Both the position numbers and the translations under genes were made by a program. Below are positions 1 through 64,000 of a stretch of DNA of 64,000 nucleotides, in pieces. The DNA comes from Megaustenia siamemsis (taxonomy: Eukaryota; Mollusca; Gastropoda; Stylommatophora; Ariophantidae), in contig JAVIAB010000092.1 in NCBI GenBank assembly GCA_032433765.1, forward strand, positions 106,384,279 through 106,448,278, written 5' to 3'. Numbering within the stretch: position 1 is the stretch's first letter; each line of letters begins with the position of its first letter. The notes under the pieces are model-generated. The model ran no database searches. It had not been told where the DNA came from and saw nothing but the letters and a program-made list of their open reading frames with translations.

Positions 1-227
1 AAATCTCAATCAAACATATGTTTGACTGCAATTGTACAATCTTTATTGTAGTGATGTAGTGCACGTCAGAAGTTAAAACAAACCACAAGAGACATGAACA
101 GAACACTAGTCCAGGCGTCAACCGCGTGCAACGGGTGTATTTCGAAACAACACACGCTACGCAAGGATCAACCAGTATCTAAGAAACCTCGACATATTTA
201 CTGAGGCATTATATATATTTATATATT

Positions 228-615
228 CATCATCAAGTACCGGGCCTGCTGGCGTAGGTGATCATCTCTCTCCACAATTTTCTATCTCGCCAGTTATTTA
301 TCATTTCTGTTGTTGACCTTCAGCCAAGCCATACTCTTAAGCTGTCTGGTATCTTTTTCTCTTTGCTTCCCTCTTTCTCTTCGTCCCTCAATTGTTCCAG
401 TTGTTACAATATATTCCAGTTGTTCTCTTCTCATTGCATGGCCAAAAATGATTGTTTCTTCCTAATATTGGAAATTAGCTCCCTTTTTGCTTTGGCCTCT
501 TTCAGAACATTTTCATTACTCTTCTTAGCTGTCCGTTGTATTCTCAACATTCTTCTGTAAAACCACATTTCTACAGACTCCAGTAATTTTCTTGTTTGTT
601 GTCCTATTTTCCCAA
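228..615 (-). mobile_element. LINE-A, 5'-truncated 3' end
   Basis: This is the 3' end of a non-LTR retrotransposon read on the minus strand. Its conceptual translation carries the C-terminal LINE-A motifs also seen at 3948-4420 and 35421-35982 (a YRRML segment, RELISNI, FGHxMRR, then IVTTGK). The 3' end is a short ATGATG tail (CATCAT on the plus strand at 228). It is flanked by the direct repeat TTTATATATT at 218-227 and 616-625, which I take as the target-site duplication and which fixes both ends. The copy is short and contains no catalytic domain, so it is a dead-on-arrival insertion. Confidence 0.85.
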
Positions 616-744
616 TTTATATATTAATCAATGCATAAAAAGTGTATTGCATCCTAACCAGTAATACTACAATCCTGCACTAATCTGTGACAAACAGAAC
701 GTTTACTGCAAAGAAGCAATTTACAACAAAATTTAATGATCGGC

Positions 745-1020
745 TTAAAATAAAGAGAACTGGGGGACTGGTTGGTCTCGAGGCAAGACGCCGGCCTCGA
801 GATAGGGAGGTTGTGGGTTCAAATTCCGGCTGCAACAGTTGGGATTTTTATTTATGATTTCTCTCTGCGGCAACCACCCCTGGTCTCAGCAGCGAGACCC
901 GGCTTGAAACGTCAATTACTCATCAACGGAAAAAATATGAGTACCTCCAAAGACGGAGTTATCTGCCTGTGCGGCGAGTGACCCCTGTGCACACGGCCGC
1001 CAGAGAAAAATGGATTAACA
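745..1020 (+). mobile_element. tRNA-derived SINE-2 (single copy in window)
   Basis: The head of this segment resembles a tRNA gene: a plausible A-box region around 770-790 and a clear B-box, GGTTCAAATTCC, at 816-827. It is followed by about 190 bp of non-tRNA body. The tRNA part would not fold as a normal tRNA. I read it as a pol III SINE different from the abundant SINE-1 family. The ends are uncertain because no target-site duplication was found. Confidence 0.55.
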
Positions 1021-1316
1021 CGCAAAATTCAGTTTCTAATCTCTAGGGACTTCGTCAGAGGTCAAAGCCGGCGAACACAAAAAAATTAAGAGAAAAAAAA
1101 TCCATTGCGCTCAAAACATTTTTTGGTCTTTATAAACTACCTACAGAAGAATTCAATTTCTTTTACAAATAGGTATCAGTAAATTACATGCGCCAATAAT
1201 TATAAGTTACAAAAAAGCTTTAAATCTCACGCACTCTCATCAGTCGTCACTGTGTAGTGAGTAAAAGCACGCTGGTTAGAGCCACAGTCTTTCTGAATAT
1301 ATGACGCAAAATTTGA

Positions 1317-1378
1317 TAGAAAGAAAGAAAGAAAACAAAAGAAAGAAACAAAGAAAGAAAAAAAGAAAGAAAGAAAGT
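1317..1378 (+). repeat. (GAAA)n microsatellite
   Basis: About 60 bp of GAAA repeats with occasional C and A interruptions lie just upstream of the 33-bp minisatellite. The tract is purine-rich on the plus strand. Confidence 0.9.
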
Positions 1379-1430
1379 GAAGCTTTGTTGACTATAAACT
1401 ACATTTTTAGATTGATAATGTGGTAGTGTT

Positions 1431-3212
1431 GTCACTCGAATTGACTGGTAATATGTTAGAGCTGACTCTAGAATTGACTGGTAATATGTTAGAGCTGACT
1501 CTAGAATTGACTGATAATATATTAGAGCTGACTCTAGAATTGACTGGTAATATGTTAGAGCTGACTCTAGAATTGACTAGTAATATGTTAGAGCTGACTC
1601 TAGAATTGACTGGTAATATGTTAGAGCTGACTCTAGAATTGATTGGTAATGTGGTAGAGTTGACCGACAATGTGGTAGAGCTGACTCTAGAGTTGACGGG
1701 GTAATGTGGTAGAGCTGACTGTAGAGTTGACCGACAATGTGGTAGAGCTGACTGTGGAGTTGACCGACAATGTGGTAGAGCTGACTCTAGAGTTGACTGG
1801 TAATGTGGTAGAGCTGACTCTAGAGTTGACTGGTAATGTGGTAGAGCTGACTCTAGAGTTGACCGACAATGTGGTTGAGCTGGCTCTAGAGTTGACGGGG
1901 TAATGTGGTAGAGCTGACTGTAGAGTTGACCGACAATGTGGTAGAGCTGACTGTAGAGATGACCGACAATGTGGTAGAGCTGACTCTAGAGTTGACCGAA
2001 AATGTGGTAGAGCTGACTCTAGAGTTGACCGACAATGTGGTAGAGCTGACTCTAGAGTTGACCGACAATGTGGTTGAGCTGGCTCTAGAATTAACTGCCA
2101 ATGTGGTAGAGCTGACTCTAGAGTTGACCGACAATGTGGTAGAGCTGACTCTAGAGTTGACCGACAATGTGGTTGAGCTGGCTTTAGAATTAACTGCCAA
2201 TGTGGTAGAGCTGACTCTAGATTTGACCGACAATGTGGTTGAGCTGGCTTTAGAATTAACTGCCAATGTGTTAGAGCTGACTCTAGAGTTGACCGACAAT
2301 GTGGTAGAGCTGACTCTAGAGTTGACCGACAATGTGGTAGAGCTGACTCTAGAGTTGACTGACAATGTGGTAGAGCTGACTCTACAGTTGGCCGACAATG
2401 TGGTAGAGCTGACTCTAGAGTTGACCGACAATGTGGTAGAGCTGACTCTACAGTTGACTGGTAATGTGGTAGAGCTGACTCTAGAGTTGATCGACAATGT
2501 GGTAGAACTGACTCTAGAATTGACTGACAATGTGGTAGAGCTGACTGTAGAGTTGACCGACAATGTGGTAGAGCTGACTCTAGAGTTGACCGACAAAGTG
2601 GTAGAGCTGACTCTAGAGTTGACCGACAATGTGGTAGAGCTGACTCTAGAGTTGACTGACAATGTGGTAGAGCTGACTCTACAGTTGACCGACAATGTGG
2701 TAGAGCTGACTCTAGAGTTGACCGACAAAGTGGTAGAGCTGACTCTAGAGTTGACCGACAATGTGGTAGAGCTGGCTCTAGAGTTGACCGAAAATGTTGT
2801 AGAGCTGACTCTAGAGTTGACCGACAATGTGGTAGAGCTGGCTCTAGAATTGACTGCCAATGTGGTAGAGCTGGCTCTAGAGTTGACCGAAAATGTGGTA
2901 GAGCTGACTCTAGAGTTGACTGCCAATGTGGTAGAGCTGACTCTAGACTGCCAATGTGGTAGAGCTGGCTCTAGAATTGACTGCCAATGTGGTAGAGCTG
3001 GCTCTAGAATTGACTGCCAATGTGGTAGAGCTGACTCTAGAGTTGACCGAAAATGTGGTAGAGCTGACTCTAGAGTTGACCGACAATGTGGTAGAGCTGG
3101 CTCTAGAATTGACTGCCAATGTGGTAGAGCTGGCTCTAGAGTTCATTGGCAATGTGGTAGATCTGACTCAAGAATTGATTGGGAATGTGATAGATCTAAC
3201 TCCGATAATGTG
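1431..3212 (+). repeat. 33-bp minisatellite, about 54 units
   Basis: The unit reads roughly GTAGAGCTGACTCTAGAG then TTGACCGACAATGTG, and nearly every unit holds a TCTAGA site. The first six units form a diverged subtype ending in GGTAATATG; later units end in GACAATGTG, GCCAATGTG or GAAAATGTG. Because the period is a multiple of three and the unit lacks stops, long open frames run on both strands (up to 455 and 346 codons). These show no start context or domain and I do not treat them as genes. A block of six units is duplicated, marked by the GACGGGG variant at about 1694 and 1893. Confidence 0.95.
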
Positions 3213-3290
3213 GTAGTTAGTACCATGTTTATGACCTACCCCAAAACCACACACAAACACATACATTTATAGCACCTATTTATGGCTAAG

Positions 3291-3508
3291 AGTAAAGTAA
3301 AGAGTCCTTGTCACACCAAGTGGCGTATAGGGAATATGGTGTTAGTGACCATAAATTTTACAGACCCTCAGCACATGATTTTTGGGGTAGTGTGGTTGGT
3401 ATTACGCCCGTGCCGCTTTATTTTCCCAGAAAAAATTCGGTACCTATTAAAGGCTGGGTAAACTGGGAAGCCGTCGGTTCGGATCGAACCCTACCTCTTG
3501 TCTTTTGT
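3291..3508 (-). mobile_element. SINE-1, 5'-truncated
   Basis: This is a minus-strand copy of the abundant SINE-1. The B-box complement GGATCGAACC at 3481-3490 is present but the A-box end is cut off. Perfect 14-bp direct repeats (TATTTATGGCTAAG at 3277-3290 and 3509-3522) bracket it and fix both ends. The 3' end has the family's CTTTACTTT-type tail. Confidence 0.9.
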
Positions 3509-3522
3509 TATTTATGGCTAAG

Positions 3523-3936
3523 TGAACATACAAACCGGCCGGTTGGAGGGGCTTTGCGGTCGGGTTGAACCTCTTGTGTCAGTAGACAAATTCACTAACC
3601 ATTTCTCTAACTCCCCTGTTTCCTATTTTCAGTTCCTCCCGCCACCTTCCATTTCCCATATCCGACTTGTACCTATCTTGATGTCAGACTCTACAAGAGT
3701 TTCTAACTACGTCATCATCAACCACCATATTGCTCTCCAATAAACTATCATAGAGAGAATCCAGCAGATCTATCTCTTCAAGCTCTAAAGTCCCCACTGC
3801 AGTTACTGTGTCAATTTTCCAACCAATCCATTCCCTAGGGCCAAGAACGGGTGGCTCTGTCACGACTGTATAGAGGCTACTGACATTCAAGAAATGTGGT
3901 CACCGTCCTCATTTCTCGAGGAATTATCGAGCCATT
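3523..3936. other. no gene recognised
   Basis: About 410 bp between SINE-1 and LINE-A. Short open frames here have no recognisable motif and no repeat structure. I see nothing supportable. Confidence 0.5.
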
Positions 3937-3947
3937 ATAGTTTCATA

Positions 3948-4420
3948 TTTTTGACAATAGAAACAAGAAAAAGAGTTCTTAAATGGTATGTAGAGCCAGT
4001 CTTAACATATAGATGTGAATCATGGACAATAAGACAACAGACAAGAAAATCACTGGAGTCTGTAGAAATGTGGTTTTACAGAAGAATGTTGAGAACACCA
4101 TGGACAGCTAAGAAGAGTTATAAAAATGTTCTGAAAGAGGTCAAAACAAAAAGAGAGCTAATTTCCAATATTAGGAAGAAACAATCATCATTATTTTTTG
4201 GCCATGTAATGAGAAGAGAACAACTGGAGTATATTGTAACAACTGGAAAAATTGAGAGACGAAGAGATAGAGGGAAGCAAAGAGAAAAATTACCAGACAG
4301 CTTAAGAGAATGGCTTGGCAGAAGGTTAACAACAGAAATGATAAATAACTGTCGTGATCGAAAGTTGTGGAGAGACATGATCACCTACACCATCAGGCCT
4401 GGTACTTGAGGATGATGATG
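3948..4420 (+). mobile_element. LINE-A, 5'-truncated
   Basis: This plus-strand copy holds the C-terminal end of the LINE-A polyprotein after the reverse transcriptase. The frame encodes RKRVLK, YVEPVLTYRCESW, a YRRMLRTPWTAKK segment, FGHVMRREQLEY and a basic REKLPDSLREW stretch, ending in RPGT just before the (GATGAT)n tail. Target-site duplication ATAGTTTCATA lies at 3937-3947 and 4421-4431. There are no catalytic residues left, so the copy cannot move by itself. Confidence 0.9.
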
Positions 4421-4706
4421 ATAGTTTCATAACAAAATACATTTTCTTGATGCCAATAAACCGCTACACCAAACGTTATGTCAAGCTAGTGCGTATGCAT
4501 GCATGTACATAATCTAGAAATCACGAAACTTAAGCCTCATTGTAATCAAGTGTTGTGCCTCGGGGTATTGATAATCACAAAATCAATGTCTTCCCCACCT
4601 TCTTCACAAATCGACCTTCGCTTCAGAATTTATTTCGGATACTTTCTTCGCACACCTGTTTTGTCAAGAATATGTTTTATTTGTCTTTATCTTTACTATC
4701 ATGTCA

Positions 4707-4879
4707 CCCAGCCTTAAATGGGTACCAAATTTTTTTTTTCTGGGACAGTGAAGCGGTACGGGCGTAAGACCGACCACATTACCCCAAAAATCACGTGCTC
4801 AAGGTCTGTAAAATTTATGGTCACTAACACCATATTCCCTATACGCCACTTGGCGTGACGGGGGTACTTTACTTACTTT
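4707..4879 (+). mobile_element. SINE-1, 5'-truncated
   Basis: This copy starts inside the SINE-1 body, after the tRNA-like head, and runs to the GTGACGGGGG and CTTTACTTACT end. A perfect 15-bp duplication, TTTACTATCATGTCA, lies at 4692-4706 and 4880-4894. The 5' truncation with a perfect duplication is what target-primed reverse transcription produces. Confidence 0.92.
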
Positions 4880-4904
4880 TTTACTATCATGTCATCTGTC
4901 ACCG

Positions 4905-5075
4905 GTGTCGTAGGAAGAGACTAAGGAGATTTTGAGTACGAGGTTTTCGTCTGTCTTACGGAGTTCGTGCATCTGATCTCAAGCCATCTCCACTGTTTTC
5001 GCTGGTGTCTGGGGAACATGCTGAGGCGGGGATCTGAGCATTATGGAGCAGCCCGTTGTGAAATGAAAGTTATTT
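4905..5075 (+). repeat. interspersed repeat R3, copy 1
   Basis: This segment is clearly related to 53745-53975 in the same orientation. Both contain GACTAAGGAG or ATTAAGGAGG, a TCGTCTGT/TCGTCGGT stretch, GTTTTCGC, GTGTCTG and GGGAATCTGAGCA-like ends. It resembles no coding sequence. It may be an old SINE or a short non-autonomous element. Confidence 0.6.
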
Positions 5076-5529
5076 CTCGACTAAACTAAACTAAACATCT
5101 CTAGAGCTAATTTCAGAGGCTGTCAACAATCACAAATTAGTCTCTAGAGAATCAGGTTCGGTACAAGAAGAATGGGCAGGTCGGGGATGAGCTTACAACC
5201 AGCGACCTGCTGGAAATATCAAGGACTCAACTCTGCATCAGTTTGGTCCACCCGCAGTGAGATCCATTCCTTTATAATCAGTAATGAATTATGTGAAATA
5301 ATAGTTGCGATTGTTCAATGCGTTCCTACCACTCAAAATTGTAATAAATCCTACCACTAATCAATTCGTCTCTCCGGAGTGCTGAAACTATAGAAAGAAT
5401 TTTTATTCACTACTGCCGCGTTCCCATTCGAATTGTGACCAATGACATGTTTTGTCAAAACTGACAAAAAAAAACGTTTACTATGTGTTTTAACGTGTCA
5501 ATTCATATCCCGTACTGTTTAGAATGTTT

Positions 5530-6055
5530 GCTTAGCGTACCAATAATTGTCCAACAAGGAAATAACCCTAGATGTAAAACGGCACTCTACAATAAAATCT
5601 TCATTCTATCGTTGTGCTACCAGTGCCAGCCAGACCAGAACCACAGATGAAAGAACAATAAGAAAAATAACCACTGTCGATATGAAATGTGTTAGACGAA
5701 TGACAAGTAACAGACTGAGAGATGAGATCAGAAAGAAAGAACTGAGGGAAAAAAAAACTAGGAATAATTCCCGTCATGGAATACATAAAGAAACAAAAAA
5801 TAAAATGGTTCGGCTACTTTATAAGGCAGAAAGATCAAAACAACACAACGAGCCTTTAATAAACGCTACGAGAACACTAGACCCAAGGAGAGACCACGAC
5901 AAAATGGATTGATGGAGTATTAGAAACACGAGGAAGCATAATAGCAAAAGACACCAACAGAAGAGCAAAAAAAAAAACAGCAAATTATATCTCCCCTCGA
6001 CGCTGAAGGCAAATTGAAGAAGGAAAGTAGAAGGAGTTTAACGTACTATTCTACT
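5530..6055 (+). mobile_element. LINE-C, 3' end fragment
   Basis: The translation matches the C-terminal part of LINE-C copies at 42865-43985 and 41695-42800: LSNKEITLDVKR, a CATSASQTRT region where the others read CYQCQTWT, a MKCVRRMT motif, then RDEIRKKELR. Several frame changes and stops interrupt it. It is a degraded 5'-truncated copy; I could not define a target-site duplication. Confidence 0.75.
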
Positions 6056-6289
6056 AAGACGGTTTACTTAAAACCAGACTAAAATACAGTTGAATCCTAG
6101 ACTTACATATAGCTACTATTGTAACGAAAACAAGGACCTATAGAAAAACCTACAATATAATTCAAGAGTCGGTAACCCATGGTGTGCTATAAATATTTAG
6201 AGAACACACCAGCGAAGCGTGTAAATCTAGAAAATTCAACTGACGCGTTTACTAAGTGGAACTGGGGTGTATGTCATGATTTTTTTTTT

Positions 6290-7350
6290 TCATTGGGTAC
6301 CGCCTCCACATCGAAAGTTGGCTACCATGGATCGTCAGTTCACACTGTCTCTTGTCTTGGTGCCGTGATAGCTCAGGAGGTTAGTGAACTGGACTACAAA
6401 GGACAAAGAGGTCGTCCTGTTCGACGGCTTTTCGGTTCACCCAGACTTAAATTGGTACCGGCTTTTTATCAGGGAAAGTAAAGCGGCACGGGCGTAATAC
6501 CGACCACATTACGCCACAAATCATATGCCGAAGGTTTATAAAAATTATGGTCATTAACACCGTATTCACTATACGCTAATTGGCGTGAGTGGGGCTCTTT
6601 GGTCTTTTGTGGTTGATCTTGTCTTGGTATATGGCCCTTTTCGTCTTGTCAGACGGTCTAGTGGTGGCTATTGTGTATTTTTTAAGTTTTTGTTTTTATC
6701 ATTTGTTATAACATGTCCAAGATAGCTGTATTCTTGACCTCTTTCGATGTACATCCCATCTACTTTGATATCCGCTTGAAGGTTGTTGTTTTTTTTATCT
6801 CTCTTTATAAAAATAGTTTTAGTCTTTTTAATATTCATATACGAATCATACTTTTTTTTTGTTTTGTTTATTTTGTTGTTGTAATTCTTTTGGATTTTCT
6901 GCCAGCAAAACAATATCATCAGCATATCTTATATTCTGAAGTGTATGTCCGTTAATGTTTAGACCTGTCATCTCTACGATGTCTTTAGTTGATTATAAAG
7001 TTTGAATAAATATGAAGATAGAATGAAGCCTTATCTTACCCCTACTTTTATATCAATAGGTGCAGACTTCTCACTGCTTATTTTTTCACAGCTGTTTGTT
7101 CCCAACATAAATTACATACAAGTGTTTTACGAGCATTATCTAGACGTTTGCTTTCAGGCATTTTATTAGTTGCATATGGTGTATTCTGCCAAAAGCTTTG
7201 GTGTAATATTTGAAGTAGGCATAAAATGGCTTGTTTACTTTTGTATACTTTTTCCACTAACATTCCAAAGCAGATGATGCTCCTCTAGTGCCACTGTTCT
7301 AAATCCAATTCGTTGTTCTGCTAAAATATCATTCCATCAACTTATCTTAA
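6290..7350 (-). mobile_element. LINE-B, degraded copy on minus strand
   Basis: Reading on the minus strand, the RT catalytic region is present (RYADDIVLLA coded near 6900-6935). Before it lie a degenerate ACYLLY/KQAILCLL region and the NLCWEQTA motif, matching the LINE-B copies at 52215-53725 and 11500-11690. The extreme 3' end (6290-6361) matches the 3' end of other LINE-B copies, with the GGTTGGCTACCATGGA segment. A SINE-1 is inserted at 6362-6616. Numerous stops and frameshifts make it a pseudogene, and part of the 3' coding region is missing. Confidence 0.75.
6362..6616 (+). mobile_element. SINE-1 inserted in LINE-B
   Basis: This near-full-length SINE-1 begins GCCGTGATAGCTCAGGAGG (tRNA A-box region) and continues through the B-box region, which is mutated here (the consensus GGTTCGAT is altered at about 6416-6425). 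It ends at the CTCTTT tail. Target-site duplication TCTTGTCTTGGT lies at 6350-6361 and 6617-6628. It interrupts the 3' end of a minus-strand LINE-B. Confidence 0.88.
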
Positions 7351-8348
7351 ATTTTAATTACTGTCAATTACATTCTTCTTGATCTGCTTGCGTTTTTTTT
7401 TTTTTCGTTTTCCAGCATCGAAGGCTGCTACACTTCTTTCTTTCATTTGACAGGTGGTAAAACATATACACAAATTGTATGCATATATATATTGCATATG
7501 TCATACCAATTTATCACAAAGGTACAGCACAGGAGGAAGCTGACACGGCATGTATTGAAATTGGTGAGCAATATAAATATTACATTTCTAATAACCGATA
7601 TAGCAAATTCAATGTACAATTGAAGTTGTGGTAATACAAATATGAAAAGTCACCACACGAATCACATCTTGAAGAATATATATAGTAACAAACAGATGAA
7701 GATATTAAAGGACAATTTAATCTAGAACTCAACAATTGTCTTGAAGCTTTGAGTGTAATGCATGGATTGAATGTTGATGAACTATGGATTTATCACAACA
7801 CAACAATATTGACATCAGCTGAGCATTAAGTGCTGGATATAAAGAAATTGAAAGAAAAGCATGGATATGAGACATCGCATGGAAGCATATCTAAAATAGG
7901 CGTGAAACCAAACTAACCTAGTTAAATGTCAAGACTGACTAAAGTAAAATACTAGCCAAAGCAACGTATAAAGACCTTGATAATAGGGTAAAAAAAAAAA
8001 GACTCCGCATCACGTGATAAAAGAACTTACAGATAATCTGGCAGTTGAAGCAGAATTAACCTCTAAAACTGGAAATAGCAAGGTATTATAGAATATGGTG
8101 AATAGATTATATACAACTAACAGGCTGCTTTATATCAAATGGCGGACCTGTTCTGAGTAAAGATGGCACATTCTACTAACTTCTAGTGATAACAAAAAAG
8201 CTCTATGGGTTAAACATTTCCAGGATATTCTTAACCGCCAACATCCCAGTAATTTAATGTAATTTGAAACCGATGCACCAATTCCACATCTAGACATCAA
8301 TATAAAAAAGACCATTATAAAAGAAATTGACTTAACAGTGAAACACAT

Positions 8349-8602
8349 CTTCTATCTATCGTCCTTTCGAGCCGAAGACGGCACATAGGGCAGAAGCACA
8401 ATCTCAAGAAATAGAAACCTTGCGTGCCAAAATGGCACATATTGCAGAGATCACTGCTTCTAAAATCTCTGTTTCCATAACAATACTTTTTACAATGACA
8501 ACTTATCAAGCCATCGATCAACCTCCTTAGTCGCCTCTTACGACATGCTTAGAAGGACACAGTGTCACTATTCTTTACTCATAAAGAGGCCCGGTAACAC
8601 AC
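8349..8602 (-). mobile_element. SINE-4 inserted in LINE-D
   Basis: A 254-bp insertion is bounded by GTGAAACACAT at 8338-8348 and 8603-8613. Removing it restores the LINE-D frame (KEIDLTVKHM followed by ANNNASGVD). On the minus strand it ends with CTATGTGCCGTCTTC and a GATAGATAG-like tail. That 3' end is shared with a LINE 3' end at 33475-33800 and with a diverged copy at 37795-37960. It also contains AAGAGGCGACTAAGGAG (minus strand), shared with repeat R3. No tRNA boxes are obvious. Confidence 0.8.
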
Positions 8603-8693
8603 GTGAAACACATGGCCAATAATAACGCTTCTGGGGTAGATACAATAACTGCAGAGATGCTGAAAACATTTCATAATAAAAACATATTCCACC

Positions 8694-9208
8694 GAAACAG
8701 CGGCTTTCCAAAAATGAGGTAGAAAATATGCAATCCATTTTTTGACAATAGAAACAAGCAAAAGAGTTCTTCAATGTTATGTAGAGCCAGTCTTAACATA
8801 TGGATGTGAATCATGAACATTAGGACAACAGGCAAGGTAATCACTGGAGGCTGTAGAAATGTTATTTTATAGAAGAATGTTGAGAATACCATGGACAGCA
8901 AAGAAGAGTAATAAAAACATTCTGGAAGAAGCCAAAACAAAAAGAGAGATAATTTCCAACATTAGGAAGAAACAATCATCATTTTTTGGTCAAGTAATGA
9001 CAAGGGAACAGGTGGAATATATTGTGACAACTGGGAAAATTAAGGGACGACGAAATAGAAGGAAGCAAAGAGAAAAGATATCAGATAGCTTAAGAGAATT
9101 GTCTTGGCAGAAGGTCAACAACAGAAATGATAAATATCTATCGATATCGAAAGTTGTGGAGAGACATGATTACCTACGCCAGCAGGCATGGTATACTTGT
9201 CGATGATG
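8694..9208 (+). mobile_element. LINE-A inserted in LINE-D
   Basis: This 5'-truncated LINE-A starts at the FQKMR region and runs through the YRRMLRIPWTAKK segment and the FFGQVMTREQVEY motif to a GATGATG tail. Target-site duplication ATTCCACC is at 8686-8693 and 9209-9216. The insertion splits the LINE-D frame between HNKNIFH and RKLFNIIW. It contains no RT domain. Confidence 0.9.
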
Positions 9209-9599
9209 ATTCCACCTAAGAAAGTTATTTAATATAATTTGGGATGAAGAAAAAGTTCATACAAACTGGAAGAAAGGGATCATTGTCAAACTACTTAGAA
9301 ATAGGCAATCTTAAGGTTTGCAATAACCCGAGAGGAATTACGCTGTTATCAGTTGCCTTCAACGTTATATGTAGAATCATTCCAAACAGAATAAAAGATG
9401 TCGTAGATAATATTATGCGCGAAGAACAAGCAGGATTCAGAAAGGGAAGAAGCTGTCTTGACCAAATATTCACTCTAAGGATGATATTAGAAGCGAAATA
9501 ACAACCATTAATCTACAATTTCATTGGTTTAAAAAAAAAGCGTTTGACAACAACATACAAAGATTGTCCTTGTGGAATATCTTGAAATATTACGGAATA

Positions 9600-10379
9600 A
9601 AAAGAGAGCTACAAAAATATATAAGTAACCACTGGACATTCAGTGATAGGATTATACTACTCAAGTTGAAAACAAAACCATTCGATATAGCAATAATACA
9701 GACATATGCACCTACTCAAGACTACACAGATGAACGAATAGAGGCATACCATGAAGACCTAAATAAAGTTATGAAGCAAGTTAAATCTTCAGACATCTTG
9801 ATTGTAATGAGTGACATAGTAGGAAAAGGTAGATATAAGACCATTAAAGGAAATCATGGTTTAGGAAAAAGAAATGACAGAGGAGAAAGGTTAATGCAAT
9901 TCTGTGAAGAAAACAGGCTGATAATATGTAACACCTACTTTGAGCAAGAGAAAAGGAAACTATGCACATGGAAAAGCCCTGGAGATAGGAAGATGAATCA
10001 AATAGATTACATAATGATAAAAGAAAGGTTCCGTAACAGCGTAAAGAAAGCCAAAACCTACCAAGGAGCAGATATTAATTCTGATCACAATCCTGTAATG
10101 ATTAAAATGAAAATCAAACTAAAGAGAAACAAGCAAAAGTCTAATTCATCAACAAATCCACTAGATATAACAGGTTTAAATCAAAAAGATATTAAAGATA
10201 CCTATATAATACAAGTAAAGAACACATACCAGAAGCTTCTAGAAGAAGGAATTGAACAATACAGAAGAGAAAATCCTGATGAAAAAGTAACAACCAAATG
10301 GCAATGCATAAAAAAAGCATACAAGAAACCTGCGACACCTTACCCAAAAGAGAAAAGAACAAAGAACAAAAATGGATAA
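9600..10379 (+). pseudogene. LINE-B APE-type endonuclease fragment
   Basis: The frame encodes the middle and end of an apurinic-endonuclease-like domain: the YAPT motif, a SDI where GDF/GDFN is usual, the QIDYIMI segment, and the terminal SDHNPV motif with the catalytic Asp-His pair. In LINEs this domain nicks genomic DNA for target-primed reverse transcription. The N-terminal part with its metal-binding Asn and Glu is missing through 5' truncation, so it would be inactive. The continuous frame (from 9564) includes a few codons of LINE-D before the junction at 9600. Confidence 0.85.
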
Positions 10380-10570
10380 CTAACACAATCTTAGAAAAAA
10401 TAGAAGAAAGGAGACAAGCAAAGAACACTGCCCAATACAATCAAATAGATAATGAGATACGCAAAATGTGCAAAAAGGAAAAAAGAAGACTGGCTCAGCC
10501 AAAAATGTATAGAAATATAAACTATGGAAAGCAAACAAGACTTAAGAGGAATTCACACAGAAATAAAGAG

Positions 10571-10833
10571 AATAAGTAAGTAAAGTACCCCCGTCACGCC
10601 AAGTGGCGTATAGAGAAATATGGTGTTAGTGACCCTATATTTTACAGACCTTCAGCACATGATTTTTGGGGTAATGTGGTCGGTATTACGCCCGTGCTGC
10701 TTTACTTTCCTAAAAAAAAAATCCGGTACCCATTTAAGGTTGGGTGAACCCGAGTGTCGTTGGTTGGGATCGAACCCTACCCCTTGTCCTTTGTAGTCCA
10801 GTTCACTAGCCACTGAGCTATCGCGGTTCCCTT
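10571..10833 (-). mobile_element. SINE-1, full-length copy in LINE-B
   Basis: At 263 bp this is one of the most complete SINE-1 copies. Read on the minus strand it starts GGAACCGCGATAGCTCAGTG (A-box), has the B-box GGTTCGATCCC, then the body ending GTGACGGGGG and a TACTTTACTTACTTATT tail. Perfect target-site duplication AAATAAAGAG lies at 10561-10570 and 10834-10843. The tRNA-like 70 bp plus unrelated body is the classic SINE layout. Such elements are transcribed by pol III and moved by a LINE. Confidence 0.93.
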
Positions 10834-11690
10834 AAATAAAGAGACTGACTAATAAAAATAAAAAAAGCCACAGAAGGTGGATGCATTGCAGACAAAAAAG
10901 GAAAAATGCTAACAGACAATAAGGATATTATAGATAGATGGCAGGAATATATAACAGAATTATTTCAGGATCAAAGGGACAAGAAACCAGTTATAAAATG
11001 AACATCAGGCTATAAAATCTTAAAATATGAGGTGGAAAAAGCTATAAAGACAATGAAAAAGGGAAAAGCAGCAGGACCTGACAGCATAGAGGTGATACAG
11101 GAACTAGAAGATTTGGCATTGAAGTGATTACAGACATATGCAAAGACATATACCACACACGATACATACAAATGAACTAAAAACATCTTCTTTCATTGAA
11201 TTGCCTAAAAAGAATGGTGGAGTTGAATGCAGTGACTCTAAAACAATAAGCCTAATGAGCCATGTTACAAAAATCTTGCTGAAAGTTATACAAGGAAGGA
11301 TTCAGAATAAAATCAATACTGAATTAGATTAGCAGCAATTTGGATTTAGGAAAAATAGCGGGACAAGAGAAACCATATTCTGCACGAGAACATCGAAAAA
11401 TACACAGAAGTAAACAAACCAATATATGCCTGCTTCATAGACTAAACCAAAGCTTTTTATAGAGTACACCACAAACAACTTATAGAAAGCCTAAAAGAGA
11501 TACAATACATCTAGATGACATGGACATACGACTAATATGTAATCTATACTGGGAGAAAACAGCAATAATAAAATATAACAAAGAGACCTCTACACCCATT
11601 GATATAAAAAGAGGAGTAAGACAGGGATGCATCCTATCACCAAGCTTGTTCAATCTATACACTGAGCAAATTTTTTTTTTAAATCATAGA

Positions 11691-11696
11691 GATGCC
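11691..11696 (+). repeat. Polinton target-site duplication, left
   Basis: GATGCC here and at 19375-19380 directly flanks the inverted termini. Six base pairs is the duplication length known for Polintons. The equivalent uninterrupted site in another LINE-B copy (53043-53048, minus strand) reads GATGTC once. Confidence 0.93.
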
Positions 11697-12347
11697 AGTA
11701 GTATATTGGCATGTTTATGCATGTGAAAAGTTCAAGCATATGCACCGAAACTGCACCAAAGACAATGGATTTTGTACCGAAACCGCACCGTGCAAAACCG
11801 CGGCTTGACGGCTCGGCGTGATGGCTTATCTCGGTGGTCGTGCGGTGGGGCGTGACGGCTTATCTCGGTGGTCATGGCGTGCGGTGGGGCGCGATGACGT
11901 GACGGCTCGGTGGTCGGGTCGTTGTTGCGTGGGGAAAGGGACGCTACAATGCTGACGTGTTATTATAGCGGTTCTAAAACTTGGGGAAAGGGGGGACAGA
12001 GGTGTAGCGGTTCTAAAACTTGGGGAAAAGGTGCCTTATTGGTCGAAATGTAGTATCGTCGTTATCATCATGTGCCCGGTATTATTATAGCGGTTCTAAA
12101 ACTTGGGGAAAGGGTGCCTTTATTGGTCGAGTTTGTTATTAGTATCATCATGTGTCGATTGGCGTAAGATTGTGCTAACATTAAATAGTGACGATCTCGC
12201 ACTTTCACATTCAATGTAAAGCAAAATTCTCACTCTCTCTCTCTCTCTCTTTCACATTCAATGTAAAGCAAAACAAAATTCGTTCTATATTTCACAGTTT
12301 TTATTAATACAACACATATTTGAAAATTTATACTGTCCGGTTGTTGA
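11697..12347 (+). repeat. Polinton left terminal inverted repeat
   Basis: About 650 bp match the complement of 18730-19374 with small differences. The outer part is GC-rich with duplicated CGTGACGGCTTATCTCGGTG blocks. The inner part has three copies of GCGGTTCTAAAACTTGGGG, a short (CT)n run and two copies of TTCACATTCAATGTAAAGC. The inner end reaches into the 3' end of the protease gene. Confidence 0.93.
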
Positions 12348-12835
12348 ATTTGGGTTCCTTGGACCCTTCGAAATCGAAATAGCCACGGGGCGAGCAAACG
12401 ATAAATGATACGGTCGTTTATGTGCTGTCTCGATGAAAAAGGCATGAGAATTCTGTTAAGTTTCGCGCCACGACACTTAAGAAGTATATAATAAACACAA
12501 TATAGACCGCACGTGTTGCTAAACAAATCTTGCAACACCCGAGGGTTGTAGACGATTGGAACGTGTGAGTTTTGCTCTATACAATTTAAAATATCCACGT
12601 GTCTGGAAGGCAAACCGTAGGAATCGAAATACTCACATTCGCCGAGACCTTTGTAAAAAAGGGCCACCCAATGCTCACCAGGTTCGTCTGCCGGGTCGGT
12701 GTTTATGACAAAGGCCGCGGTCGCCGTTGGGTCGATGCTGGGCGGTAAGTGGTTTCGTGGAATGACACTAACAAGGGAACAACGTCGAACGAAAATATCC
12801 GACATCAAAAGGTTGTAAATCTCCCTCGTGTTCAT
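12230..12835 (-). CDS. adenain-like cysteine protease (Polinton PRO)
   Basis: This 201-codon frame is the only recognisable Polinton gene without an obvious lesion. The C5/Ulp1-type catalytic residues are all present: His55 in GEHWVALF, Asp71 in EYFDSYGLP, Gln102 and Cys109 in SNTCGLYCVYY. In adenoviruses and Polintons this enzyme matures capsid proteins. It starts with ATG 10 bp downstream of the capsid gene and runs leftward. Its last roughly 35 residues lie in the terminal inverted repeat, and the final RERERE comes from the (CT)n run, so the true functional C-terminus may be nearer residue 155. Expression is unproven. Confidence 0.88.
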   Translation of the reverse strand: MNTREIYNLLMSDIFVRRCSLVSVIPRNHLPPSIDPTATAAFVINTDPADEPGEHWVALFYKGLGECEYFDSYGLPSRHVDILNCIEQNSHVPIVYNPRVLQDLFSNTCGLYCVYYILLKCRGAKLNRILMPFSSRQHINDRIIYRLLAPWLFRFRRVQGTQIQQPDSINFQICVVLIKTVKYRTNFVLLYIECERERERE

Positions 12836-12845
12836 CTTCTTTCTC

Positions 12846-14149
12846 TCAAACTGCGAAGTCTGTTAGAATCTGCCTTGTCTTGGAAACCTCGAGCACTGAG
12901 TCCTACACGGCGCAGACGATAACTTGTAGGGGAGTAGTTGTGGGAGCGGCAAACTTGAATTCTATCGACAAGGGTCCGCTTGTGGCAAGCTCAAAATGGG
13001 AGCCGTCCAGTAGGCTGGATGAGAGGTCAAAACCAAATAGACAATATCCGTCCTTGAACTCTCTATAATCAACGTTATTCCCAGCGTCTTTACCAATCAG
13101 ACCCATGGTCAGATTTGTACCGAAATAGCTCTCGCGTATTGATTTCGTTCAAAGTCCATAGTTAGAGGCTTTCCCGAGATACAATTCCCGTCGACCGTTA
13201 GATTCATATAAATCAGACTAAAGTGTTGAAAATTGAACGGGTTAGCTGTATAAACACCATTAAACGCACTGGCCGTAATCAGACCTATCACTATACGAGT
13301 CGGTGTTTGAGACAAAAATAAATTGTCTTGACTGTGAGAGAACATCCCGCTAGCGATGGAAAATGTCTTGATGGTAACCCTCTTGATCGGGTACCGTGCA
13401 TTTCCGCTTAAAAGAGCCTTTTCGTGGGCCAGAGAAATCGAGGGGTTTAGCACAGCTTTCTTGACAACGAGCGCGGCGTAGGTGATAACACTCTTATAAC
13501 CCACAGAGCTATCGTGAGCCACTAGGCTGAACACATCCTTAGAGGGCGTGAGTTTGATCTTTACATCGACTCTGTTTAAGATGTAACGATCCTGCACAAA
13601 GACATCAGGGTGCAAACGACCCATCATTTCAACCTCTTTACTATTCGAAGTCAAATCGCGCCGTGTTTTAAAACCCTTATTTTCTTTCAAATCGTCATGG
13701 TGGCCAGCTGTATCTTTGTAGAACAGAGCGGCCGTCAAGTATCCCGTTTTCGCATCCTCCCCGTAGTTTAACGTAGCCTGAAACACTGCTCTAAAAGGAT
13801 AGGTATTCTCCGACGGTGTAACCAACGTGTCGTTTAGCGATACGTCGACTTGTGAAAATAGATTGTGAAGATAATTGTTGACTGGTCCTACTTCAGCATC
13901 GGGTGGTACACTATCACCATTCGGGAGGGTGATCTTGACTCGCAGATGCAAAAACGTGTTGAAAAGATCTAGATACTCCTCGCTGTTTCCAGAAATGAAA
14001 AACTCTATCGGTGCGCTAGGCGACAAGGCTGCGATCGGACGAATTTCAATAAACTGGCCAGAGTCTAGAGGTGTCTGTGTGGGTGGAACGCTAAATAAAT
14101 CCAAACCAGAGTGAAGACATTCACACGATTTGGGGTGAATTAGGGACAT
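12846..14149 (-). pseudogene. major capsid-like protein (Polinton), broken
   Basis: The frame opens at ATG 14149 and runs 346 codons to 13109. The homologous reading then continues in another frame down to a stop at 12846-12848. Features typical of the Polinton double-jelly-roll capsid family are a PIEFFISG segment near residue 50, NNYLHNLFSQVDVSLN near 110, TYPFRAVFQATLNYG near 140, and a C-terminal GYCLFGFDL segment in the second frame. Two lesions are visible: a one-base frameshift near 13131 and an in-frame TAG at 12903-12905. Total length would be about 430 codons, shorter than many family members. It lies between the small virion-like gene and the protease. The assignment rests on motif recognition and context, not a search. 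Confidence 0.82.
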
Positions 14150-14154
14150 TATTA

Positions 14155-14541
14155 GTCGAAAATATCCTTTGCCACCCTCGTCTTCTTGCTGTTGTGCACC
14201 AAATGAAGGGGGAACTGTCTAGCTGTCGGTTTTATCCTCTTCGTAACGGGTTCCCCTGTTGGAGGTAACTTCATAACTCGCTTTCTGCTTTATCGTAAAC
14301 CACTTCCTGATTGGTTGTTACCACTCAGGTGGTCTACGGCCCCGTGTATCAACCGCTGACCGGCCTCCTTAGCTTGTTCTTTGAAAGCTTCACCGACATT
14401 TTCCCCGGCTAATGCGTCCTGTGCGACCTGCAGACCGGTCCCCAATCCTTCTCTGAGCAAGGCCTTACCGCCGGTTTTTAACCAGGGTAAAATAGCCCTC
14501 CCAACTCCACCAAAGAAACTACCGATTCCTCGACCGCTCAC
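14155..14541 (-). pseudogene. small amphipathic virion-like protein (pVI/X-type), broken
   Basis: The frame starts Gly-Arg-Gly-Ile-Gly and an amphipathic SFFGGVGRAILPWLK stretch, followed by an Ala/Glu-rich helix and then, past an in-frame TAA at 14290-14292, a basic Pro-containing tail of 44 codons ending just before the capsid start. In adenoviruses and relatives, small proteins of this kind are virion core or membrane-active components; the role here is inferred from composition and position. The expected first codon is GTG (14539-14541) right after in-frame stops, so the start codon also seems lost. Two lesions make it a pseudogene. Confidence 0.6.
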
Positions 14542-14716
14542 CCTCTATTACAGTGAAATAATTTAGCGGAAACTGTATCTCCACCAGTGCAAGCGCATAC
14601 TACGTCGAAATGTCAATGGTCGAAATGTCAATGAGGTTAACGAAAAAGTGGTCGGGGTTATTATCCTCAAAAAGTTCCATAGATGCATTGCTGGGTAGGG
14701 TGACATAAAAACTCAT
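14519..14716 (-). pseudogene. penton-like minor capsid remnant
   Basis: An ATG at 14714-14716 begins MSFYVTLPSN and continues SMELFEDNNPDHFF, then an in-frame TAG at 14600-14602, then YALALVEIQFPLNYFTV. This start and the VEIQFP motif match what I know of the Polinton penton-like single-jelly-roll protein. The frame ends at 14519 after only about 65 codons and overlaps the next gene by about 23 bp. Most of the fold is therefore missing, in addition to the nonsense codon. It is too interrupted to appear as a long open frame. Confidence 0.6.
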
Positions 14717-14726
14717 TTTACTCGTT

Positions 14727-15011
14727 TCACCGTCGCCTCTCCAAGTTTTGATTCTGTAGCATGTAACCCAAACAGCTGTTCAGTATCCACAGTTTTCCCT
14801 CCTTTGCTTTTGGCTGTACGGTTGTCAGATTGAACAGCGAGACCGCGACAACGTTATATATAACTACCACTTGACAAATAAAGACAAGTTCTAAGTAGGG
14901 GGATAGTTTCCCAAACACCGACCCCAGCGTGGTTCGCTCTCTTCTCACTCCCGAGTTTACGGCTCGCAAATCGGGCTTTCCAAAAGTTACCACTTCTTCT
15001 TTTTCTCTCAT
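14727..15011 (-). CDS. small hypothetical protein with one membrane segment
   Basis: A 94-codon frame starts at ATG 15009-15011, just after the integrase stop, and ends 10 bp before the penton-like start. It has a charged N-terminus (MREKEEVV) and one hydrophobic stretch around residues 40-60 (LELVFICQVVVIYNVVAVSLF) that could cross a membrane. The tight spacing fits the compact leftward gene block. I do not recognise a family, and it could be a chance frame. If real, it would be a small membrane protein of the element. Confidence 0.4.
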   Translation of the reverse strand: MREKEEVVTFGKPDLRAVNSGVRRERTTLGSVFGKLSPYLELVFICQVVVIYNVVAVSLFNLTTVQPKAKEGKLWILNSCLGYMLQNQNLERRR

Positions 15012-15013
15012 CT

Positions 15014-16083
15014 CTAGTTTTTGTATCTGACAATGTCCTTGGACGGTATCCAACTGTTAAATGAGGAATCGTACCCAAACCATTTGACTAAACTCTCTTT
15101 TCGCCCAAATGATGTGCGACGCTCGGTTATGATACTCTCGATTCTGTACTCGTGCTTGTCTCCAACTTTTTGAATTTCTGGTGTGTATAATGACCCTTCT
15201 ATCGCATCGTCCTTATCGTCTTTCAACACATATAAACCGGGTTTGTTTCATTTACTCGACTGATGGAAAACAGTTCCTCCGTCCAAGCCGGGACATAACC
15301 CTTTTTAAAATTGGCTCTGCCCAGGACCAGTCTAACTGGATCACCAGGCTTATACAGGGGTCTTTTAAATTTAAAGTTGCGTTTGCTATTATACAACGTG
15401 TTCCATACCTGGTCTTGATTGTCTGCGTTGACGACGACCGGTGCCATTTTTATACTTCTGTGATACGAATGTTTATAACTTCGAAGTAGGGCGGGTAGGA
15501 CTCTGACATAAGTCAGTTTATTGGATTTTTTGAAATATCGCCACACCCGCTGTTTCAGAGTCCTATTAAAACGTTCCACAACGGCGGCCTTAATATCTTC
15601 GTTCTGTGTAGTGAAAAAGTGAACGTTGTTGACAGCAAGGAATTTCTGAAATGTTCTGTTCAGAAACTCTGACCCCTTATCCGTTTGAAAACTCGCGGGT
15701 TTCCCATCGAGAAATATCTTACCGATGGCTTCCACTAAGGATTTCCCCGTTTTGGTTCGTATTGGTACAGACCACGCGAATTTACTGAAAACGTCCACGC
15801 AAGAAACCAAATAGGAATACCCATCGTTGTGGTTTTTCAAATGTCTCAAATCAATTAGATCTGCCTGATATTGCTGTTGGGGGCCACTCGTTATAATGGG
15901 ACGCCTTTCAAATCTGCGACGAATTGCTTTATGAAGGGTATAGGTATCCTGATGACTCAACCATTGTTTGATCTTTGCGAGTCCCAGTTTGGTGTTACAC
16001 TGCAGGGCCGTTGCACTACTATACGCCTCTGGTCGACTAGGGCCAAAGTAATGACGTCTCAATATTTTCCCCACCGTTCCCAT
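15014..16083 (-). pseudogene. Polinton DDE integrase with chromodomain, frameshifted
   Basis: The main frame (16083-15223, 286 codons) is a retroviral-type integrase core: Asp75 in QADLIDL, Asp135 in QTDKGSEF and Glu170 in AAVVERFNR. The spacing of the last two is the DD35E pattern. Before the core lies an N-terminal helical segment with YTLHKAIRRRFER. After it comes a KPGDPVRLVLG SH3-like segment. The C-terminal chromodomain (EYRIESIITERR, LVKWFGYDSSFNSWI) is in another frame at 15229-15014. A two-base frameshift near 15230 separates them. The enzyme would insert the element and make the 6-bp duplication. Catalytic residues survive but the chromodomain is cut off. Confidence 0.9.
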
Positions 16084-16511
16084 TTTGGTGTTGGGATTCC
16101 GCTCTTTCTTTTTTAAGTCTCAGTTTATACGTGGTTACAGGCGGAGTGGTTTCATTACCTAACTTTGGGGTTTCCGCTGGTGGTGGTGGCGTCTTGGTCT
16201 GCTCTGGTGATACCTCGATTGATGGTGGGGAAGGTGTTTTTTTCTGTTGACGTGCTGTGTTGAATGAGATCGACCGAGCCCAATGAACGTCGTTTATACT
16301 GCTCCAATCTAGTTAAATATTGATGCAGAGCACGTTGGTACACTCTGGCCTTATCAGCGGGTGCTAAATCATCGCGGAATAGGATACGTTGCATTTCATC
16401 ATCTAAATCTCTCAAGTTGTCACCGATCGCCTCGGGTGGGGTATAAGTGCTTGTAGTTTGTTTAAAACCTTCGAGGAATCGAGGATCCATCAAAATATTT
16501 CTTTTGGCCAT
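16020..16511 (-). pseudogene. hypothetical Polinton protein with Pro-rich tail, frameshifted
   Basis: The frame opens MAKRNILMDPRFLEGF and has an acidic helical region (LRDLDDEMQRILFRDDLAPADKARVYQ, residues about 33-60) followed by YLTRLEQYKRR. An apparent frameshift near 16250 leads into a Pro/Thr-rich stretch (TPSPPSIEVSPEQTKTPPPP) and then a basic KLRLKKERAES end that overlaps the integrase start. A helical head with a Pro-rich linker and basic tail recurs in Polintons as far as I know, but its function is unknown to me. It sits between integrase and the 108-residue gene. Confidence 0.55.
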
Positions 16512-16513
16512 TG

Positions 16514-16840
16514 TTACGCACCTAGTACTCCACCGAGAATACTTAATATAGGACGGAGCAAAGCACCTATGAACCCACCGGTTTGTAGAATCTCTTTCCG
16601 CCGCTTAAGATTCGGTTTCTTTTTAGTGAGAAGTCTCAACTTCTTCTTGTGTCGACGTAGCTCGCACATCTGTCGCTGAGTGAGTCTAACATTACCTTTT
16701 AATATGTTATGACAACACTCGCACAAAAAGTTAATGAGTTTGGGAGAGGCTGTTTTTAATATGGCTCTTAAATCGCTCGGCGAGGCGTCGCGCATACATT
16801 TCAATATTTCACCGTGTCGTCTAAGTGATTCATCACACAT
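16514..16840 (-). CDS. small basic hypothetical Polinton protein
   Basis: An uninterrupted 108-codon frame starts at ATG 16840, 6 bp after the ATPase stop, and ends 2 bp before the next gene, so it fits a tightly packed leftward block. It has a helical N-terminus with paired cysteines (FLCECCHNIL), a very basic centre (RRHKKKLRLLTKKK, KRRKEIL) and a glycine/hydrophobic end (GGFIGALLRPILSILGG). The basic core plus hydrophobic Gly-rich end suggests a small DNA-binding or membrane-active virion protein. That role is inference from composition. Confidence 0.6.
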   Translation of the reverse strand: MCDESLRRHGEILKCMRDASPSDLRAILKTASPKLINFLCECCHNILKGNVRLTQRQMCELRRHKKKLRLLTKKKPNLKRRKEILQTGGFIGALLRPILSILGGVLGA

Positions 16841-16846
16841 GATTCT

Positions 16847-17478
16847 CTACTTTGGCACGTAGACGATTTGTCTCTCCCCTGGGAACATGTTTGTTCTCAA
16901 CCTAAGATTATCAGTTGTGTCCTGACGAAGATCAACCAGCAAATAACCGTGAGGAGACGCGACAGACGCTTTCGCGTCCTTAAAACTATCTTGGAGGTAC
17001 CCCACCTGGCCTGGGTACATTTGTTTAGCCAGATTGATAATTTGACTTCCGTCTCTCGGGTTCTTGAGAAGGACTAAATAGTGCGTATTAAGACTTATGG
17101 TTCGATGTTCTTTATTTTTTCCGAACAGATTTTGAACAATGTACATCACACTAATATCTCTGTGATGACTACCTTTGGTGAATAATATTGTTATCGGCTC
17201 ATCCGTTTCAGACATCAAATCATCGATGATGATCAGTCTTCTCTTCTTACCACCTTCCAATTTATCGACGTCTGGTAGACCTCGATAAATCTCACTGACC
17301 CCATAGTCTCGTATATCGGTTGCCATTCCGCATAACACCATATAACTTCCTCCGGTACGGGGACAGCTAACTCATGAAGGTTCTGTATAAACTTTTGCAC
17401 AAATACCGTTTTCCCACACCCTGTAGGACCGGCTATCAGAGCTGTGAAGGGATGATTCCATCGGGGATCCATCCTCAC
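16847..17478 (-). pseudogene. packaging-type ATPase (A32/FtsK-like), frameshifted
   Basis: The first frame (17478-17233) has the Walker A loop GPTGCGKT at residues 17-24 after a PFTALIA strand, then EEVIWCYAEWQPIYETM. The second frame (17341-16847) has GLPDVDKLEGG, the Walker B strand RRLIIIDDLM, a TKGSHHRDISVMYIVQNLF sensor-like segment and a C-terminal RQIVYVPK. The two overlap in different frames and a one-base shift near 17280 is the simplest explanation. Adenovirus, NCLDV and Polinton relatives use this ATPase to package DNA into capsids. All key motifs survive but not in one frame. Confidence 0.88.
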
Positions 17479-17779
17479 AAGTGCTACAAATTTTAATGAT
17501 TACGCCACCGACTAAATAACAACGAGTGATTTTAGGTCAGCGCGCGAGGTTTCCCCTCTTCAATTAACACCTATTTTAACATCCACATACTATATAAACA
17601 CTACAGGGGTTTCCTAGTCTCAAGCCGCATTACCTGAGACCGAATTATTTCACGCATCGTCGTCCAGGTCAGGTGGGGATTTCCCACATATCACCTTACT
17701 GGTTCAGTTCCAGGGGTCACTGAACATGTCGCAACATAACGTATCACCACGCCTGACAACGTATTGCGTTAGCTACTAT

Positions 17780-17899
17780 AGCATGGGCGTAATACTGACC
17801 ACATTACCCCAAAAATCATGTGCTGAAGGTCTGTAAAATATAGGGTCACTAACACCATATTTCCCTATACGCCACTTGGCGTGACGGGGGTAGTTTACT
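17780..17899 (+). mobile_element. SINE-1 fragment inside Polinton
   Basis: The segment from GCATGGGCGTAATACTG to GTGACGGGGG and TAGTTTACTT matches the 3' half of SINE-1. The possible duplication TACTAT at 17774-17779 and 17900-17905 is short, so the exact ends are tentative. It is the youngest recognisable layer of the nest. Confidence 0.8.
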
Positions 17900-17937
17900 T
17901 ACTATGAATAGACGGTCCTCGACTCGAAAACCGTAAG

Positions 17938-17946
17938 GGTATAAAG
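17938..17946 (+). promoter_or_regulatory. TATA-like box upstream of rightward Polinton gene
   Basis: GGTATAAAG lies about 85 bp before the ATG at 18027, with a TCAGT initiator-like motif at 17957-17961. The spacing between the two is shorter than usual for TATA and initiator, so this is only suggestive. Confidence 0.3.
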
Positions 17947-18026
17947 CCCCAGTCGATCAGTGTACACACACACACACACATAACCAGCGTCTGTTGCCAG
18001 GTGGCTTGTGTTTGTTTTCTTTTAAT

Positions 18027-18786
18027 ATGGAGTCGTGTAGCTTGAATACGCCAACTTCGTTGGATGTCAGTGATCAGCGCATATTTATGTCACGTGGTAA
18101 TGAGACTGTAGTTTCATTGTCTAAAGATGGCGTTAAGGCAGTCTCGGTTTGTGTTTTTCCTAACAGACCATTGATAAATATAGGACATATAGCGGTGATA
18201 GTTTTTTTTTTTTTAATTGCCTACCAGAACTTGGATAACACTATCGAGAGAGGAATTTATCACGTTAGTTGAGATGCGAGAGGAAATTTTAACCGCTTAT
18301 GCTAACATCAACTACACGCCACCTCTCGTTAACCAGATCAACTACACGCCACCTCTCGTTAACCAGATCAATTACACGCCGCCTGTTGTTAACCACCAGA
18401 ACTACACACCATCTCTTGTTAACCACCAGAACAACATACCATCTCTTGTTAACCCGAATCTCATCAACTACACGCCACCTTTTGTTAACCAAGGGAACCT
18501 CACTCTTGTTAATCAGACGACAGATCTGGCAGCCAATATGGATGCCCCGGGTGTTTCAGCAGAGTCACCAATTACCTATTCCAGCTTTGATCAAGGTTTT
18601 GTCAAAATAGAGGGCGGTTATGTTTTGAAGGCTAATGAAACTTCCTATGCACCTGTGTTTGATAGACATTTACCACAAACAGATAGTACCACCAAAACAG
18701 GAGGGAGGAAACCCAGACGTAAAAAATTACAACAACCGGACAGTAATATATTTTCAAATATGTGTTGTATTAACAAAAAACTGTGA
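18027..18786 (+). pseudogene. PC4-like domain protein with 10-residue repeats, frameshifted
   Basis: The first frame starts MESCSLNTPTSLD and contains VSLSKDGVKAVSVCVF and PLINIG. After a poly-T run (about 18201-18212) the homologous reading continues in another frame with LPTRTWITLSREEFITLVEM. The order of a basic strand region, an I-R/I-G turn, then LPT followed by a TLSREEF helix resembles the PC4/p15 single-stranded-DNA-binding coactivator domain. This is followed by about seven copies of NYTPPLVNQI-type repeats (18306-18510), then an acidic to basic tail (GGRKPRRKKLQ). The C-terminus lies in the right inverted repeat. It may regulate transcription or coat DNA; both are inference. It is the only rightward gene. 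Confidence 0.5.
18306..18510 (+). repeat. 30-bp coding tandem repeat
   Basis: Units of about 30 bp (AACTACACGCCACCTCTCGT then TAACCAGATC) encode NYTPPLVNQI-like decapeptides. Later units vary (NYTPSLVNHQ, NNIPSLVNPN). The first two are identical, which suggests recent slippage. Confidence 0.9.
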
Positions 18787-19374
18787 AATATAGAACGAAT
18801 TTTGTTTTGCTTTACATTGAATGTGAAAAAGAGAGAGAGAGAGAGTGAGAATTTTGCTTTACATTGAATGTGAAAATGCGAGATCGTCACTATTTAATGT
18901 TAGCACAATCTTACGCCAATCGACATATGATGATACTAATAACACACTCGACCAATAAAGTCACCCTTTCCCCAAGTTTTAGAACCGCTATAATAACACC
19001 TGGCACATGATGATAACGACGATACTACATTTCGACCAATAAGGCACCCTTTCCCCAAGTTTTAGAACCTCTACACCTCTGTACCCTCCTTTCCCCAAGT
19101 TTTAGAACCGCTATAATAACACGTCAGCATTGTAGCGCTCCTTTCCCCACGCAACGACGACCCGACCACCGAACCGTCACGCCCCATCGCACGCCACGAC
19201 CACCGAGATAAGCCGTCACGCCCCACCGCACGACCACCGAGATAAGCCGTCACGCCGAGCCGTCAAGCCGCGGTTTTGCACGGTGCGGTTTCGGTGCAAA
19301 ATCCATTGTCTTTGGTGCAGTTTCGGTGCATGTGATTTTAATTTTCACTTGCGTAAACATGCCAATATACTACT
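18730..19374 (-). repeat. Polinton right terminal inverted repeat
   Basis: This is the inverted match of 11697-12347. The inner end covers the last codons of the rightward gene. The two repeats have diverged slightly by substitutions and small indels, including in the (GA)n run at 18830-18843, consistent with an insertion that is not recent. Confidence 0.93.
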
Positions 19375-19380
19375 GATGCC
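19375..19380 (+). repeat. Polinton target-site duplication, right
   Basis: GATGCC, identical to 11691-11696. LINE-B sequence resumes directly after it. Confidence 0.93.
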
Positions 19381-20198
19381 AGGCCAACAAATTAATGGAA
19401 AGATAATCAATAACCTAAGATATGCTGACGATACTGTACTACCAGCATAAAATACTAAAGATCTACAACAAGTGCTAATGAAATAAACATGACAAGCAAA
19501 TAATATGGACTAGATATGAATATCAAAAAGACTAAAATTATGATCATAAACAAGGAAGATACTCAAAACCTACAAGTGGATATAAAATAGAAGGAATAGA
19601 CCTGCAGACAGTTCAGAACTACAACTACCTTGGACATACTGTAACCAGTGATGGAAAATGTACAACTGAAATAAACAAAAGAATAGGAATGGCAAAAAGT
19701 AATTTTAATGTCATGAAGAACATATTAACATCAAAACAAATAACACCAGTGCTAAAACTAAGAATAGCAAAATGTTACATCTTCTCAATATTCCAATATG
19801 GTGCAGAAACATGGACATTAGACAAGAAAACAGAACAGAGAATTGAAGCCTTTGAAATGTGGATATATAGAAGAATAGGTAGAACTGGATGGAAGGAAAA
19901 GAAAACAAACAATGAAGTCTTAAAACAACTAAAAATGAAAAGAGAACTACTAAGCACAATTCAAACAAGACAAATGCGATTTTTGGGCCATGTTAAAAGA
20001 CACAACAGCCTACTAAAAGTAATCCTGGAGGGGAAAATACAAGGTAAAAGAGGCAGATGCAGACCAAGACTAACATGGACGAGTAACATCAAAAGATGGA
20101 CAAATCAGCCTACGACAACCTGCACCATCAAAGCAAGAGACAGAGCAGAATGGCGCTCCATGGTAGCCAACCTTCGTTGCGGAGAAGGCACTCGATGA
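19381..20198 (+). pseudogene. LINE-B reverse transcriptase C-terminal part
   Basis: Directly after the Polinton the RT catalytic motif YADD (19421-19432) appears in NNLRYADDTVL. After a stop and frame changes, a 169-codon open frame (19689-20198) carries YGAETWTLDKK, MWIYRRIGR, KMKRELLSTIQTRQMRFLGHVKRH and GKRGRCRPRLTW, ending in RCGEGTR next to the (GAT)n tail. The GHVxRH and basic GRPR segments mark the C-terminal region of many LINE proteins and may bind RNA or DNA. Stops upstream make it non-functional. Confidence 0.88.
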
Positions 20199-20639
20199 TG
20201 ATGATGATTACGGAATACCACCAAAAATTACCAACATAAAAATTATACATGACGGCTACACTTGCGCAGTTTGCACAGAGAAAGGAATGAGTGATTTGTT
20301 TTGAATTGTAACAGGAGTCAACCAGGGATGTATACTATCACCATTGCTATTTGAAATTACCATTGATTACATAATGAGTAAATGTTACACAGCCAATAAT
20401 AGCATTAAATGGTATGGCAAGAATTACTTGGAAGATCTAGATTTTGCAGATTATATAGTGCTCCTAAGTAACAATATCAACAAGATGCAAAATATCACAG
20501 ATACACTATTATCAATGGCTGAAAAAATAGGACTTGAAATCAACAGGGATAAAACAAATATCATGCAAAATAACAATACCACAGAGGGCAATATATATCA
20601 AATTACTTTGACTGCAGCTTATGATCATTAAAAGTGAAG

Positions 20640-21942
20640 TATGTGCGTTACACGTGTTTATGTTTTTGGCAAGAGAAGTATTAATAAATTAAGCTGCACT
20701 AGGCAATGGATTTGAGAGCATGTTGTTACTACATTAATCATGGTGTAATTTGTGTTAACGTTTTGCTAACTGCCATATAATGAGAATGTAAACTGACAGC
20801 AATTCTAACGCTTCATTACATATAAAATATGTATCTCGGGGCGTTGAGGTGCTAAAAAAAATCTCGTTTTTTGTTTAACACTGAATTAACATTCAAATAA
20901 TTTATATTTCGAATCAAATGCTTCTAAAAGGGAATAAAAATGTTACAGTATTTATTCCTGTTCTTGGTTCTGCTGTGAGTAAGGGACTATGGACTTTAAG
21001 AATAAATGCAAGCAGTGGCGAATGCAATGTAAAGTGGTGGGCGTTAGTTTTTTTTTAAATTATTTTTATTACATTTTTACAAGACTCTTGACACAATCGA
21101 CAATATGACTTCCGCTCCCATAATTTGCATACGGCCTGTTTTATTCAAATCGATTGCTCGCTATTCTAACTTAATTTACATTCCTCTCCTTTCTGCTTCC
21201 TTTCAGCGACAAGGAAATATTAATGTGTTCGGGTGAGAATGTTCTGTAGCATGGGCCGCAATTTCTTTAATTCATTGTCTTCTAAATTAAAATCCTTTCC
21301 CACACCTCTCATTGCTTCTGAGTGTTCAAGATTATTGAGCAATGTTGTCTCATCATTATCGTTTTAGGTATACAAACTATTTGATCTTTTTTTCTTTTTA
21401 AACTTGATCCAGCCTACAGCGGTGTTATCCCAACTCTCTTCCATGTATTCTTTTTTATTTTTAAAAATAGTGTCATAAAAACAAAAACATTTTTTATTAT
21501 TTTTTTTTTTTTACTGAAACTTGAAGATCTTGACATTACAGCGTTAAACTTCAAAGATAAGAAATGAAATAGATTTATCCCCACTTTAGGTTAACTTCTT
21601 CAACAAGCATCACTTTCAAATCACTTTCAAAACAAGTGCTCTACCGCGACACAACAAAACAGTAGTCAATAGCGTAACCACATCTAGCCCCCCCCCCCCC
21701 TCCTTTCCGAGTAGTTCTGGGGAACTGAGGAAGAGTGGAAGAGGACACACATGGTGGCGTCTAGAAATGTGAATTGAGCAGAAATATATAATGTTTAATA
21801 AAACAATTAACATTTGTATGGCTTTTAGAAAAAATACTTAAGACATGTAAAACAATAAAAATAAGTTAACTAAATAGATTCAGCTAACATCTATAAAATA
21901 TATATTTCAAACTTCGGAAACTTTCTTCGTTTGTTTTCTCCT

Positions 21943-21973
<31 letters not shown>

Positions 21974-22600
21974 GGATCATACTTAGTTCTTTCTCCCCTG
22001 CCCATGGTTCTGTAAGTGTTAGTTACGCCACTGGCGCATTAAACTATTCCATCTTGAAAACGATATGTACTTTTCATGAGATGCTTCCATGTTTGAAATG
22101 TCACCATGATCCGTCACCATGATCCGGGACTGTGTAGTAATAAAGCAGGCCATGTTTACACATTTATTTACCAAGGGTTTCAATAAAAAAAGCAAAAAAT
22201 GGTTGCCGCGGCTATTGATCTGGTTAACAGTCCCGGATAAGAGAACTCAAAGAAAATAAACCTTATGCAATGCAGTGAGATAAAAACAACAGTCTGATTC
22301 AAGACCTGTAGAATACATGCAACAGAAAATACCGGTTGCAAGATTTGTAAAATAATACTTGATGCAAGGACTGGATAAAAATGTCAAAACATTATACCTG
22401 TCGTAATTTACCTCTATTCTATGTGGAAAACAGAAAAAAAAACTGGAGTGCTACTTAACAGAATACCTAAAGCAAGATTTGAAGAATATATGCAAAACAG
22501 AACAAAAGTTACATGATCTACAGGATATGAAAAGTATCAGAACTTAGAAGCAGAATATTATATTTGGTGTACACACTTTGAATAATTATTGAAATATTTC
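20640..22600. other. no gene recognised, AT-rich
   Basis: This 2-kb stretch has poly-A/T runs, a poly-C run at about 21690-21701 and a (TA)n run at about 21946-21973. Short open frames lack motifs. The part near 22150-22600 could be intron upstream of the EGF exon. I see no element ends. Confidence 0.5.
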
Positions 22601-22617
22601 TGTGAACACTATTGTAG

Positions 22618-23150
22618 TCATCACACAAGTGACAATGGCACACATTAAGATTGAGTTCTCGCCAACCATTTCGCAGGACGGGAGTGCACTGACGGTGTGT
22701 GAGGTGCAAACATTTACAGACACCTATTGTCTGGACGAGCATTCTTGGTCGTTTTGTGCAGTGTGTAGTGGGTGTTGCAAAGGCTGCAACGTCATCATCG
22801 GTACGTGTCATGGGAGTACATGTAGAAAATGCCTACAATGTAAACATCCTGGCTACACCTGTAATGACACTTGTCCCGATGGTAATTTTTGGCTACAGTG
22901 CAAACAGACGTGTTCTGATGGCTGTGACATCATATGTGACCCGGAAAGTACAGACTATACGTGCAAGGAAACGTACTACGGGTCAAACTGCACTCTCAAA
23001 TGTCTGGACAACTGTTTCAACGACACCTGTGAACAGTCAACCGAAAACTGTACATGCAAGGGGACGTTCTACGGGTCAGACTGCACTCTCAAATCTCCGG
23101 ACAACTGTTTGAACGAAACCTGTGAACAGTTAATCGGGGCTTGCGTATCG
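22618..23150 (+). CDS. cysteine-rich exon: F-type-lectin end plus EGF-like repeats
   Basis: This looks like an internal exon of a host gene. A possible splice acceptor (ATTGTAG) ends at 22617. The first coded residues, IKIEFSPTISQDGSALTVCEVQTF, resemble the last strands of an F-type lectin (fucolectin) fold. They are followed by a run of cysteines in EGF/MEGF-like spacing: GYTCNDTCPDG, DGCDIICDP, then two related repeats, YYGSNCTLKCLDNCFNDTCEQ and FYGSDCTLKSPDNCLNETCEQ. A donor-like GTATGT lies at 23151-23156, and an open frame runs on to a TAA at 23219. Such proteins are secreted or membrane receptors in molluscs. One cysteine is Ser in the second repeat. The neighbouring exons are not visible, so this could also be a gene fragment. 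Confidence 0.6.
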
Positions 23151-23282
23151 TATGTCGATGATTCCCACGTTAAGAAGAGTCTGCCGACTACAACAAACCC
23201 AAGCATATGGATACCTTAATGTGTTTCTGTGCTGGACATGGTTAATTTCTTGGTGTTTTTCCGTGAAGCCATGGCTCATATC

Positions 23283-23287
<5 letters not shown>

Positions 23288-23334
<47 letters not shown>

Positions 23335-23420
23335 TGCGTGCGTGTGCGTGTGCGAGTGCGAGTGCGTGTGCGTGTGCGTGTGCGTTTGCGTGTGCGTGTG
23401 CGTGTGCGTGTGTGTGTGTG
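23288..23420 (+). repeat. (TG)n/(CG)-rich alternating purine-pyrimidine tract
   Basis: About 130 bp of TG repeats with CGTG and CGAG interruptions follow the EGF exon. The tract seems to have grown within one unit of the 38-bp repeat, because CCATGGCTCATATCTT occurs on both sides of it. Confidence 0.92.
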
Positions 23421-23424
23421 TTTG

Positions 23425-23920
23425 CCATGGCTCATATCTTGGTGTGTGTCATGTTAGTCATATCTCATAGCTTGGGTGGTCCGTGTTAATCATGTCTCAT
23501 ATCTTTATGTGTGTATATGTTCAGTCATATGGGGTAGTGATATCTCATATCTTTGTGTGCATGTTTATGTTAGTCATATCTCATATCTTTGTGGGTGCAT
23601 GTCTGTGTATGCCACATCTCATATCCTTGTGTGTGCATAGCTATGTTAGTCACATCTCATATCTTTGTGTGTGCATGTCTATATTGGTAATATCTCATAT
23701 CTTTGTGTGCATGTTTATGTTAGTCATGTGTCATATCTTTGTGTGTGCATGTCTATGTCAGCCATATCTCATATCTTTATGTGCATGTTTATGTTAGTCA
23801 TGTTTCATATATCTTATATATATATATGTCAGTGTTAGTCATGTCTCGTATCGCTGTGTGCATGTCTGTGTTAGTCACATCTCATATCTTTGTGTGTACA
23901 TGTCTGTGTTAGTCACCTCT
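23425..23920 (+). repeat. approx. 38-bp minisatellite
   Basis: The unit is close to GTTAGTCATATCTCATATC then TTTGTGTGTGCATGTCTAT. About 12-13 copies are irregular, with indels and CA/TG length changes. Confidence 0.85.
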
Positions 23921-23924
23921 AGTG

Positions 23925-24720
23925 ACTCGGGCAGATGGTGCTCGTAAACTTGGGAGGGCCGACAATCTAAGGGCAGAATCCCCCTACAGAAAAGATCATC
24001 TGCTGCCTTGCGGGAAGATTGAGGACAATCAAAGGCTAAGGATAGCAAACCTGAATAAAGTGATGGCTGAAATCGGATGCACTGGGCCACTGGCGTAGAA
24101 CACAGTGCAACGTTTTAATGGGTGCTCAATCAAAGTGGATCTGGCGGACTCTAATTGTGATGTTCTGTCTGTGGGGGCGATAAACACACTTAACCTGACA
24201 GCTGACTTCATGTGAGAGTCTGGTAGTGGTTTACTGTGATATTTACATCTTACGAATCATACATCCGGCTTTAGTATGCGTATTTTAGTATCGGGATGAC
24301 TTCCATCTCGATCCCCCACTCACGTGACCAGACTGTTCTGGTTTGTCTGTTCATATGGGACAACACACGAGGTGGAGTCCGATAATGAAAGTTTTTGCTT
24401 ACTGATCTGATGCAAGCAGTCAGCTATGAGTCAGTGTCAGCTTTTAGTTCTTGTGCTGACCTGCGCCTTTGCCCCCATGTATAAACGTGTGGCCAGTAAT
24501 TGATATGAAGGATGCATGCACAGACAATCCCTGCTGAATTGTTGAATAAAGACGCTCACTGTTGAACTGTTTAAAGTACTGAATCCTTGAAGGCAAAACT
24601 GTTTTAAAGCTAAATGCCCGTCAAATGTGTAAATAGACTTAGACCATGTCAAACTATTTCAATGACGAAATCATTTTGAAATCCAAATAAAAAATTAACG
24701 AATTGCGTTAAAATTTCTAA
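23925..24720. other. no gene recognised
   Basis: About 800 bp with no long open frame or internal repeat. The composition at 23930-24210 is less AT-rich and could be an interspersed repeat with no second copy in this window. Confidence 0.45.
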
Positions 24721-24724
24721 AGAA

Positions 24725-27460
24725 TGACGACCTCAGTAATCATCCAACTATAGACAGATCGTATTTCTCTGGGCTCTCCACCCCTTCCCCCACCTCAAAA
24801 AAATATTATATAAGACGATCTTAAATAGAATAAAAGATTAAGCTGACGCAAGTCTGGTTTTAGAAATGGTAGATCCTGCAGGGACCAGATAACAACACTA
24901 CGTTTAATTATGGAAGAGGCAATGGAATGGAACTCCCAACTATATTATGTCAGCTTTCTTGTCTACGAAATGGCTTTTGACAGAGCAGACCGAAACACCT
25001 TGGAAACTAAGACACTATGGAATACCAGACAAGCTAGTCAACATCATTACAAATTCATATGGATGAATGACTCGCAGAATAGTACATGAAGGACAACAGA
25101 CAGATTGAGTTATAAAAACCGCGATTAGACAGCGAAATCTACTGTCATGTTTTCTTATTTCTGCTGGCAGTGAACTGCATTATGAAAAAAGCCACAATAC
25201 ACATTAAGAATATAATTCAATTGGTTTCATGGTGGGATAAACCATACGTACCGGTTTGAACAGAGCAGAGCTGTTTTTGTCATATTTCCTGCCCGACACA
25301 TCTTTTTAAAAAAAAATGTTAAATTTGTAGCGCACTTCCTTAAGGATGATAAATCAGAAAGGATAATAAATAAGAAGAGATGGATAAAGAGATGCCAGAC
25401 ACCTTTAGGAATGAAGAAATGTGACGGAAAAAACAAATCAACATCACCGTAGAAAATTATAGGTAAAATATTCTGGGGATGGATGCGACATACAATGAGC
25501 CAGTGACTCTACTGGTGATGGATGCGACACACAATGGGTCAGTGACTCTACTGGTGATGGATGCGACACACAATGGGTCAGTGACTCTACTGGTGATGGA
25601 TGCGACATACAATGAGCCAGTGACTCTACTGGTGATGGATGCGACACACAATGGGTCAGTGACTCTACTGGTGATGGATGCGACATACAATGAGCCAGTG
25701 ACTCTACTGGTGATGGATGCGACACACAATGGGTCAGTGACTCTACTGGTGATGGATGCGACACACAATGAGCCAGTGACTCTACTGGTGATGGATGCGA
25801 CACACAATGAGCCAGTGACTCTACTGGTCATGGATGCGACACACAATGAGCCAGGGACTCTACTGGTGATGGATGCGACACACAAAGGGTCAGTAACTCT
25901 ACTGGTGATGGATATGACACACAATGAGCCAATAACTATTCTGCTGGTGATGGATATGACACACAATGAGCCAGTAACTCTACTGTTGATGGATATGACA
26001 CACAATGAGCCAGTAACTCTGCTGGTGATGGATGCTACACACAATGGGTCAGTAACTCTGCTGGTGATGGATGCGACACACAATGGGTCAGTAACTCTAC
26101 TGGTGATGGATGCGACACACAATGGGTCAGTAACTCTACTGGTGATGGATGCGACACACAATGGGTCAGTAACTCTGCTGGTGATGGATGCGACACACAA
26201 TGGGTCAGTAACTCTGCTGGTGATGGATGCGACACACAATGGGTCAGTAACTCTGCTGGTGATGGATGCGACACACAATGGGTCAGTAACTCTACTGGTG
26301 ATGGATGCGACACACAATGGGTCAGTAACTCTACTGTTGATGGATGCGACACACAATGGGTCAGTGACTCTACTGGTGATGGATGCGACACACAATGGGT
26401 CAGTAACTCTACTGGTGATGGATGCGACACACAATGGGTCAGTAACTCTACTGGTGATGGATATGACACACAATGAGCCAATAACTATTCTGCTGGTGAT
26501 GGATATGACATACAATGAGCCAGTAACTCTGCTGGTGATGGATATGACACACAATGAGCCAGTAACTCTACTGTTGATGGATATGACACACAATGAGCCA
26601 GTAACTATTCTGCTGGTGATGGATATGACACACAATGAGCCAGTAACTCTGCTGGTGATGGATATGACACACAATGAGCCAGTAACTATTCTGCTAGTGA
26701 TGGATATGACACACAATGGGTCAGTAACTCTACTGGTGATGGATGCGACACACAATGGGTCAGTGACTCTACTGGTGATGGATGCGACACACAATGGGTC
26801 AGTGACTCTACTGGTGATGGATGCGACACACAATGGGTCAATAACTCTACTGGTGATGGATGCGACACACAATGGGTCAGTGACTCTACTGGTGATGGAT
26901 GCGACACACAATGGGTCAGTGACTCTACTGGTGATGGATGCGACACACAATAAGCCAGTAACTCTGCTGGTGATGGATATGACACACAATAAGCCAGTAA
27001 CTCTGCTGGTGATGGATATGGCACACAATGAGCCAGTAACTATTCTGCTGGTGATGGATGCGACATACAATGGGTCAGTGACTCTACTGGTGATGGATGC
27101 GACATACAATGAGCCAGTGACTCTACTGGTGATGGATGCGACACACAATGAGCCAGTAACTATTTTGCTGATGGATGTGACACACAATGAGCCAGTAACT
27201 ATGCCGGTGATTGATGGGACATACAATGCGCCAGCGAATCTACAAGAATTTACCAGACAAGATCCCACAAGGAACCTACAGGGAAAAAAGAAAACAGAGA
27301 AGGCCTAAAAACCTATGGAAGCAAAACGTTGAGACCTACTGCAATGATAAATTACACCTGGAAACAATTAGAGCAGACAGGAAAGAACGTAATGGATCAG
27401 AGAGCTTGTTCGTGGCATATGTTCCACGGGGAGTGCAAAGGTCAAAGCCTGGATAGAATA
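24725..27460 (+). mobile_element. LINE-D copy expanded by an internal minisatellite
   Basis: Broken frames from 24725 match LINE-D RT: LSNHPT, ILNRIKD, SGFRNGRSCRDQITTLRLIMEEA and FLVYEMAFDRADRNTLE. The C-terminal part before the array reads KRWIKRCQ and FWGWMRHTM. After the array it resumes GHTMRQRIYKNLPDKIPQGT and KRKQRRPKNLW, the GHxxR and basic motifs of the LINE tail. The 1.7-kb array at 25475-27215 therefore lies within this motif. Many stops interrupt the RT. Confidence 0.75.
25475..27215 (+). repeat. 39/42-bp minisatellite, about 44 units
   Basis: The main unit is GATGGATGCGACACACAATG then GGTCAGTGACTCTACTGGT (39 bp). A 42-bp variant with an extra TTC in ACTATTCTGCTG appears in two blocks (about 25900-26040 and 26455-26715). 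The unit is stop-free in several frames, giving 600-codon open frames on both strands. Those are by-products of the period, not genes. The block order shows that a mixed segment was duplicated. Confidence 0.95.
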
Positions 27461-27599
27461 CGATCTATATCAAACTGTTTAAAAGAGTCATCAAACAAAC
27501 AGCGGCATTTAAACAATTAGCTGTTTAATTTTTGAGTTAATAATGACGCATCGTTTAGTAGCATAAGCATAGGAATTTAGCATCAAGTATGTATGGCAT

Positions 27600-27815
27600 A
27601 AGACAAGAGGCCGGGTTCGATGCTGATCGACGGCTTTCAGGTTCACCCATCCTTAAATGGGTATAGGATTTTTTCTGGGAAATTAAAGCGGCACTGGCGC
27701 AATACCGACCAAATATATATATATATATATATTTATAGCATAAAAATTATGGGTCACTAACACCATATTCCCTACACGCCACTTGCGTGACGGGGCTCTT
27801 TACTTACTTTATTTA
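27600..27815 (+). mobile_element. SINE-1 copy with (TA)n inside
   Basis: The copy starts at the B-box region (GGGTTCGATGCTGATCG), continues through TTCACCCATCCTTAAATGGG and ends with GTGACGGGGCTCTTTACTTACTT. A (TA)n run at 27714-27731 replaces part of the body. A possible imperfect duplication is TATG(T/C)ATGGC before and after. The 5' head is truncated. Confidence 0.85.
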
Positions 27816-27829
27816 TGCATGGCTTGTCA

Positions 27830-28355
27830 GAAATGCGGTAAGTCTGGTTCAACGTGAATGAGACAATTATTGTATTTATCTATTAAATTCTTGTTTCTCT
27901 TTTATCTTTTTTCATTTTAACTGCTCGACTCACAAACAGAAGGTGTCTTGTTCGAACAACATTTCATACGATTAGGTTTATTTTTCTCTTCGCTGAATCC
28001 TGAGATTCGCTGGTCTAGAAATAACTGTGATCAAGTACCTAGTCCTATTGGACAGACCATCTTTACGATTACCATTGCTGGTGTATGTCGGAGGGCTCAC
28101 GATAGAACCAGAGGGATGAAGGCCGCTGGGTCAAAGCAGTCGCCACGACGTGTGAGACTCAGGATTTTTATTTCACCCCCAATAGAAAAAATGTCTTTCT
28201 CTCTACCGCGGGTTTCGAAAATAGGAGACAAATAATAATAAGTGAATATTATTATAGAGGGAAACTTCCGAGGCGATAATCAGAGAATCAATTCAGAGGA
28301 AGAGGTATGTTTACAGCACTCGGAAAAATTGACAAATAATCAACAACAGAAAAAA
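27830..28355. other. no gene recognised
   Basis: An open frame of 95 codons at 27948-28235 has no recognisable motif or repeat. Nothing else is supported here. Confidence 0.45.
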
Positions 28356-28359
28356 AAAA

Positions 28360-28440
28360 TATGGACCAAAGCAGGATCGAACCCGTACTCAGTGGCACAG
28401 CGCCTTACCACGAAAAGCCAAACGTTAGGGGACACTGCCA
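28360..28440 (-). repeat. tRNA-like SINE head
   Basis: On the minus strand a B-box GGGTTCGATCC (28376-28386) is preceded by GTGGTAAGGCGCTG, an A-box-like segment, at about tRNA spacing. The flanks do not pair into an acceptor stem, so it is a tRNA-derived repeat rather than a gene. The head differs from SINE-1 and SINE-2. Confidence 0.5.
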
Positions 28441-28639
28441 CTCAGCACACAGTATGTCAACTTTTCAGCCAGCGAAACAATGGATTTCGCCGCATGGCTA
28501 CGTGCTCTTGTCAGTGCTTTTTGACAGAGACGACATAAAATCTCGTTTTCAAGTTCAGCTTTTAAATAATTCACTGATAGTTGAATCTCGAAAGGAGTAT
28601 GCTGTATATTGCTGCCCAGGACATATTTCAAAAATAGAA

Positions 28640-29130
28640 AAGTAAAATTCTAATAATCGTTCATAATAATTAATCAGCTTTCTAAAGTTACCATCGCCGA
28701 TGCTATAAAGTTTGTGCGTTGTGCTAGACACTTTCTGTGTTATGAGATAAGAAATCGGAATGTTACTGGACATTGGACGGAGTACAGTACTGACGGGTAT
28801 AACATAAAATTAGCACATCTAAATGTCCTCTTTGAGTTAAAATAAAGGAATGGTCAGATCAATATACAAACTAATTCTTCAGTGACAATTATCATGGCTA
28901 AATGAGCCCTATCTCTTCATCGCAGCATTGGCTAGACTTAGCCAAACCATTTTTTTTTACATGTCTTGTATCATCTTGGTATCGGTGAAATCTAATACCT
29001 TGTTCAATTATTGAAAAACTCATATACAGTATGTTATGTGTTAGATAAATATAAATATGTAGACTGATTCTTAAAACCATGACAAATGTTGTCTCTGAAA
29101 TCTCTTCCGTTGCGTTGATGAAAAGCTCCC
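28640..29130. other. no gene recognised
   Basis: AT-rich non-coding sequence with no repeat or frame that I can support. Confidence 0.45.
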
Positions 29131-29757
29131 GTATGGAAAGAGTTAAATACCAGACAGACAGTTCAGAGCAACAACTACCGTTGAGATACTATAACCAGTT
29201 ATGGAAAATGTAAAACTGAAATAAACCACACAAAAAAAGGAATTGCAAAAAAGATATTTTAATGCCATGAAAAATATACTATCATCAAAACAAATAACAC
29301 CAGGACTAAGACTAAGAATAGCAAAATGTTATATCTTCTCAACATTCCTGTATGATGCTGAAAAACATGGACATTAGACAAGAAAACAGAACAGAAAATT
29401 GAAGCCATTGAAATGTGGATTTATAGAATAATAAGAAGAATTTTATGAAAAGAAAAGGAAACGAATCATAACGACTTAAAATCACCAAAAAAATGAAAAG
29501 AGAACTACTAAACACAATTCAAACAAGACAAATGAGACTATTTGAGCATATTAAAAGACACAGAAGCCTACTAAAAGTAAACTTGGAAAGGAAAATACAA
29601 GGTAAAAGGAGCAGAGGCAGACTAACACGGACGAGTAATGTCAAAGGGTGGACAAGTCAGCCTTTGACAACCTGCACTATTAAAGCAAGGAACAGAGCGT
29701 AATGGCTCTCCATGGTAACCAACCTTCGATGCGGAAACGGCACTCAATGATGATGAT
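29130..29757 (+). mobile_element. LINE-B, 5'-truncated
   Basis: The translation follows the LINE-B C-terminus with several frameshifts: QTDSSEQQL, LRLRIAKCYIFSTF, KMKRELLNTIQTRQMRLFEHIKRH, SLLKVNLERKIQGKR and LTTCTIKARNRA, then RCGNGTQ and a GATGATGATA tail. No catalytic part is present. Confidence 0.85.
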
Positions 29758-29789
29758 ATATTAGGTTAGGCGTGCAACAATTGACAGAT

Positions 29790-30165
29790 GCACTGAGTTG
29801 TCCCGGTCGTTGGCGACAAATGCACTGAGTTGTCCCGGTCGTTGGCGACAAATGCACTGAGTTGTCCCGGTCGTTGGCGACAAATGCACTGAGTTGTCCC
29901 GGTCGTTGGCGACAAATGCACTGAGTTGCCCCGGTCGTTGGCGACAAATGCACTGAGTTGTCCCGGTCGTTGGCGACAAATGCACTGAGTTGTCCCGGTC
30001 GTTGGCGACAAATGCACTTTGTCCCGGTCGTTGGCGACAAATGCACTGAGTTGTCCGGTCGTTGGCGACAAATGCACTGAGTTGTCCCGGTCGTTGGCGA
30101 CAAATGCACTGAGTTGTCCCGGTCGTTGGCGACAAATGCACTGAGTTGCCCCGAAAGCTGGCGAC
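29790..30165 (+). repeat. 32-bp minisatellite, about 11.5 units
   Basis: The unit is GCACTGAGTTGTCCCGGT then CGTTGGCGACAAAT. Copies are almost identical apart from two short deletions near 30016 and 30054. Because 32 is not a multiple of three, three frames are open in turn on the minus strand. Confidence 0.95.
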
Positions 30166-30174
30166 AAACACACA

Positions 30175-31685
30175 ATTATCTTTCCCCTGGCGCTAGCAAC
30201 ACAAACACTTGTCTTCCACCCGGGCGCTGGTCATACAAATACCTGACTTCCCCGGCGCTGGTCATACAAATACCTGACTTCCCCGGCGCTGGTCATACAA
30301 ATACCTGACTTCCCCGGCGCTGGTCATACAAACGTTTTTCCCCCGGGCGCTGATCATGCAAATACATATCTTCCCCCGGGCGCTGGTCATACAAACACTT
30401 GTCTTCCCCGGGTGCTAGCAACACACACACTTGTCTTGCTCCAGGCACTGACAATACAAACACTTGGCTTCTTCCAGATGCTGACAACACAAACACCTGT
30501 CTTGTTCCAGATGCTGACAATACAAACACTTGTCTTGTTCCAGATGCTGGCAACAAAAAACACTTGTCTTGTTCCAGATGCTGACAACAAAAACACTTGT
30601 CTTGTTCCAGATGCTGACAACACAAACACTTGTCTTGTTTCAGGTGCTGACAACACAAACACTTGTCTTGTTCCAGATGCTGACAACACAAACACTTGTC
30701 TTGTTCCAGGTGCTGACAACACAAACACCTGTCTTGTTCCAAGTGCTGACAACACAAACACTTGTCTTGTTCCAGATGCTGACAACACAAACATTGGTCT
30801 TGTTTCAAGTGCTGACAACACAAACACTTGTCTTGTTCCAAGTGCTGCAACACAAACACTTGTCTTGTTCCAGGTGCTGACAACACAAACACTTGTCTTG
30901 TTCCAGGTGCTGACAACACAAACACTTGTCTTGTTCCAAGTGCTGACAACACAAACACTTGTCTTGTTCCAGATGCTGACAACACAAACACCTGTTTTGT
31001 TCCAAGTGCTGACAACACAAACACTTGTCTTGTTCCAGGTGCTGACAACACAAACACTTGTCTTGTTCCAGGTGCTGACAACACAAACACTTGTCTTGTT
31101 CCAAGTGCTGACAACACAAACACTTGTCTTGTTCCAGATGCTGACATAACAAACACCTGTTTTGTTCCAGGTGCTGACAACACAAAAACTTGTCTTCCCC
31201 CGAGCGCTGGTCATACAAACACTTGTCTTCCGCCTGCCGCTGGTTATAAAAACACTTGTTTTCCCCTGGCGCTGGTCATACAAACACTTGACTTCCCCCG
31301 GGCGCTGGTCATACAAACACTTGTCTTCCCTGGGAGCTGGTCACACAAACACCTGTCTTCCCCCGGGCGCTGGTCATACAAACATTTGTCTTACCCCAAG
31401 CGCTGACAACACAAACACTTGTCTCGCCCCGAGCGCTGACAACACAAGCACTTGTCTTGCCCCTACACTGGCAACACAAACACTTGTCTTGTTCCAGGCG
31501 CTGGTAATACAAACACTTGTCTTGTTCCAGGCGCTGGCAACAAAAACACTTGTCTTGCCCCGAGTGCTAGCAACACAAACACTTGTCTTGCCCCCAGAGA
31601 GCTGCAACACACACATTATCTTCCACCGGGGGCGCTGGCAACAAATACTTGTTTTGCCCCTGGCGCTGTCAAAACACCCTATGCC
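30175..31685 (+). repeat. 33-bp minisatellite, about 45 units, graded
   Basis: The central unit is GCTGACAACACAAACACTTG then TCTTGTTCCAGAT. Both flanks carry a variant with CCCCGGGCGCTGGTCATACAA. The left edge merges with the 32-bp array through intermediate units (GCTGGCGACAAACACAC). The long open frames on both strands follow from the period and show no domain. Confidence 0.95.
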
Positions 31686-31689
31686 ACCG

Positions 31690-32260
31690 TCCCCAATATA
31701 CGACGGGGCGCTACGAAGTTATTCTCTGTCTTCTTCTTTGGCTTAACAAATCATTCTTGTTATGTTCTTATCGGTGCAGAAAAAACATGTTGCATGAAAT
31801 GGTAATAGTCGACTTATAACTGACTAATGGATTTTATTGAATCAAAGCTGACCAAGACGCGATAACCATCCTCACATGATAATCCCAAAAACAAGCTACT
31901 CGACCTTCCCAATAGAGTGTGGATTAAATAGGTAAAATTCTCAACCCCCAAAAATATTTCGTGATGAACCCGGTACATCTGATCGAAAAGCACAAATGTG
32001 ACAGCCACGTGACACAGCATGCCATATGTCATATTTTGGGCCAGCGACAAAGAAGAAGATGTCATTATGTTTCTATGCCCCAGAATAAATGGGATCATTC
32101 TCCTGCAATTTTCTGACACAAATTAATGCGGGCCATGTGTCTGAGCAGCTTTCAGTCCACAGTAATTAGTATCACAGACTGCAGACTAGATGAAGAAAAC
32201 ACGCTGAGAGAAAAAGAACTTGTTGTAGATTAATATTTGAGACATGGGGAGTGAGACATG
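31690..32260. other. no gene recognised
   Basis: A 101-codon open frame on the minus strand (32119-31814) has no recognisable motif. No repeat is apparent. Confidence 0.45.
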
Positions 32261-32262
32261 GT

Positions 32263-32590
32263 TATGGTTATGGAAGGTCCCGGTATCACTGCAAACGAAT
32301 TAAAATCCATAATTGCTCAACCACCCGTGTCAGTGGAATAATCCGAATTAGTATCTCATCTCCCAAACAAAGAAAGGTAGCTGCAGTCCCCATCATAACA
32401 GTCTCAGCACACGCAAAAAGACATAAGCGAAACTGCACAGAAAGTGAACACAGCCATCTGTTCTCCGTCATACGAATTCATCGTAAGCTATCGGAATATC
32501 GAAACACGATCAAAACGGATGAAACGCACAGCTCACGGTGTGCACAAAGAACTTAACTCAGTAGCTCCTGCAGCAAGCCGGACTTGGAAT
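32263..32590 (+). repeat. interspersed repeat R5, copy 1
   Basis: About 330 bp align closely with 51521-51850 in the same orientation. Shared stretches include GGTATCACTGCAAACGAATT, AAAATCCATAATTGCTCAAC and ACACAGCTCACGGTGTGCAC. It carries no long conserved frame. The second copy is preceded by a tRNA-like head, so this may be a 5'-truncated SINE. Confidence 0.85.
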
Positions 32591-32964
32591 GTGAGGAAAC
32601 TGCAACATGGAACATTTTTCAGACAGCCTTTAACGTTTCCTGCCACCTATCCGCCATATTGACCGGAAGTTCCAGTGAGACATTTGATATGTTTCTCACA
32701 CCCCCCCCCCCCTTTTTAGTAGTAAATAATATACTTTGGACAGTGAAGGATTGTATTGAAGTTTTTAGTTTCCCAGTGTTGAAAGTAATTTCACTCTCTC
32801 CAGTCGACTTAACTGAAAAAGGAATAGGTACTTGGCTCAATGGATTGGGGCTAGGGAGGGTAATGACAGCGAGGAAAAGCACTGGCCCCAATCTCCAAAT
32901 GTTGTGGCCTAGTAAAGTGAACAATTGTTTCATTTCCCTAACCGAAGACATCTATTCCCTAAGA

Positions 32965-33145
32965 CAAGTAAAGATTCACTTCACGTCCTAATGGACCTAT
33001 GGGAAGGAATATGTGATCATCTTTTCTATGACCACGGCATATTTTTGATGATGTGGTCGATATCACACCAGGTCGCTTTTATTTCACAGAAAAATATTTT
33101 TAGAGGCTGAGTGAACCCCGGAGTTTTGTCGGTCCGGAAAAAAAT
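32965..33145 (-). mobile_element. old, diverged SINE-1
   Basis: The order of AAGTAAAGATT, a weak GGAATATG, CTATGACCA, GATGATGTGGTCGATAT, TTTCACAGAAAAAT and GGCTGAGTGAACCC matches SINE-1 on the minus strand. Identity is low compared with other copies, so it is an older insertion. Confidence 0.65.
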
Positions 33146-33474
33146 CAGTCACTTCTGGGAATTGAATTCTGACCCTTCTTACCATTGAAAGAATAGACAG
33201 CAATGCAATAAAGACAGGTCGGAAGGTACTCAGTCACTTATATAAAGAAAACAAGCTAGTGGCTCATGTAACTCACAGGTTACACACTTTCCAGATCTGT
33301 CGTCTCATCCAACATGACTCGAGTCTAATTCCTGTTCTCAAGATTACGCCAACATCAGTAGCTGTATCACTCTCTGAAGAAGAAAAAACCTCGTCAAACA
33401 TTTTTTTTAAATTAAGTGGACGTTGAAAGAAGAAAATAGAAAACAAAATAGAAGCCCTGGAGGTGTGAATGCAT

Positions 33475-33800
33475 CATTATTATCATCGTTTTTCGCTCAA
33501 CTAGAAGACGGCACATAGTGCGAAGTCATAGTTCTACATAACTAACGTTTTACTACTAGTTCTTGTAGGTCTTGGTTTCTTAGTCCCATGGTCGAGTCTT
33601 CCCTAGTAATTGTTCTGCATAACGTTACTCTTGGTCTGTCTTGTTTTCTTTTATCAGATGGTTTCAACCTGAGTACCTGATAGGGAAGTCTTTCTATACT
33701 CATTCTCAGCACATGACACATGTATTACCAACGCCTTCTTTATATTATACAGCTCGACATTTATTCCTGTTTAGATTGGACTAGATTTTCCGTTTCAGTA
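33475..33800 (-). mobile_element. LINE-E 3' end
   Basis: On the minus strand broken frames read like a LINE C-terminus (KKTRQTKSN, GKTRPWD, TKTYKN; one frame continues NQDLQELVV). The copy ends with ACTATGTGCCGTCTTC and an ATGATAATAATGATG tail. The GAAGACGGCACATAG end (plus strand) is the same as that of SINE-4 at 8349-8602. Confidence 0.55.
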
Positions 33801-33884
33801 ACAGTCGATGTTTTACGATGGTAGCTTGGTGGTCCTTCGATCAACAGTGCAGAGAAAGAAAGGAGAAAATAATGTCTCTATCTA

Positions 33885-34810
33885 TCTTTCGTTCGCCAGA
33901 AGTATTGTCTATATCTGTAATGTCGTTTCCTGTATAAATTTTACTGTCTTTTGTAATTCTTGCAGTCGTATAGTTTTGTCGATAGTGTTGTATCTATAGG
34001 CCAATGGATTTTCCTCAGTCTACTATAGTGCAGTCTTGAAGTATGTGTTCAGCAGTCTGGGGTGCCTGTCCACATGTACAAGTAGTTGAGGTGCCGATAT
34101 TAAATTTTGTATACATGTGACAATGGAGTCGATTGTGTCTTGTTCTGAGGCGTATAATGATAACTTGTTCATATCTATTCATATTATGAAAGGCATCCTG
34201 ATTTGGGGTTTGTGGTCCTCTGATTGATTTGATTATCTGTTTCTTATGATGGTATCTAACCGGTGTATCTAGTTGTGTACCTGTTGAACCTTCCTTTGCC
34301 AACTGATCTGCTTTCTCATTTCCTGGTATTCCACAGTGAGATGGGATCCACTGCAGGGCAACCCTGTGGTGCTTGCAGAGTTCAATCAATAAGGTCTGCA
34401 GATGTTGTAATTTTATGGATTGTAGTGCCTGGAGTACTGATCTTGCATCTGTCAAAAACACTACAGGCTGTGGACTAAGATTACTGTTCAGCAGTTTTTC
34501 TATTGCCAACTTGATTGCTTGTATTTCTGCATCATAATTGTGACAATATTTCCCTGTTGCTATTTTATTCATATTCCTAGTGTTATTTGGGTACTCTATA
34601 TATGCACCTGCTCCCCCATTCTTTACTGCATTCTGCGCTGATCGATCTGTATACACACTAATCCATAGGTCTTGTGGGTATTCTTCATCCAGGAAACTGA
34701 GTTACTGTTTTTGGCTGTAGACTATCTGTTCTTCTATGTCAACTATTCCATTCACTTCTGTCCGTATTTGTATTGATAATCCTATAATGTCTCTATCTTG
34801 AAACGGAATC
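33885..34810 (-). mobile_element. LINE with RNase H domain, 3' part
   Basis: This is the 3' part of an I/Ingi/Nimb/R1-like non-LTR element, judged from an RNase H domain followed by a CCHC-like cysteine motif. The open frame 34656-34015 holds the domain, and related sequence extends to about 34810 upstream and about 33885 downstream with stops. It is a different lineage from LINE-A to -D, none of which show RNase H here. Confidence 0.8.
34015..34656 (-). pseudogene. LINE RNase H domain fragment
   Basis: The 213-codon frame contains the RNase HI fold with the catalytic set Asp4 (YTDRSA), Glu44 (YDAEIQAI), Asp70 (FLTDARS) and Asp117 (GNEKADQLA), plus His107 in WIPSHCGIPGNEKAD. The usual Gly after YTD is Arg here. 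The C-terminus has CTCGQAPQTAEHILQDC, a metal-binding-like motif common at the end of such LINE proteins. The enzyme would remove RNA during reverse transcription. The start shown is only the first Met after a stop; the real protein extends upstream. Confidence 0.85.
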
Positions 34811-34834
34811 CTGGATTGATAGAAGAAAGAAATA

Positions 34835-35090
34835 ATTTGGCGGACAGGGACGAAAACAAATGATAATATTTTCAAACTTGAGAAAATGAAGAACTACTCA
34901 ACACACTTCGAACAAGACAAAGTTAATGCTTTGGACAATAAAGAGAAACAACAACATGTTGAAAATCATCTTGGAAGGGAAGATATACGGTAAATAAGGT
35001 AGATGGAGACGACTAAAGTAGACTGACAGCATCAACAGGTGGATAGGAGAATCTATGATAGCGTACACTGTCAATACAGGACAAAATGAT
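34835..35090 (+). mobile_element. LINE-B-like 3' fragment, diverged
   Basis: Broken frames read RTTQHTSNKTKLMLWTIKRNNNMLKIILEGKIYGK, the order of the LINE-B C-terminus (RELLSTIQTRQMRFLGHVKRH, LKVILEGKIQGK). No tail or duplication is clear, and a (CA)n run follows at about 35115-35150. Confidence 0.6.
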
Positions 35091-35151
35091 GACTATTTTC
35101 GATGGAGACAGCAAGTCCACACAGACACACACACACTCGCACACACACACA

Positions 35152-35409
35152 TGGGAGCTGCGATAGCTCAGTGGTTAGTGAACTGGTCTACAATGGACAA
35201 GAGGTCGGGTTCGATATTGATCGATGGCTTCCAGGTTCACCCAGCCTTCAGTGGGTACCGGATTTTTTTCTGGGAAAGTATAGCGACACAGGCGTAATGC
35301 CGACTACATTAGGCCAAAAATCATGTGCTGAAGGTCTGTAAAAATTATGGTCACCAACACCATATTTCCCTATACGCCACTTGGCGTAACGGGGCTCTTA
35401 ACTTTACTT
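35152..35409 (+). mobile_element. SINE-1, near full length
   Basis: It begins GAGCTGCGATAGCTCAGTGG (A-box), has a B-box GGTTCGATATTG (mutated end), and ends GTAACGGGGCTC and TTTACTT. LINE-A has inserted into its 3' tail at 35420, so the SINE is older than that LINE-A. Confidence 0.92.
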
Positions 35410-35420
35410 ACTATATATAT

Positions 35421-35982
35421 TAACCTCAGATGGTAGGTGTACAACAAAGGTGAGATGCAGAATGGCTCAGGCAAAAGCAGCTTTCCAAAAAAAATTAGGA
35501 AGATACTATGCAATCCATTTTTGACAAAAGAAACAAAAAAGAGTTCTTAAATGTTATGTAGAGCCAGTTTTAACATATGGATGTGAATCATGGACAATAG
35601 GACAACAGACAAGAAAATCACTGGAGGCTGTAGAAATGTGGTTTTACAGAAGAATGTTGAGAATACCATGGACAGCTAAGAAGAGTAATGAAAACGTTCT
35701 GAAAGCGGCCAAAGCAAAAAGAGAGCTAATTTCCAATATTAGGAAGAAACGATCACAATTTTTTGGCCATGTAATGAGAAGAGAACAACTGGAATATATT
35801 GTAACAACTGGGAAAATTGAGGGACGAAGACATAGAGGGAAGCAAAGAGAAAAGATACCAGACAGCTTGAGAGAATGGCTTGGCAGTAGGTCAACAACAG
35901 AAATGATAAATAACTGTCGTGATCGAAAGTTGTGGAGAGATATGATCACCTACGCCAGCAGGTCTGGTACTTTATGATGATG
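35421..35982 (+). mobile_element. LINE-A, 5'-truncated
   Basis: The copy runs from the TSDGR-like region (AACCTCAGATGGTAGG) through ILCNPF, YVEPVLTYGCESWTIGQQ, FYRRMLRIPWTAKKSNENV, FFGHVMRREQLEYIVTTGK and REKIPDSLREWLG to a GATGATG tail. Target-site duplication ACTATATATAT is at 35410-35420 and 35983-35993. A 113-codon part (35636-35977) is open. No RT catalytic motif is included. Confidence 0.9.
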
Positions 35983-35984
35983 AC

Positions 35985-35993
<9 letters not shown>

Positions 35994-36017
<24 letters not shown>

Positions 36018-36021
36018 TTAT
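35994..36021 (+). repeat. (TATG)n microsatellite
   Basis: Short TATG run directly after the LINE-A duplication. Confidence 0.85.
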
Positions 36022-36119
36022 GTATCTATGTATACATGTATCAATCAAGTAATAAGGTTTCCCACAAAACATTACATACAGGTTCCTCGACATAAATCTA
36101 TCAGTTTATGCAGTAAACA

Positions 36120-36362
36120 AAGTGCCTGTCACGCCAAGTGGCGTATAAGGAAATATGGTGTTAGGGACCATAATTTTTACAGACCTTCGGCACATGATTT
36201 TTGGGGTAATGTGGTTGGTGTTACGCCCGTGCCGCTTTACTTTCCCAGAAAACAATCCGCTACTCATTAAAGACTAGATGAACCTGGAAGCCGTCAATCA
36301 GGATCGAACCCGACATCTTGTCCTTTGTAGTCCAGTTCACTAACTACTGAGCTATCGCGGCT
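36120..36362 (-). mobile_element. SINE-1, near full length
   Basis: On the minus strand it starts TAGCCGCGATAGCTCAGTAG (A-box) with a B-box GGTTCGATCC and ends GGCGTGACAGG. Target-site duplication was not resolved. Confidence 0.9.
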
Positions 36363-37790
36363 AGTTCATGCAGACCAAAACGTTAACCGTAGTTCCTGAC
36401 AAAGTGTCCGTACTCTCAGCCTAAACAGATGTGCAGTTCTCACCTGTGTGAACATTAAACAAACGGTCGAGTTCAATATCTGATCTCCTGTATTGCCTTT
36501 ATCTGCTTGTTATTTCTCGTGTAATGAACGCTTGATAGTTTTGATTGCATTATCTCGAGAGTATAACTAATGTTACCATTTCGTTATGATATCGCTAGAA
36601 AACACGAAATATTAAGCCTCATCATTATGATGGGTGTAGCTCTAGCGCTTCATCTTGATACGTGGTAACCATTCACTGTGTGTTTTACACAGCATGAGTG
36701 TCAATCTAAAGATGTCTCGCCCATATTTCCATCACAAAAACTTCATCAACCTTAGGCCTCCATTCGCCTCAGACCGACACATCAGCCAGTAGCTGGTGAG
36801 CCTTGTGATATTTTGTATGGCAACAACAAAGTTCCCCCAACTTCGTCCAGTGCCCACTCATCGCATAGTGTCCCGTGTCTGGCCAACATTATTCATCTCT
36901 TTTTTCTACTGCTTCACCAAGTTGTTCTTGGTCCGTCTCCTCTAGAGTACAACGCATAACAGTTTATTGTGATTTTCCTGGATCTTTCAGAACATATCCT
37001 ATTCCACAACCTCATGCCGTAAGATATAACTAAGAAAGTTTGGAGTCTTCGGCTGTCCCCACTCGAGTAGGAAGTGCACGGAGTGACCTTGTCAACAAAA
37101 TTTACCGATGCATTTTGGAAATGCTGTGACAAGTGGTAGAACGGATATGGTAAATTCCTGACTGCAAAGAAATTGGATCATATAAAATAGAAGAGTTCCA
37201 TAGCCTGAACGTTATCGCGGAACGCATCTCCTCTTGGCTGTACATTTTGGGCACTTCGTGATTCCCGATTATATTTTGCCACAACACTGAGAATTATCCA
37301 CATCCAGATTGAATAAAAGAAAGTCTTGAAGTATCAGCTTCGTTTTCCGAAGTTCTCTAGTTTGAAATCCATATAGAAATCCATATAGAAATATAACACT
37401 ACATACACTAAACTACACTTGATACATATACGATATACATTATAATTCGACTCTTCACATCGTCGAACACTCCATATAGTGTCCTGATACTGACACTAGT
37501 GAGTACATTAACTATTTTTCTCATGTTGTATCATCGAGATGCTTCTGATGCGGAATTTGTACGGTTCATGTATGCAGCTCCAATGTGTGCCTACATTTAA
37601 ACGAATAGTTTTATCTTATTCATGAGTATGTCGAAGATGAATATAATGCCTAAAGCAGCTGCCATACTAGTCTATTCTCCATATTTATCTGAGTCTTCGC
37701 TAAAGAAGTTCCTTATCTACTTTCTGTGGGTGAAGAAACTGACAAAATGCGGGTCTTTAAGTGGATTACCGTTACCTACATTCTAAGAAG
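36363..37790. other. no gene recognised
   Basis: About 1.4 kb without a supported frame or repeat. A short tandem of CCATATAGAAAT occurs at about 37369-37391. Confidence 0.45.
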
Positions 37791-37794
37791 GTTG

Positions 37795-37960
37795 TTTCTA
37801 TCTATTGTCATTTCGAGCGGAAAAAGGCACAAAGAGCAGAAATTCGAAACTTTGAAAGTCCAGTGATTTGTGCTATTAAGGGTCAGACTTTGCACAGGAG
37901 TCACATTGTTATCTTGCCACACGTCCCCCTTCTCTGAGCGAGCCTCTTAATCATGGACTG
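37795..37960 (-). repeat. SINE-4-related diverged copy
   Basis: CTATCTATTGTCATTTCGAG and the following GGAAAAAGGCACAAAGAGCAG resemble the corresponding end of SINE-4 at 8349-8400, and GAGCGAGCCTCTTAATCATG resembles its inner part. It is diverged. Confidence 0.5.
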
Positions 37961-38311
37961 CTGTTGTTGCTGCTCGGCATGGGTTTTTTTTTTTTTTTAG
38001 TGTTACTCTAGGTCGGCCACTTTTTTTTTACTCTCTATTTCCCATTTGACAGCTTGCTTTGAAATTGAAGGCTGATTGCTTGCACTCTGGATGACTAGCA
38101 GTCTTGTGTTCATGTTTGACCTCCGGTGCTTGATCGTAATCATTCTTCTCTTTTCGTTCTAGTTTTCCGCCACTTCACTTTTGCTACTCCGTTCACAGAC
38201 CACGTCATCCTTTCTTCTGCATTGTTCTACCTATTTGAGTGTTGTGCACACAAGGAGGTTGACTTTGTCGTCACTGAATTCAGTGCATTTGTAACATTAC
38301 TTGGGCCCTTT

Positions 38312-39690
38312 AACGCTGATTTAATTTATAACCGCAACGACACTCTTTCTGGTCTAGTTGATCTTCTGGCAATCATCATGCTCTAACGCTGATTTAATTT
38401 ATAACCGCAACGACACTCTTTCTGGTCTAGTTGATCTTCTGACAATCATCATGCTCTAACGCTGATTTAATTTATAACCGCAACGACACTCTTTCTGGTC
38501 TAGTTGATCTTCTGGCAATCATCATGCTCTAACGCTGATTTAATTTATAACCGCAACGACACTCTTTCTGGTCTAGTTGATCTTCTGACAATCATCATGC
38601 TCTAACGCTGATTTCATATATAACGACAAAGACACTCTTTCTGGTCTAGTTGATCTTCTGGCAATCATCATGCTCTAACGCTGATTTCATTTATAACCAC
38701 AAAGACACTCTTTCTAGTCTAGTTGATCTTCTGGCAATCATTATGCTCTAACGCTGATTTAATTTATAACTACAAAGACACTCTTTCTGGTCTAGTTGAT
38801 CTTCTGACAATCATCATGCTCTAACGCTGATTTCATTTATAACCACAAAGACACTCTTTCTGGTCTAGTTGATCTTCTGGCAATCATCATGCTCTAACGC
38901 TGATTTCATTTATAACCACAAAAACACTCTTTCTGGTCTAGTTGATCTTCGGCAATCATCATGCTCTAACGCTGATTTCATTTATAACCACAAAGACACT
39001 CTTTCTAGTCTAGTTTATCTTCTGACAATCATCATGCTCTAACGCTGATTTCATTTATAACCCCAAAGACACTCTTTCTGGTGTAGTTGATCTTCTGACA
39101 ATCATCATGCTCTAACGCTGATTTCATTTATAACCACAATGACACTCTTTCTAGTCTAGTTGATCTTCTGACAATCATCATGCTCTAACGCTGATTTCAT
39201 TTATAACCACAATGACACTCTTTCTAGTCTAGTTGATCTTCTGACAATCATCATGCTCTAACGCTGATTTCATTTATAACCACAATGACACTCTTTCTAG
39301 TCCAGTTGATCTTCTGACAATCATCATGCTCTAACGCTGATTTCATTTATAACCCCAAAGACACTCTTTCTAATCTAGTTGATCTTCTGGCAATCATCAT
39401 GCTCTATGCGCTGATTTCATTTATAACCGTAAAGATACTCTTTCTGGTCTAGTTCTTTTTCTGACAATCATCATGCTCTAACGCTGATTTCATTTATAAC
39501 CACAAAGATACTCTTTCTGGTCTAGTTGATCTTCTGGCAATTATCATGCTCTAACGCTGATTTCATTTATAACCACAAAGATACTCTTTCTGGTCTAGTT
39601 GATCTTCTGGCAATCATCATGCTCTAACGCTGATTTCATTTATAACCACAAAGATACTCTTTCTGGTCTAGTTGATCTGTTTGTTACGGA
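38312..39690 (+). repeat. 73-bp minisatellite, about 19 units
   Basis: The unit runs AACGCTGATTTCATTTATAA, CCACAAAGACACTCTTTCTG, GTCTAGTTGATCTTCTG, ACAATCATCATGCTCT. The first four units are a near-identical subtype with AACCGCAACGAC; later ones drift. One single-base insertion and one deletion change the period locally (about 39410 and 38950). Confidence 0.95.
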
Positions 39691-39699
39691 TATCTTTGT

Positions 39700-40345
39700 T
39701 GTCTTGCTAATTTGCATATTTCATCAACATTACCTGTATATAATTTCTTTACCGACTTTTTTTCCTATGCTACATTCAAACTGATTACAAGAATTTATAG
39801 TTTACATTTATTATGAAAATCGAATATTTAACACTAAAAAGGTTACTATTCACCCATTAATATATATTTTTCATTAATCACTTAGGAAATATCGAATACC
39901 AAAATTGATGATTTTTTTTGTATTTTGTGTTTGAACTGTTAACATAGATAAACTGTCACAGATATTAAAATAAAGCATAGTGCAAGGTATTCACCAATAT
40001 CTCGAAAACGTTTCCTTGCCCCTTCATAATGGCGGCACTCTGTAACGAAGTGTTTCAAATCGTCCACTCTCTCAACACATCCAGCAATATGTGCCATACA
40101 AAGCATACATGCCCGACTCAGTGAGTTTCACGACTTCAGGTTACGACTGTGTCATACGTTACCACCTGCAATTATTTCGATCCTCGGTAATTTCAGACCA
40201 ACGTTAATGAAGTATTTACATCCAATACTTTGCGTGTCCTTGTAGATCGTGTTTCACGAACACAAACTAAACCTAACATAGTGAGTCGCATTAAATTGAG
40301 TGAAAAATTGCTTTATTTTCCTGCAGTTGATTTTCTTTTTTTTTA
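39700..40345. other. no gene recognised
   Basis: AT-rich non-coding sequence; no supported feature. Confidence 0.45.
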
Positions 40346-40349
40346 GATA

Positions 40350-40770
40350 TTCTAGTTCCATGCCTGCTGGCACAAATTACCATAACTCTTTACAACTTTC
40401 GTCTCTAACTTGTAATCAATTTTGCGTATAATTTACTATCATGCCATTTTCTAAAGCTGTCTGATGTCATGTGTTCTTTGTGCCTATCTCATCTTCCCTC
40501 GATTGTTCCACATTTGTACCATATGTCCATTACAGTCCAAAAAGTGGCCATTTGTTCATGATCTTGCAACAAGCTTTTCATTCCGTTTTGGGTTCTTTTA
40601 AAATATCTTCACTATTATCTATAGCTGCCTGGGGTATTCTCATAACTCTTCAGTAAAACCACATCTCTTTGGCATCCAAAGATGTTTTTTTCTGATCATC
40701 CATGTTTAACTACCATATGTCAGAACTGTATATTGTGGTAAAGGACTTGTTTTTTTTAAACTCTTATTGA
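40350..40770 (-). mobile_element. LINE-A-like old copy
   Basis: Minus-strand broken frames follow the LINE-A C-terminus: a MWFY-like start, RIPQAAI, EDILKEPKTE, then SDSFRKWHDSKLY and ASRHGT. Many stops and substitutions make it an old copy. The CATCAT-type tail is not preserved. Confidence 0.6.
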
Positions 40771-40774
40771 CAAT

Positions 40775-41690
40775 GATGGACAGTGTTATATCTTTTCTTT
40801 TACTCTTAAAAATAATGTTTTTGCTGGCCTATTCTGTCGTTGACAACGATGGACTGCATGTTATATCGGTTTTTTATTTTTTTATTTTGGGGATTTACTG
40901 CCTTTGCTGAGCTGTTCTATCACTGATTAAAAAAAAGACGATATGAAATCTTCCTTTCACTATTAAAAATAATACCTTTGCTTCGCTGTTATACATGCCT
41001 CCCCTACAGTAAAACATTGTCACATGACTGTTCTATCGTGTCTGACTTAGCGTATGGATCATTATCTGGTGATCAACAACGTGATTACCGTGGCAGTCTC
41101 TATTCTACACTACTGAATCATCAGCGGTACAACATCTGAATTATTGGTTTCCTAGGTAAGTGAATTATTAAAACTTGACCTGTTTATTCCAGACAATGAA
41201 TCGGCTGTCTAAACCATAGCGGACGGCATAGAACAACATTACTGTAACGGCAGCTAGAGAATTACATTTATCTAAAATTGTATTCATGGGTACCTGATAT
41301 TTGTTATTTAAAGCAGGACTTTTCATCCGACAAGATTTCATTATTTTCTTTCTCTCCATCTCCTCTCAATCTTCACCAACAAGATTTCTTCAATCTTGAA
41401 ATTAAAAATGTCGACGGAAAATCACGAAACTTTCAGCTTTCACCACAATTATGATATTTATATTAATTACCAGATAATTCTGATATTTATATTAATTACC
41501 AAACAATTCTGACATTTATATTAGTTACCACAGAATTGTGATATTTATATTAATTACCAAACAGTTTTATATAATTTGTAGATCTGTCTAACCGTTATTC
41601 TAGTATAAATCTATTAAATTATAAAGTATTACATGTGATTTATAATACGCGGAAAAATCTACAAATAACAACAACCTAAGTCTCAGTATC
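40775..41690. other. no gene recognised
   Basis: Non-coding, with three related segments of about 45 bp (ATATTTATATTAATTACC) near 41450-41565 forming a short tandem repeat. Confidence 0.5.
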
Positions 41691-41694
41691 GTTT

Positions 41695-42800
41695 TCTTTT
41701 CTTCCTAATATGCCTCTCAGCATTTAGTGGAAATATAATTTGCGGTCTTTTGCTCTTCTCTTGGCCCCTCCTGTTATGTTTGATAAAGTTTCTAATATTC
41801 CATCAATTGATCTTTTTTCGAGGTCAACCCTTGGGTCTGGTGTTTTCGCAAAGTTTATTGAAGGCTCTTTTGTGTTGTGTTTTTATCTTTCTTCCTATCA
41901 CGTGTCCAAAACATTTTATCTGTTGTGTCTTTATGTATTATATGACGGGGTTTCTTAGCTTTTATCCCAGTTCTTCATTTCAGATCATATCTCTCAGGCT
42001 GTTTCCTGTCATTCGCCTAACATATTTCATCTCTGTAGAGGTTATTTTTCTTATTGTTCTTGCATATAGGGTCCAGGACTGGTATTGGTAGCAAAACGTT
42101 GGGATGAAGATTGTATTGTAAAGAGCCCGTTTTACCTCTAATAGTGCGAGTTACTTCCTTATAAGACAATAGTAGTGATAGCTGTCCAAAGACTTGACAA
42201 GCTTTGTTGCATTTTGAGTCTATTTCTGCTGTTTGTGAATTCATGTTTTTGAAATTTTTTAAATTGTCGTTAATCACTAGACTTCCTACATATTTAAATT
42301 CATGTGCTTGTTTAGTTTACTGTCGTCTATGGTTATTTTGATGTTCTGTTTCTCTTTTATGATATTCATGACATTAGTTTTGTTCATGTTGTATTTTGTG
42401 CTTATGTTGTTAAATCCATTTTTAAGTGTTCTTGTCTTCTATTTTTCCATGTATAAGTTACCGATCGTCTGTGAATAGAAGCACGTTAATCTCCTCTGTC
42501 TTCGATGGGTTGGCTAACTAATATATGTGGTCTTTGTAAGTAATAGACAACAGAGGAGATAGTAACCCCTAACTCCTGATCTAACTTCAAAGTGATCTGT
42601 GTAGCCAGTTACTGTTCTGACTGTGCAGGTGCTGTAGATGTAGAGACTTTTAATTAGGTTGGTTAGATGTTGGCTTACCCCAAAAACTGTTAGCTTCCCT
42701 CATAGTTTCTCTCTGTTTACAATATCGAATGCGTTTTATTGGTTAATGAAAGTTGTGTACAAATTTTGGTTGTATTCTGTCGTCTTTTCTGGTAGTTGCT
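41695..42800 (-). mobile_element. LINE-C, left arm of an inverted pair
   Basis: On the minus strand broken frames give RT to C-terminus: AFDIVNRE, SGVRG and LLSPLL, a FTDDR catalytic-box relic, EFKYVGSLVIND, CNKACQVFGQLSLLLSYKE, NLYRDEICKTNDRK. It faces the plus-strand copy at 42865-43985 head to head. Stops and frameshifts are frequent. Confidence 0.8.
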
Positions 42801-42864
42801 TTAGGGTTAATAGTATGTCAGTAGACGCTCTATTTTTTTTCTATTCACCTTAAAATAGCATTCA

Positions 42865-43985
42865 GAAAAAAACGACAGAACACAATCAAAATTTGTACAT
42901 AGCTTTCACTGACCAGGAAAAAAATATTCGAAAGAGTAATTAGAGAACAACTGTGGGAGATACTAACAACATACGGTGGAAACCAAAACATAACCAAACT
43001 AATTAAATTCTCTACATCAACAGCAGCTGTAGACAGTCAGAACAGCACCAGGCTACACAGACCACTTCGAAGTTAGATCAGGAGTAAGACAGGGGTACGT
43101 ACTATCACCGATTCTGTTTACTACACATATGAACTATATATGCAAGTTAGTCAACCCGACAGTTAGAGGAGATCATCGAGATTTTATTTGCAGACGATCG
43201 GGCCCAAATACATGACAAAATAGAAGACCTACAAAAAACACTTTAAAATAAACTCAACAGCACAGGCACAAAATACAACATGAAAATCACCATAACAGAA
43301 GTCATGAATGTCGCAAAAGAGAAAACAGAACATCAACATAACTATAGAAGGCAGACAACTAAGACAAGTAGAATAATTTTAATATCCAAGAAGTCTAGTG
43401 ACTAACGGCAGTTCACAAAAACAGAAATAGACTCAAGATGCAACAAAACTTGTCAAATCATTGGACAGCTATCACCACTATTGTCCAACAAGGAAACAAT
43501 TCTAGACGCAAAACGGTCACTTTACAATTCAATCTTCATCCCAACGTTGTGCTACCAATGCCAGACCTGGACACTAGATGCAAGAACAATAAAAAAAAAA
43601 AATAACCATTACCGAGATGAAGTGTGTAAGACGAATGACAGGAAACATAAGAGACATGATCAGAAATGAAGAACTGAGAAAAAGGCTAGAAATAATTCCC
43701 CCCCCCACCCCCAATTTAATATATAAAGAAACAACAGATAAAATGGTTTGGCTACGTGACAAGGCAGAGTGATCAAAACATAACACAACGAGCCTTAAAT
43801 AAACGTTGCGAGAACACCAGACCCAAGAATCGACCATGAAAAATATAGATCGACGGAATATTAGCAGCACTAGAAAGCATAACAGTTGCAGAGGCGAACA
43901 GAAGAGCTAAAGATCGCAAATTCTCCCTTGACGTTGAAAGGCAAATGCGGAAGGAAAGAAGAAGAAGATTTGAAATTCGCTGAAC
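42865..43985 (+). mobile_element. LINE-C, right arm of an inverted pair
   Basis: The plus strand gives the same region of LINE-C with different lesions: ATFDQ-like EKNIRKSN, RSGVRQGYVLSPILF, FADDR relic, IIGQLSPLLSNKETILDAKR, TLCYQCQTWTLDARTIK, ending near GCTGAACTG. The 42782-42860 spacer is short. Together the two arms make an inverted repeat over 2 kb long. Confidence 0.8.
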
Positions 43986-43989
43986 TGTA

Positions 43990-44345
43990 GTTTTATTATA
44001 TTCCCGGTGCCTTCTTTTTCCACAATTTTGGCGTATAACTTTCCCACACGGCACGGGAAACGATATATCTCTGTACTGATTCCAGTCTCTATTGCTACCT
44101 TTAATTTTCCATATTGGTACAACGATTGCCTGTTGCCAGTCTTCTGTAACTTTTTATTGGTTGCCATGCTGCATTGAATATTCTGTACAGCCATGTAACT
44201 CGTGTTTCTCCTGCTGCTGCTATTATTTCAACTGGTATGTTATCTATCCCAGATGCTTTACTTCTTGGTACATATTTGAATACTTCTTCGATTTCCTCTT
44301 TCATGATGTTGGGTGCGAGATCGCCAGGTGTCGCATACAGTCCTT
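43990..44345 (-). mobile_element. LINE RT N-terminal fragment
   Basis: The minus strand encodes MKEEIEEVFKYVPRSKASGIDNIPVEIIAAAGE and TWLYRIFNAAWQ, the conserved segment before the first RT motifs, then in another frame GKLYAKIVEKEGT. It may belong to LINE-C or a close relative, but no copy of this exact region allows proof. It abuts the 3' end of the plus-strand LINE-C. Confidence 0.75.
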
Positions 44346-44349
44346 TTAC

Positions 44350-45005
44350 GACCTAAATGTAATATTTTGGGTGGTAACATTTTAAAAATACTGATATGAT
44401 CTTGTCCTTCTTCTTGAGCAGAGCATTTGGCACAACTTTAAAATAATTTATATCCGTTAGAAACACTTTTATAGTCTCTTTTGTCACATAATCCACATTC
44501 CGCAAATAAAACACCCTGCCATCTTGGACAACCAAAAACGTACAGCGTCTGTCTCTTTATAAACATTATAATAAATGTTACTTTCAGGACTCGGAGCTTC
44601 TCGCCAAAATATGTATTTGTTTATTGGATATTAATTTCTAGAGTCACAACCCCAAACAAAAGGCTGAATGTGTCACACGAAGCACAAATCAGGTCGCATC
44701 GGCGGGGTCAGGGACTCATTGCTGAACAAGACTCCAACATGTCTCAAAGTTGAACCCCGTGGCAACGGTCTGAGTCAGAACAGACTGCTAACAACGTGAA
44801 GATAACCGGCTGTAGTTTCTGCAGTGGTGACCTCTTTTACTATAGAAGATCTAGTAAACATATTGTTTGTATACCTCTACAATGGACAAGATCTGACCTC
44901 TCCTTTAGAGCTTGAGAAATAAAAAAGCAATAACAAACTCCATACCACCTGTAAATAATAACCAATTAGATCGATCCAGTGGCAGTAAAATCATCAAAGC
45001 ATAAA
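44350..45005. other. no gene recognised
   Basis: Non-coding; no supported feature. Confidence 0.45.
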
Positions 45006-45009
45006 ACGT

Positions 45010-45960
45010 ATCAGTGTTAATTACTATTGTCATAAGGTGTGTCAGTGTTAATTACTATTGTCATAAGGTGTGTCAGTGTTAATTACTATTGTCATAAGAT
45101 GTGTCAGTGTTAATTACTATTGTCATAAGATGTGTCAGTATTAATTACTATTGCCATAAGATTTGTCAGTATTAATTACTATTGTCATAAGGTGTGTCAG
45201 TGTTAATTACTATTGTCATAAGATGTGTCAGTGTTAATTACTATTGTCATAAGGTGTGTCAGTGTTAATTACTATTGTCATAAGATGTGTCAGTGTTAAT
45301 TACTATTGTCATAAGATGTGTCAGTATTAATTACTATTGCCATAAGATTTGTCAGTGTTAATTACTATTGCCATAAGATGTGTCAGTGTTAATTACTATT
45401 GTCATAAGGTGTGTCAGTGTTAATTACTATTGTCATAAGATGTGTCGGTGTTAATTACTATTGTCATAAGGTGTGTCAGTGTTAATTACAATTATCATAA
45501 TATGTGTCAGTGTTAATTACTATTGTCATAAGATGTGCCAGTGTTAATTACTATTGTCATAAGATGTGTCAGTGTTAATTACTATTGTCATAAGATGTGT
45601 CAGTGTTAATTGCTATTGTCATAAGATGTGTCAGTGTTAATTACTATTGTCATAAGATGTGTCAGTGTTAATTGCTATTTTCATAAGATTTGTCAAAGTT
45701 AATTGTTATTTTCACAAGATGTGTCAGTGTTAATTATAATTTTCATAAGATGTGTCAGTGTTAATTACTTTTTTCATAAGATGTGTCAGTGTTAATTGCT
45801 ATTTTCATTACATTTGCAAAGTGTTAATGGTTTTTTCATTAAGATGTGTCAGTGTTAATTGCTATTTTCATTAGATTTATCAAGTGTTAATTGTTATTTT
45901 CATAAGATGTGTCAGTGTTAATTGCTATTTTCATTAAGATGAGTCAGAGTTAATTGCTAT
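45010..45960 (+). repeat. 31-bp minisatellite, about 30 units
   Basis: The unit is GTGTCAGTGTTAATTACT then ATTGTCATAAGAT. The first 20 or so units are nearly identical; the last eight drift to GCTATTTTCATTAAGAT forms, so homogenisation is stronger on the left. Confidence 0.95.
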
Positions 45961-46333
45961 TTAGTAAGTAAACAAATTCACACACTCACAACGACCAGTC
46001 GATGATTGATTGGCGATGATGTTCCTGCACTGGTAAACACGTTGTTGAGCACCGCACCAAGTAAGATTGGAAGTATCCGTTAGTCAGAAACGGCTGAATA
46101 AACATATGACAACTTTACATCTGGCAGGTCACAGCAGTAAGTAGCGGGCTAATTGTTTTATCTAAAATGTACATTGCACTTCAAGCACAGTGTAAATAAT
46201 GTCTTTTGCCATCTTGTAATATCAACCAACCACAGCTCGCTTTACAAACTCATGTTCGGAGTGCAATGATGATGACCCGCAAATAACGTGTTACGGGTGA
46301 AGGGATCGTTTTTTACCTTTTAGAGCCTGAATG

Positions 46334-46417
46334 ATGTTCCAAGTACCTATTAAACGTTCTGATTGTTTTCTTTGTGTTGTTGTTGTTGTAGGTACGTTTA
46401 ATAGGTACTTGGAACAT
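46334..46417. repeat. 24-bp perfect inverted repeat at LINE-C start
   Basis: 46334-46357 is the exact inverse complement of 46394-46417, separated by 36 bp rich in GTTGTT. The right arm is the first coding sequence of the LINE endonuclease (IGTWNIY). A snap-back or 5' inversion during insertion could produce this. Confidence 0.9.
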
Positions 46418-46807
46418 CTACGGTGTAGGTGATAAAAGCACAGAAATAGTTGAATATATGAAGAAAAGGAATATTAAAATCTTAGGATTAGCAGACACAA
46501 GAAAGAGAGGTAAAATCATTAAAGAAATACACCAAAGCTACACACTCGTCACGAGCGGAATTAACAACATGGCGGCAGTAAACAAACACGGGGTCGATTT
46601 CATTATTGAAAGTAATACTGCCAAAACATACTAGAAATAGATTACATCTCGGAAAGAATAATAAGTATCAAATTAGCAGAAAGAGGAGGAAATACCACTT
46701 ATATTCAAACATATGCTCCATGCAACGACACATATAGTGAGGACAGCAAATAAGAATATTTTGATGAACTCTCAGCCACAATAAATAAAGTCAAAGACAC
46801 AGAGAAA

Positions 46808-47155
46808 TTGTTTGTACTAGGAGATATCAACGGTAGATTAGGACAAAGGAGAATACCATGGGAATTATACCTAGGACCATTTAGCGACATTAGAACAGAG
46901 TGTAAAAGTAATGGTGAACATCTACTAAATATTTGTGCAGAACGTGATCTTTATATAACAAACACGTTTAATCGGCACAATTGCAACCAAATACTTACTT
47001 GGTATAAATGGAATGACACGGACAAGGCCTCCCAAATCGATTTTATTTTGACTAGAAGACATCAAAGGAGGAACATAACAGACTCAAGATCTATACCAAA
47101 TGCAAGATTAGATACCGACCATAAGCCTGTTTTACTATGGCAAAAAATGGGCTAG
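46808..47155 (+). pseudogene. LINE-C endonuclease C-terminal half
   Basis: The frame contains FVLGDINGRLGQR (metal-binding Asp-Asn motif), CKSNGEHLLNICAERDLYITNTF, LTWYKWNDTDKASQIDFILTRR and the closing DTDHKPVLL (catalytic Asp-His). These are the hallmark motifs of the exonuclease-endonuclease-phosphatase domain. The upstream half (46394-46633) has TWNIYG and GLADTRKRG, where the usual catalytic Glu of the ETR motif is Asp, and a stop separates the halves. The enzyme would nick target DNA. Confidence 0.85.
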
Positions 47156-48178
47156 GAAACAACAGATTGCAAGACCTTAAGCACAAAGAATAGATCTAAA
47201 AGCAATAAAGAATGTAAATGTACAAATAGAAGAATCCGTAACCAACAAATACCAAACCCGAATACAACCAACAAACGTAGAGGAAGCATGGAAACAGTTT
47301 AAAGAAGGACTAATAGAGTCAACACAAGAGAAATGCGGTCTGAAAAATATAGGAAACAGCAGAAAGAAACTTACAAGATGGTGGAATGAAGTAGTAAAAT
47401 CAGCAGTGAAACACAAGAAAGAAAAGTATAAAACGTGGCAGAAGACAAAAACAACAGAAGACTACAATCACTATAGACAAGCCAGAAATGATAGTAAAAA
47501 AATCGTAGAGCAAACAAAGGCAGACTCTTTGAAAGCATTTGGTGAAGAATTAGCAAAAACATGTAGAGAAGAACCAAGAGAAGTTTTCAAAAGTGTAAAA
47601 GCAATGAGAGTAAGAAATAATGATTATAACCCAACCACTATAATAAACAACAAGAACGGTAGACCAATCAGCAGCAGGAAAAACATAATAATCAGATGGA
47701 GAGAATACTTTAAGGAACTATTAAATCAGGGAAATACAAACGGAAATACAGAGTTTAAACATAGGCAGTATGATGAACAGGAACCGAATATACTTAAAGC
47801 AGAAGTAGAATGGGCTTTGAAGCAGAATAAAAAGAACACAGCTGCTGGTATAGATGGAATAACAACATAAAAGCTACTAGCCTGTAAGGAAACAGCTATA
47901 GATTGGCTTACTGTAATATTCCATATGGCGATGGAAGAAAAAAAGTCCCAGACGATTGGCAAAAAGCTATCATTGTCCTATTTTGGAAGAATAAAGGAAG
48001 CAAAAGGGAGTGTGAAATGTACAGAGGAATATCCCTGTTAATCAAGTTGGTAAAATGTATGCTAAAATATTGGAGAGGAGAGTAAGATACATAATAGAAC
48101 CTCAATTAAGTAATAATCAATTCAGATTCAGATAAGGCAAAAGCTGTACTGATGCTATATTTACATTGAGACAACTAT

Positions 48179-49056
48179 GTGAAAAAAACAATAGAATATG
48201 ACAGAAACCTAAATATAGTGTTTATAGATCAGGAAAAAGCGTTTGATCGTGTGGACAGGAACAAACTTTGGCAAACTCTAGAAACCTACAGTGTAGGAGG
48301 ACAACTACTAGATAATATAATGCATTATATAAAAACAGTCAAAGTGCCGTTAGAACATCGGAAGGTCTGTCAGAATGGTTTCAGGTTACAACTGGTGTAA
48401 GACAAGGATGTGTCCTCTCACCACTCCTCTTCATCATATATATGGACAAAATAAATCAGGAAACAACCAACAATAAGGAAAAATCATCCAACATCAACGA
48501 GCTACTATTCGCAGATGACCAATGCCTAATATATGAGGATGAAAACCTGCTACAACAGCATATAACATCTCTAGATAAAAGCTCCACAAACTACAGTATG
48601 AAAATTAACACAGCAAAAACAGAGGCTATAAGAATAAGCAAATTAAGACACAAATTAAACATTAAGATCAAGGATAAAGAAATAAAACAAGTAGAGGAAT
48701 TCAAGTATTTGGGCACAATGTTCACAGAAGATGGAACACTAGACAGAGAAATTGACATGAGAATACAAAAAGCAAATGCTGTCACATACCAGCTTTCACC
48801 ATTGCTAAGACATCCAAACATTTCTATGCCAGCTAAACAACAAATTATAAATAGCATTTTCATACCAACTTTGTGCTATGAAAATCAAACATGGACCCTT
48901 TCTAAATCACATTTAAGAAAGATCAATACATGTGAGATGCGATGTTTGAGAAAAGTAAGAAACAACACAAGAAGAGATAGAATACCAAATGAAACCATAA
49001 GAAAAATGGTAAGAACAAAACCCTGCCAAGAATATATAGAACAACAACTTAAATGA
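48179..49056 (+). pseudogene. LINE-C reverse transcriptase, catalytic part
   Basis: The frame at 48179-48400 holds VFIDQEKAFDRVDR (first catalytic Asp). The frame at 48442-49056 holds NELLFADDQCLIYEDE (FADD catalytic box), SMKINTAKTEAIRIS, EEFKYLGTMFTEDG, IINSIFIPTLCYENQTWTL and MRCLRKV. VRQGCVLSPLLF lies in the short shift between them (about 48396-48430). RT catalytic residues are conserved though frame breaks prevent a full product. Confidence 0.88.
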
Positions 49057-49259
49057 TTTGGCCACCTGGTCAGAATGAATCCACACCAATCACCATCAAG
49101 GGCACTCTTCTCGAGAATGGATGGAAAAAGACCAAGAGGAAGACCCAGAAGAAGATGGATAGATGCAGTAACAGAGACATGTAACAACAAAGGAAAATCA
49201 CAAATTCAGACAGTTCGAGCGGCTCAAGAACGACAAACAATATAAACCACGACACCTTT

Positions 49260-49735
49260 CATGTATCAGTGAAAAGAGACAAGAAGAAAGAAAGAAAAAA
49301 GCTGTTGAATACTCTTAACAATCTGAGTTAGTTACCCCATTATTAAAACCTACTCCATCGATACGCATCCACTTATCACAAAATGAACCTATAATATTTT
49401 GTCTATATATATTTATATATTAAATATTTATTTCTATTTTAGACCGTAGATTTGTCCAGAAGTTTTGAGTAGTTTTTAGTATTTATTTTATGCCGAATAT
49501 ATTGCAAGTTTTAGAGTCCAATGCAGCAGTAGGTCGACGCCTGGGGGTCATGACCCTTCCTTAGACTGTCAAGACACTAACGGGCCGAAATAATTGATGA
49601 ACGGGTCTGTTTTTGATGATCAGATTGTCTCCTCCTGCGAAGCTCTGTATAGAGTTTTCTATTACTTATAAGTTATACACGTACCAGAAAATGAATCAAT
49701 AATATGTTATGACTTGATACACTACTTAATTTATA
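49260..49735. other. no gene recognised
   Basis: Non-coding sequence between LINE-C and the 41-bp array; no supported feature. Confidence 0.45.
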
Positions 49736-49739
49736 ATAT

Positions 49740-50165
49740 TTTATATATTAACCACGTACCAGAATATGAATCAAGAATATTGTATATGTTAACCACGTAC
49801 CAGAATATTAATCAATAATATTGTATATGTTAACCATGTACCAGAATATTAATCAATAATATTGTATATGTTAACCATGTACCAGAATATTAATCAATAA
49901 TATTGTATATGTTAACCACGTACCAGAATATTAATCAATAATATTGTATATGTTAACCACGTACCAGAATATTAATCAATAATATTGTATATGTTAACCA
50001 TGTACCAGAATATTAATCAATAATATTGTATATGTTAACCACGTACCAGAATATTAATCAATAATATTTTATATGTTAACCACGTACCAGAATATTAATC
50101 AATAATATTTTATATGCTAACCACGTACCAAAATATTAATCAATAATATTTACATGTTAACCAGG
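49740..50165 (+). repeat. 41-bp minisatellite, about 10 units
   Basis: The unit is TTAACCACGTACCAGAATAT then TAATCAATAATATTGTATATG, very AT-rich, with CACG/CATG variation. The first copies (49670-49790) are longer and diverged. Confidence 0.95.
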
Positions 50166-50574
50166 TACCAGAAATCGAATCCACAATCTTCAGCCCTTGA
50201 AGACAACACTGAACGCATGCATCATCTTGAGTGAAAATGACAACTTTACTTACACCCTCAAAAGGAAAACAAAGTGATATTCTAACATCAACATCATCAG
50301 ATCCGTATCTTGTGACGCAGATGAAGAAAAAAGAAAAAAAAAGCAAAAGCGTCTTCACAACGTTGTGTCACTACATGTGTTCGTAAATTCTTCTTGTTTT
50401 ACCTCCTACCATAACGTTTGTCTGTTCTGTTTTCTCTGTTTTTCTCTGAAGCTAGAGTCTCAATCTAGAAAATATCTTCAGCTCTTCTATTCTCATTTCA
50501 CAAACACGCGCACGACCACAAAATGGTTGTCTCCCCCTAATACTTTGTAGCAAAGTTCAAAACATCACATCTAT

Positions 50575-50985
50575 CTATGTAATTATCTATTGACTTATTT
50601 AGCCGTAGCGGGTCCATAGGGCATAGCCCCAGATACTCCTTCTCTTATCTAAATTTTTATTCTAGCAGTTTTCAATCATTCTAAAGATACTTTATCAAAT
50701 CTCGTCATTTGTCTTGTTCTGTGCAAGCAATTCTATCTCATTGAGGGAGCCGATTCCTGCTGCTCTTGCCTCTCTGATCAATGTTCTTCTCAGTGTCTCT
50801 CTGGTTACCTGTTCTCTCCCACATGAGGGCTTGATTTGTTATTCGGTTATTATCTCTCCTCATCACATGTCCAACATATGACCATCATCTTTTCTTGATT
50901 ACTGAAGATATTAGTGGTTGATTAGCGATTTCTCTAATTTCCTCGTTTGTTTTGAATTCGTTCCAATACTTCACATACATCAATA
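50575..50985 (-). mobile_element. LINE-F 3' end
   Basis: Minus-strand frames read YWNEFKTNEEIREIANQPLI, KKRWWSYVGHVMRRDNNRITNQAL and then break. The WxGHVxRRxxxR motif marks the C-terminus of a CR1/RTE-like LINE, different in sequence from LINE-A to -D. A GATAGAT-like tail (ATCTATCTATG on the plus strand at 50570) ends it. Confidence 0.7.
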
Positions 50986-51245
50986 TATTTGAAATAAACA
51001 ATGAAAAAGATTAAGTACGCTTGCCCGTAGCAACAGATGATATAGTCCAGTCTGGTTAAGTAAGTGAGCAGGATTCGAGAAGGAAGGCAACTCGGTTTTC
51101 AAAAACTGCATGCCGAAGGTGGATAGCGGGCTGAAAGTTGCAAATGTCACAGTTTTATTGCATGCAACCAGCAACACAACGCATTTGTGCCAACTTAATG
51201 TCCTTTTAAGGGATGTTGACGAAGAGCCTTTAGTCATCGGGTGAA

Positions 51246-51250
<5 letters not shown>

Positions 51251-51295
<45 letters not shown>
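51251..51295 (+). repeat. (GA)n microsatellite
   Basis: About 22 uninterrupted GA repeats. Confidence 0.95.
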
Positions 51296-51298
<3 letters not shown>

Positions 51299-51389
51299 TT
51301 ATGCACAATTTTGTAAACAAAATTAATTCAATGACTAAGTGACAACAAGTGTCAAATTATAATTGAAACAACAGAAAGAGTGCACTCAT

Positions 51390-51860
51390 TGGGAAGGTCA
51401 GTGGCACAGTAGCTAGCGTGTTGTCTTTGTGATAAACTAAGCATGGGTTTAATATCAGCCTGACAGTTCCTTGTGGATCTCGACCTCTCCCTCTATCTAC
51501 TCAAAAATAGTTACTTGGTTATTTGGTTATGGAAGGCCCGGTATCACTGCAAACGAATTAAAATCCATAATTGCTCAACCGCCCGTGCCAGTGGAATCAT
51601 CCGAATTACTAACTCATCTCCCAAACAAAGAAAGGCAGCCGTAGTCCCCATCATAGCAGTCTCAGCACACGCCAAAAGACATAAGGCGAAACCACACAGA
51701 AAGTGAAACGACCAACTGTTCCCTGTCATACGATATCAGCATTCATCGTAAATAATTGAAATATCGGAACAGGATCAAAACGGATGAAACACACAGCTCA
51801 CGGTGTGCACAGAGCACTCAATTCAGTAGCTCCTGCAACAAGCCGGTACTTGAGATTAAT
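51390..51860 (+). mobile_element. tRNA-like head plus repeat R5, copy 2
   Basis: GTGGCACAGTAGCTAGCG (A-box-like) and GGGTTTAATATC (B-box-like, 51445-51456) form a tRNA-like head. After a short linker the R5 body (51521-51850) follows, closely matching 32263-32590. I read this as the full form of a SINE, of which the other copy is 5'-truncated. It could instead be two adjacent repeats. Confidence 0.65.
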
Positions 51861-51899
51861 GGTAATGGTTACTTGATTCAATGAATTACTTCTTCAGAT

Positions 51900-52205
51900 C
51901 TGGTTGGCCTCGGTAGCCTAGTTGAGAAAACCACCCGACTGGGCTACCGACGTTCGGACAACCCTCTGGAAGCAGCGTGAATTGTGCTCGTGGTTGGAAA
52001 AGAAAAATACCCCCGTGGTTGACCCAACCGCTGGTAGAAATGGGTACCAGGGTAGTACTCTGAGAAGATGAGGAATGCTTCCTCGCATTGTGAGTTTCAA
52101 TGCTTGAAGCGACACTATCCAGAAGTCTCCGAACACTTCTGGATAGGCGGCCGAGCACATATGGGTGAAAACTCGCGTGCTAAGACGACGATTCAAGTCT
52201 CGTAC
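51900..52205 (+). repeat. GC-richer segment with 13-bp hairpin
   Basis: GGTAGCCTAGTTG (51912-51924) pairs with CGACTGGGCTACC (51936-51948) allowing two G-T pairs, leaving an 11-base loop. The segment ends at a TTTACCTTTTACCTTTC tail next to a LINE-B. Its composition is unlike the neighbouring AT-rich DNA, so it may be another SINE, but no second copy is present. Confidence 0.5.
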
Positions 52206-52214
52206 TTTACCTTT

Positions 52215-53725
52215 TACCTTTCATCATCATCGAGTGCCTTCTCCGCAACGAAGGTTGGCTACCATGGATCGCCATTCTACTCTGTTTCTTGCTTTGATGG
52301 TGCAGGCTGTCATAGATTAACTTGTCCATCTTTTGATGTTACTCGTCCATGTTAGTCTTGGTCTGCCTCTGCCTCTTTTACCTTGTATTTTCCCTTCCAA
52401 TATTACTTTTATTAGGTTGTTGTGTCTTTTAACATGCCCTAAAAATTTCACTTGTCTTGTCTTAATTGTATTTAGTAGTTCTCTTTTTTATTTTCAGTTG
52501 TTTTAAAACTTCATCGTTTGTGTTCTTTTCTTTCCATCAAATTCTACCTATTCTATAAATCCACATTGCAAAACCTTCAATTTTCTGTTCTGTTTTCTTG
52601 TCTAAGTCCATGTTTCTTCACTATACAGGAAAATTGAGAAGACGTAACATTTTGCCATTCTTAGTTTCAGCCCTGCTGATATTTGTTTTGTTGTTAGTAT
52701 ATTTTTCATAGCATTAAAATTACTTTTTGCCATACCTGTTGTTTTGCTTATTTCAATTTATATTTTCCATCACTGGTTACAGTATGTCCCAGGTAGTTGT
52801 AGCTCTGGACTGTCCCCAGATGTATTCCCTCAACTGTGATATTTAATTGTAGGTCTTGAGAATTTTCTTTGTTTAAGATCATAGATTTAGTCTTTTTGAT
52901 ATTCATATCTAATCCATATTTTTTGCTTGTTATGTTTATCACATTAAGCAATTGGTGTAGGTCTTTAGGATTTTCTGCTACTAGAACAGTATCATCAGCA
53001 TATCTTAGGTTATTGATTATCTTTCCATTAATGTTTAGACCTGACATCTCTGAGATGTTTTTAAAGATTTGCTCAGTGTATATAGATTGAACAAGCTTGG
53101 TGATAGGATGCATCCTTGTCGTACTCCTCTTTTTATGTCCATGGGTGTAGAGTTCTCCTTGTTATATTTTATTATTGCTGTTTGCTCCTAGTACAAATTG
53201 CATATTAGTCGTATGTCTGTGTCGTCTAGATTTATATCCTTTAGGCAGTTTATAAGTTGGTTATGGTGTAGTCTATGAAGCATGCATATATTGGTTTGTT
53301 TACTTCTATGTACTTTTTAATCAATGTTCTCATGCTAAATATGGCTTCTTTTGTGCCACTGTTTTTCCTGAATCCAAATTTTTGCTCATCTAATTCAGTA
53401 TTGATTTTATTCTGACTCCTTCCCTGTAAAACTTTTAGTAAAATTTTTTATTACCTGGCTCATTAGGCTTATTATTCTGAAATCACTGCATTCAACTGCA
53501 CCACTCTTTTTAGGCAATGCAATGAAAGTTGATGTTTTTAGTTCGTTTGGTATGTATCCTGTATGGTATATGTCATTGCACATGTCTGTGATCACTTCGA
53601 TGCCAAATATTCTAGTGCCTGTATCATTTCTATCTGTATATTGTCAGGTCCTGCTGCCTTTCCCTTTTTCATTGTTTTTATAGCTCTTTTACCTTTATCT
53701 GGGTTTATTTTGTTGATTTGATCAT
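52215..53725 (-). mobile_element. LINE-B, longest uninterrupted copy
   Basis: Read on the minus strand it begins near KGKAAGPD, continues with MITDMCNDIYHTGYIPNELKTSTFIALPKKSG, FGFRKNSGT, NKPIYACFIDY, then IYTEQIFKNI, NNLRYADDTVLVAENPKDL, MNIKKTKSMILNKE, SYNYLGHTVTSDG and the C-terminal KRGRGRPRLTW to a GATGATGA tail. The region between SIYTEQIF and YADD is continuous here, whereas the copy at 9600-20206 has the Polinton at that place. Stops and frameshifts make it non-functional. Confidence 0.88.
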
Positions 53726-53744
53726 AATTATCTAATCAGTCTCC

Positions 53745-53975
53745 CTTGTCTGGCTATCGAGACCTTTCAGAAGGAAAAGAATAATCATTGTCACCAGGCT
53801 ACGCATTCCGTAAGAAGAAATTAAGGAGGTTTGGGTCAAGGTCTTCGTCGGTGTTATGTAGTTAGTGCATCGAGGCTTAAGCGATTTGCAGTGTTTTCGC
53901 GAGCGTGTGTCTGAACTACTGCATTCTGGGAACGTACTGAGGAGAGGAGGGAATCTGAGCACTATGGAGTTTTTC
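53745..53975 (+). repeat. interspersed repeat R3, copy 2
   Basis: Related to 4905-5075, with CCGTAAGAAGAAATTAAGG, GTCTTCGTCGGTG, GCAGTGTTTTCGCGAGCG and GGAATCTGAGCACTATGGAG. It also shares the AAGGAGG core with SINE-4. Confidence 0.6.
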
Positions 53976-53979
53976 TTTT

Positions 53980-54530
53980 AGTTTTTCAATGAAGGAGATA
54001 TGTCGACAAAACTAATCAATCTGTTCTGCAGTTGTGAAGTACATATTATCATAAATGTCAAACTCTCATATTATTCCTGTTTTGAATTAAAGCTTAAACT
54101 AACCAATCAAAATACGTGTGTAGGGACCGAAGGGACAAAGAAACCAGATACCCAACAATACTTTGTTAAAGTCGGATGTAGCAGGCATTAAGACGCAGAT
54201 GCAGCTTCTTGCGTAAACTAGTAACACAACGCATCTATATCACTTTACGAACCTTTTTTAGGGCGCACTATTAAGAGAGGTAGTCGTAGGAAAGAAAAGA
54301 AATTGAATAAATTAAAGCTTGTCAAAATATATCAAATCACAGATACAACAGCGTTAAGCAAAATAAAAATAGCACTTTATGGCTTTCACAGTTTTATTTA
54401 GACATAAAGCTTTAAGAATCGACAGAAACTGCTCTCCGGAGTTAAAAGAGTTGAACACGGTTATAACATCAATGAAGGAGATTGCTGGCCTCCAAAATTA
54501 TGTAGCTTAGTAAGGTAAAATAAATGTTCC
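53980..54530. other. no gene recognised
   Basis: AT-rich non-coding sequence with no supported frame or repeat. Confidence 0.45.
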
Positions 54531-54544
54531 CACCACAAGGACGT

Positions 54545-54756
54545 TCAAGGGAGCCGCGATAGCTCAGTGGTTAGTGAACTGGACAGCAAAGGACAAGAGG
54601 TAGAGTTCCATCCCAACCGACGGCTTTCGGGTTCACCCAGCTATTAAATCCGATCACATTACCCCAAAAATCATGTGCTGAAGGTCTGTAAAATTTATGG
54701 TCACTAACACCATATTCCTTATACGCCACTTGACGTGACGGGGGCTCTTTACTTTT
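54545..54756 (+). mobile_element. SINE-1 with internal deletion
   Basis: The head is well preserved: GAGCCGCGATAGCTCAGTGG (A-box), then a B-box region reading GAGTTCCATCC instead of the consensus GGTTCGATCC. The middle (the CTGGGAAAGTAAAGCGGC part) is deleted, and the 3' half resumes at CCGATCACATTACCCC. Target-site duplication ACAAGGACGT is at 54535-54544 and 54757-54766. Confidence 0.92.
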
Positions 54757-54844
54757 ACAAGGACGTGCTACCAAAGCTAATTTGAGTTTCTGACAAATGA
54801 GAAATTGCCCATCGAGATAACTGGCTCCGCGACTTAATCTGGCA

Positions 54845-55850
54845 TTCATCATTATCATGTGCCTTACCGGTTGGCGTAGGTGATCATGTCCCTTCACAAT
54901 CTTCTATCGACAGTGCATCGTATCAGTTCTGTTGTTGACTGTTTTCCATGCCATGACACCAAGCTATCCAGTATTTTCTCTATTTGTCGTCCGCGATCTC
55001 TTTTTTCCTTTTATTTTGCCAGTTATAACCAAGTATTCCAACTTTCCTCTTCTCATGATGTGCCCGAAAAATGGTGATTGCTTCTTTCTGATGTTTTTCA
55101 ATAGCTCCCTTTTTGTGTTGGCCTCCTTGAGTACTTCCTCATTGGTCTTTTTATCTGTCCAGGGAACTTTCAACATTCTTCTGAGAAATCTCATCTCTGT
55201 GGCCTCCAATCGTCTTTTCATTTGTTTGTCTACTGTCCATGATTCGCTTCCATAGGTCAGAATTGGTTCTATATAGCACAGAGGAACTCTCTTTCTCATT
55301 TTTATTGACATAGATTTGTTGCATAAGATATTTTTCATTTTCTGAAATGCTATTTTGGCCTGAAATATTCTGCTTTTTATTTCTGTAGTGCATCTTCCAT
55401 CTGATGTTATTATTGTGCCCAAGTATTTGACGCGTTGCACTTGTTTCAGATTTGTCTTGTTTATTTTTATGCTACATGATGGTGATGATTGTTTCTTCGA
55501 TATAACCATTACTTCTGTTTTCTTGCTATTCAGACTGAGACCTTTCTTGTTGCTTTCTTTTACTATTATGTCTATCATTTCTTGTAGTTCGTTCTCTGTC
55601 TCTGCTATTAAGACTGTGTCATCCGCATATCGCAAATTATTTATGTTGTGACAGTTGACTTCAATTTCTTTTTTGCCTACTATTGATCTCATAATATATT
55701 CGCTGTAAAGTGAAAACAAATCCGGTGACAGAACACATCCTTATCTGACTCCTTGTTTTATATATTGGAATTGTCCTGTTTGGTTGTTAATTCGTATAGC
55801 TGCTGTTTGTTGCCAGTACATGTTTTTTATGATTCGCAGATCTTTTAAAG
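54845..55850 (-). mobile_element. LINE-A subfamily 2, with RT catalytic region
   Basis: This 1-kb copy has the longest intact LINE-A frame (55719-54964, 251 codons). Upstream, in broken frame, are YWQQTAAIR and GCVLSPDLF. In frame are MFSLYSEYIM, NNLRYADDTVLIAET (catalytic box), KKGLSLNSKKTEVMVIS, VKYLGTIITSDGRC, YIEPILTYGSESWTVDKQ, MRFLRRMLKVPWTDKKTNEEV and FFGHIMRRGKLEYLVITGKI. It differs consistently from subfamily 1 (RRML followed by RIPWTAKK). The tail is ATGATAATGATG. An RTE-like clade is plausible from the short-repeat tail, but unproven. Confidence 0.9.
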
Positions 55851-55854
55851 AAAA

Positions 55855-56750
55855 GATTTCTAATAATAGAGCCACACATCTATAATCGCACGATTTGTAC
55901 AATATTTTAACTGATATGAATAATATTGTTTTTTTTTTAAATATGAATTAGGCTAACGAGAAATCTGGCGTTCTTATGTTAAGTCGACTATTTGTTGGGC
56001 AGCAGTTTCTTTATTAACAAGGCGGATATATTTCAATAATAGCAGCTCGAACATACGAAAGTAAACAATTTATTAAACCGTTTGAAATCAGCTTTTGTTT
56101 CGTTTTTGTGTTTCTTGTTTGACTTGCCCTGGGGTTTAGCCATTCTCTTGACGCTTCTCCAAACAGTCTCGACCAGGATGTTATTGACTTTGTTTTTAAC
56201 TTTTTTTTTTTTTTTGGCTCAAACAAAAAATATCTTCACAAGCTGACGAATGTCTAGATTTTTATTTGTTAGTTTTTTGTTTGTTTATTTTTTTTTTTTT
56301 ACACGTGGTAAAATAAAATGCATTTATGGTAAATTTTATCTTCTATTTATGTAACAATTGAAAAAAAAAGTATTACGTTAACCAGCGAACTAATGGAAAA
56401 TATGCGTATTGTAGTAATTTATGGAATATGAGAGGGAGTGGTCTATTGTCTCGATTTATGATCAGATAAACGAAATGAAGGAAGGAAAAGAACCAAGATT
56501 ATAAAAAAGGTACCGGAGGGTGACAAAGTGCAATGTGCCTGATGCCAAAGGCTTATTATTTTATTAAATGAGACCATGGAGCTGAAATTTAAAAAAAGAC
56601 GGGATATCAGAGCGATAAAGAATAATTTTCCTTTATGTGAATAGAGAATACAGAAGGAAGAAAATAATTAAAAACAAAATATGTGGGGAGAAAAGGATGA
56701 AATGGCGTAAGGAATAAATACGTAAAGGAATTGGGTAGAGTGAGAGGAGG
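55855..56750. other. no gene recognised
   Basis: AT-rich non-coding DNA with poly-T runs near 55929, 56203 and 56288. No supported feature. Confidence 0.5.
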
Positions 56751-56754
56751 TAAT

Positions 56755-57345
56755 GTAGATATGAAAGAATGGAGGAAGGGAGGGAGGAAGGAAGGAAGAA
56801 AGGAATAAAGGAATAAAGGAAGGAAGGGGAAGGAAGGGAGGGAGGAATGAAGGAAGGGAGATAGGGAGGAAGGGAGGAAGGAAGGAAGGAAGGAAGGAAG
56901 GAAGGGAGGGAGGGAGAGAAGGGGGAGCGGGGAAGGAGGGAGAGAGGGGGAAGGGGAGGGAGGGAGGGAGGGAGGGAGGGAGGAAGGAAGGAAGGAAGGA
57001 AGGAAGGAAGGAAGGAAGGAAGGAAGGAGGAAGGAAGGAAGGAAGGAAGGAAGGAAGGAAGGAAGGAAGGAAGGAAGGAAGGAAGGGAGGGAGGGAGGAA
57101 GGGAGGGAGGGAGGGAGGGAGGGAGGGAGGGAGGGAGGGAGGGAGGGAGGGAGGGAGGGAGGGAGGGAGGAAGGAAGGAAGGAAGGAAGGAAGGAAGGAA
57201 GGAAGGAAGGAAGGAAGGAAGGAAGGAAGGAAGGAAGGAAGGAAGGAAGGAAGGAAGGAAGGAAGGAAGGAAGGAAGGAAGGAAGGAAGGAAGGAAGGAA
57301 GGAAGGAAGGAAGGAAGGAAGGAAGGAAGGAAGGAAGGAAGGAAG
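56755..57345 (+). repeat. polypurine (GGAA)n/(GGGA)n tract
   Basis: About 590 bp are almost purely purine on the plus strand. Blocks of GGGA alternate with GGAA, ending in a pure GGAA run of about 175 bp (57170-57345). The long Leu/Pro/Ser frame on the minus strand is a by-product. Confidence 0.97.
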
Positions 57346-57349
57346 CATA

Positions 57350-58030
57350 TTTAACATTAAGGAACGTAATATTAAACCTTAATAATCAGCCCAAATAAAT
57401 GCGTGAAGACGAAAATAGTGACCCACAAGGAACAAAACATATTGTAACTGAGCTATCCCTGCGATCGAAGAAGCAATTGATAGCATAAAACAGCATCAGG
57501 AAATGCTTGTGCGTTGTGATATGAAAAGTTAAAGATTGCCCAGTACAGGTTTAATTACACAACGTCTCGTTGCCATGCAACAACAATTACGTTTATTTCT
57601 TTGCTGACGCTATGTGCTGAGTCGTGAAGAAACAATAGACGAGTGTGAGTGCATGAAAATTGCGTCTCACTCCTATTTCTTGTCTTACATTGTGATTAAA
57701 AATCGGAAACAGGATTATGCGGTTTCCATAGTCACTTGTGTTGCATTTAAAATGTCGCTAATTTATCTTCTGTGAAATCTTCCTTTTTTTCTCTTTTGTT
57801 GTATAAAAGTTTTCATGCATATTGTGGGTTTTGTTTACTGTAAGTCAGCTGGCGAAGAAACAAAAAGTCTGTCGTTATTTATTATCCTATATATCGTTTC
57901 AGGAAGTCTGTAAATTAATATTAATGGATACAAAGTGAATATGCGCGCACGTTTTCCAACACTACGTTTTTTCTGTTACATAAAAATTGCTGTTACATCT
58001 TCATTGTTGCTGAACTTTATTTCTTTATCT
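57350..58030. other. no gene recognised
   Basis: Non-coding; no supported feature. Confidence 0.45.
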
Positions 58031-58033
58031 GAG

Positions 58034-58400
58034 GAGATTCATCATCATCATCATCATCATTTAGTGCCGTCTCCGCATCGAAGGTTAGCTACCATGGAGC
58101 GCCATTCCACTCTGTCTCTTGCTTTGATGGTGCAGATTGTCATAGATTGACTTGTCCATCTTTTGATGTTACTTGTTCATGTTAGTCTTGGTCTGCTTCT
58201 GCCTCTTTTACCTTGTATTTTCCCTTCCAATATTACTTTTATTAGGTTGGTGTGTCTTTTAACATGCCCCAAAAATTTCGTTTGTAATGTTTGAATTGTG
58301 TTTAGTCGTTCTCTTTTCATTTTTAGTTGTTTTAAGACTTCATCGTTTGTTTTCTTTTCTTTCCATCCAATTCTACTTATTCTTCTATAAATTCAAATTT
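58034..58400 (-). mobile_element. LINE-B, 5'-truncated
   Basis: On the minus strand the C-terminal LINE-B sequence (KKTNDEVLKQLKMKRE, LGHVKRH, GKRGRSRPRLT-like) ends at a six-fold GAT tail (CATCAT on the plus strand from 58039). Flanking CTGAGGAGATT (58029 side) and CTGAGAGGGTT (58410 side) may be a decayed duplication. Confidence 0.8.
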
Positions 58401-58439
58401 CAAAGGCTCTGAGAGGGTTATCTATCCCAAAAAAAATTT

Positions 58440-59465
58440 TTTTAATAAAAAAATAAAATAAATAAATAAAAGAATTGGAATTTACCTGACCTGTACGATC
58501 GTAACTGCCATGATAATGCAACCTGTAAATGATGCATATGTAAAGGAAACCCCGGGTGTCAAGAGTTTGGGAACCGCTTCTGTAAGTCAATAAAGGTTCT
58601 CTCCAGGTAGTTGGCGTATGGGTAATATTGTATGGTGTTCACACAATTTTCAATGACCAACGACACAAACAACACATTCTATGCGCGATGTGATCTCTCT
58701 AGGCCGCCCTACTTCACCTCCCTCCAAAAAAAAAAAAAAAAAAAAATATGGTACACACTTGTAGAGGAGGGTTGCTGAAACCTGAGGGCCGTGTCAGTCA
58801 AACAAACAAACAAACAAAAATTCGCTATACATTGGCGCTGAACATGGACCTTTCTAGTGGACAATCTGAGTTACAAACCATCTAATTAGTTTTTTTTGTG
58901 TGTGTGTTACTAGAAATATTGTTACACCAATTCTTCTAAAATCTTCATGATTCTATCTCTTCTTGTTAATTCAGTATCCTCCAAACACAAAGTATTTCAG
59001 TGATTACTTGTATCTGTCATCTGCTGTTAATGTCCGTGTTTGACACTGATAATAGTACAATGTTGGCAAGAAGATCGTGTTTTTATTTTTTTTTTTTACC
59101 TTTTTCCCCAAGCGTCATATACTTAATTGTTATAATTGATGTTGGTTGTCAAATTATTTGGTTTGTCCTGTGTGAGTCAGCTCTCCCAACCTCTCTCATG
59201 ACCTATGAGATTCCACACCATGTTAAATTATAATTAAGTTCATATTCTACTGTAAAGTGCAGCATGTGACTTAAAATTGTATCGGCAACGCATCTATACA
59301 AACTGCTGTCATATTATTTAATATACAAGTGCTCTCTGTGACTAGAAAGTAATTAGTGCTGTATTGCATGTCTAGGCGACGGCATGGTTAGAAACCATGC
59401 TGCTGATGCTTGATCTACCTCATGAATGAAACCCATCGCAAAAACATGGAGGTTCGAGACATGAC
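58440..59465. other. no gene recognised
   Basis: AT-rich sequence with poly-A at about 58728-58746, a (CAAA)n run at about 58800-58818 and poly-T runs. No supported gene. Confidence 0.5.
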
Positions 59466-59469
59466 ACTT

Positions 59470-61600
59470 CTATTACTTTAAAATAAAGCTACATGTCTTG
59501 AGACACAGAGAGGTTTGGGACATGGCAGTTCTATTACCTTAAAATATATAGCTACATGTCTGTAGACACAGAGAGGTTTGGGGCTTGACGGTTCTACTTC
59601 TTTAAAATATATGGCTACATGTCTAATGACACAGAGAGGTTTGGGACATGGCAGTTCTATTACCTTAAAATCTATGGCTACATGTCTAGAGACACAGAGA
59701 TGTTTGGGACATGGCAGTTCTATTGCCTTAAAATCTATGGCTACACGTCTAGAGACACATAGAGGTTTGGGACATGGCAGTTCTACTGCTTTAAAATATA
59801 TGGCTACATGTCTAGTGACACAGAGAGGTTTGGGACATGGCAGTTCTACTGCTTTAAAATATATGGCTACATGTCTAGTGACACAGAGAGGTTTGGGACA
59901 TGGCAGTTCTACTGCTTTAAAATATATGGCTACATGTCTAGTGACACAGAGAGGTTTGGGACATGGCAGCTCTACTGCTTTAAAATATATGGCTACATGT
60001 CTAGTGACACAGAGAGGTTTGGGACATGGCAGTTCTACTGCTTTAAAATATATGGCTACATGTCTAGTGACACAGAGAGGTTTGGGACATGGCAGCTCTA
60101 CTGCTTTAAAATATATGGCTACATGTCTAGTGACACAGAGAGGTTTGGGACATGGCAGTTCTACTGCTTTAAAATATATGGCTACATGTCTAGTGACACA
60201 GAGAGGTTTGGGACATGGCAGTTCTACTGCTTTAAAATATATGGCTACATGTCTAGTGACACAGAGAGGTTTGGGACATGGCAGTTCTACTGCTTTAAAA
60301 TATATGGCTACACGTCTAGAGACACATAGAGGTTTGGGACATGGCAGTTCTACTGCTTTAAAATATATGGCTACATGTCTAGTGACACAGAGAGGTTTGG
60401 GACATGGCAGTTCTACTGCTTTAAAATATATGGCTACATGTCTAGTGACACAGAGAGGTTTGGGACATGGCAGTTCTACTGCTTTAAAATATATGGCTAC
60501 ATGTCTAGTGACACAGAGAGGTTTGGGACATGGCAGCTCTACTGCTTTAAAATATATGGCTACATGTCTAGTGACACAGAGAGGTTTGGGACATGGCAGT
60601 TCTACTGCTTTAAAATATATGGCTACATGTCTAGTGACACAGAGAGGTTTGGGACATGGCAGTTCTACTGCTTTAAAATATATGGCTACATGTCTAGTGA
60701 CACAGAGAGGTTTGGGACATGGCAGCTCTACTGCTTTAAAATATATGGCTACATGTCTGTAGACACAGAGAGGTTTGGGACATGGCAGTTCTATTACCTC
60801 AAAATATATAGCTACATGTCTGTAGACACAGAGAAGTTTGGGACATGGCAGTTCTATTACCTTAAAATATATAGCTACATGTCTGTAGACACAGAGAAGT
60901 TTTGGACATGGCAGTTCTATTACCTTAAAATATATGGCTACATGTCTGGAGACACAGAGATGTTTGGGACATGGCAGTTCTATTGCCTTAAAATCTATGG
61001 CTACACGTCTAGAGACACATAGAGGTTTGGGACATGGCAGTTCTACTGCTTTAAAATATATGGCTACATGTCTAGTGACACAGAGAGGTTTGGGACATGG
61101 CAGTTCTACTGCTTTAAAATATATGGCTACATGTCTGGAGACACAGAGATGTTTGGGACATGACAGTTCTATTGCCTTAAAATATATGGCTACATGTCTA
61201 GAGAAACAGAGATGTTTGGGACATGACAGTTCTATTGCCTTAAAATATATGGCTACATGTCTGTAGACACAGAGAAGTTTGGGACATGGCAGTTCTATTA
61301 CCTTAAAATATATAGCTACATGTCTAGAGACACAGAGATGTTTGGGACATGACAGTTCTATTGCCTTAAAATATATGGCTACATGTCTGGAGACACAGAG
61401 AGGTTTGGGACATGGCAGTTCTATTGCCTTAAAATATATGGCTACATGTCTGGAGACACAGAGATGTTTGGGACATGGCAGTTCTATTGCCTTAAAATCT
61501 ATGGCTACATATCTAGTGACACAGAGATGTTTGGGACATGGCAGTTCTATTACCTTAAAATATATGGCTACATGTCTAGAGACACTAATAGAGTACAATC
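59470..61600 (+). repeat. 63-bp minisatellite, about 34 units
   Basis: The unit runs TCTAGTGACACAGAGAGG, TTTGGGACATGGCAGTTC, TACTGCTTTAAAATATATGG, CTACATG. The period is 21 codons and stop-free in some frames, giving open frames of 712 codons (minus) and 394 codons (plus). No start context, signal peptide or domain supports a protein. Units in 59770-60740 are almost identical; edge units carry TTACCTT or TTGCCTT instead of CTGCTTT. Confidence 0.95.
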
Positions 61601-61619
61601 GGTAATTTCCGTACAATCA

Positions 61620-62260
61620 TCAGCCAACTGGTATGAGAGCACATATGAGGGTTGTGGACACTGCTTCGGCTACAGTATCTGGAAACAGACAATAGTTGAT
61701 AGTTTTAATCGACGTTGTTGAACACGTTTTTTTTTTTTTTTTTACTTTTTTGTTGTTTTTGGCCGTTTGCTCTAGCGCATGTTTCTCGTGGCAAGGGATG
61801 TGTCGATGAGTGGGGATTCGATCCTGTTACAGGCTATCTATTGTTCTTTCTTTCTTTCTGTTGATTATTTGTGAATTTTTTTGCCAGGACTGTATACATA
61901 CCTCTTACAATGAAATGATTCGCTGAAAACGTCACGTTATTTGTGCATTTCCGGAATTTCCTGCCAGCCTGTAAGCCTTCAGAAATATGTAGATGACTGT
62001 TTCTTAAACATCCTCAAAATATAAAATCTTTAACTTCTTTCAGTTTTTTTTTTTTTCAAAATATCTGAACTTCTGTAACTCTTCTGCATCAATTGCCATG
62101 TTTGTTTCCTCTGCACGCGCCATTTACTTCATTCAAATGTAGATTTGTGTTTTCTTTTTTGCGTGTCCGTTATTGGTGTACAATCAGCCGGAAAGAAGAT
62201 CACACGGAATGTCAGTTGTTATATTTTTTTCTGTGTTTTATATGTGATCTATATATATAC
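61620..62260. other. no gene recognised
   Basis: Non-coding with poly-T runs (61725-61743, 62045-62057). No supported feature. Confidence 0.45.
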
Positions 62261-62264
62261 AGTA

Positions 62265-64000
62265 ACATGTACTGGCAACAAACAGCGGCCATAAGAACTG
62301 GAAACCAATTGGGAATGTTTCAACAAAAAAATTGGGTGTTAGACAGGTTTGTGTGCTGTCACCAGATTTGTTTAATATTTATCATCATCATGTGCCATAC
62401 CGGATGGCATAGGTGATCATGTCCCTCCACAATCTTCTATCTACAGTGCATCGTATTAGTTCTGTTGTTGACTGTTTTCCATGCCATGACACCAAGCTAT
62501 CCAGTATTTTCTCTCTTTGTCGTCCGCGATCTCTCTTTCCTTTTATTTTGCCTGTTGTAACCAAATATTTCAACTTTCCTCTTCTCATGATGTGCCCGAA
62601 AAATGTTGATTGCTTCTTTCTCGTGCTTTTTAAGAGCTCCCTTTTTGTGTTGGCCTCTTTGAGAACTTCCTCATTTGTCTTTTTTAGCTGTCCAGGGAAC
62701 TTTCAACATTCTTCTGAGAAATCCCATCTCTGTGGCCTCTAATCGTCTTTTCATTTGTTTCTCAACTGTCCATGATTCGTTTCCATAGGTCAGAATTGGT
62801 TATATATAGCACCGATGAACTCTCTTTCTCATATTTATTGACATAGATTTGTTGCATAAGATATTTTTCATTTTCTGAAATGCTATTTTGGCCTGAGCTA
62901 TTCTGCTTTTTATTTCTGTAGTGCATCTCCCATCTGATGTTATTATTGTGTCCACGTATTTGACGCGTTGCACTTGTTTCAGATTTGTCTTGTTTATTTT
63001 TATGCTGCATGATGGTGGTGATTGTATCTTCGATATAACCATTACTTCTGTTTTCTTACTATTCAGACTGAGACCATTCTTGTTGCTTTCTTTTACTATT
63101 ATGTCTATCATTTCTTGTAGTTCATTCTCTGTCTCTGCTATTAAGACTGTGCCATCCGCATATCGCAAATTATTTATGTTGTGACCGTTGACTTCAATTG
63201 CTTTTTTTGTCTACTATTCATCTCATAATATATTCGCTGTAAAGTGAAAACAAATCCGGTGACTGAACACAGCCCTGTCTGACTATAATATTTATAGTGA
63301 GATTATTTTAAAATCCATAAGGGACACACCTGGAATAACAATTTGAAATCATAATATAAATAATAAGATATGCTGATGATACAGTCTTAATCGCTAAGAG
63401 TGAAAATGAGTTACAAGAAATGATGGACATTATAGTGAAGGAAAGCAAAAATAAAGGACTCAGCCTTAAAAGCAAAAAGACAGAGGTAATGGTAAAAACA
63501 AAGAAAAAGACATCACCTCAGTGTAAAATAAAGACAAATGGAGCAATATTAAAATAGGTAAATGAATTTAAATATTTGGGAACTTTGTAAACCTCAGACG
63601 GAAGATGTACAAAAGAGGTGAGATGCAGAATGGCTCAGGCAAAAGCAGCTTTCCAAAAAATGAGGAAGATACTATGCAATCCATTTTTGACAATAGAAAC
63701 AAGAAAAAGAGTTCTTAAATGTTATATAGAGCCAGCCTTAACATATGGATGCGAATCATGGACAATAGGACAACAGACAAGAAAATCACTGGAGTCTGTA
63801 GAAATGTGGTTTTACAGAAGAATGTTGTGAGTACCATGGACAGCTAAGAAGAGTAATGAAAAAGTTCTGAAAGAGGTCAAAGCAAAAAGAGAACTAATTT
63901 TCAATATTAGGAAGAAACAATCATCATTTTTTGGCCATGTAATGAGAAGAGAACAACTGAAATATATTGTAACAACTGGAAAAATTGAGGGACGAAGAGA
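62265..64000 (+). mobile_element. LINE-A subfamily 1, interrupted, runs off window
   Basis: It begins YWQQTAAIRTGNQ at about 62275 and continues in broken frames to VLSPDLFNIY, where a minus-strand LINE-A2 is inserted. Beyond it (63296) the frame resumes SEIILKSIRD, then RYADDTVLIAK-like sequence near 63370, MVKTKKKT, ILCNPFLTIETRKRVLKCYIEPALTYGCESWTIGQQ and the FFGHVMRREQLKY motif, cut by the end of the window. Stops occur in both parts. Confidence 0.88.
62383..63286 (-). mobile_element. LINE-A subfamily 2 inserted in LINE-A1
   Basis: This minus-strand copy has an ATGATGAT tail at its 3' end (62383) and reaches the CVQSPDLFSLYSE region at its 5' end. Target-site duplication AATATTTAT is at 62374-62382 and 63287-63295. 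The RT box is coded RYADGTVLIAE, so one catalytic Asp of YADD is Gly. The copy closely resembles 54845-55850. Confidence 0.92.

What the first reader, a model, noticed from the sequence alone, without database searches (positions are those of the whole stretch)
11691..19380. Complete boundaries of a Polinton, with its empty site elsewhere in the window
Inverted termini begin AGTAGTATATTGG, and GATGCC flanks both ends. LINE-B at 52215-53725 shows the same target uninterrupted (minus-strand AGAGATGTCAGG at about 53040-53051), so the insertion point, duplication and orientation are all confirmed internally.
Basis: seen in the sequence. Interest (0 to 1): 0.8.

Follow-up and report, generated by a model that had tools for sequence, protein, structure and literature searches.

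The report
Polymerase-less Polinton from a split family
A virus-like jumping element sits in this animal genome with clean insertion scars; it keeps its shell and integration genes but has no DNA polymerase, and the same genome holds many polymerase copies apart from shell genes, some with the same end sequences, which suggests a virus family whose genes are divided between partners.

Summary
The element is 11697-19374 (7,678 bp), with 6-bp duplications GATGCC, ~655-bp inverted termini (96% of aligned bases identical) and flanks that rejoin as one LINE copy, uninterrupted at 52722-53312. The label 'Polinton' is only partly right: no PolB was found, and several genes are broken. The copy belongs to a PolB-lacking lineage (best seen copy: 8,962 bp, eight open frames) coding for protease, double-jelly-roll capsid protein, penton-like protein, integrase with chromodomain, packaging-type ATPase and, on the other strand, a PC4-domain protein. 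By exact motifs in 142 Mb, 77 of 100 capsid sites had no PolB motif within 12 kb; 60 of 83 PolB sites had no capsid motif, and 59 of those 60 no integrase motif. The other 23 capsid sites have PolB near and look like complete elements. Two PolB-bearing elements carry the generic terminus of capsid-only elements; a decayed third carries the window-type terminus. Inverted 'copy-back' elements flanked by duplications point to replication outside the chromosome before integration. Most likely these elements are copied in trans by PolB of relatives; a true two-part virus is possible but unproven. Host not identified. New variant of a known kind.

The parts
11691..11696 (.). left target-site duplication GATGCC
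   Evidence: sequence
11697..12351 (+). left terminal inverted repeat, begins AGTAGT
18724..19374 (-). right terminal inverted repeat
19375..19380 (.). right target-site duplication GATGCC
12230..12862 (-). adenain-like cysteine protease frame (3' end runs into the TIR)
   Evidence: PF00770 E 0.0013, 18.9 bits, below the 21.3 cut-off
13109..14149 (-). major capsid protein, main part (346 aa; most listed relatives have 433-438 aa)
   Evidence: fold of a relative is double jelly-roll
12903..13148 (-). C-terminal part of the capsid protein in another frame
14290..14544 (-). 84-aa conserved frame between capsid and penton-like genes (likeness to adenovirus pVI is recalled, not tested)
14600..14779 (-). 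N-terminal remnant of the penton-like minor capsid gene; ~690 bp missing at about 14538 relative to L051
15223..16119 (-). integrase core (rve)
   Evidence: PF00665 E 1.3e-12, above cut-off; PDB integrases
15014..15247 (-). integrase chromodomain, in another frame
   Evidence: PF00385 E 1e-6, above cut-off
16155..16604 (-). 149-aa conserved frame (186-aa frame in L051)
16514..16846 (-). 110-aa conserved frame
16847..17371 (-). packaging-type ATPase, C-terminal part
17233..17499 (-). packaging-type ATPase, P-loop part, other frame
   Evidence: PF02456 E 2.1e-4, 20.7 bits, just below the 21 cut-off
17937..18272 (+). first part of the opposite-strand gene that has a PC4 domain in related copies; frame broken here
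   Evidence: PC4 in copies; not found in the window's own frame
18217..18786 (+). second part of the same gene, with 30-bp repeats
11401..11690 (+). left LINE flank
19381..19700 (+). right LINE flank
52722..53312 (-). uninterrupted paralogous LINE stretch; target at 53040-53051

Best explanation
The element is a decayed copy of a PolB-less Polinton-type provirus. SHOWN: integration with 6-bp duplication; capsid, integrase and packaging-type genes and no PolB found in this copy and the related copies read; many relatives, most without a PolB motif nearby in the stretch sampled; PolB genes in the same genome, partly near capsid genes and partly apart from capsid and integrase motifs, a few between the same termini; inverted 'copy-back' elements with target duplications. 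INFERRED: the element is copied as a linear extrachromosomal DNA by a PolB supplied in trans by complete or PolB-only relatives that recognise its AGTAGT terminus, perhaps with the PC4-domain protein on single strands; it is packaged in its own capsid proteins and inserted by its own rve-chromodomain integrase.
For: TIR/TSD/paralogous empty site. Same gene order without PolB in related copies; two PolB queries against the window and the loci then held (L031-L075) matched only L053, itself a PolB locus, and L050 below E 1e-3. L051+L052: 8,962 bp, TSD TGCGTT, eight single open frames. Further copies: 7 of 10 sampled show both ends and exact 6-bp TSDs, 8.6-9.6 kb. MCP: 117 of 117 scored places match, 116 of them at 93-95%; 1,517 motif sites. 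Overlay: 77 of 100 MCP sites without PolB motif within 12 kb; 60 of 83 PolB sites without MCP, 59 of those 60 without INT motif. PolB inside shared-terminus pairs C1:64627516-64638194 and C107:37769394-37783203 and a PolB piece in L050, which has window-type termini and TSD. Copy-back C1:18835655-18844190 with exact TSD. dN/dS 0.20-0.28 for MCP, penton-like gene, INT and protease, L051 against L031. Colinear PolB-bearing relative L076.
Against: Motif searches need exact matches, so decayed genes make false orphans: only 41 of 77 orphan MCP sites have the INT motif. 23 of 100 MCP sites have PolB near, 21 at two stereotyped distances, so apparently complete Polintons also occur; none of those 23 has the generic terminus near, so they may not be the helpers. 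Only 17 of the 77 orphan MCP sites have that terminus near either. Only two PolB elements with the generic terminus were found; one has a 5-of-6 TSD, the other was not tested, and their interiors were not read. dN/dS in the other seven comparisons runs mostly higher (MCP to 0.57, protease to 0.70) and the PC4-type frame is weakly constrained (0.53-0.86). No particle or extrachromosomal DNA is seen. Host polymerases are not excluded.
Confidence: 0.55

Rival explanations
1. Deletion derivatives: the PolB-less elements are internally deleted complete Polintons without a stable life of their own, carried along by complete ones.
For: Apparently complete elements exist; short derivatives with TIRs and TSDs exist (L043, L049, L050); the window copy itself has lost part of the penton-like gene.
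Against: 116 genome places besides the window have an MCP 93-95% identical to it, 115 of all 117 without a stop in the match; L051 has eight open frames; dN/dS below 1 in MCP, penton-like gene and INT in the comparisons made; a PC4-type gene stands next to the ATPase where the colinear relative has PolB. A derivative copied in trans would still fit the best explanation in part.
Confidence: 0.2
2. True bipartite virus: capsid/integrase elements and PolB-only elements with shared termini are two obligate genome parts.
For: Separate gene sets (59 of 60 PolB sites without MCP have no INT motif), shared termini, similar motif counts (1,517 MCP, 1,440 PolB, 1,265 INT).
Against: Apparently complete elements coexist. 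Of 60 PolB sites without MCP, 32 lie in 16 close inverted pairs, so many may be rearranged copies. Only two generic-terminus PolB elements located; interior content not read.
Confidence: 0.2
3. PolB-independent transposon: the rve integrase moves the element with host replication only (Ginger-like, or copy-out-paste-in).
For: Ginger elements are cut-and-paste transposons with a Gypsy-like integrase between TIRs (PMC2836005 passages).
Against: Ginger1 TSD is 4 bp, here 6 bp; capsid genes show dN/dS below 1; copy-back elements with TSD suggest a linear replication intermediate.
Confidence: 0.1

Closest known systems
Polinton/Maverick of vertebrates
   Same: (AGT)2 termini, 6-bp TSD, rve integrase, capsid, ATPase and protease genes (PMC8097293 passages; PMC4028283 section 4 and passages)
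   Different: No PolB found; 7.7-9.6 kb instead of 12.7-24.6 kb. Copy number is not directly comparable: here at least 116 capsid genes at 93-95% identity (intact elements not counted); there at most 38 intact copies, though up to 287 copies in all, per genome
PolB-bearing colinear relative L076 (QGON01000029.1, contig in a tubeworm endosymbiont MAG)
   Same: ATPase-p110-p186-like-INT-penton-84aa-like-MCP-protease order (p186-like and 84-aa-like by eye from the frames), INT 45% identical
   Different: PolB frame of 1,409 aa adjacent to the ATPase; ours has there a PC4-type gene on the opposite strand
Adintoviruses and 'meldviruses' (PMC11071296 passages)
   Same: Integrase with C-terminal chromodomain, adenovirus-like virion genes; genomes lacking recognizable PolB are mentioned there
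   Different: The PolB-less genomes mentioned in the passage seen also lack recognizable integrase; ours keeps it
Ginger transposons (PMC2836005 passages)
   Same: Gypsy-type integrase between TIRs
   Different: Ginger1: 4-bp TSD, TGTNR ends; no capsid block (latter recalled)
Bidnaviruses (PMC11071296 passages)
   Same: Adintovirus-class PolB in a virus group with segmented members
   Different: Parvovirus capsid and helicase; not integrase-coding (latter recalled)

Membership tests
Polinton/Maverick | protein-primed PolB in the element | tested here: not met
   related copies 34, 37, 99
Polinton/Maverick | rve integrase with chromodomain | tested here: met
   (two frames); one frame in L051
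Polinton/Maverick | double jelly-roll major capsid protein | tested here: met
   model of relative P0001 (pLDDT 74), 69% identical to the window protein, matches SGIV, PBCV-1 and mavirus capsid proteins, best E 2.7e-16
Polinton/Maverick | FtsK/HerA-type packaging ATPase | tested here: inconclusive
   P-loop; PF02456 20.7 bits against cut-off 21, 18 bits in L051; colinear relative 21.8, above it
Polinton/Maverick | adenain-like protease | tested here: inconclusive
   PF00770 18.9 bits against cut-off 21.3; 18.2 in L051
Polinton/Maverick | penton (single jelly-roll) protein | not tested
   named by position and recall; L051 frame is 31-32% identical to frames of L076 and L077; fold not modelled
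Polinton/Maverick | TIRs with AG / (AGT)2 termini and 6-bp TSD | tested here: met
   other copies
Polinton/Maverick | size about 12-25 kb | tested here: not met
   7,678 bp; related two-ended copies 7.7-9.6 kb; terminus pairs of other sizes too
Ginger | 4-bp TSD, TGTNR ends (Ginger1) | tested here: not met
   against passages
Adintovirus | adintovirus-type PolB with hexon | tested here: not met
   no PolB found in the element

The most novel reading that the evidence does not exclude
A bipartite Polinton: capsid/integrase/PC4 elements and PolB-only elements with shared termini are two obligate parts of one integrating animal DNA virus, derived from a one-piece ancestor of which complete relatives still live in the same genome.
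Probability: 0.22. Interest if true: 0.87.

Novelty: new variant of a known kind. Interest (0 to 1): 0.68.

Why it matters
Polintons are described as self-synthesising or self-replicating elements (wording seen), and one survey removed elements below 10 kb as incomplete (PMC4028283 methods passage). Here a sub-10-kb class with virion and integration genes but no polymerase is abundant and, in the copy read in full, open-framed, and PolB genes occur apart from it. If it is copied in trans, it links Polintons to satellites and multipartite viruses and makes that question testable inside one genome.

Tried and rejected
PolB by Pfam: PF03175 found 12 matches at six loci, which first suggested that PolB was rare; that was wrong, since a PolB piece from L050 then matched 150 of 150 scored places. 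The idea that PolB and capsid genes never share an element, suggested by two capped lists (0 of 150 PolB places within 40 kb of 117 MCP places), was withdrawn after motif searches showed both near each other at 23 of 100 MCP sites. IMG/VR scans with INT and MCP found no relative; the phage collection had no match. The PC4-type protein had no homologue by phmmer. The penton-like protein was not modelled. TIR homogenisation: outer 300 bp 0.93 identical within (0.74-0.99) and 0.79 between elements on average (15 elements), too weak to build on; the shuffled control there is rough. An MCP tree placed L051 with 11 database proteins (support 1.0) but says nothing on PolB. Contig lengths: 15 exact lengths shared by the MCP and INT lists (119 of 120 rows each had a length) against mean 1.6, maximum 7, in shifted controls: the two genes seem to share short contigs; whether these lack PolB was not seen. 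Paper searches: among the titles and abstract starts listed (lists of at most 25) I saw none on PolB loss with integrase kept, bipartite Polintons or PC4 in Polintons; apart from the papers cited, only listings were seen.
Full report
Observation. The claimed boundaries are real. The element spans 11697-19374 (7,678 bp), flanked by GATGCC on both sides; both ends begin AGTAGTATATTGGCATG, and the inverted repeats extend about 655 bp with 620 of 647 aligned bases identical. The two flanks joined in a script align across the junction to the minus strand of 52722-53312 (513 of 584 aligned bases identical; score 815 against at most 152 in 50 shuffles). The target reads AGAGATGTCAGG at 53040-53051. 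This is a paralogous LINE copy, so it proves insertion and duplication, not the allelic state.

What the element encodes. On the minus strand, from left to right: an adenain-like protease frame (PF00770, below its cut-off), the major capsid protein with its C-terminus in another frame, an 84-aa frame, the N-terminal remnant of a penton-like gene, an rve integrase (E 1.3e-12) with its chromodomain (E 1e-6) in another frame, two small conserved frames, and a P-loop ATPase in two frames. On the plus strand near the right terminus lies a broken gene with 30-bp repeats. No PolB was found. The names penton and pVI-like are recalled, by position. A model of the relative P0001 (pLDDT 74) matches double-jelly-roll capsid proteins of iridovirus SGIV, PBCV-1 and mavirus, best E 2.7e-16.

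Relatives in the same genome. The window lies in an unnamed 2.59-Gb assembly of 155 contigs; the named protein relatives in the list are gastropods, so a mollusc host is a guess. With the window's outer 204 bases 52 matches were listed (954 first-look candidates, 40 scored). Of 20 stretches fetched, 15 carry capsid-block genes; six two-ended ones (L031-L036) keep the order protease, MCP, 84-aa frame, penton, integrase, p149, p110, ATPase, PC4-type gene, with p149 truncated in L032. Their spans are 7.7-8.8 kb. Both ends were sought in 14 loci: nine show exact 6-bp duplications, two show 5 of 6 (L032, L048), and three were unresolved (L038/39, L042, and L037, which proved to be a stretch between elements) (the script allowed the end to shift by up to 15 bases; one of the nine, L040/41, is a composite of two elements). 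The window MCP matched 117 of 117 scored places (3,887 first-look candidates): its own, and 116 at 93-95% identity; 115 of 117 have no stop in the match. One of these, L051 with L052, is 8,962 bp with TSD TGCGTT and eight single open frames. Of ten further copies whose predicted ends were fetched, seven show both ends with exact 6-bp duplications, 8,637 to 9,591 bp; in two the right end seems to lie outside the fetched kilobase and in one no pair was found.

The PC4-type gene. In L051 the plus-strand frame holds a PC4 domain (E 1.1e-7, above cut-off). In nine other loci read, five frames were without stops and four had stops; the five were scanned and PC4 was matched in all, above cut-off in three (L044, L047, L032) and below it in two (L041, L042, the latter E 0.012). 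PC4 binding of single-stranded DNA is recalled knowledge. Constraint on this frame is weak (dN/dS 0.53-0.86 in eight comparisons), while L051 against L031 gives 0.22 for MCP, 0.20 for the penton-like gene, 0.28 for integrase and 0.26 for protease. The other seven comparisons run from 0.23 to 0.57 for MCP, 0.20 to 0.49 for integrase, 0.03 to 0.60 for the penton-like gene and 0.35 to 0.70 for protease; decay of the copies compared raises these values.

Where PolB is. A colinear PolB-bearing relative, L076 (11,769-bp contig in a tubeworm endosymbiont MAG), has a 1,409-aa PolB frame beside the ATPase and then the same gene order. L077 (8,358 bp, marine MAG) has penton-like, MCP and protease genes, with PolB pieces facing them. 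In the window's genome a PolB piece was found in L050, a decayed 5.0-kb element with window-type termini and TSD CACACA but no capsid gene. That piece matched 150 of 150 scored places (6,651 first-look candidates), 25 with open frames of at least 1,400 aa. Two capped lists showed no PolB within 40 kb of the 117 closest MCP places.

Motif overlay. Degenerate DNA patterns, all with zero hits in the reversed control, gave 1,517 sites for an MCP motif, 1,440 for a PolB motif, 1,265 for an integrase motif, and 1,191 (597+594) for a generic terminus; only about the first 100 places of each were listed. I used contig C1 and the first 51.6 Mb of C8 (about 142 Mb), where the MCP list ends: 100 MCP, 83 PolB, 76 integrase and 59 terminus sites; listed sites beyond were dropped. 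There 77 of 100 MCP sites have no PolB motif within 12 kb; 14 have one converging at 4.5-4.6 kb, 7 diverging at 8.1-8.3 kb, 2 otherwise (1.4 expected by chance). Of 83 PolB sites, 60 have no MCP within 12 kb, and 59 of those 60 no integrase motif within 12 kb; of 77 orphan MCP sites 41 have the integrase motif upstream on the same strand, and of the 23 MCP sites with PolB 19 do. The 11 sites here that belong to the 117 closest MCP copies are all without PolB. Exact motifs miss decayed genes, so the orphan counts are upper bounds, but loss of motifs alone would not make integrase track MCP and avoid solitary PolB.

Shared termini. The 34-base terminus of L051 (up to 3 mismatches) has 27 plus 25 sites, which I paired into 21 convergent pairs; 18 span 5.6-9.6 kb, the others 0.3, 13.8 and 24.2 kb. 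The generic terminus gives 23 pairs within 30 kb among 100 listed sites, 11 of them between 8.5 and 9.9 kb. PolB lies inside two shared-terminus pairs: C107:37769394-37783203 (13.8 kb, where TSD and the MCP and integrase motifs were not tested) and C1:64627516-64638194 (10.7 kb, TSD 5 of 6), the latter without MCP or integrase motif. Against the reading: the generic terminus is near only 17 of 77 orphan MCP sites and 0 of 23 MCP sites with PolB, so the apparently complete elements may carry other ends and need not be the helpers. A third PolB-bearing element, L050, has window-type ends.

Copy-back elements. L048 carries the MCP-protease end twice in inverted orientation, TSD 5 of 6. C1:18835655-18844190 has the same topology by its MCP places, with TSD AGCGTT on both sides read from the ends; its interior was not read. 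In the sample, five close MCP pairs are all of the outward type, and so are 16 close pairs among the PolB sites without MCP, three with a terminus between them and one only 88 bases apart. In the genome-wide capped lists both of two MCP pairs but six of seven PolB pairs are outward; one PolB pair faces inward. Such structures flanked by one duplication were most likely made before integration.

Explanation. The best-supported reading is a PolB-less, capsid- and integrase-coding Polinton lineage that is copied outside the chromosome by a PolB supplied in trans, then inserted by its own integrase. Copying in trans, packaging and the role of PC4 are inferred. A strict two-part virus is the boldest reading left open. 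Deletion derivatives and a PolB-independent transposon are the rivals.

Known and new. Vertebrate Mavericks have (AGT)2 or (AG)3 ends, 6-bp duplications and, if intact, 12.7-24.6 kb, with at most 38 intact copies per genome and up to 287 copies in all (PMC8097293, passages). A capsid survey removed elements under 10 kb as incomplete (PMC4028283, section 4 and passages). Genomes with virion genes lacking recognizable PolB and integrase are mentioned in PMC11071296 (passages). PMC2836005 was seen as passages, PMC11071308 as abstract and outline, PMC10294476 as passages. The PolB-less but integrase-bearing class was not seen described in the searches listed under Tried and rejected.

Noticed in passing
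window 1886-3272, 25457-27308, 29744-31746, 56668-57357, 59478-61616: Long minisatellite-like arrays that read open on one or both strands; they look like repeats, not genes.
   Followed up: no
L033: Mosaic copy: MCP and protease diverged from L051 (dS 0.40 and 0.67) while the ATPase is close (dS 0.06), as after recombination between lineages.
   Followed up: partly
G000 C154:39401643, 39403576, 39405517: Three terminus matches in the same orientation about 1.93 kb apart, as if a piece of the inverted repeat had become a tandem array.
   Followed up: no
L076, L077: Polinton-type contigs binned in bacterial MAGs, probably animal contamination.
   Followed up: partly
L049, L050: Short derivatives with termini and exact 6-bp duplications that also hold what looks by eye like a LINE-type reverse transcriptase frame.
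   Followed up: partly
L053 (C137:9129500-9139400): A second, distant Polinton lineage: 1,025-aa PolB frame with an endonuclease VII domain and an integrase only 25-29% identical to ours.
   Followed up: partly
L037 (C137): Between two elements lies a long inverted repeat, 98% identical over about 1.5 kb at the ends of the stretch.
   Followed up: no
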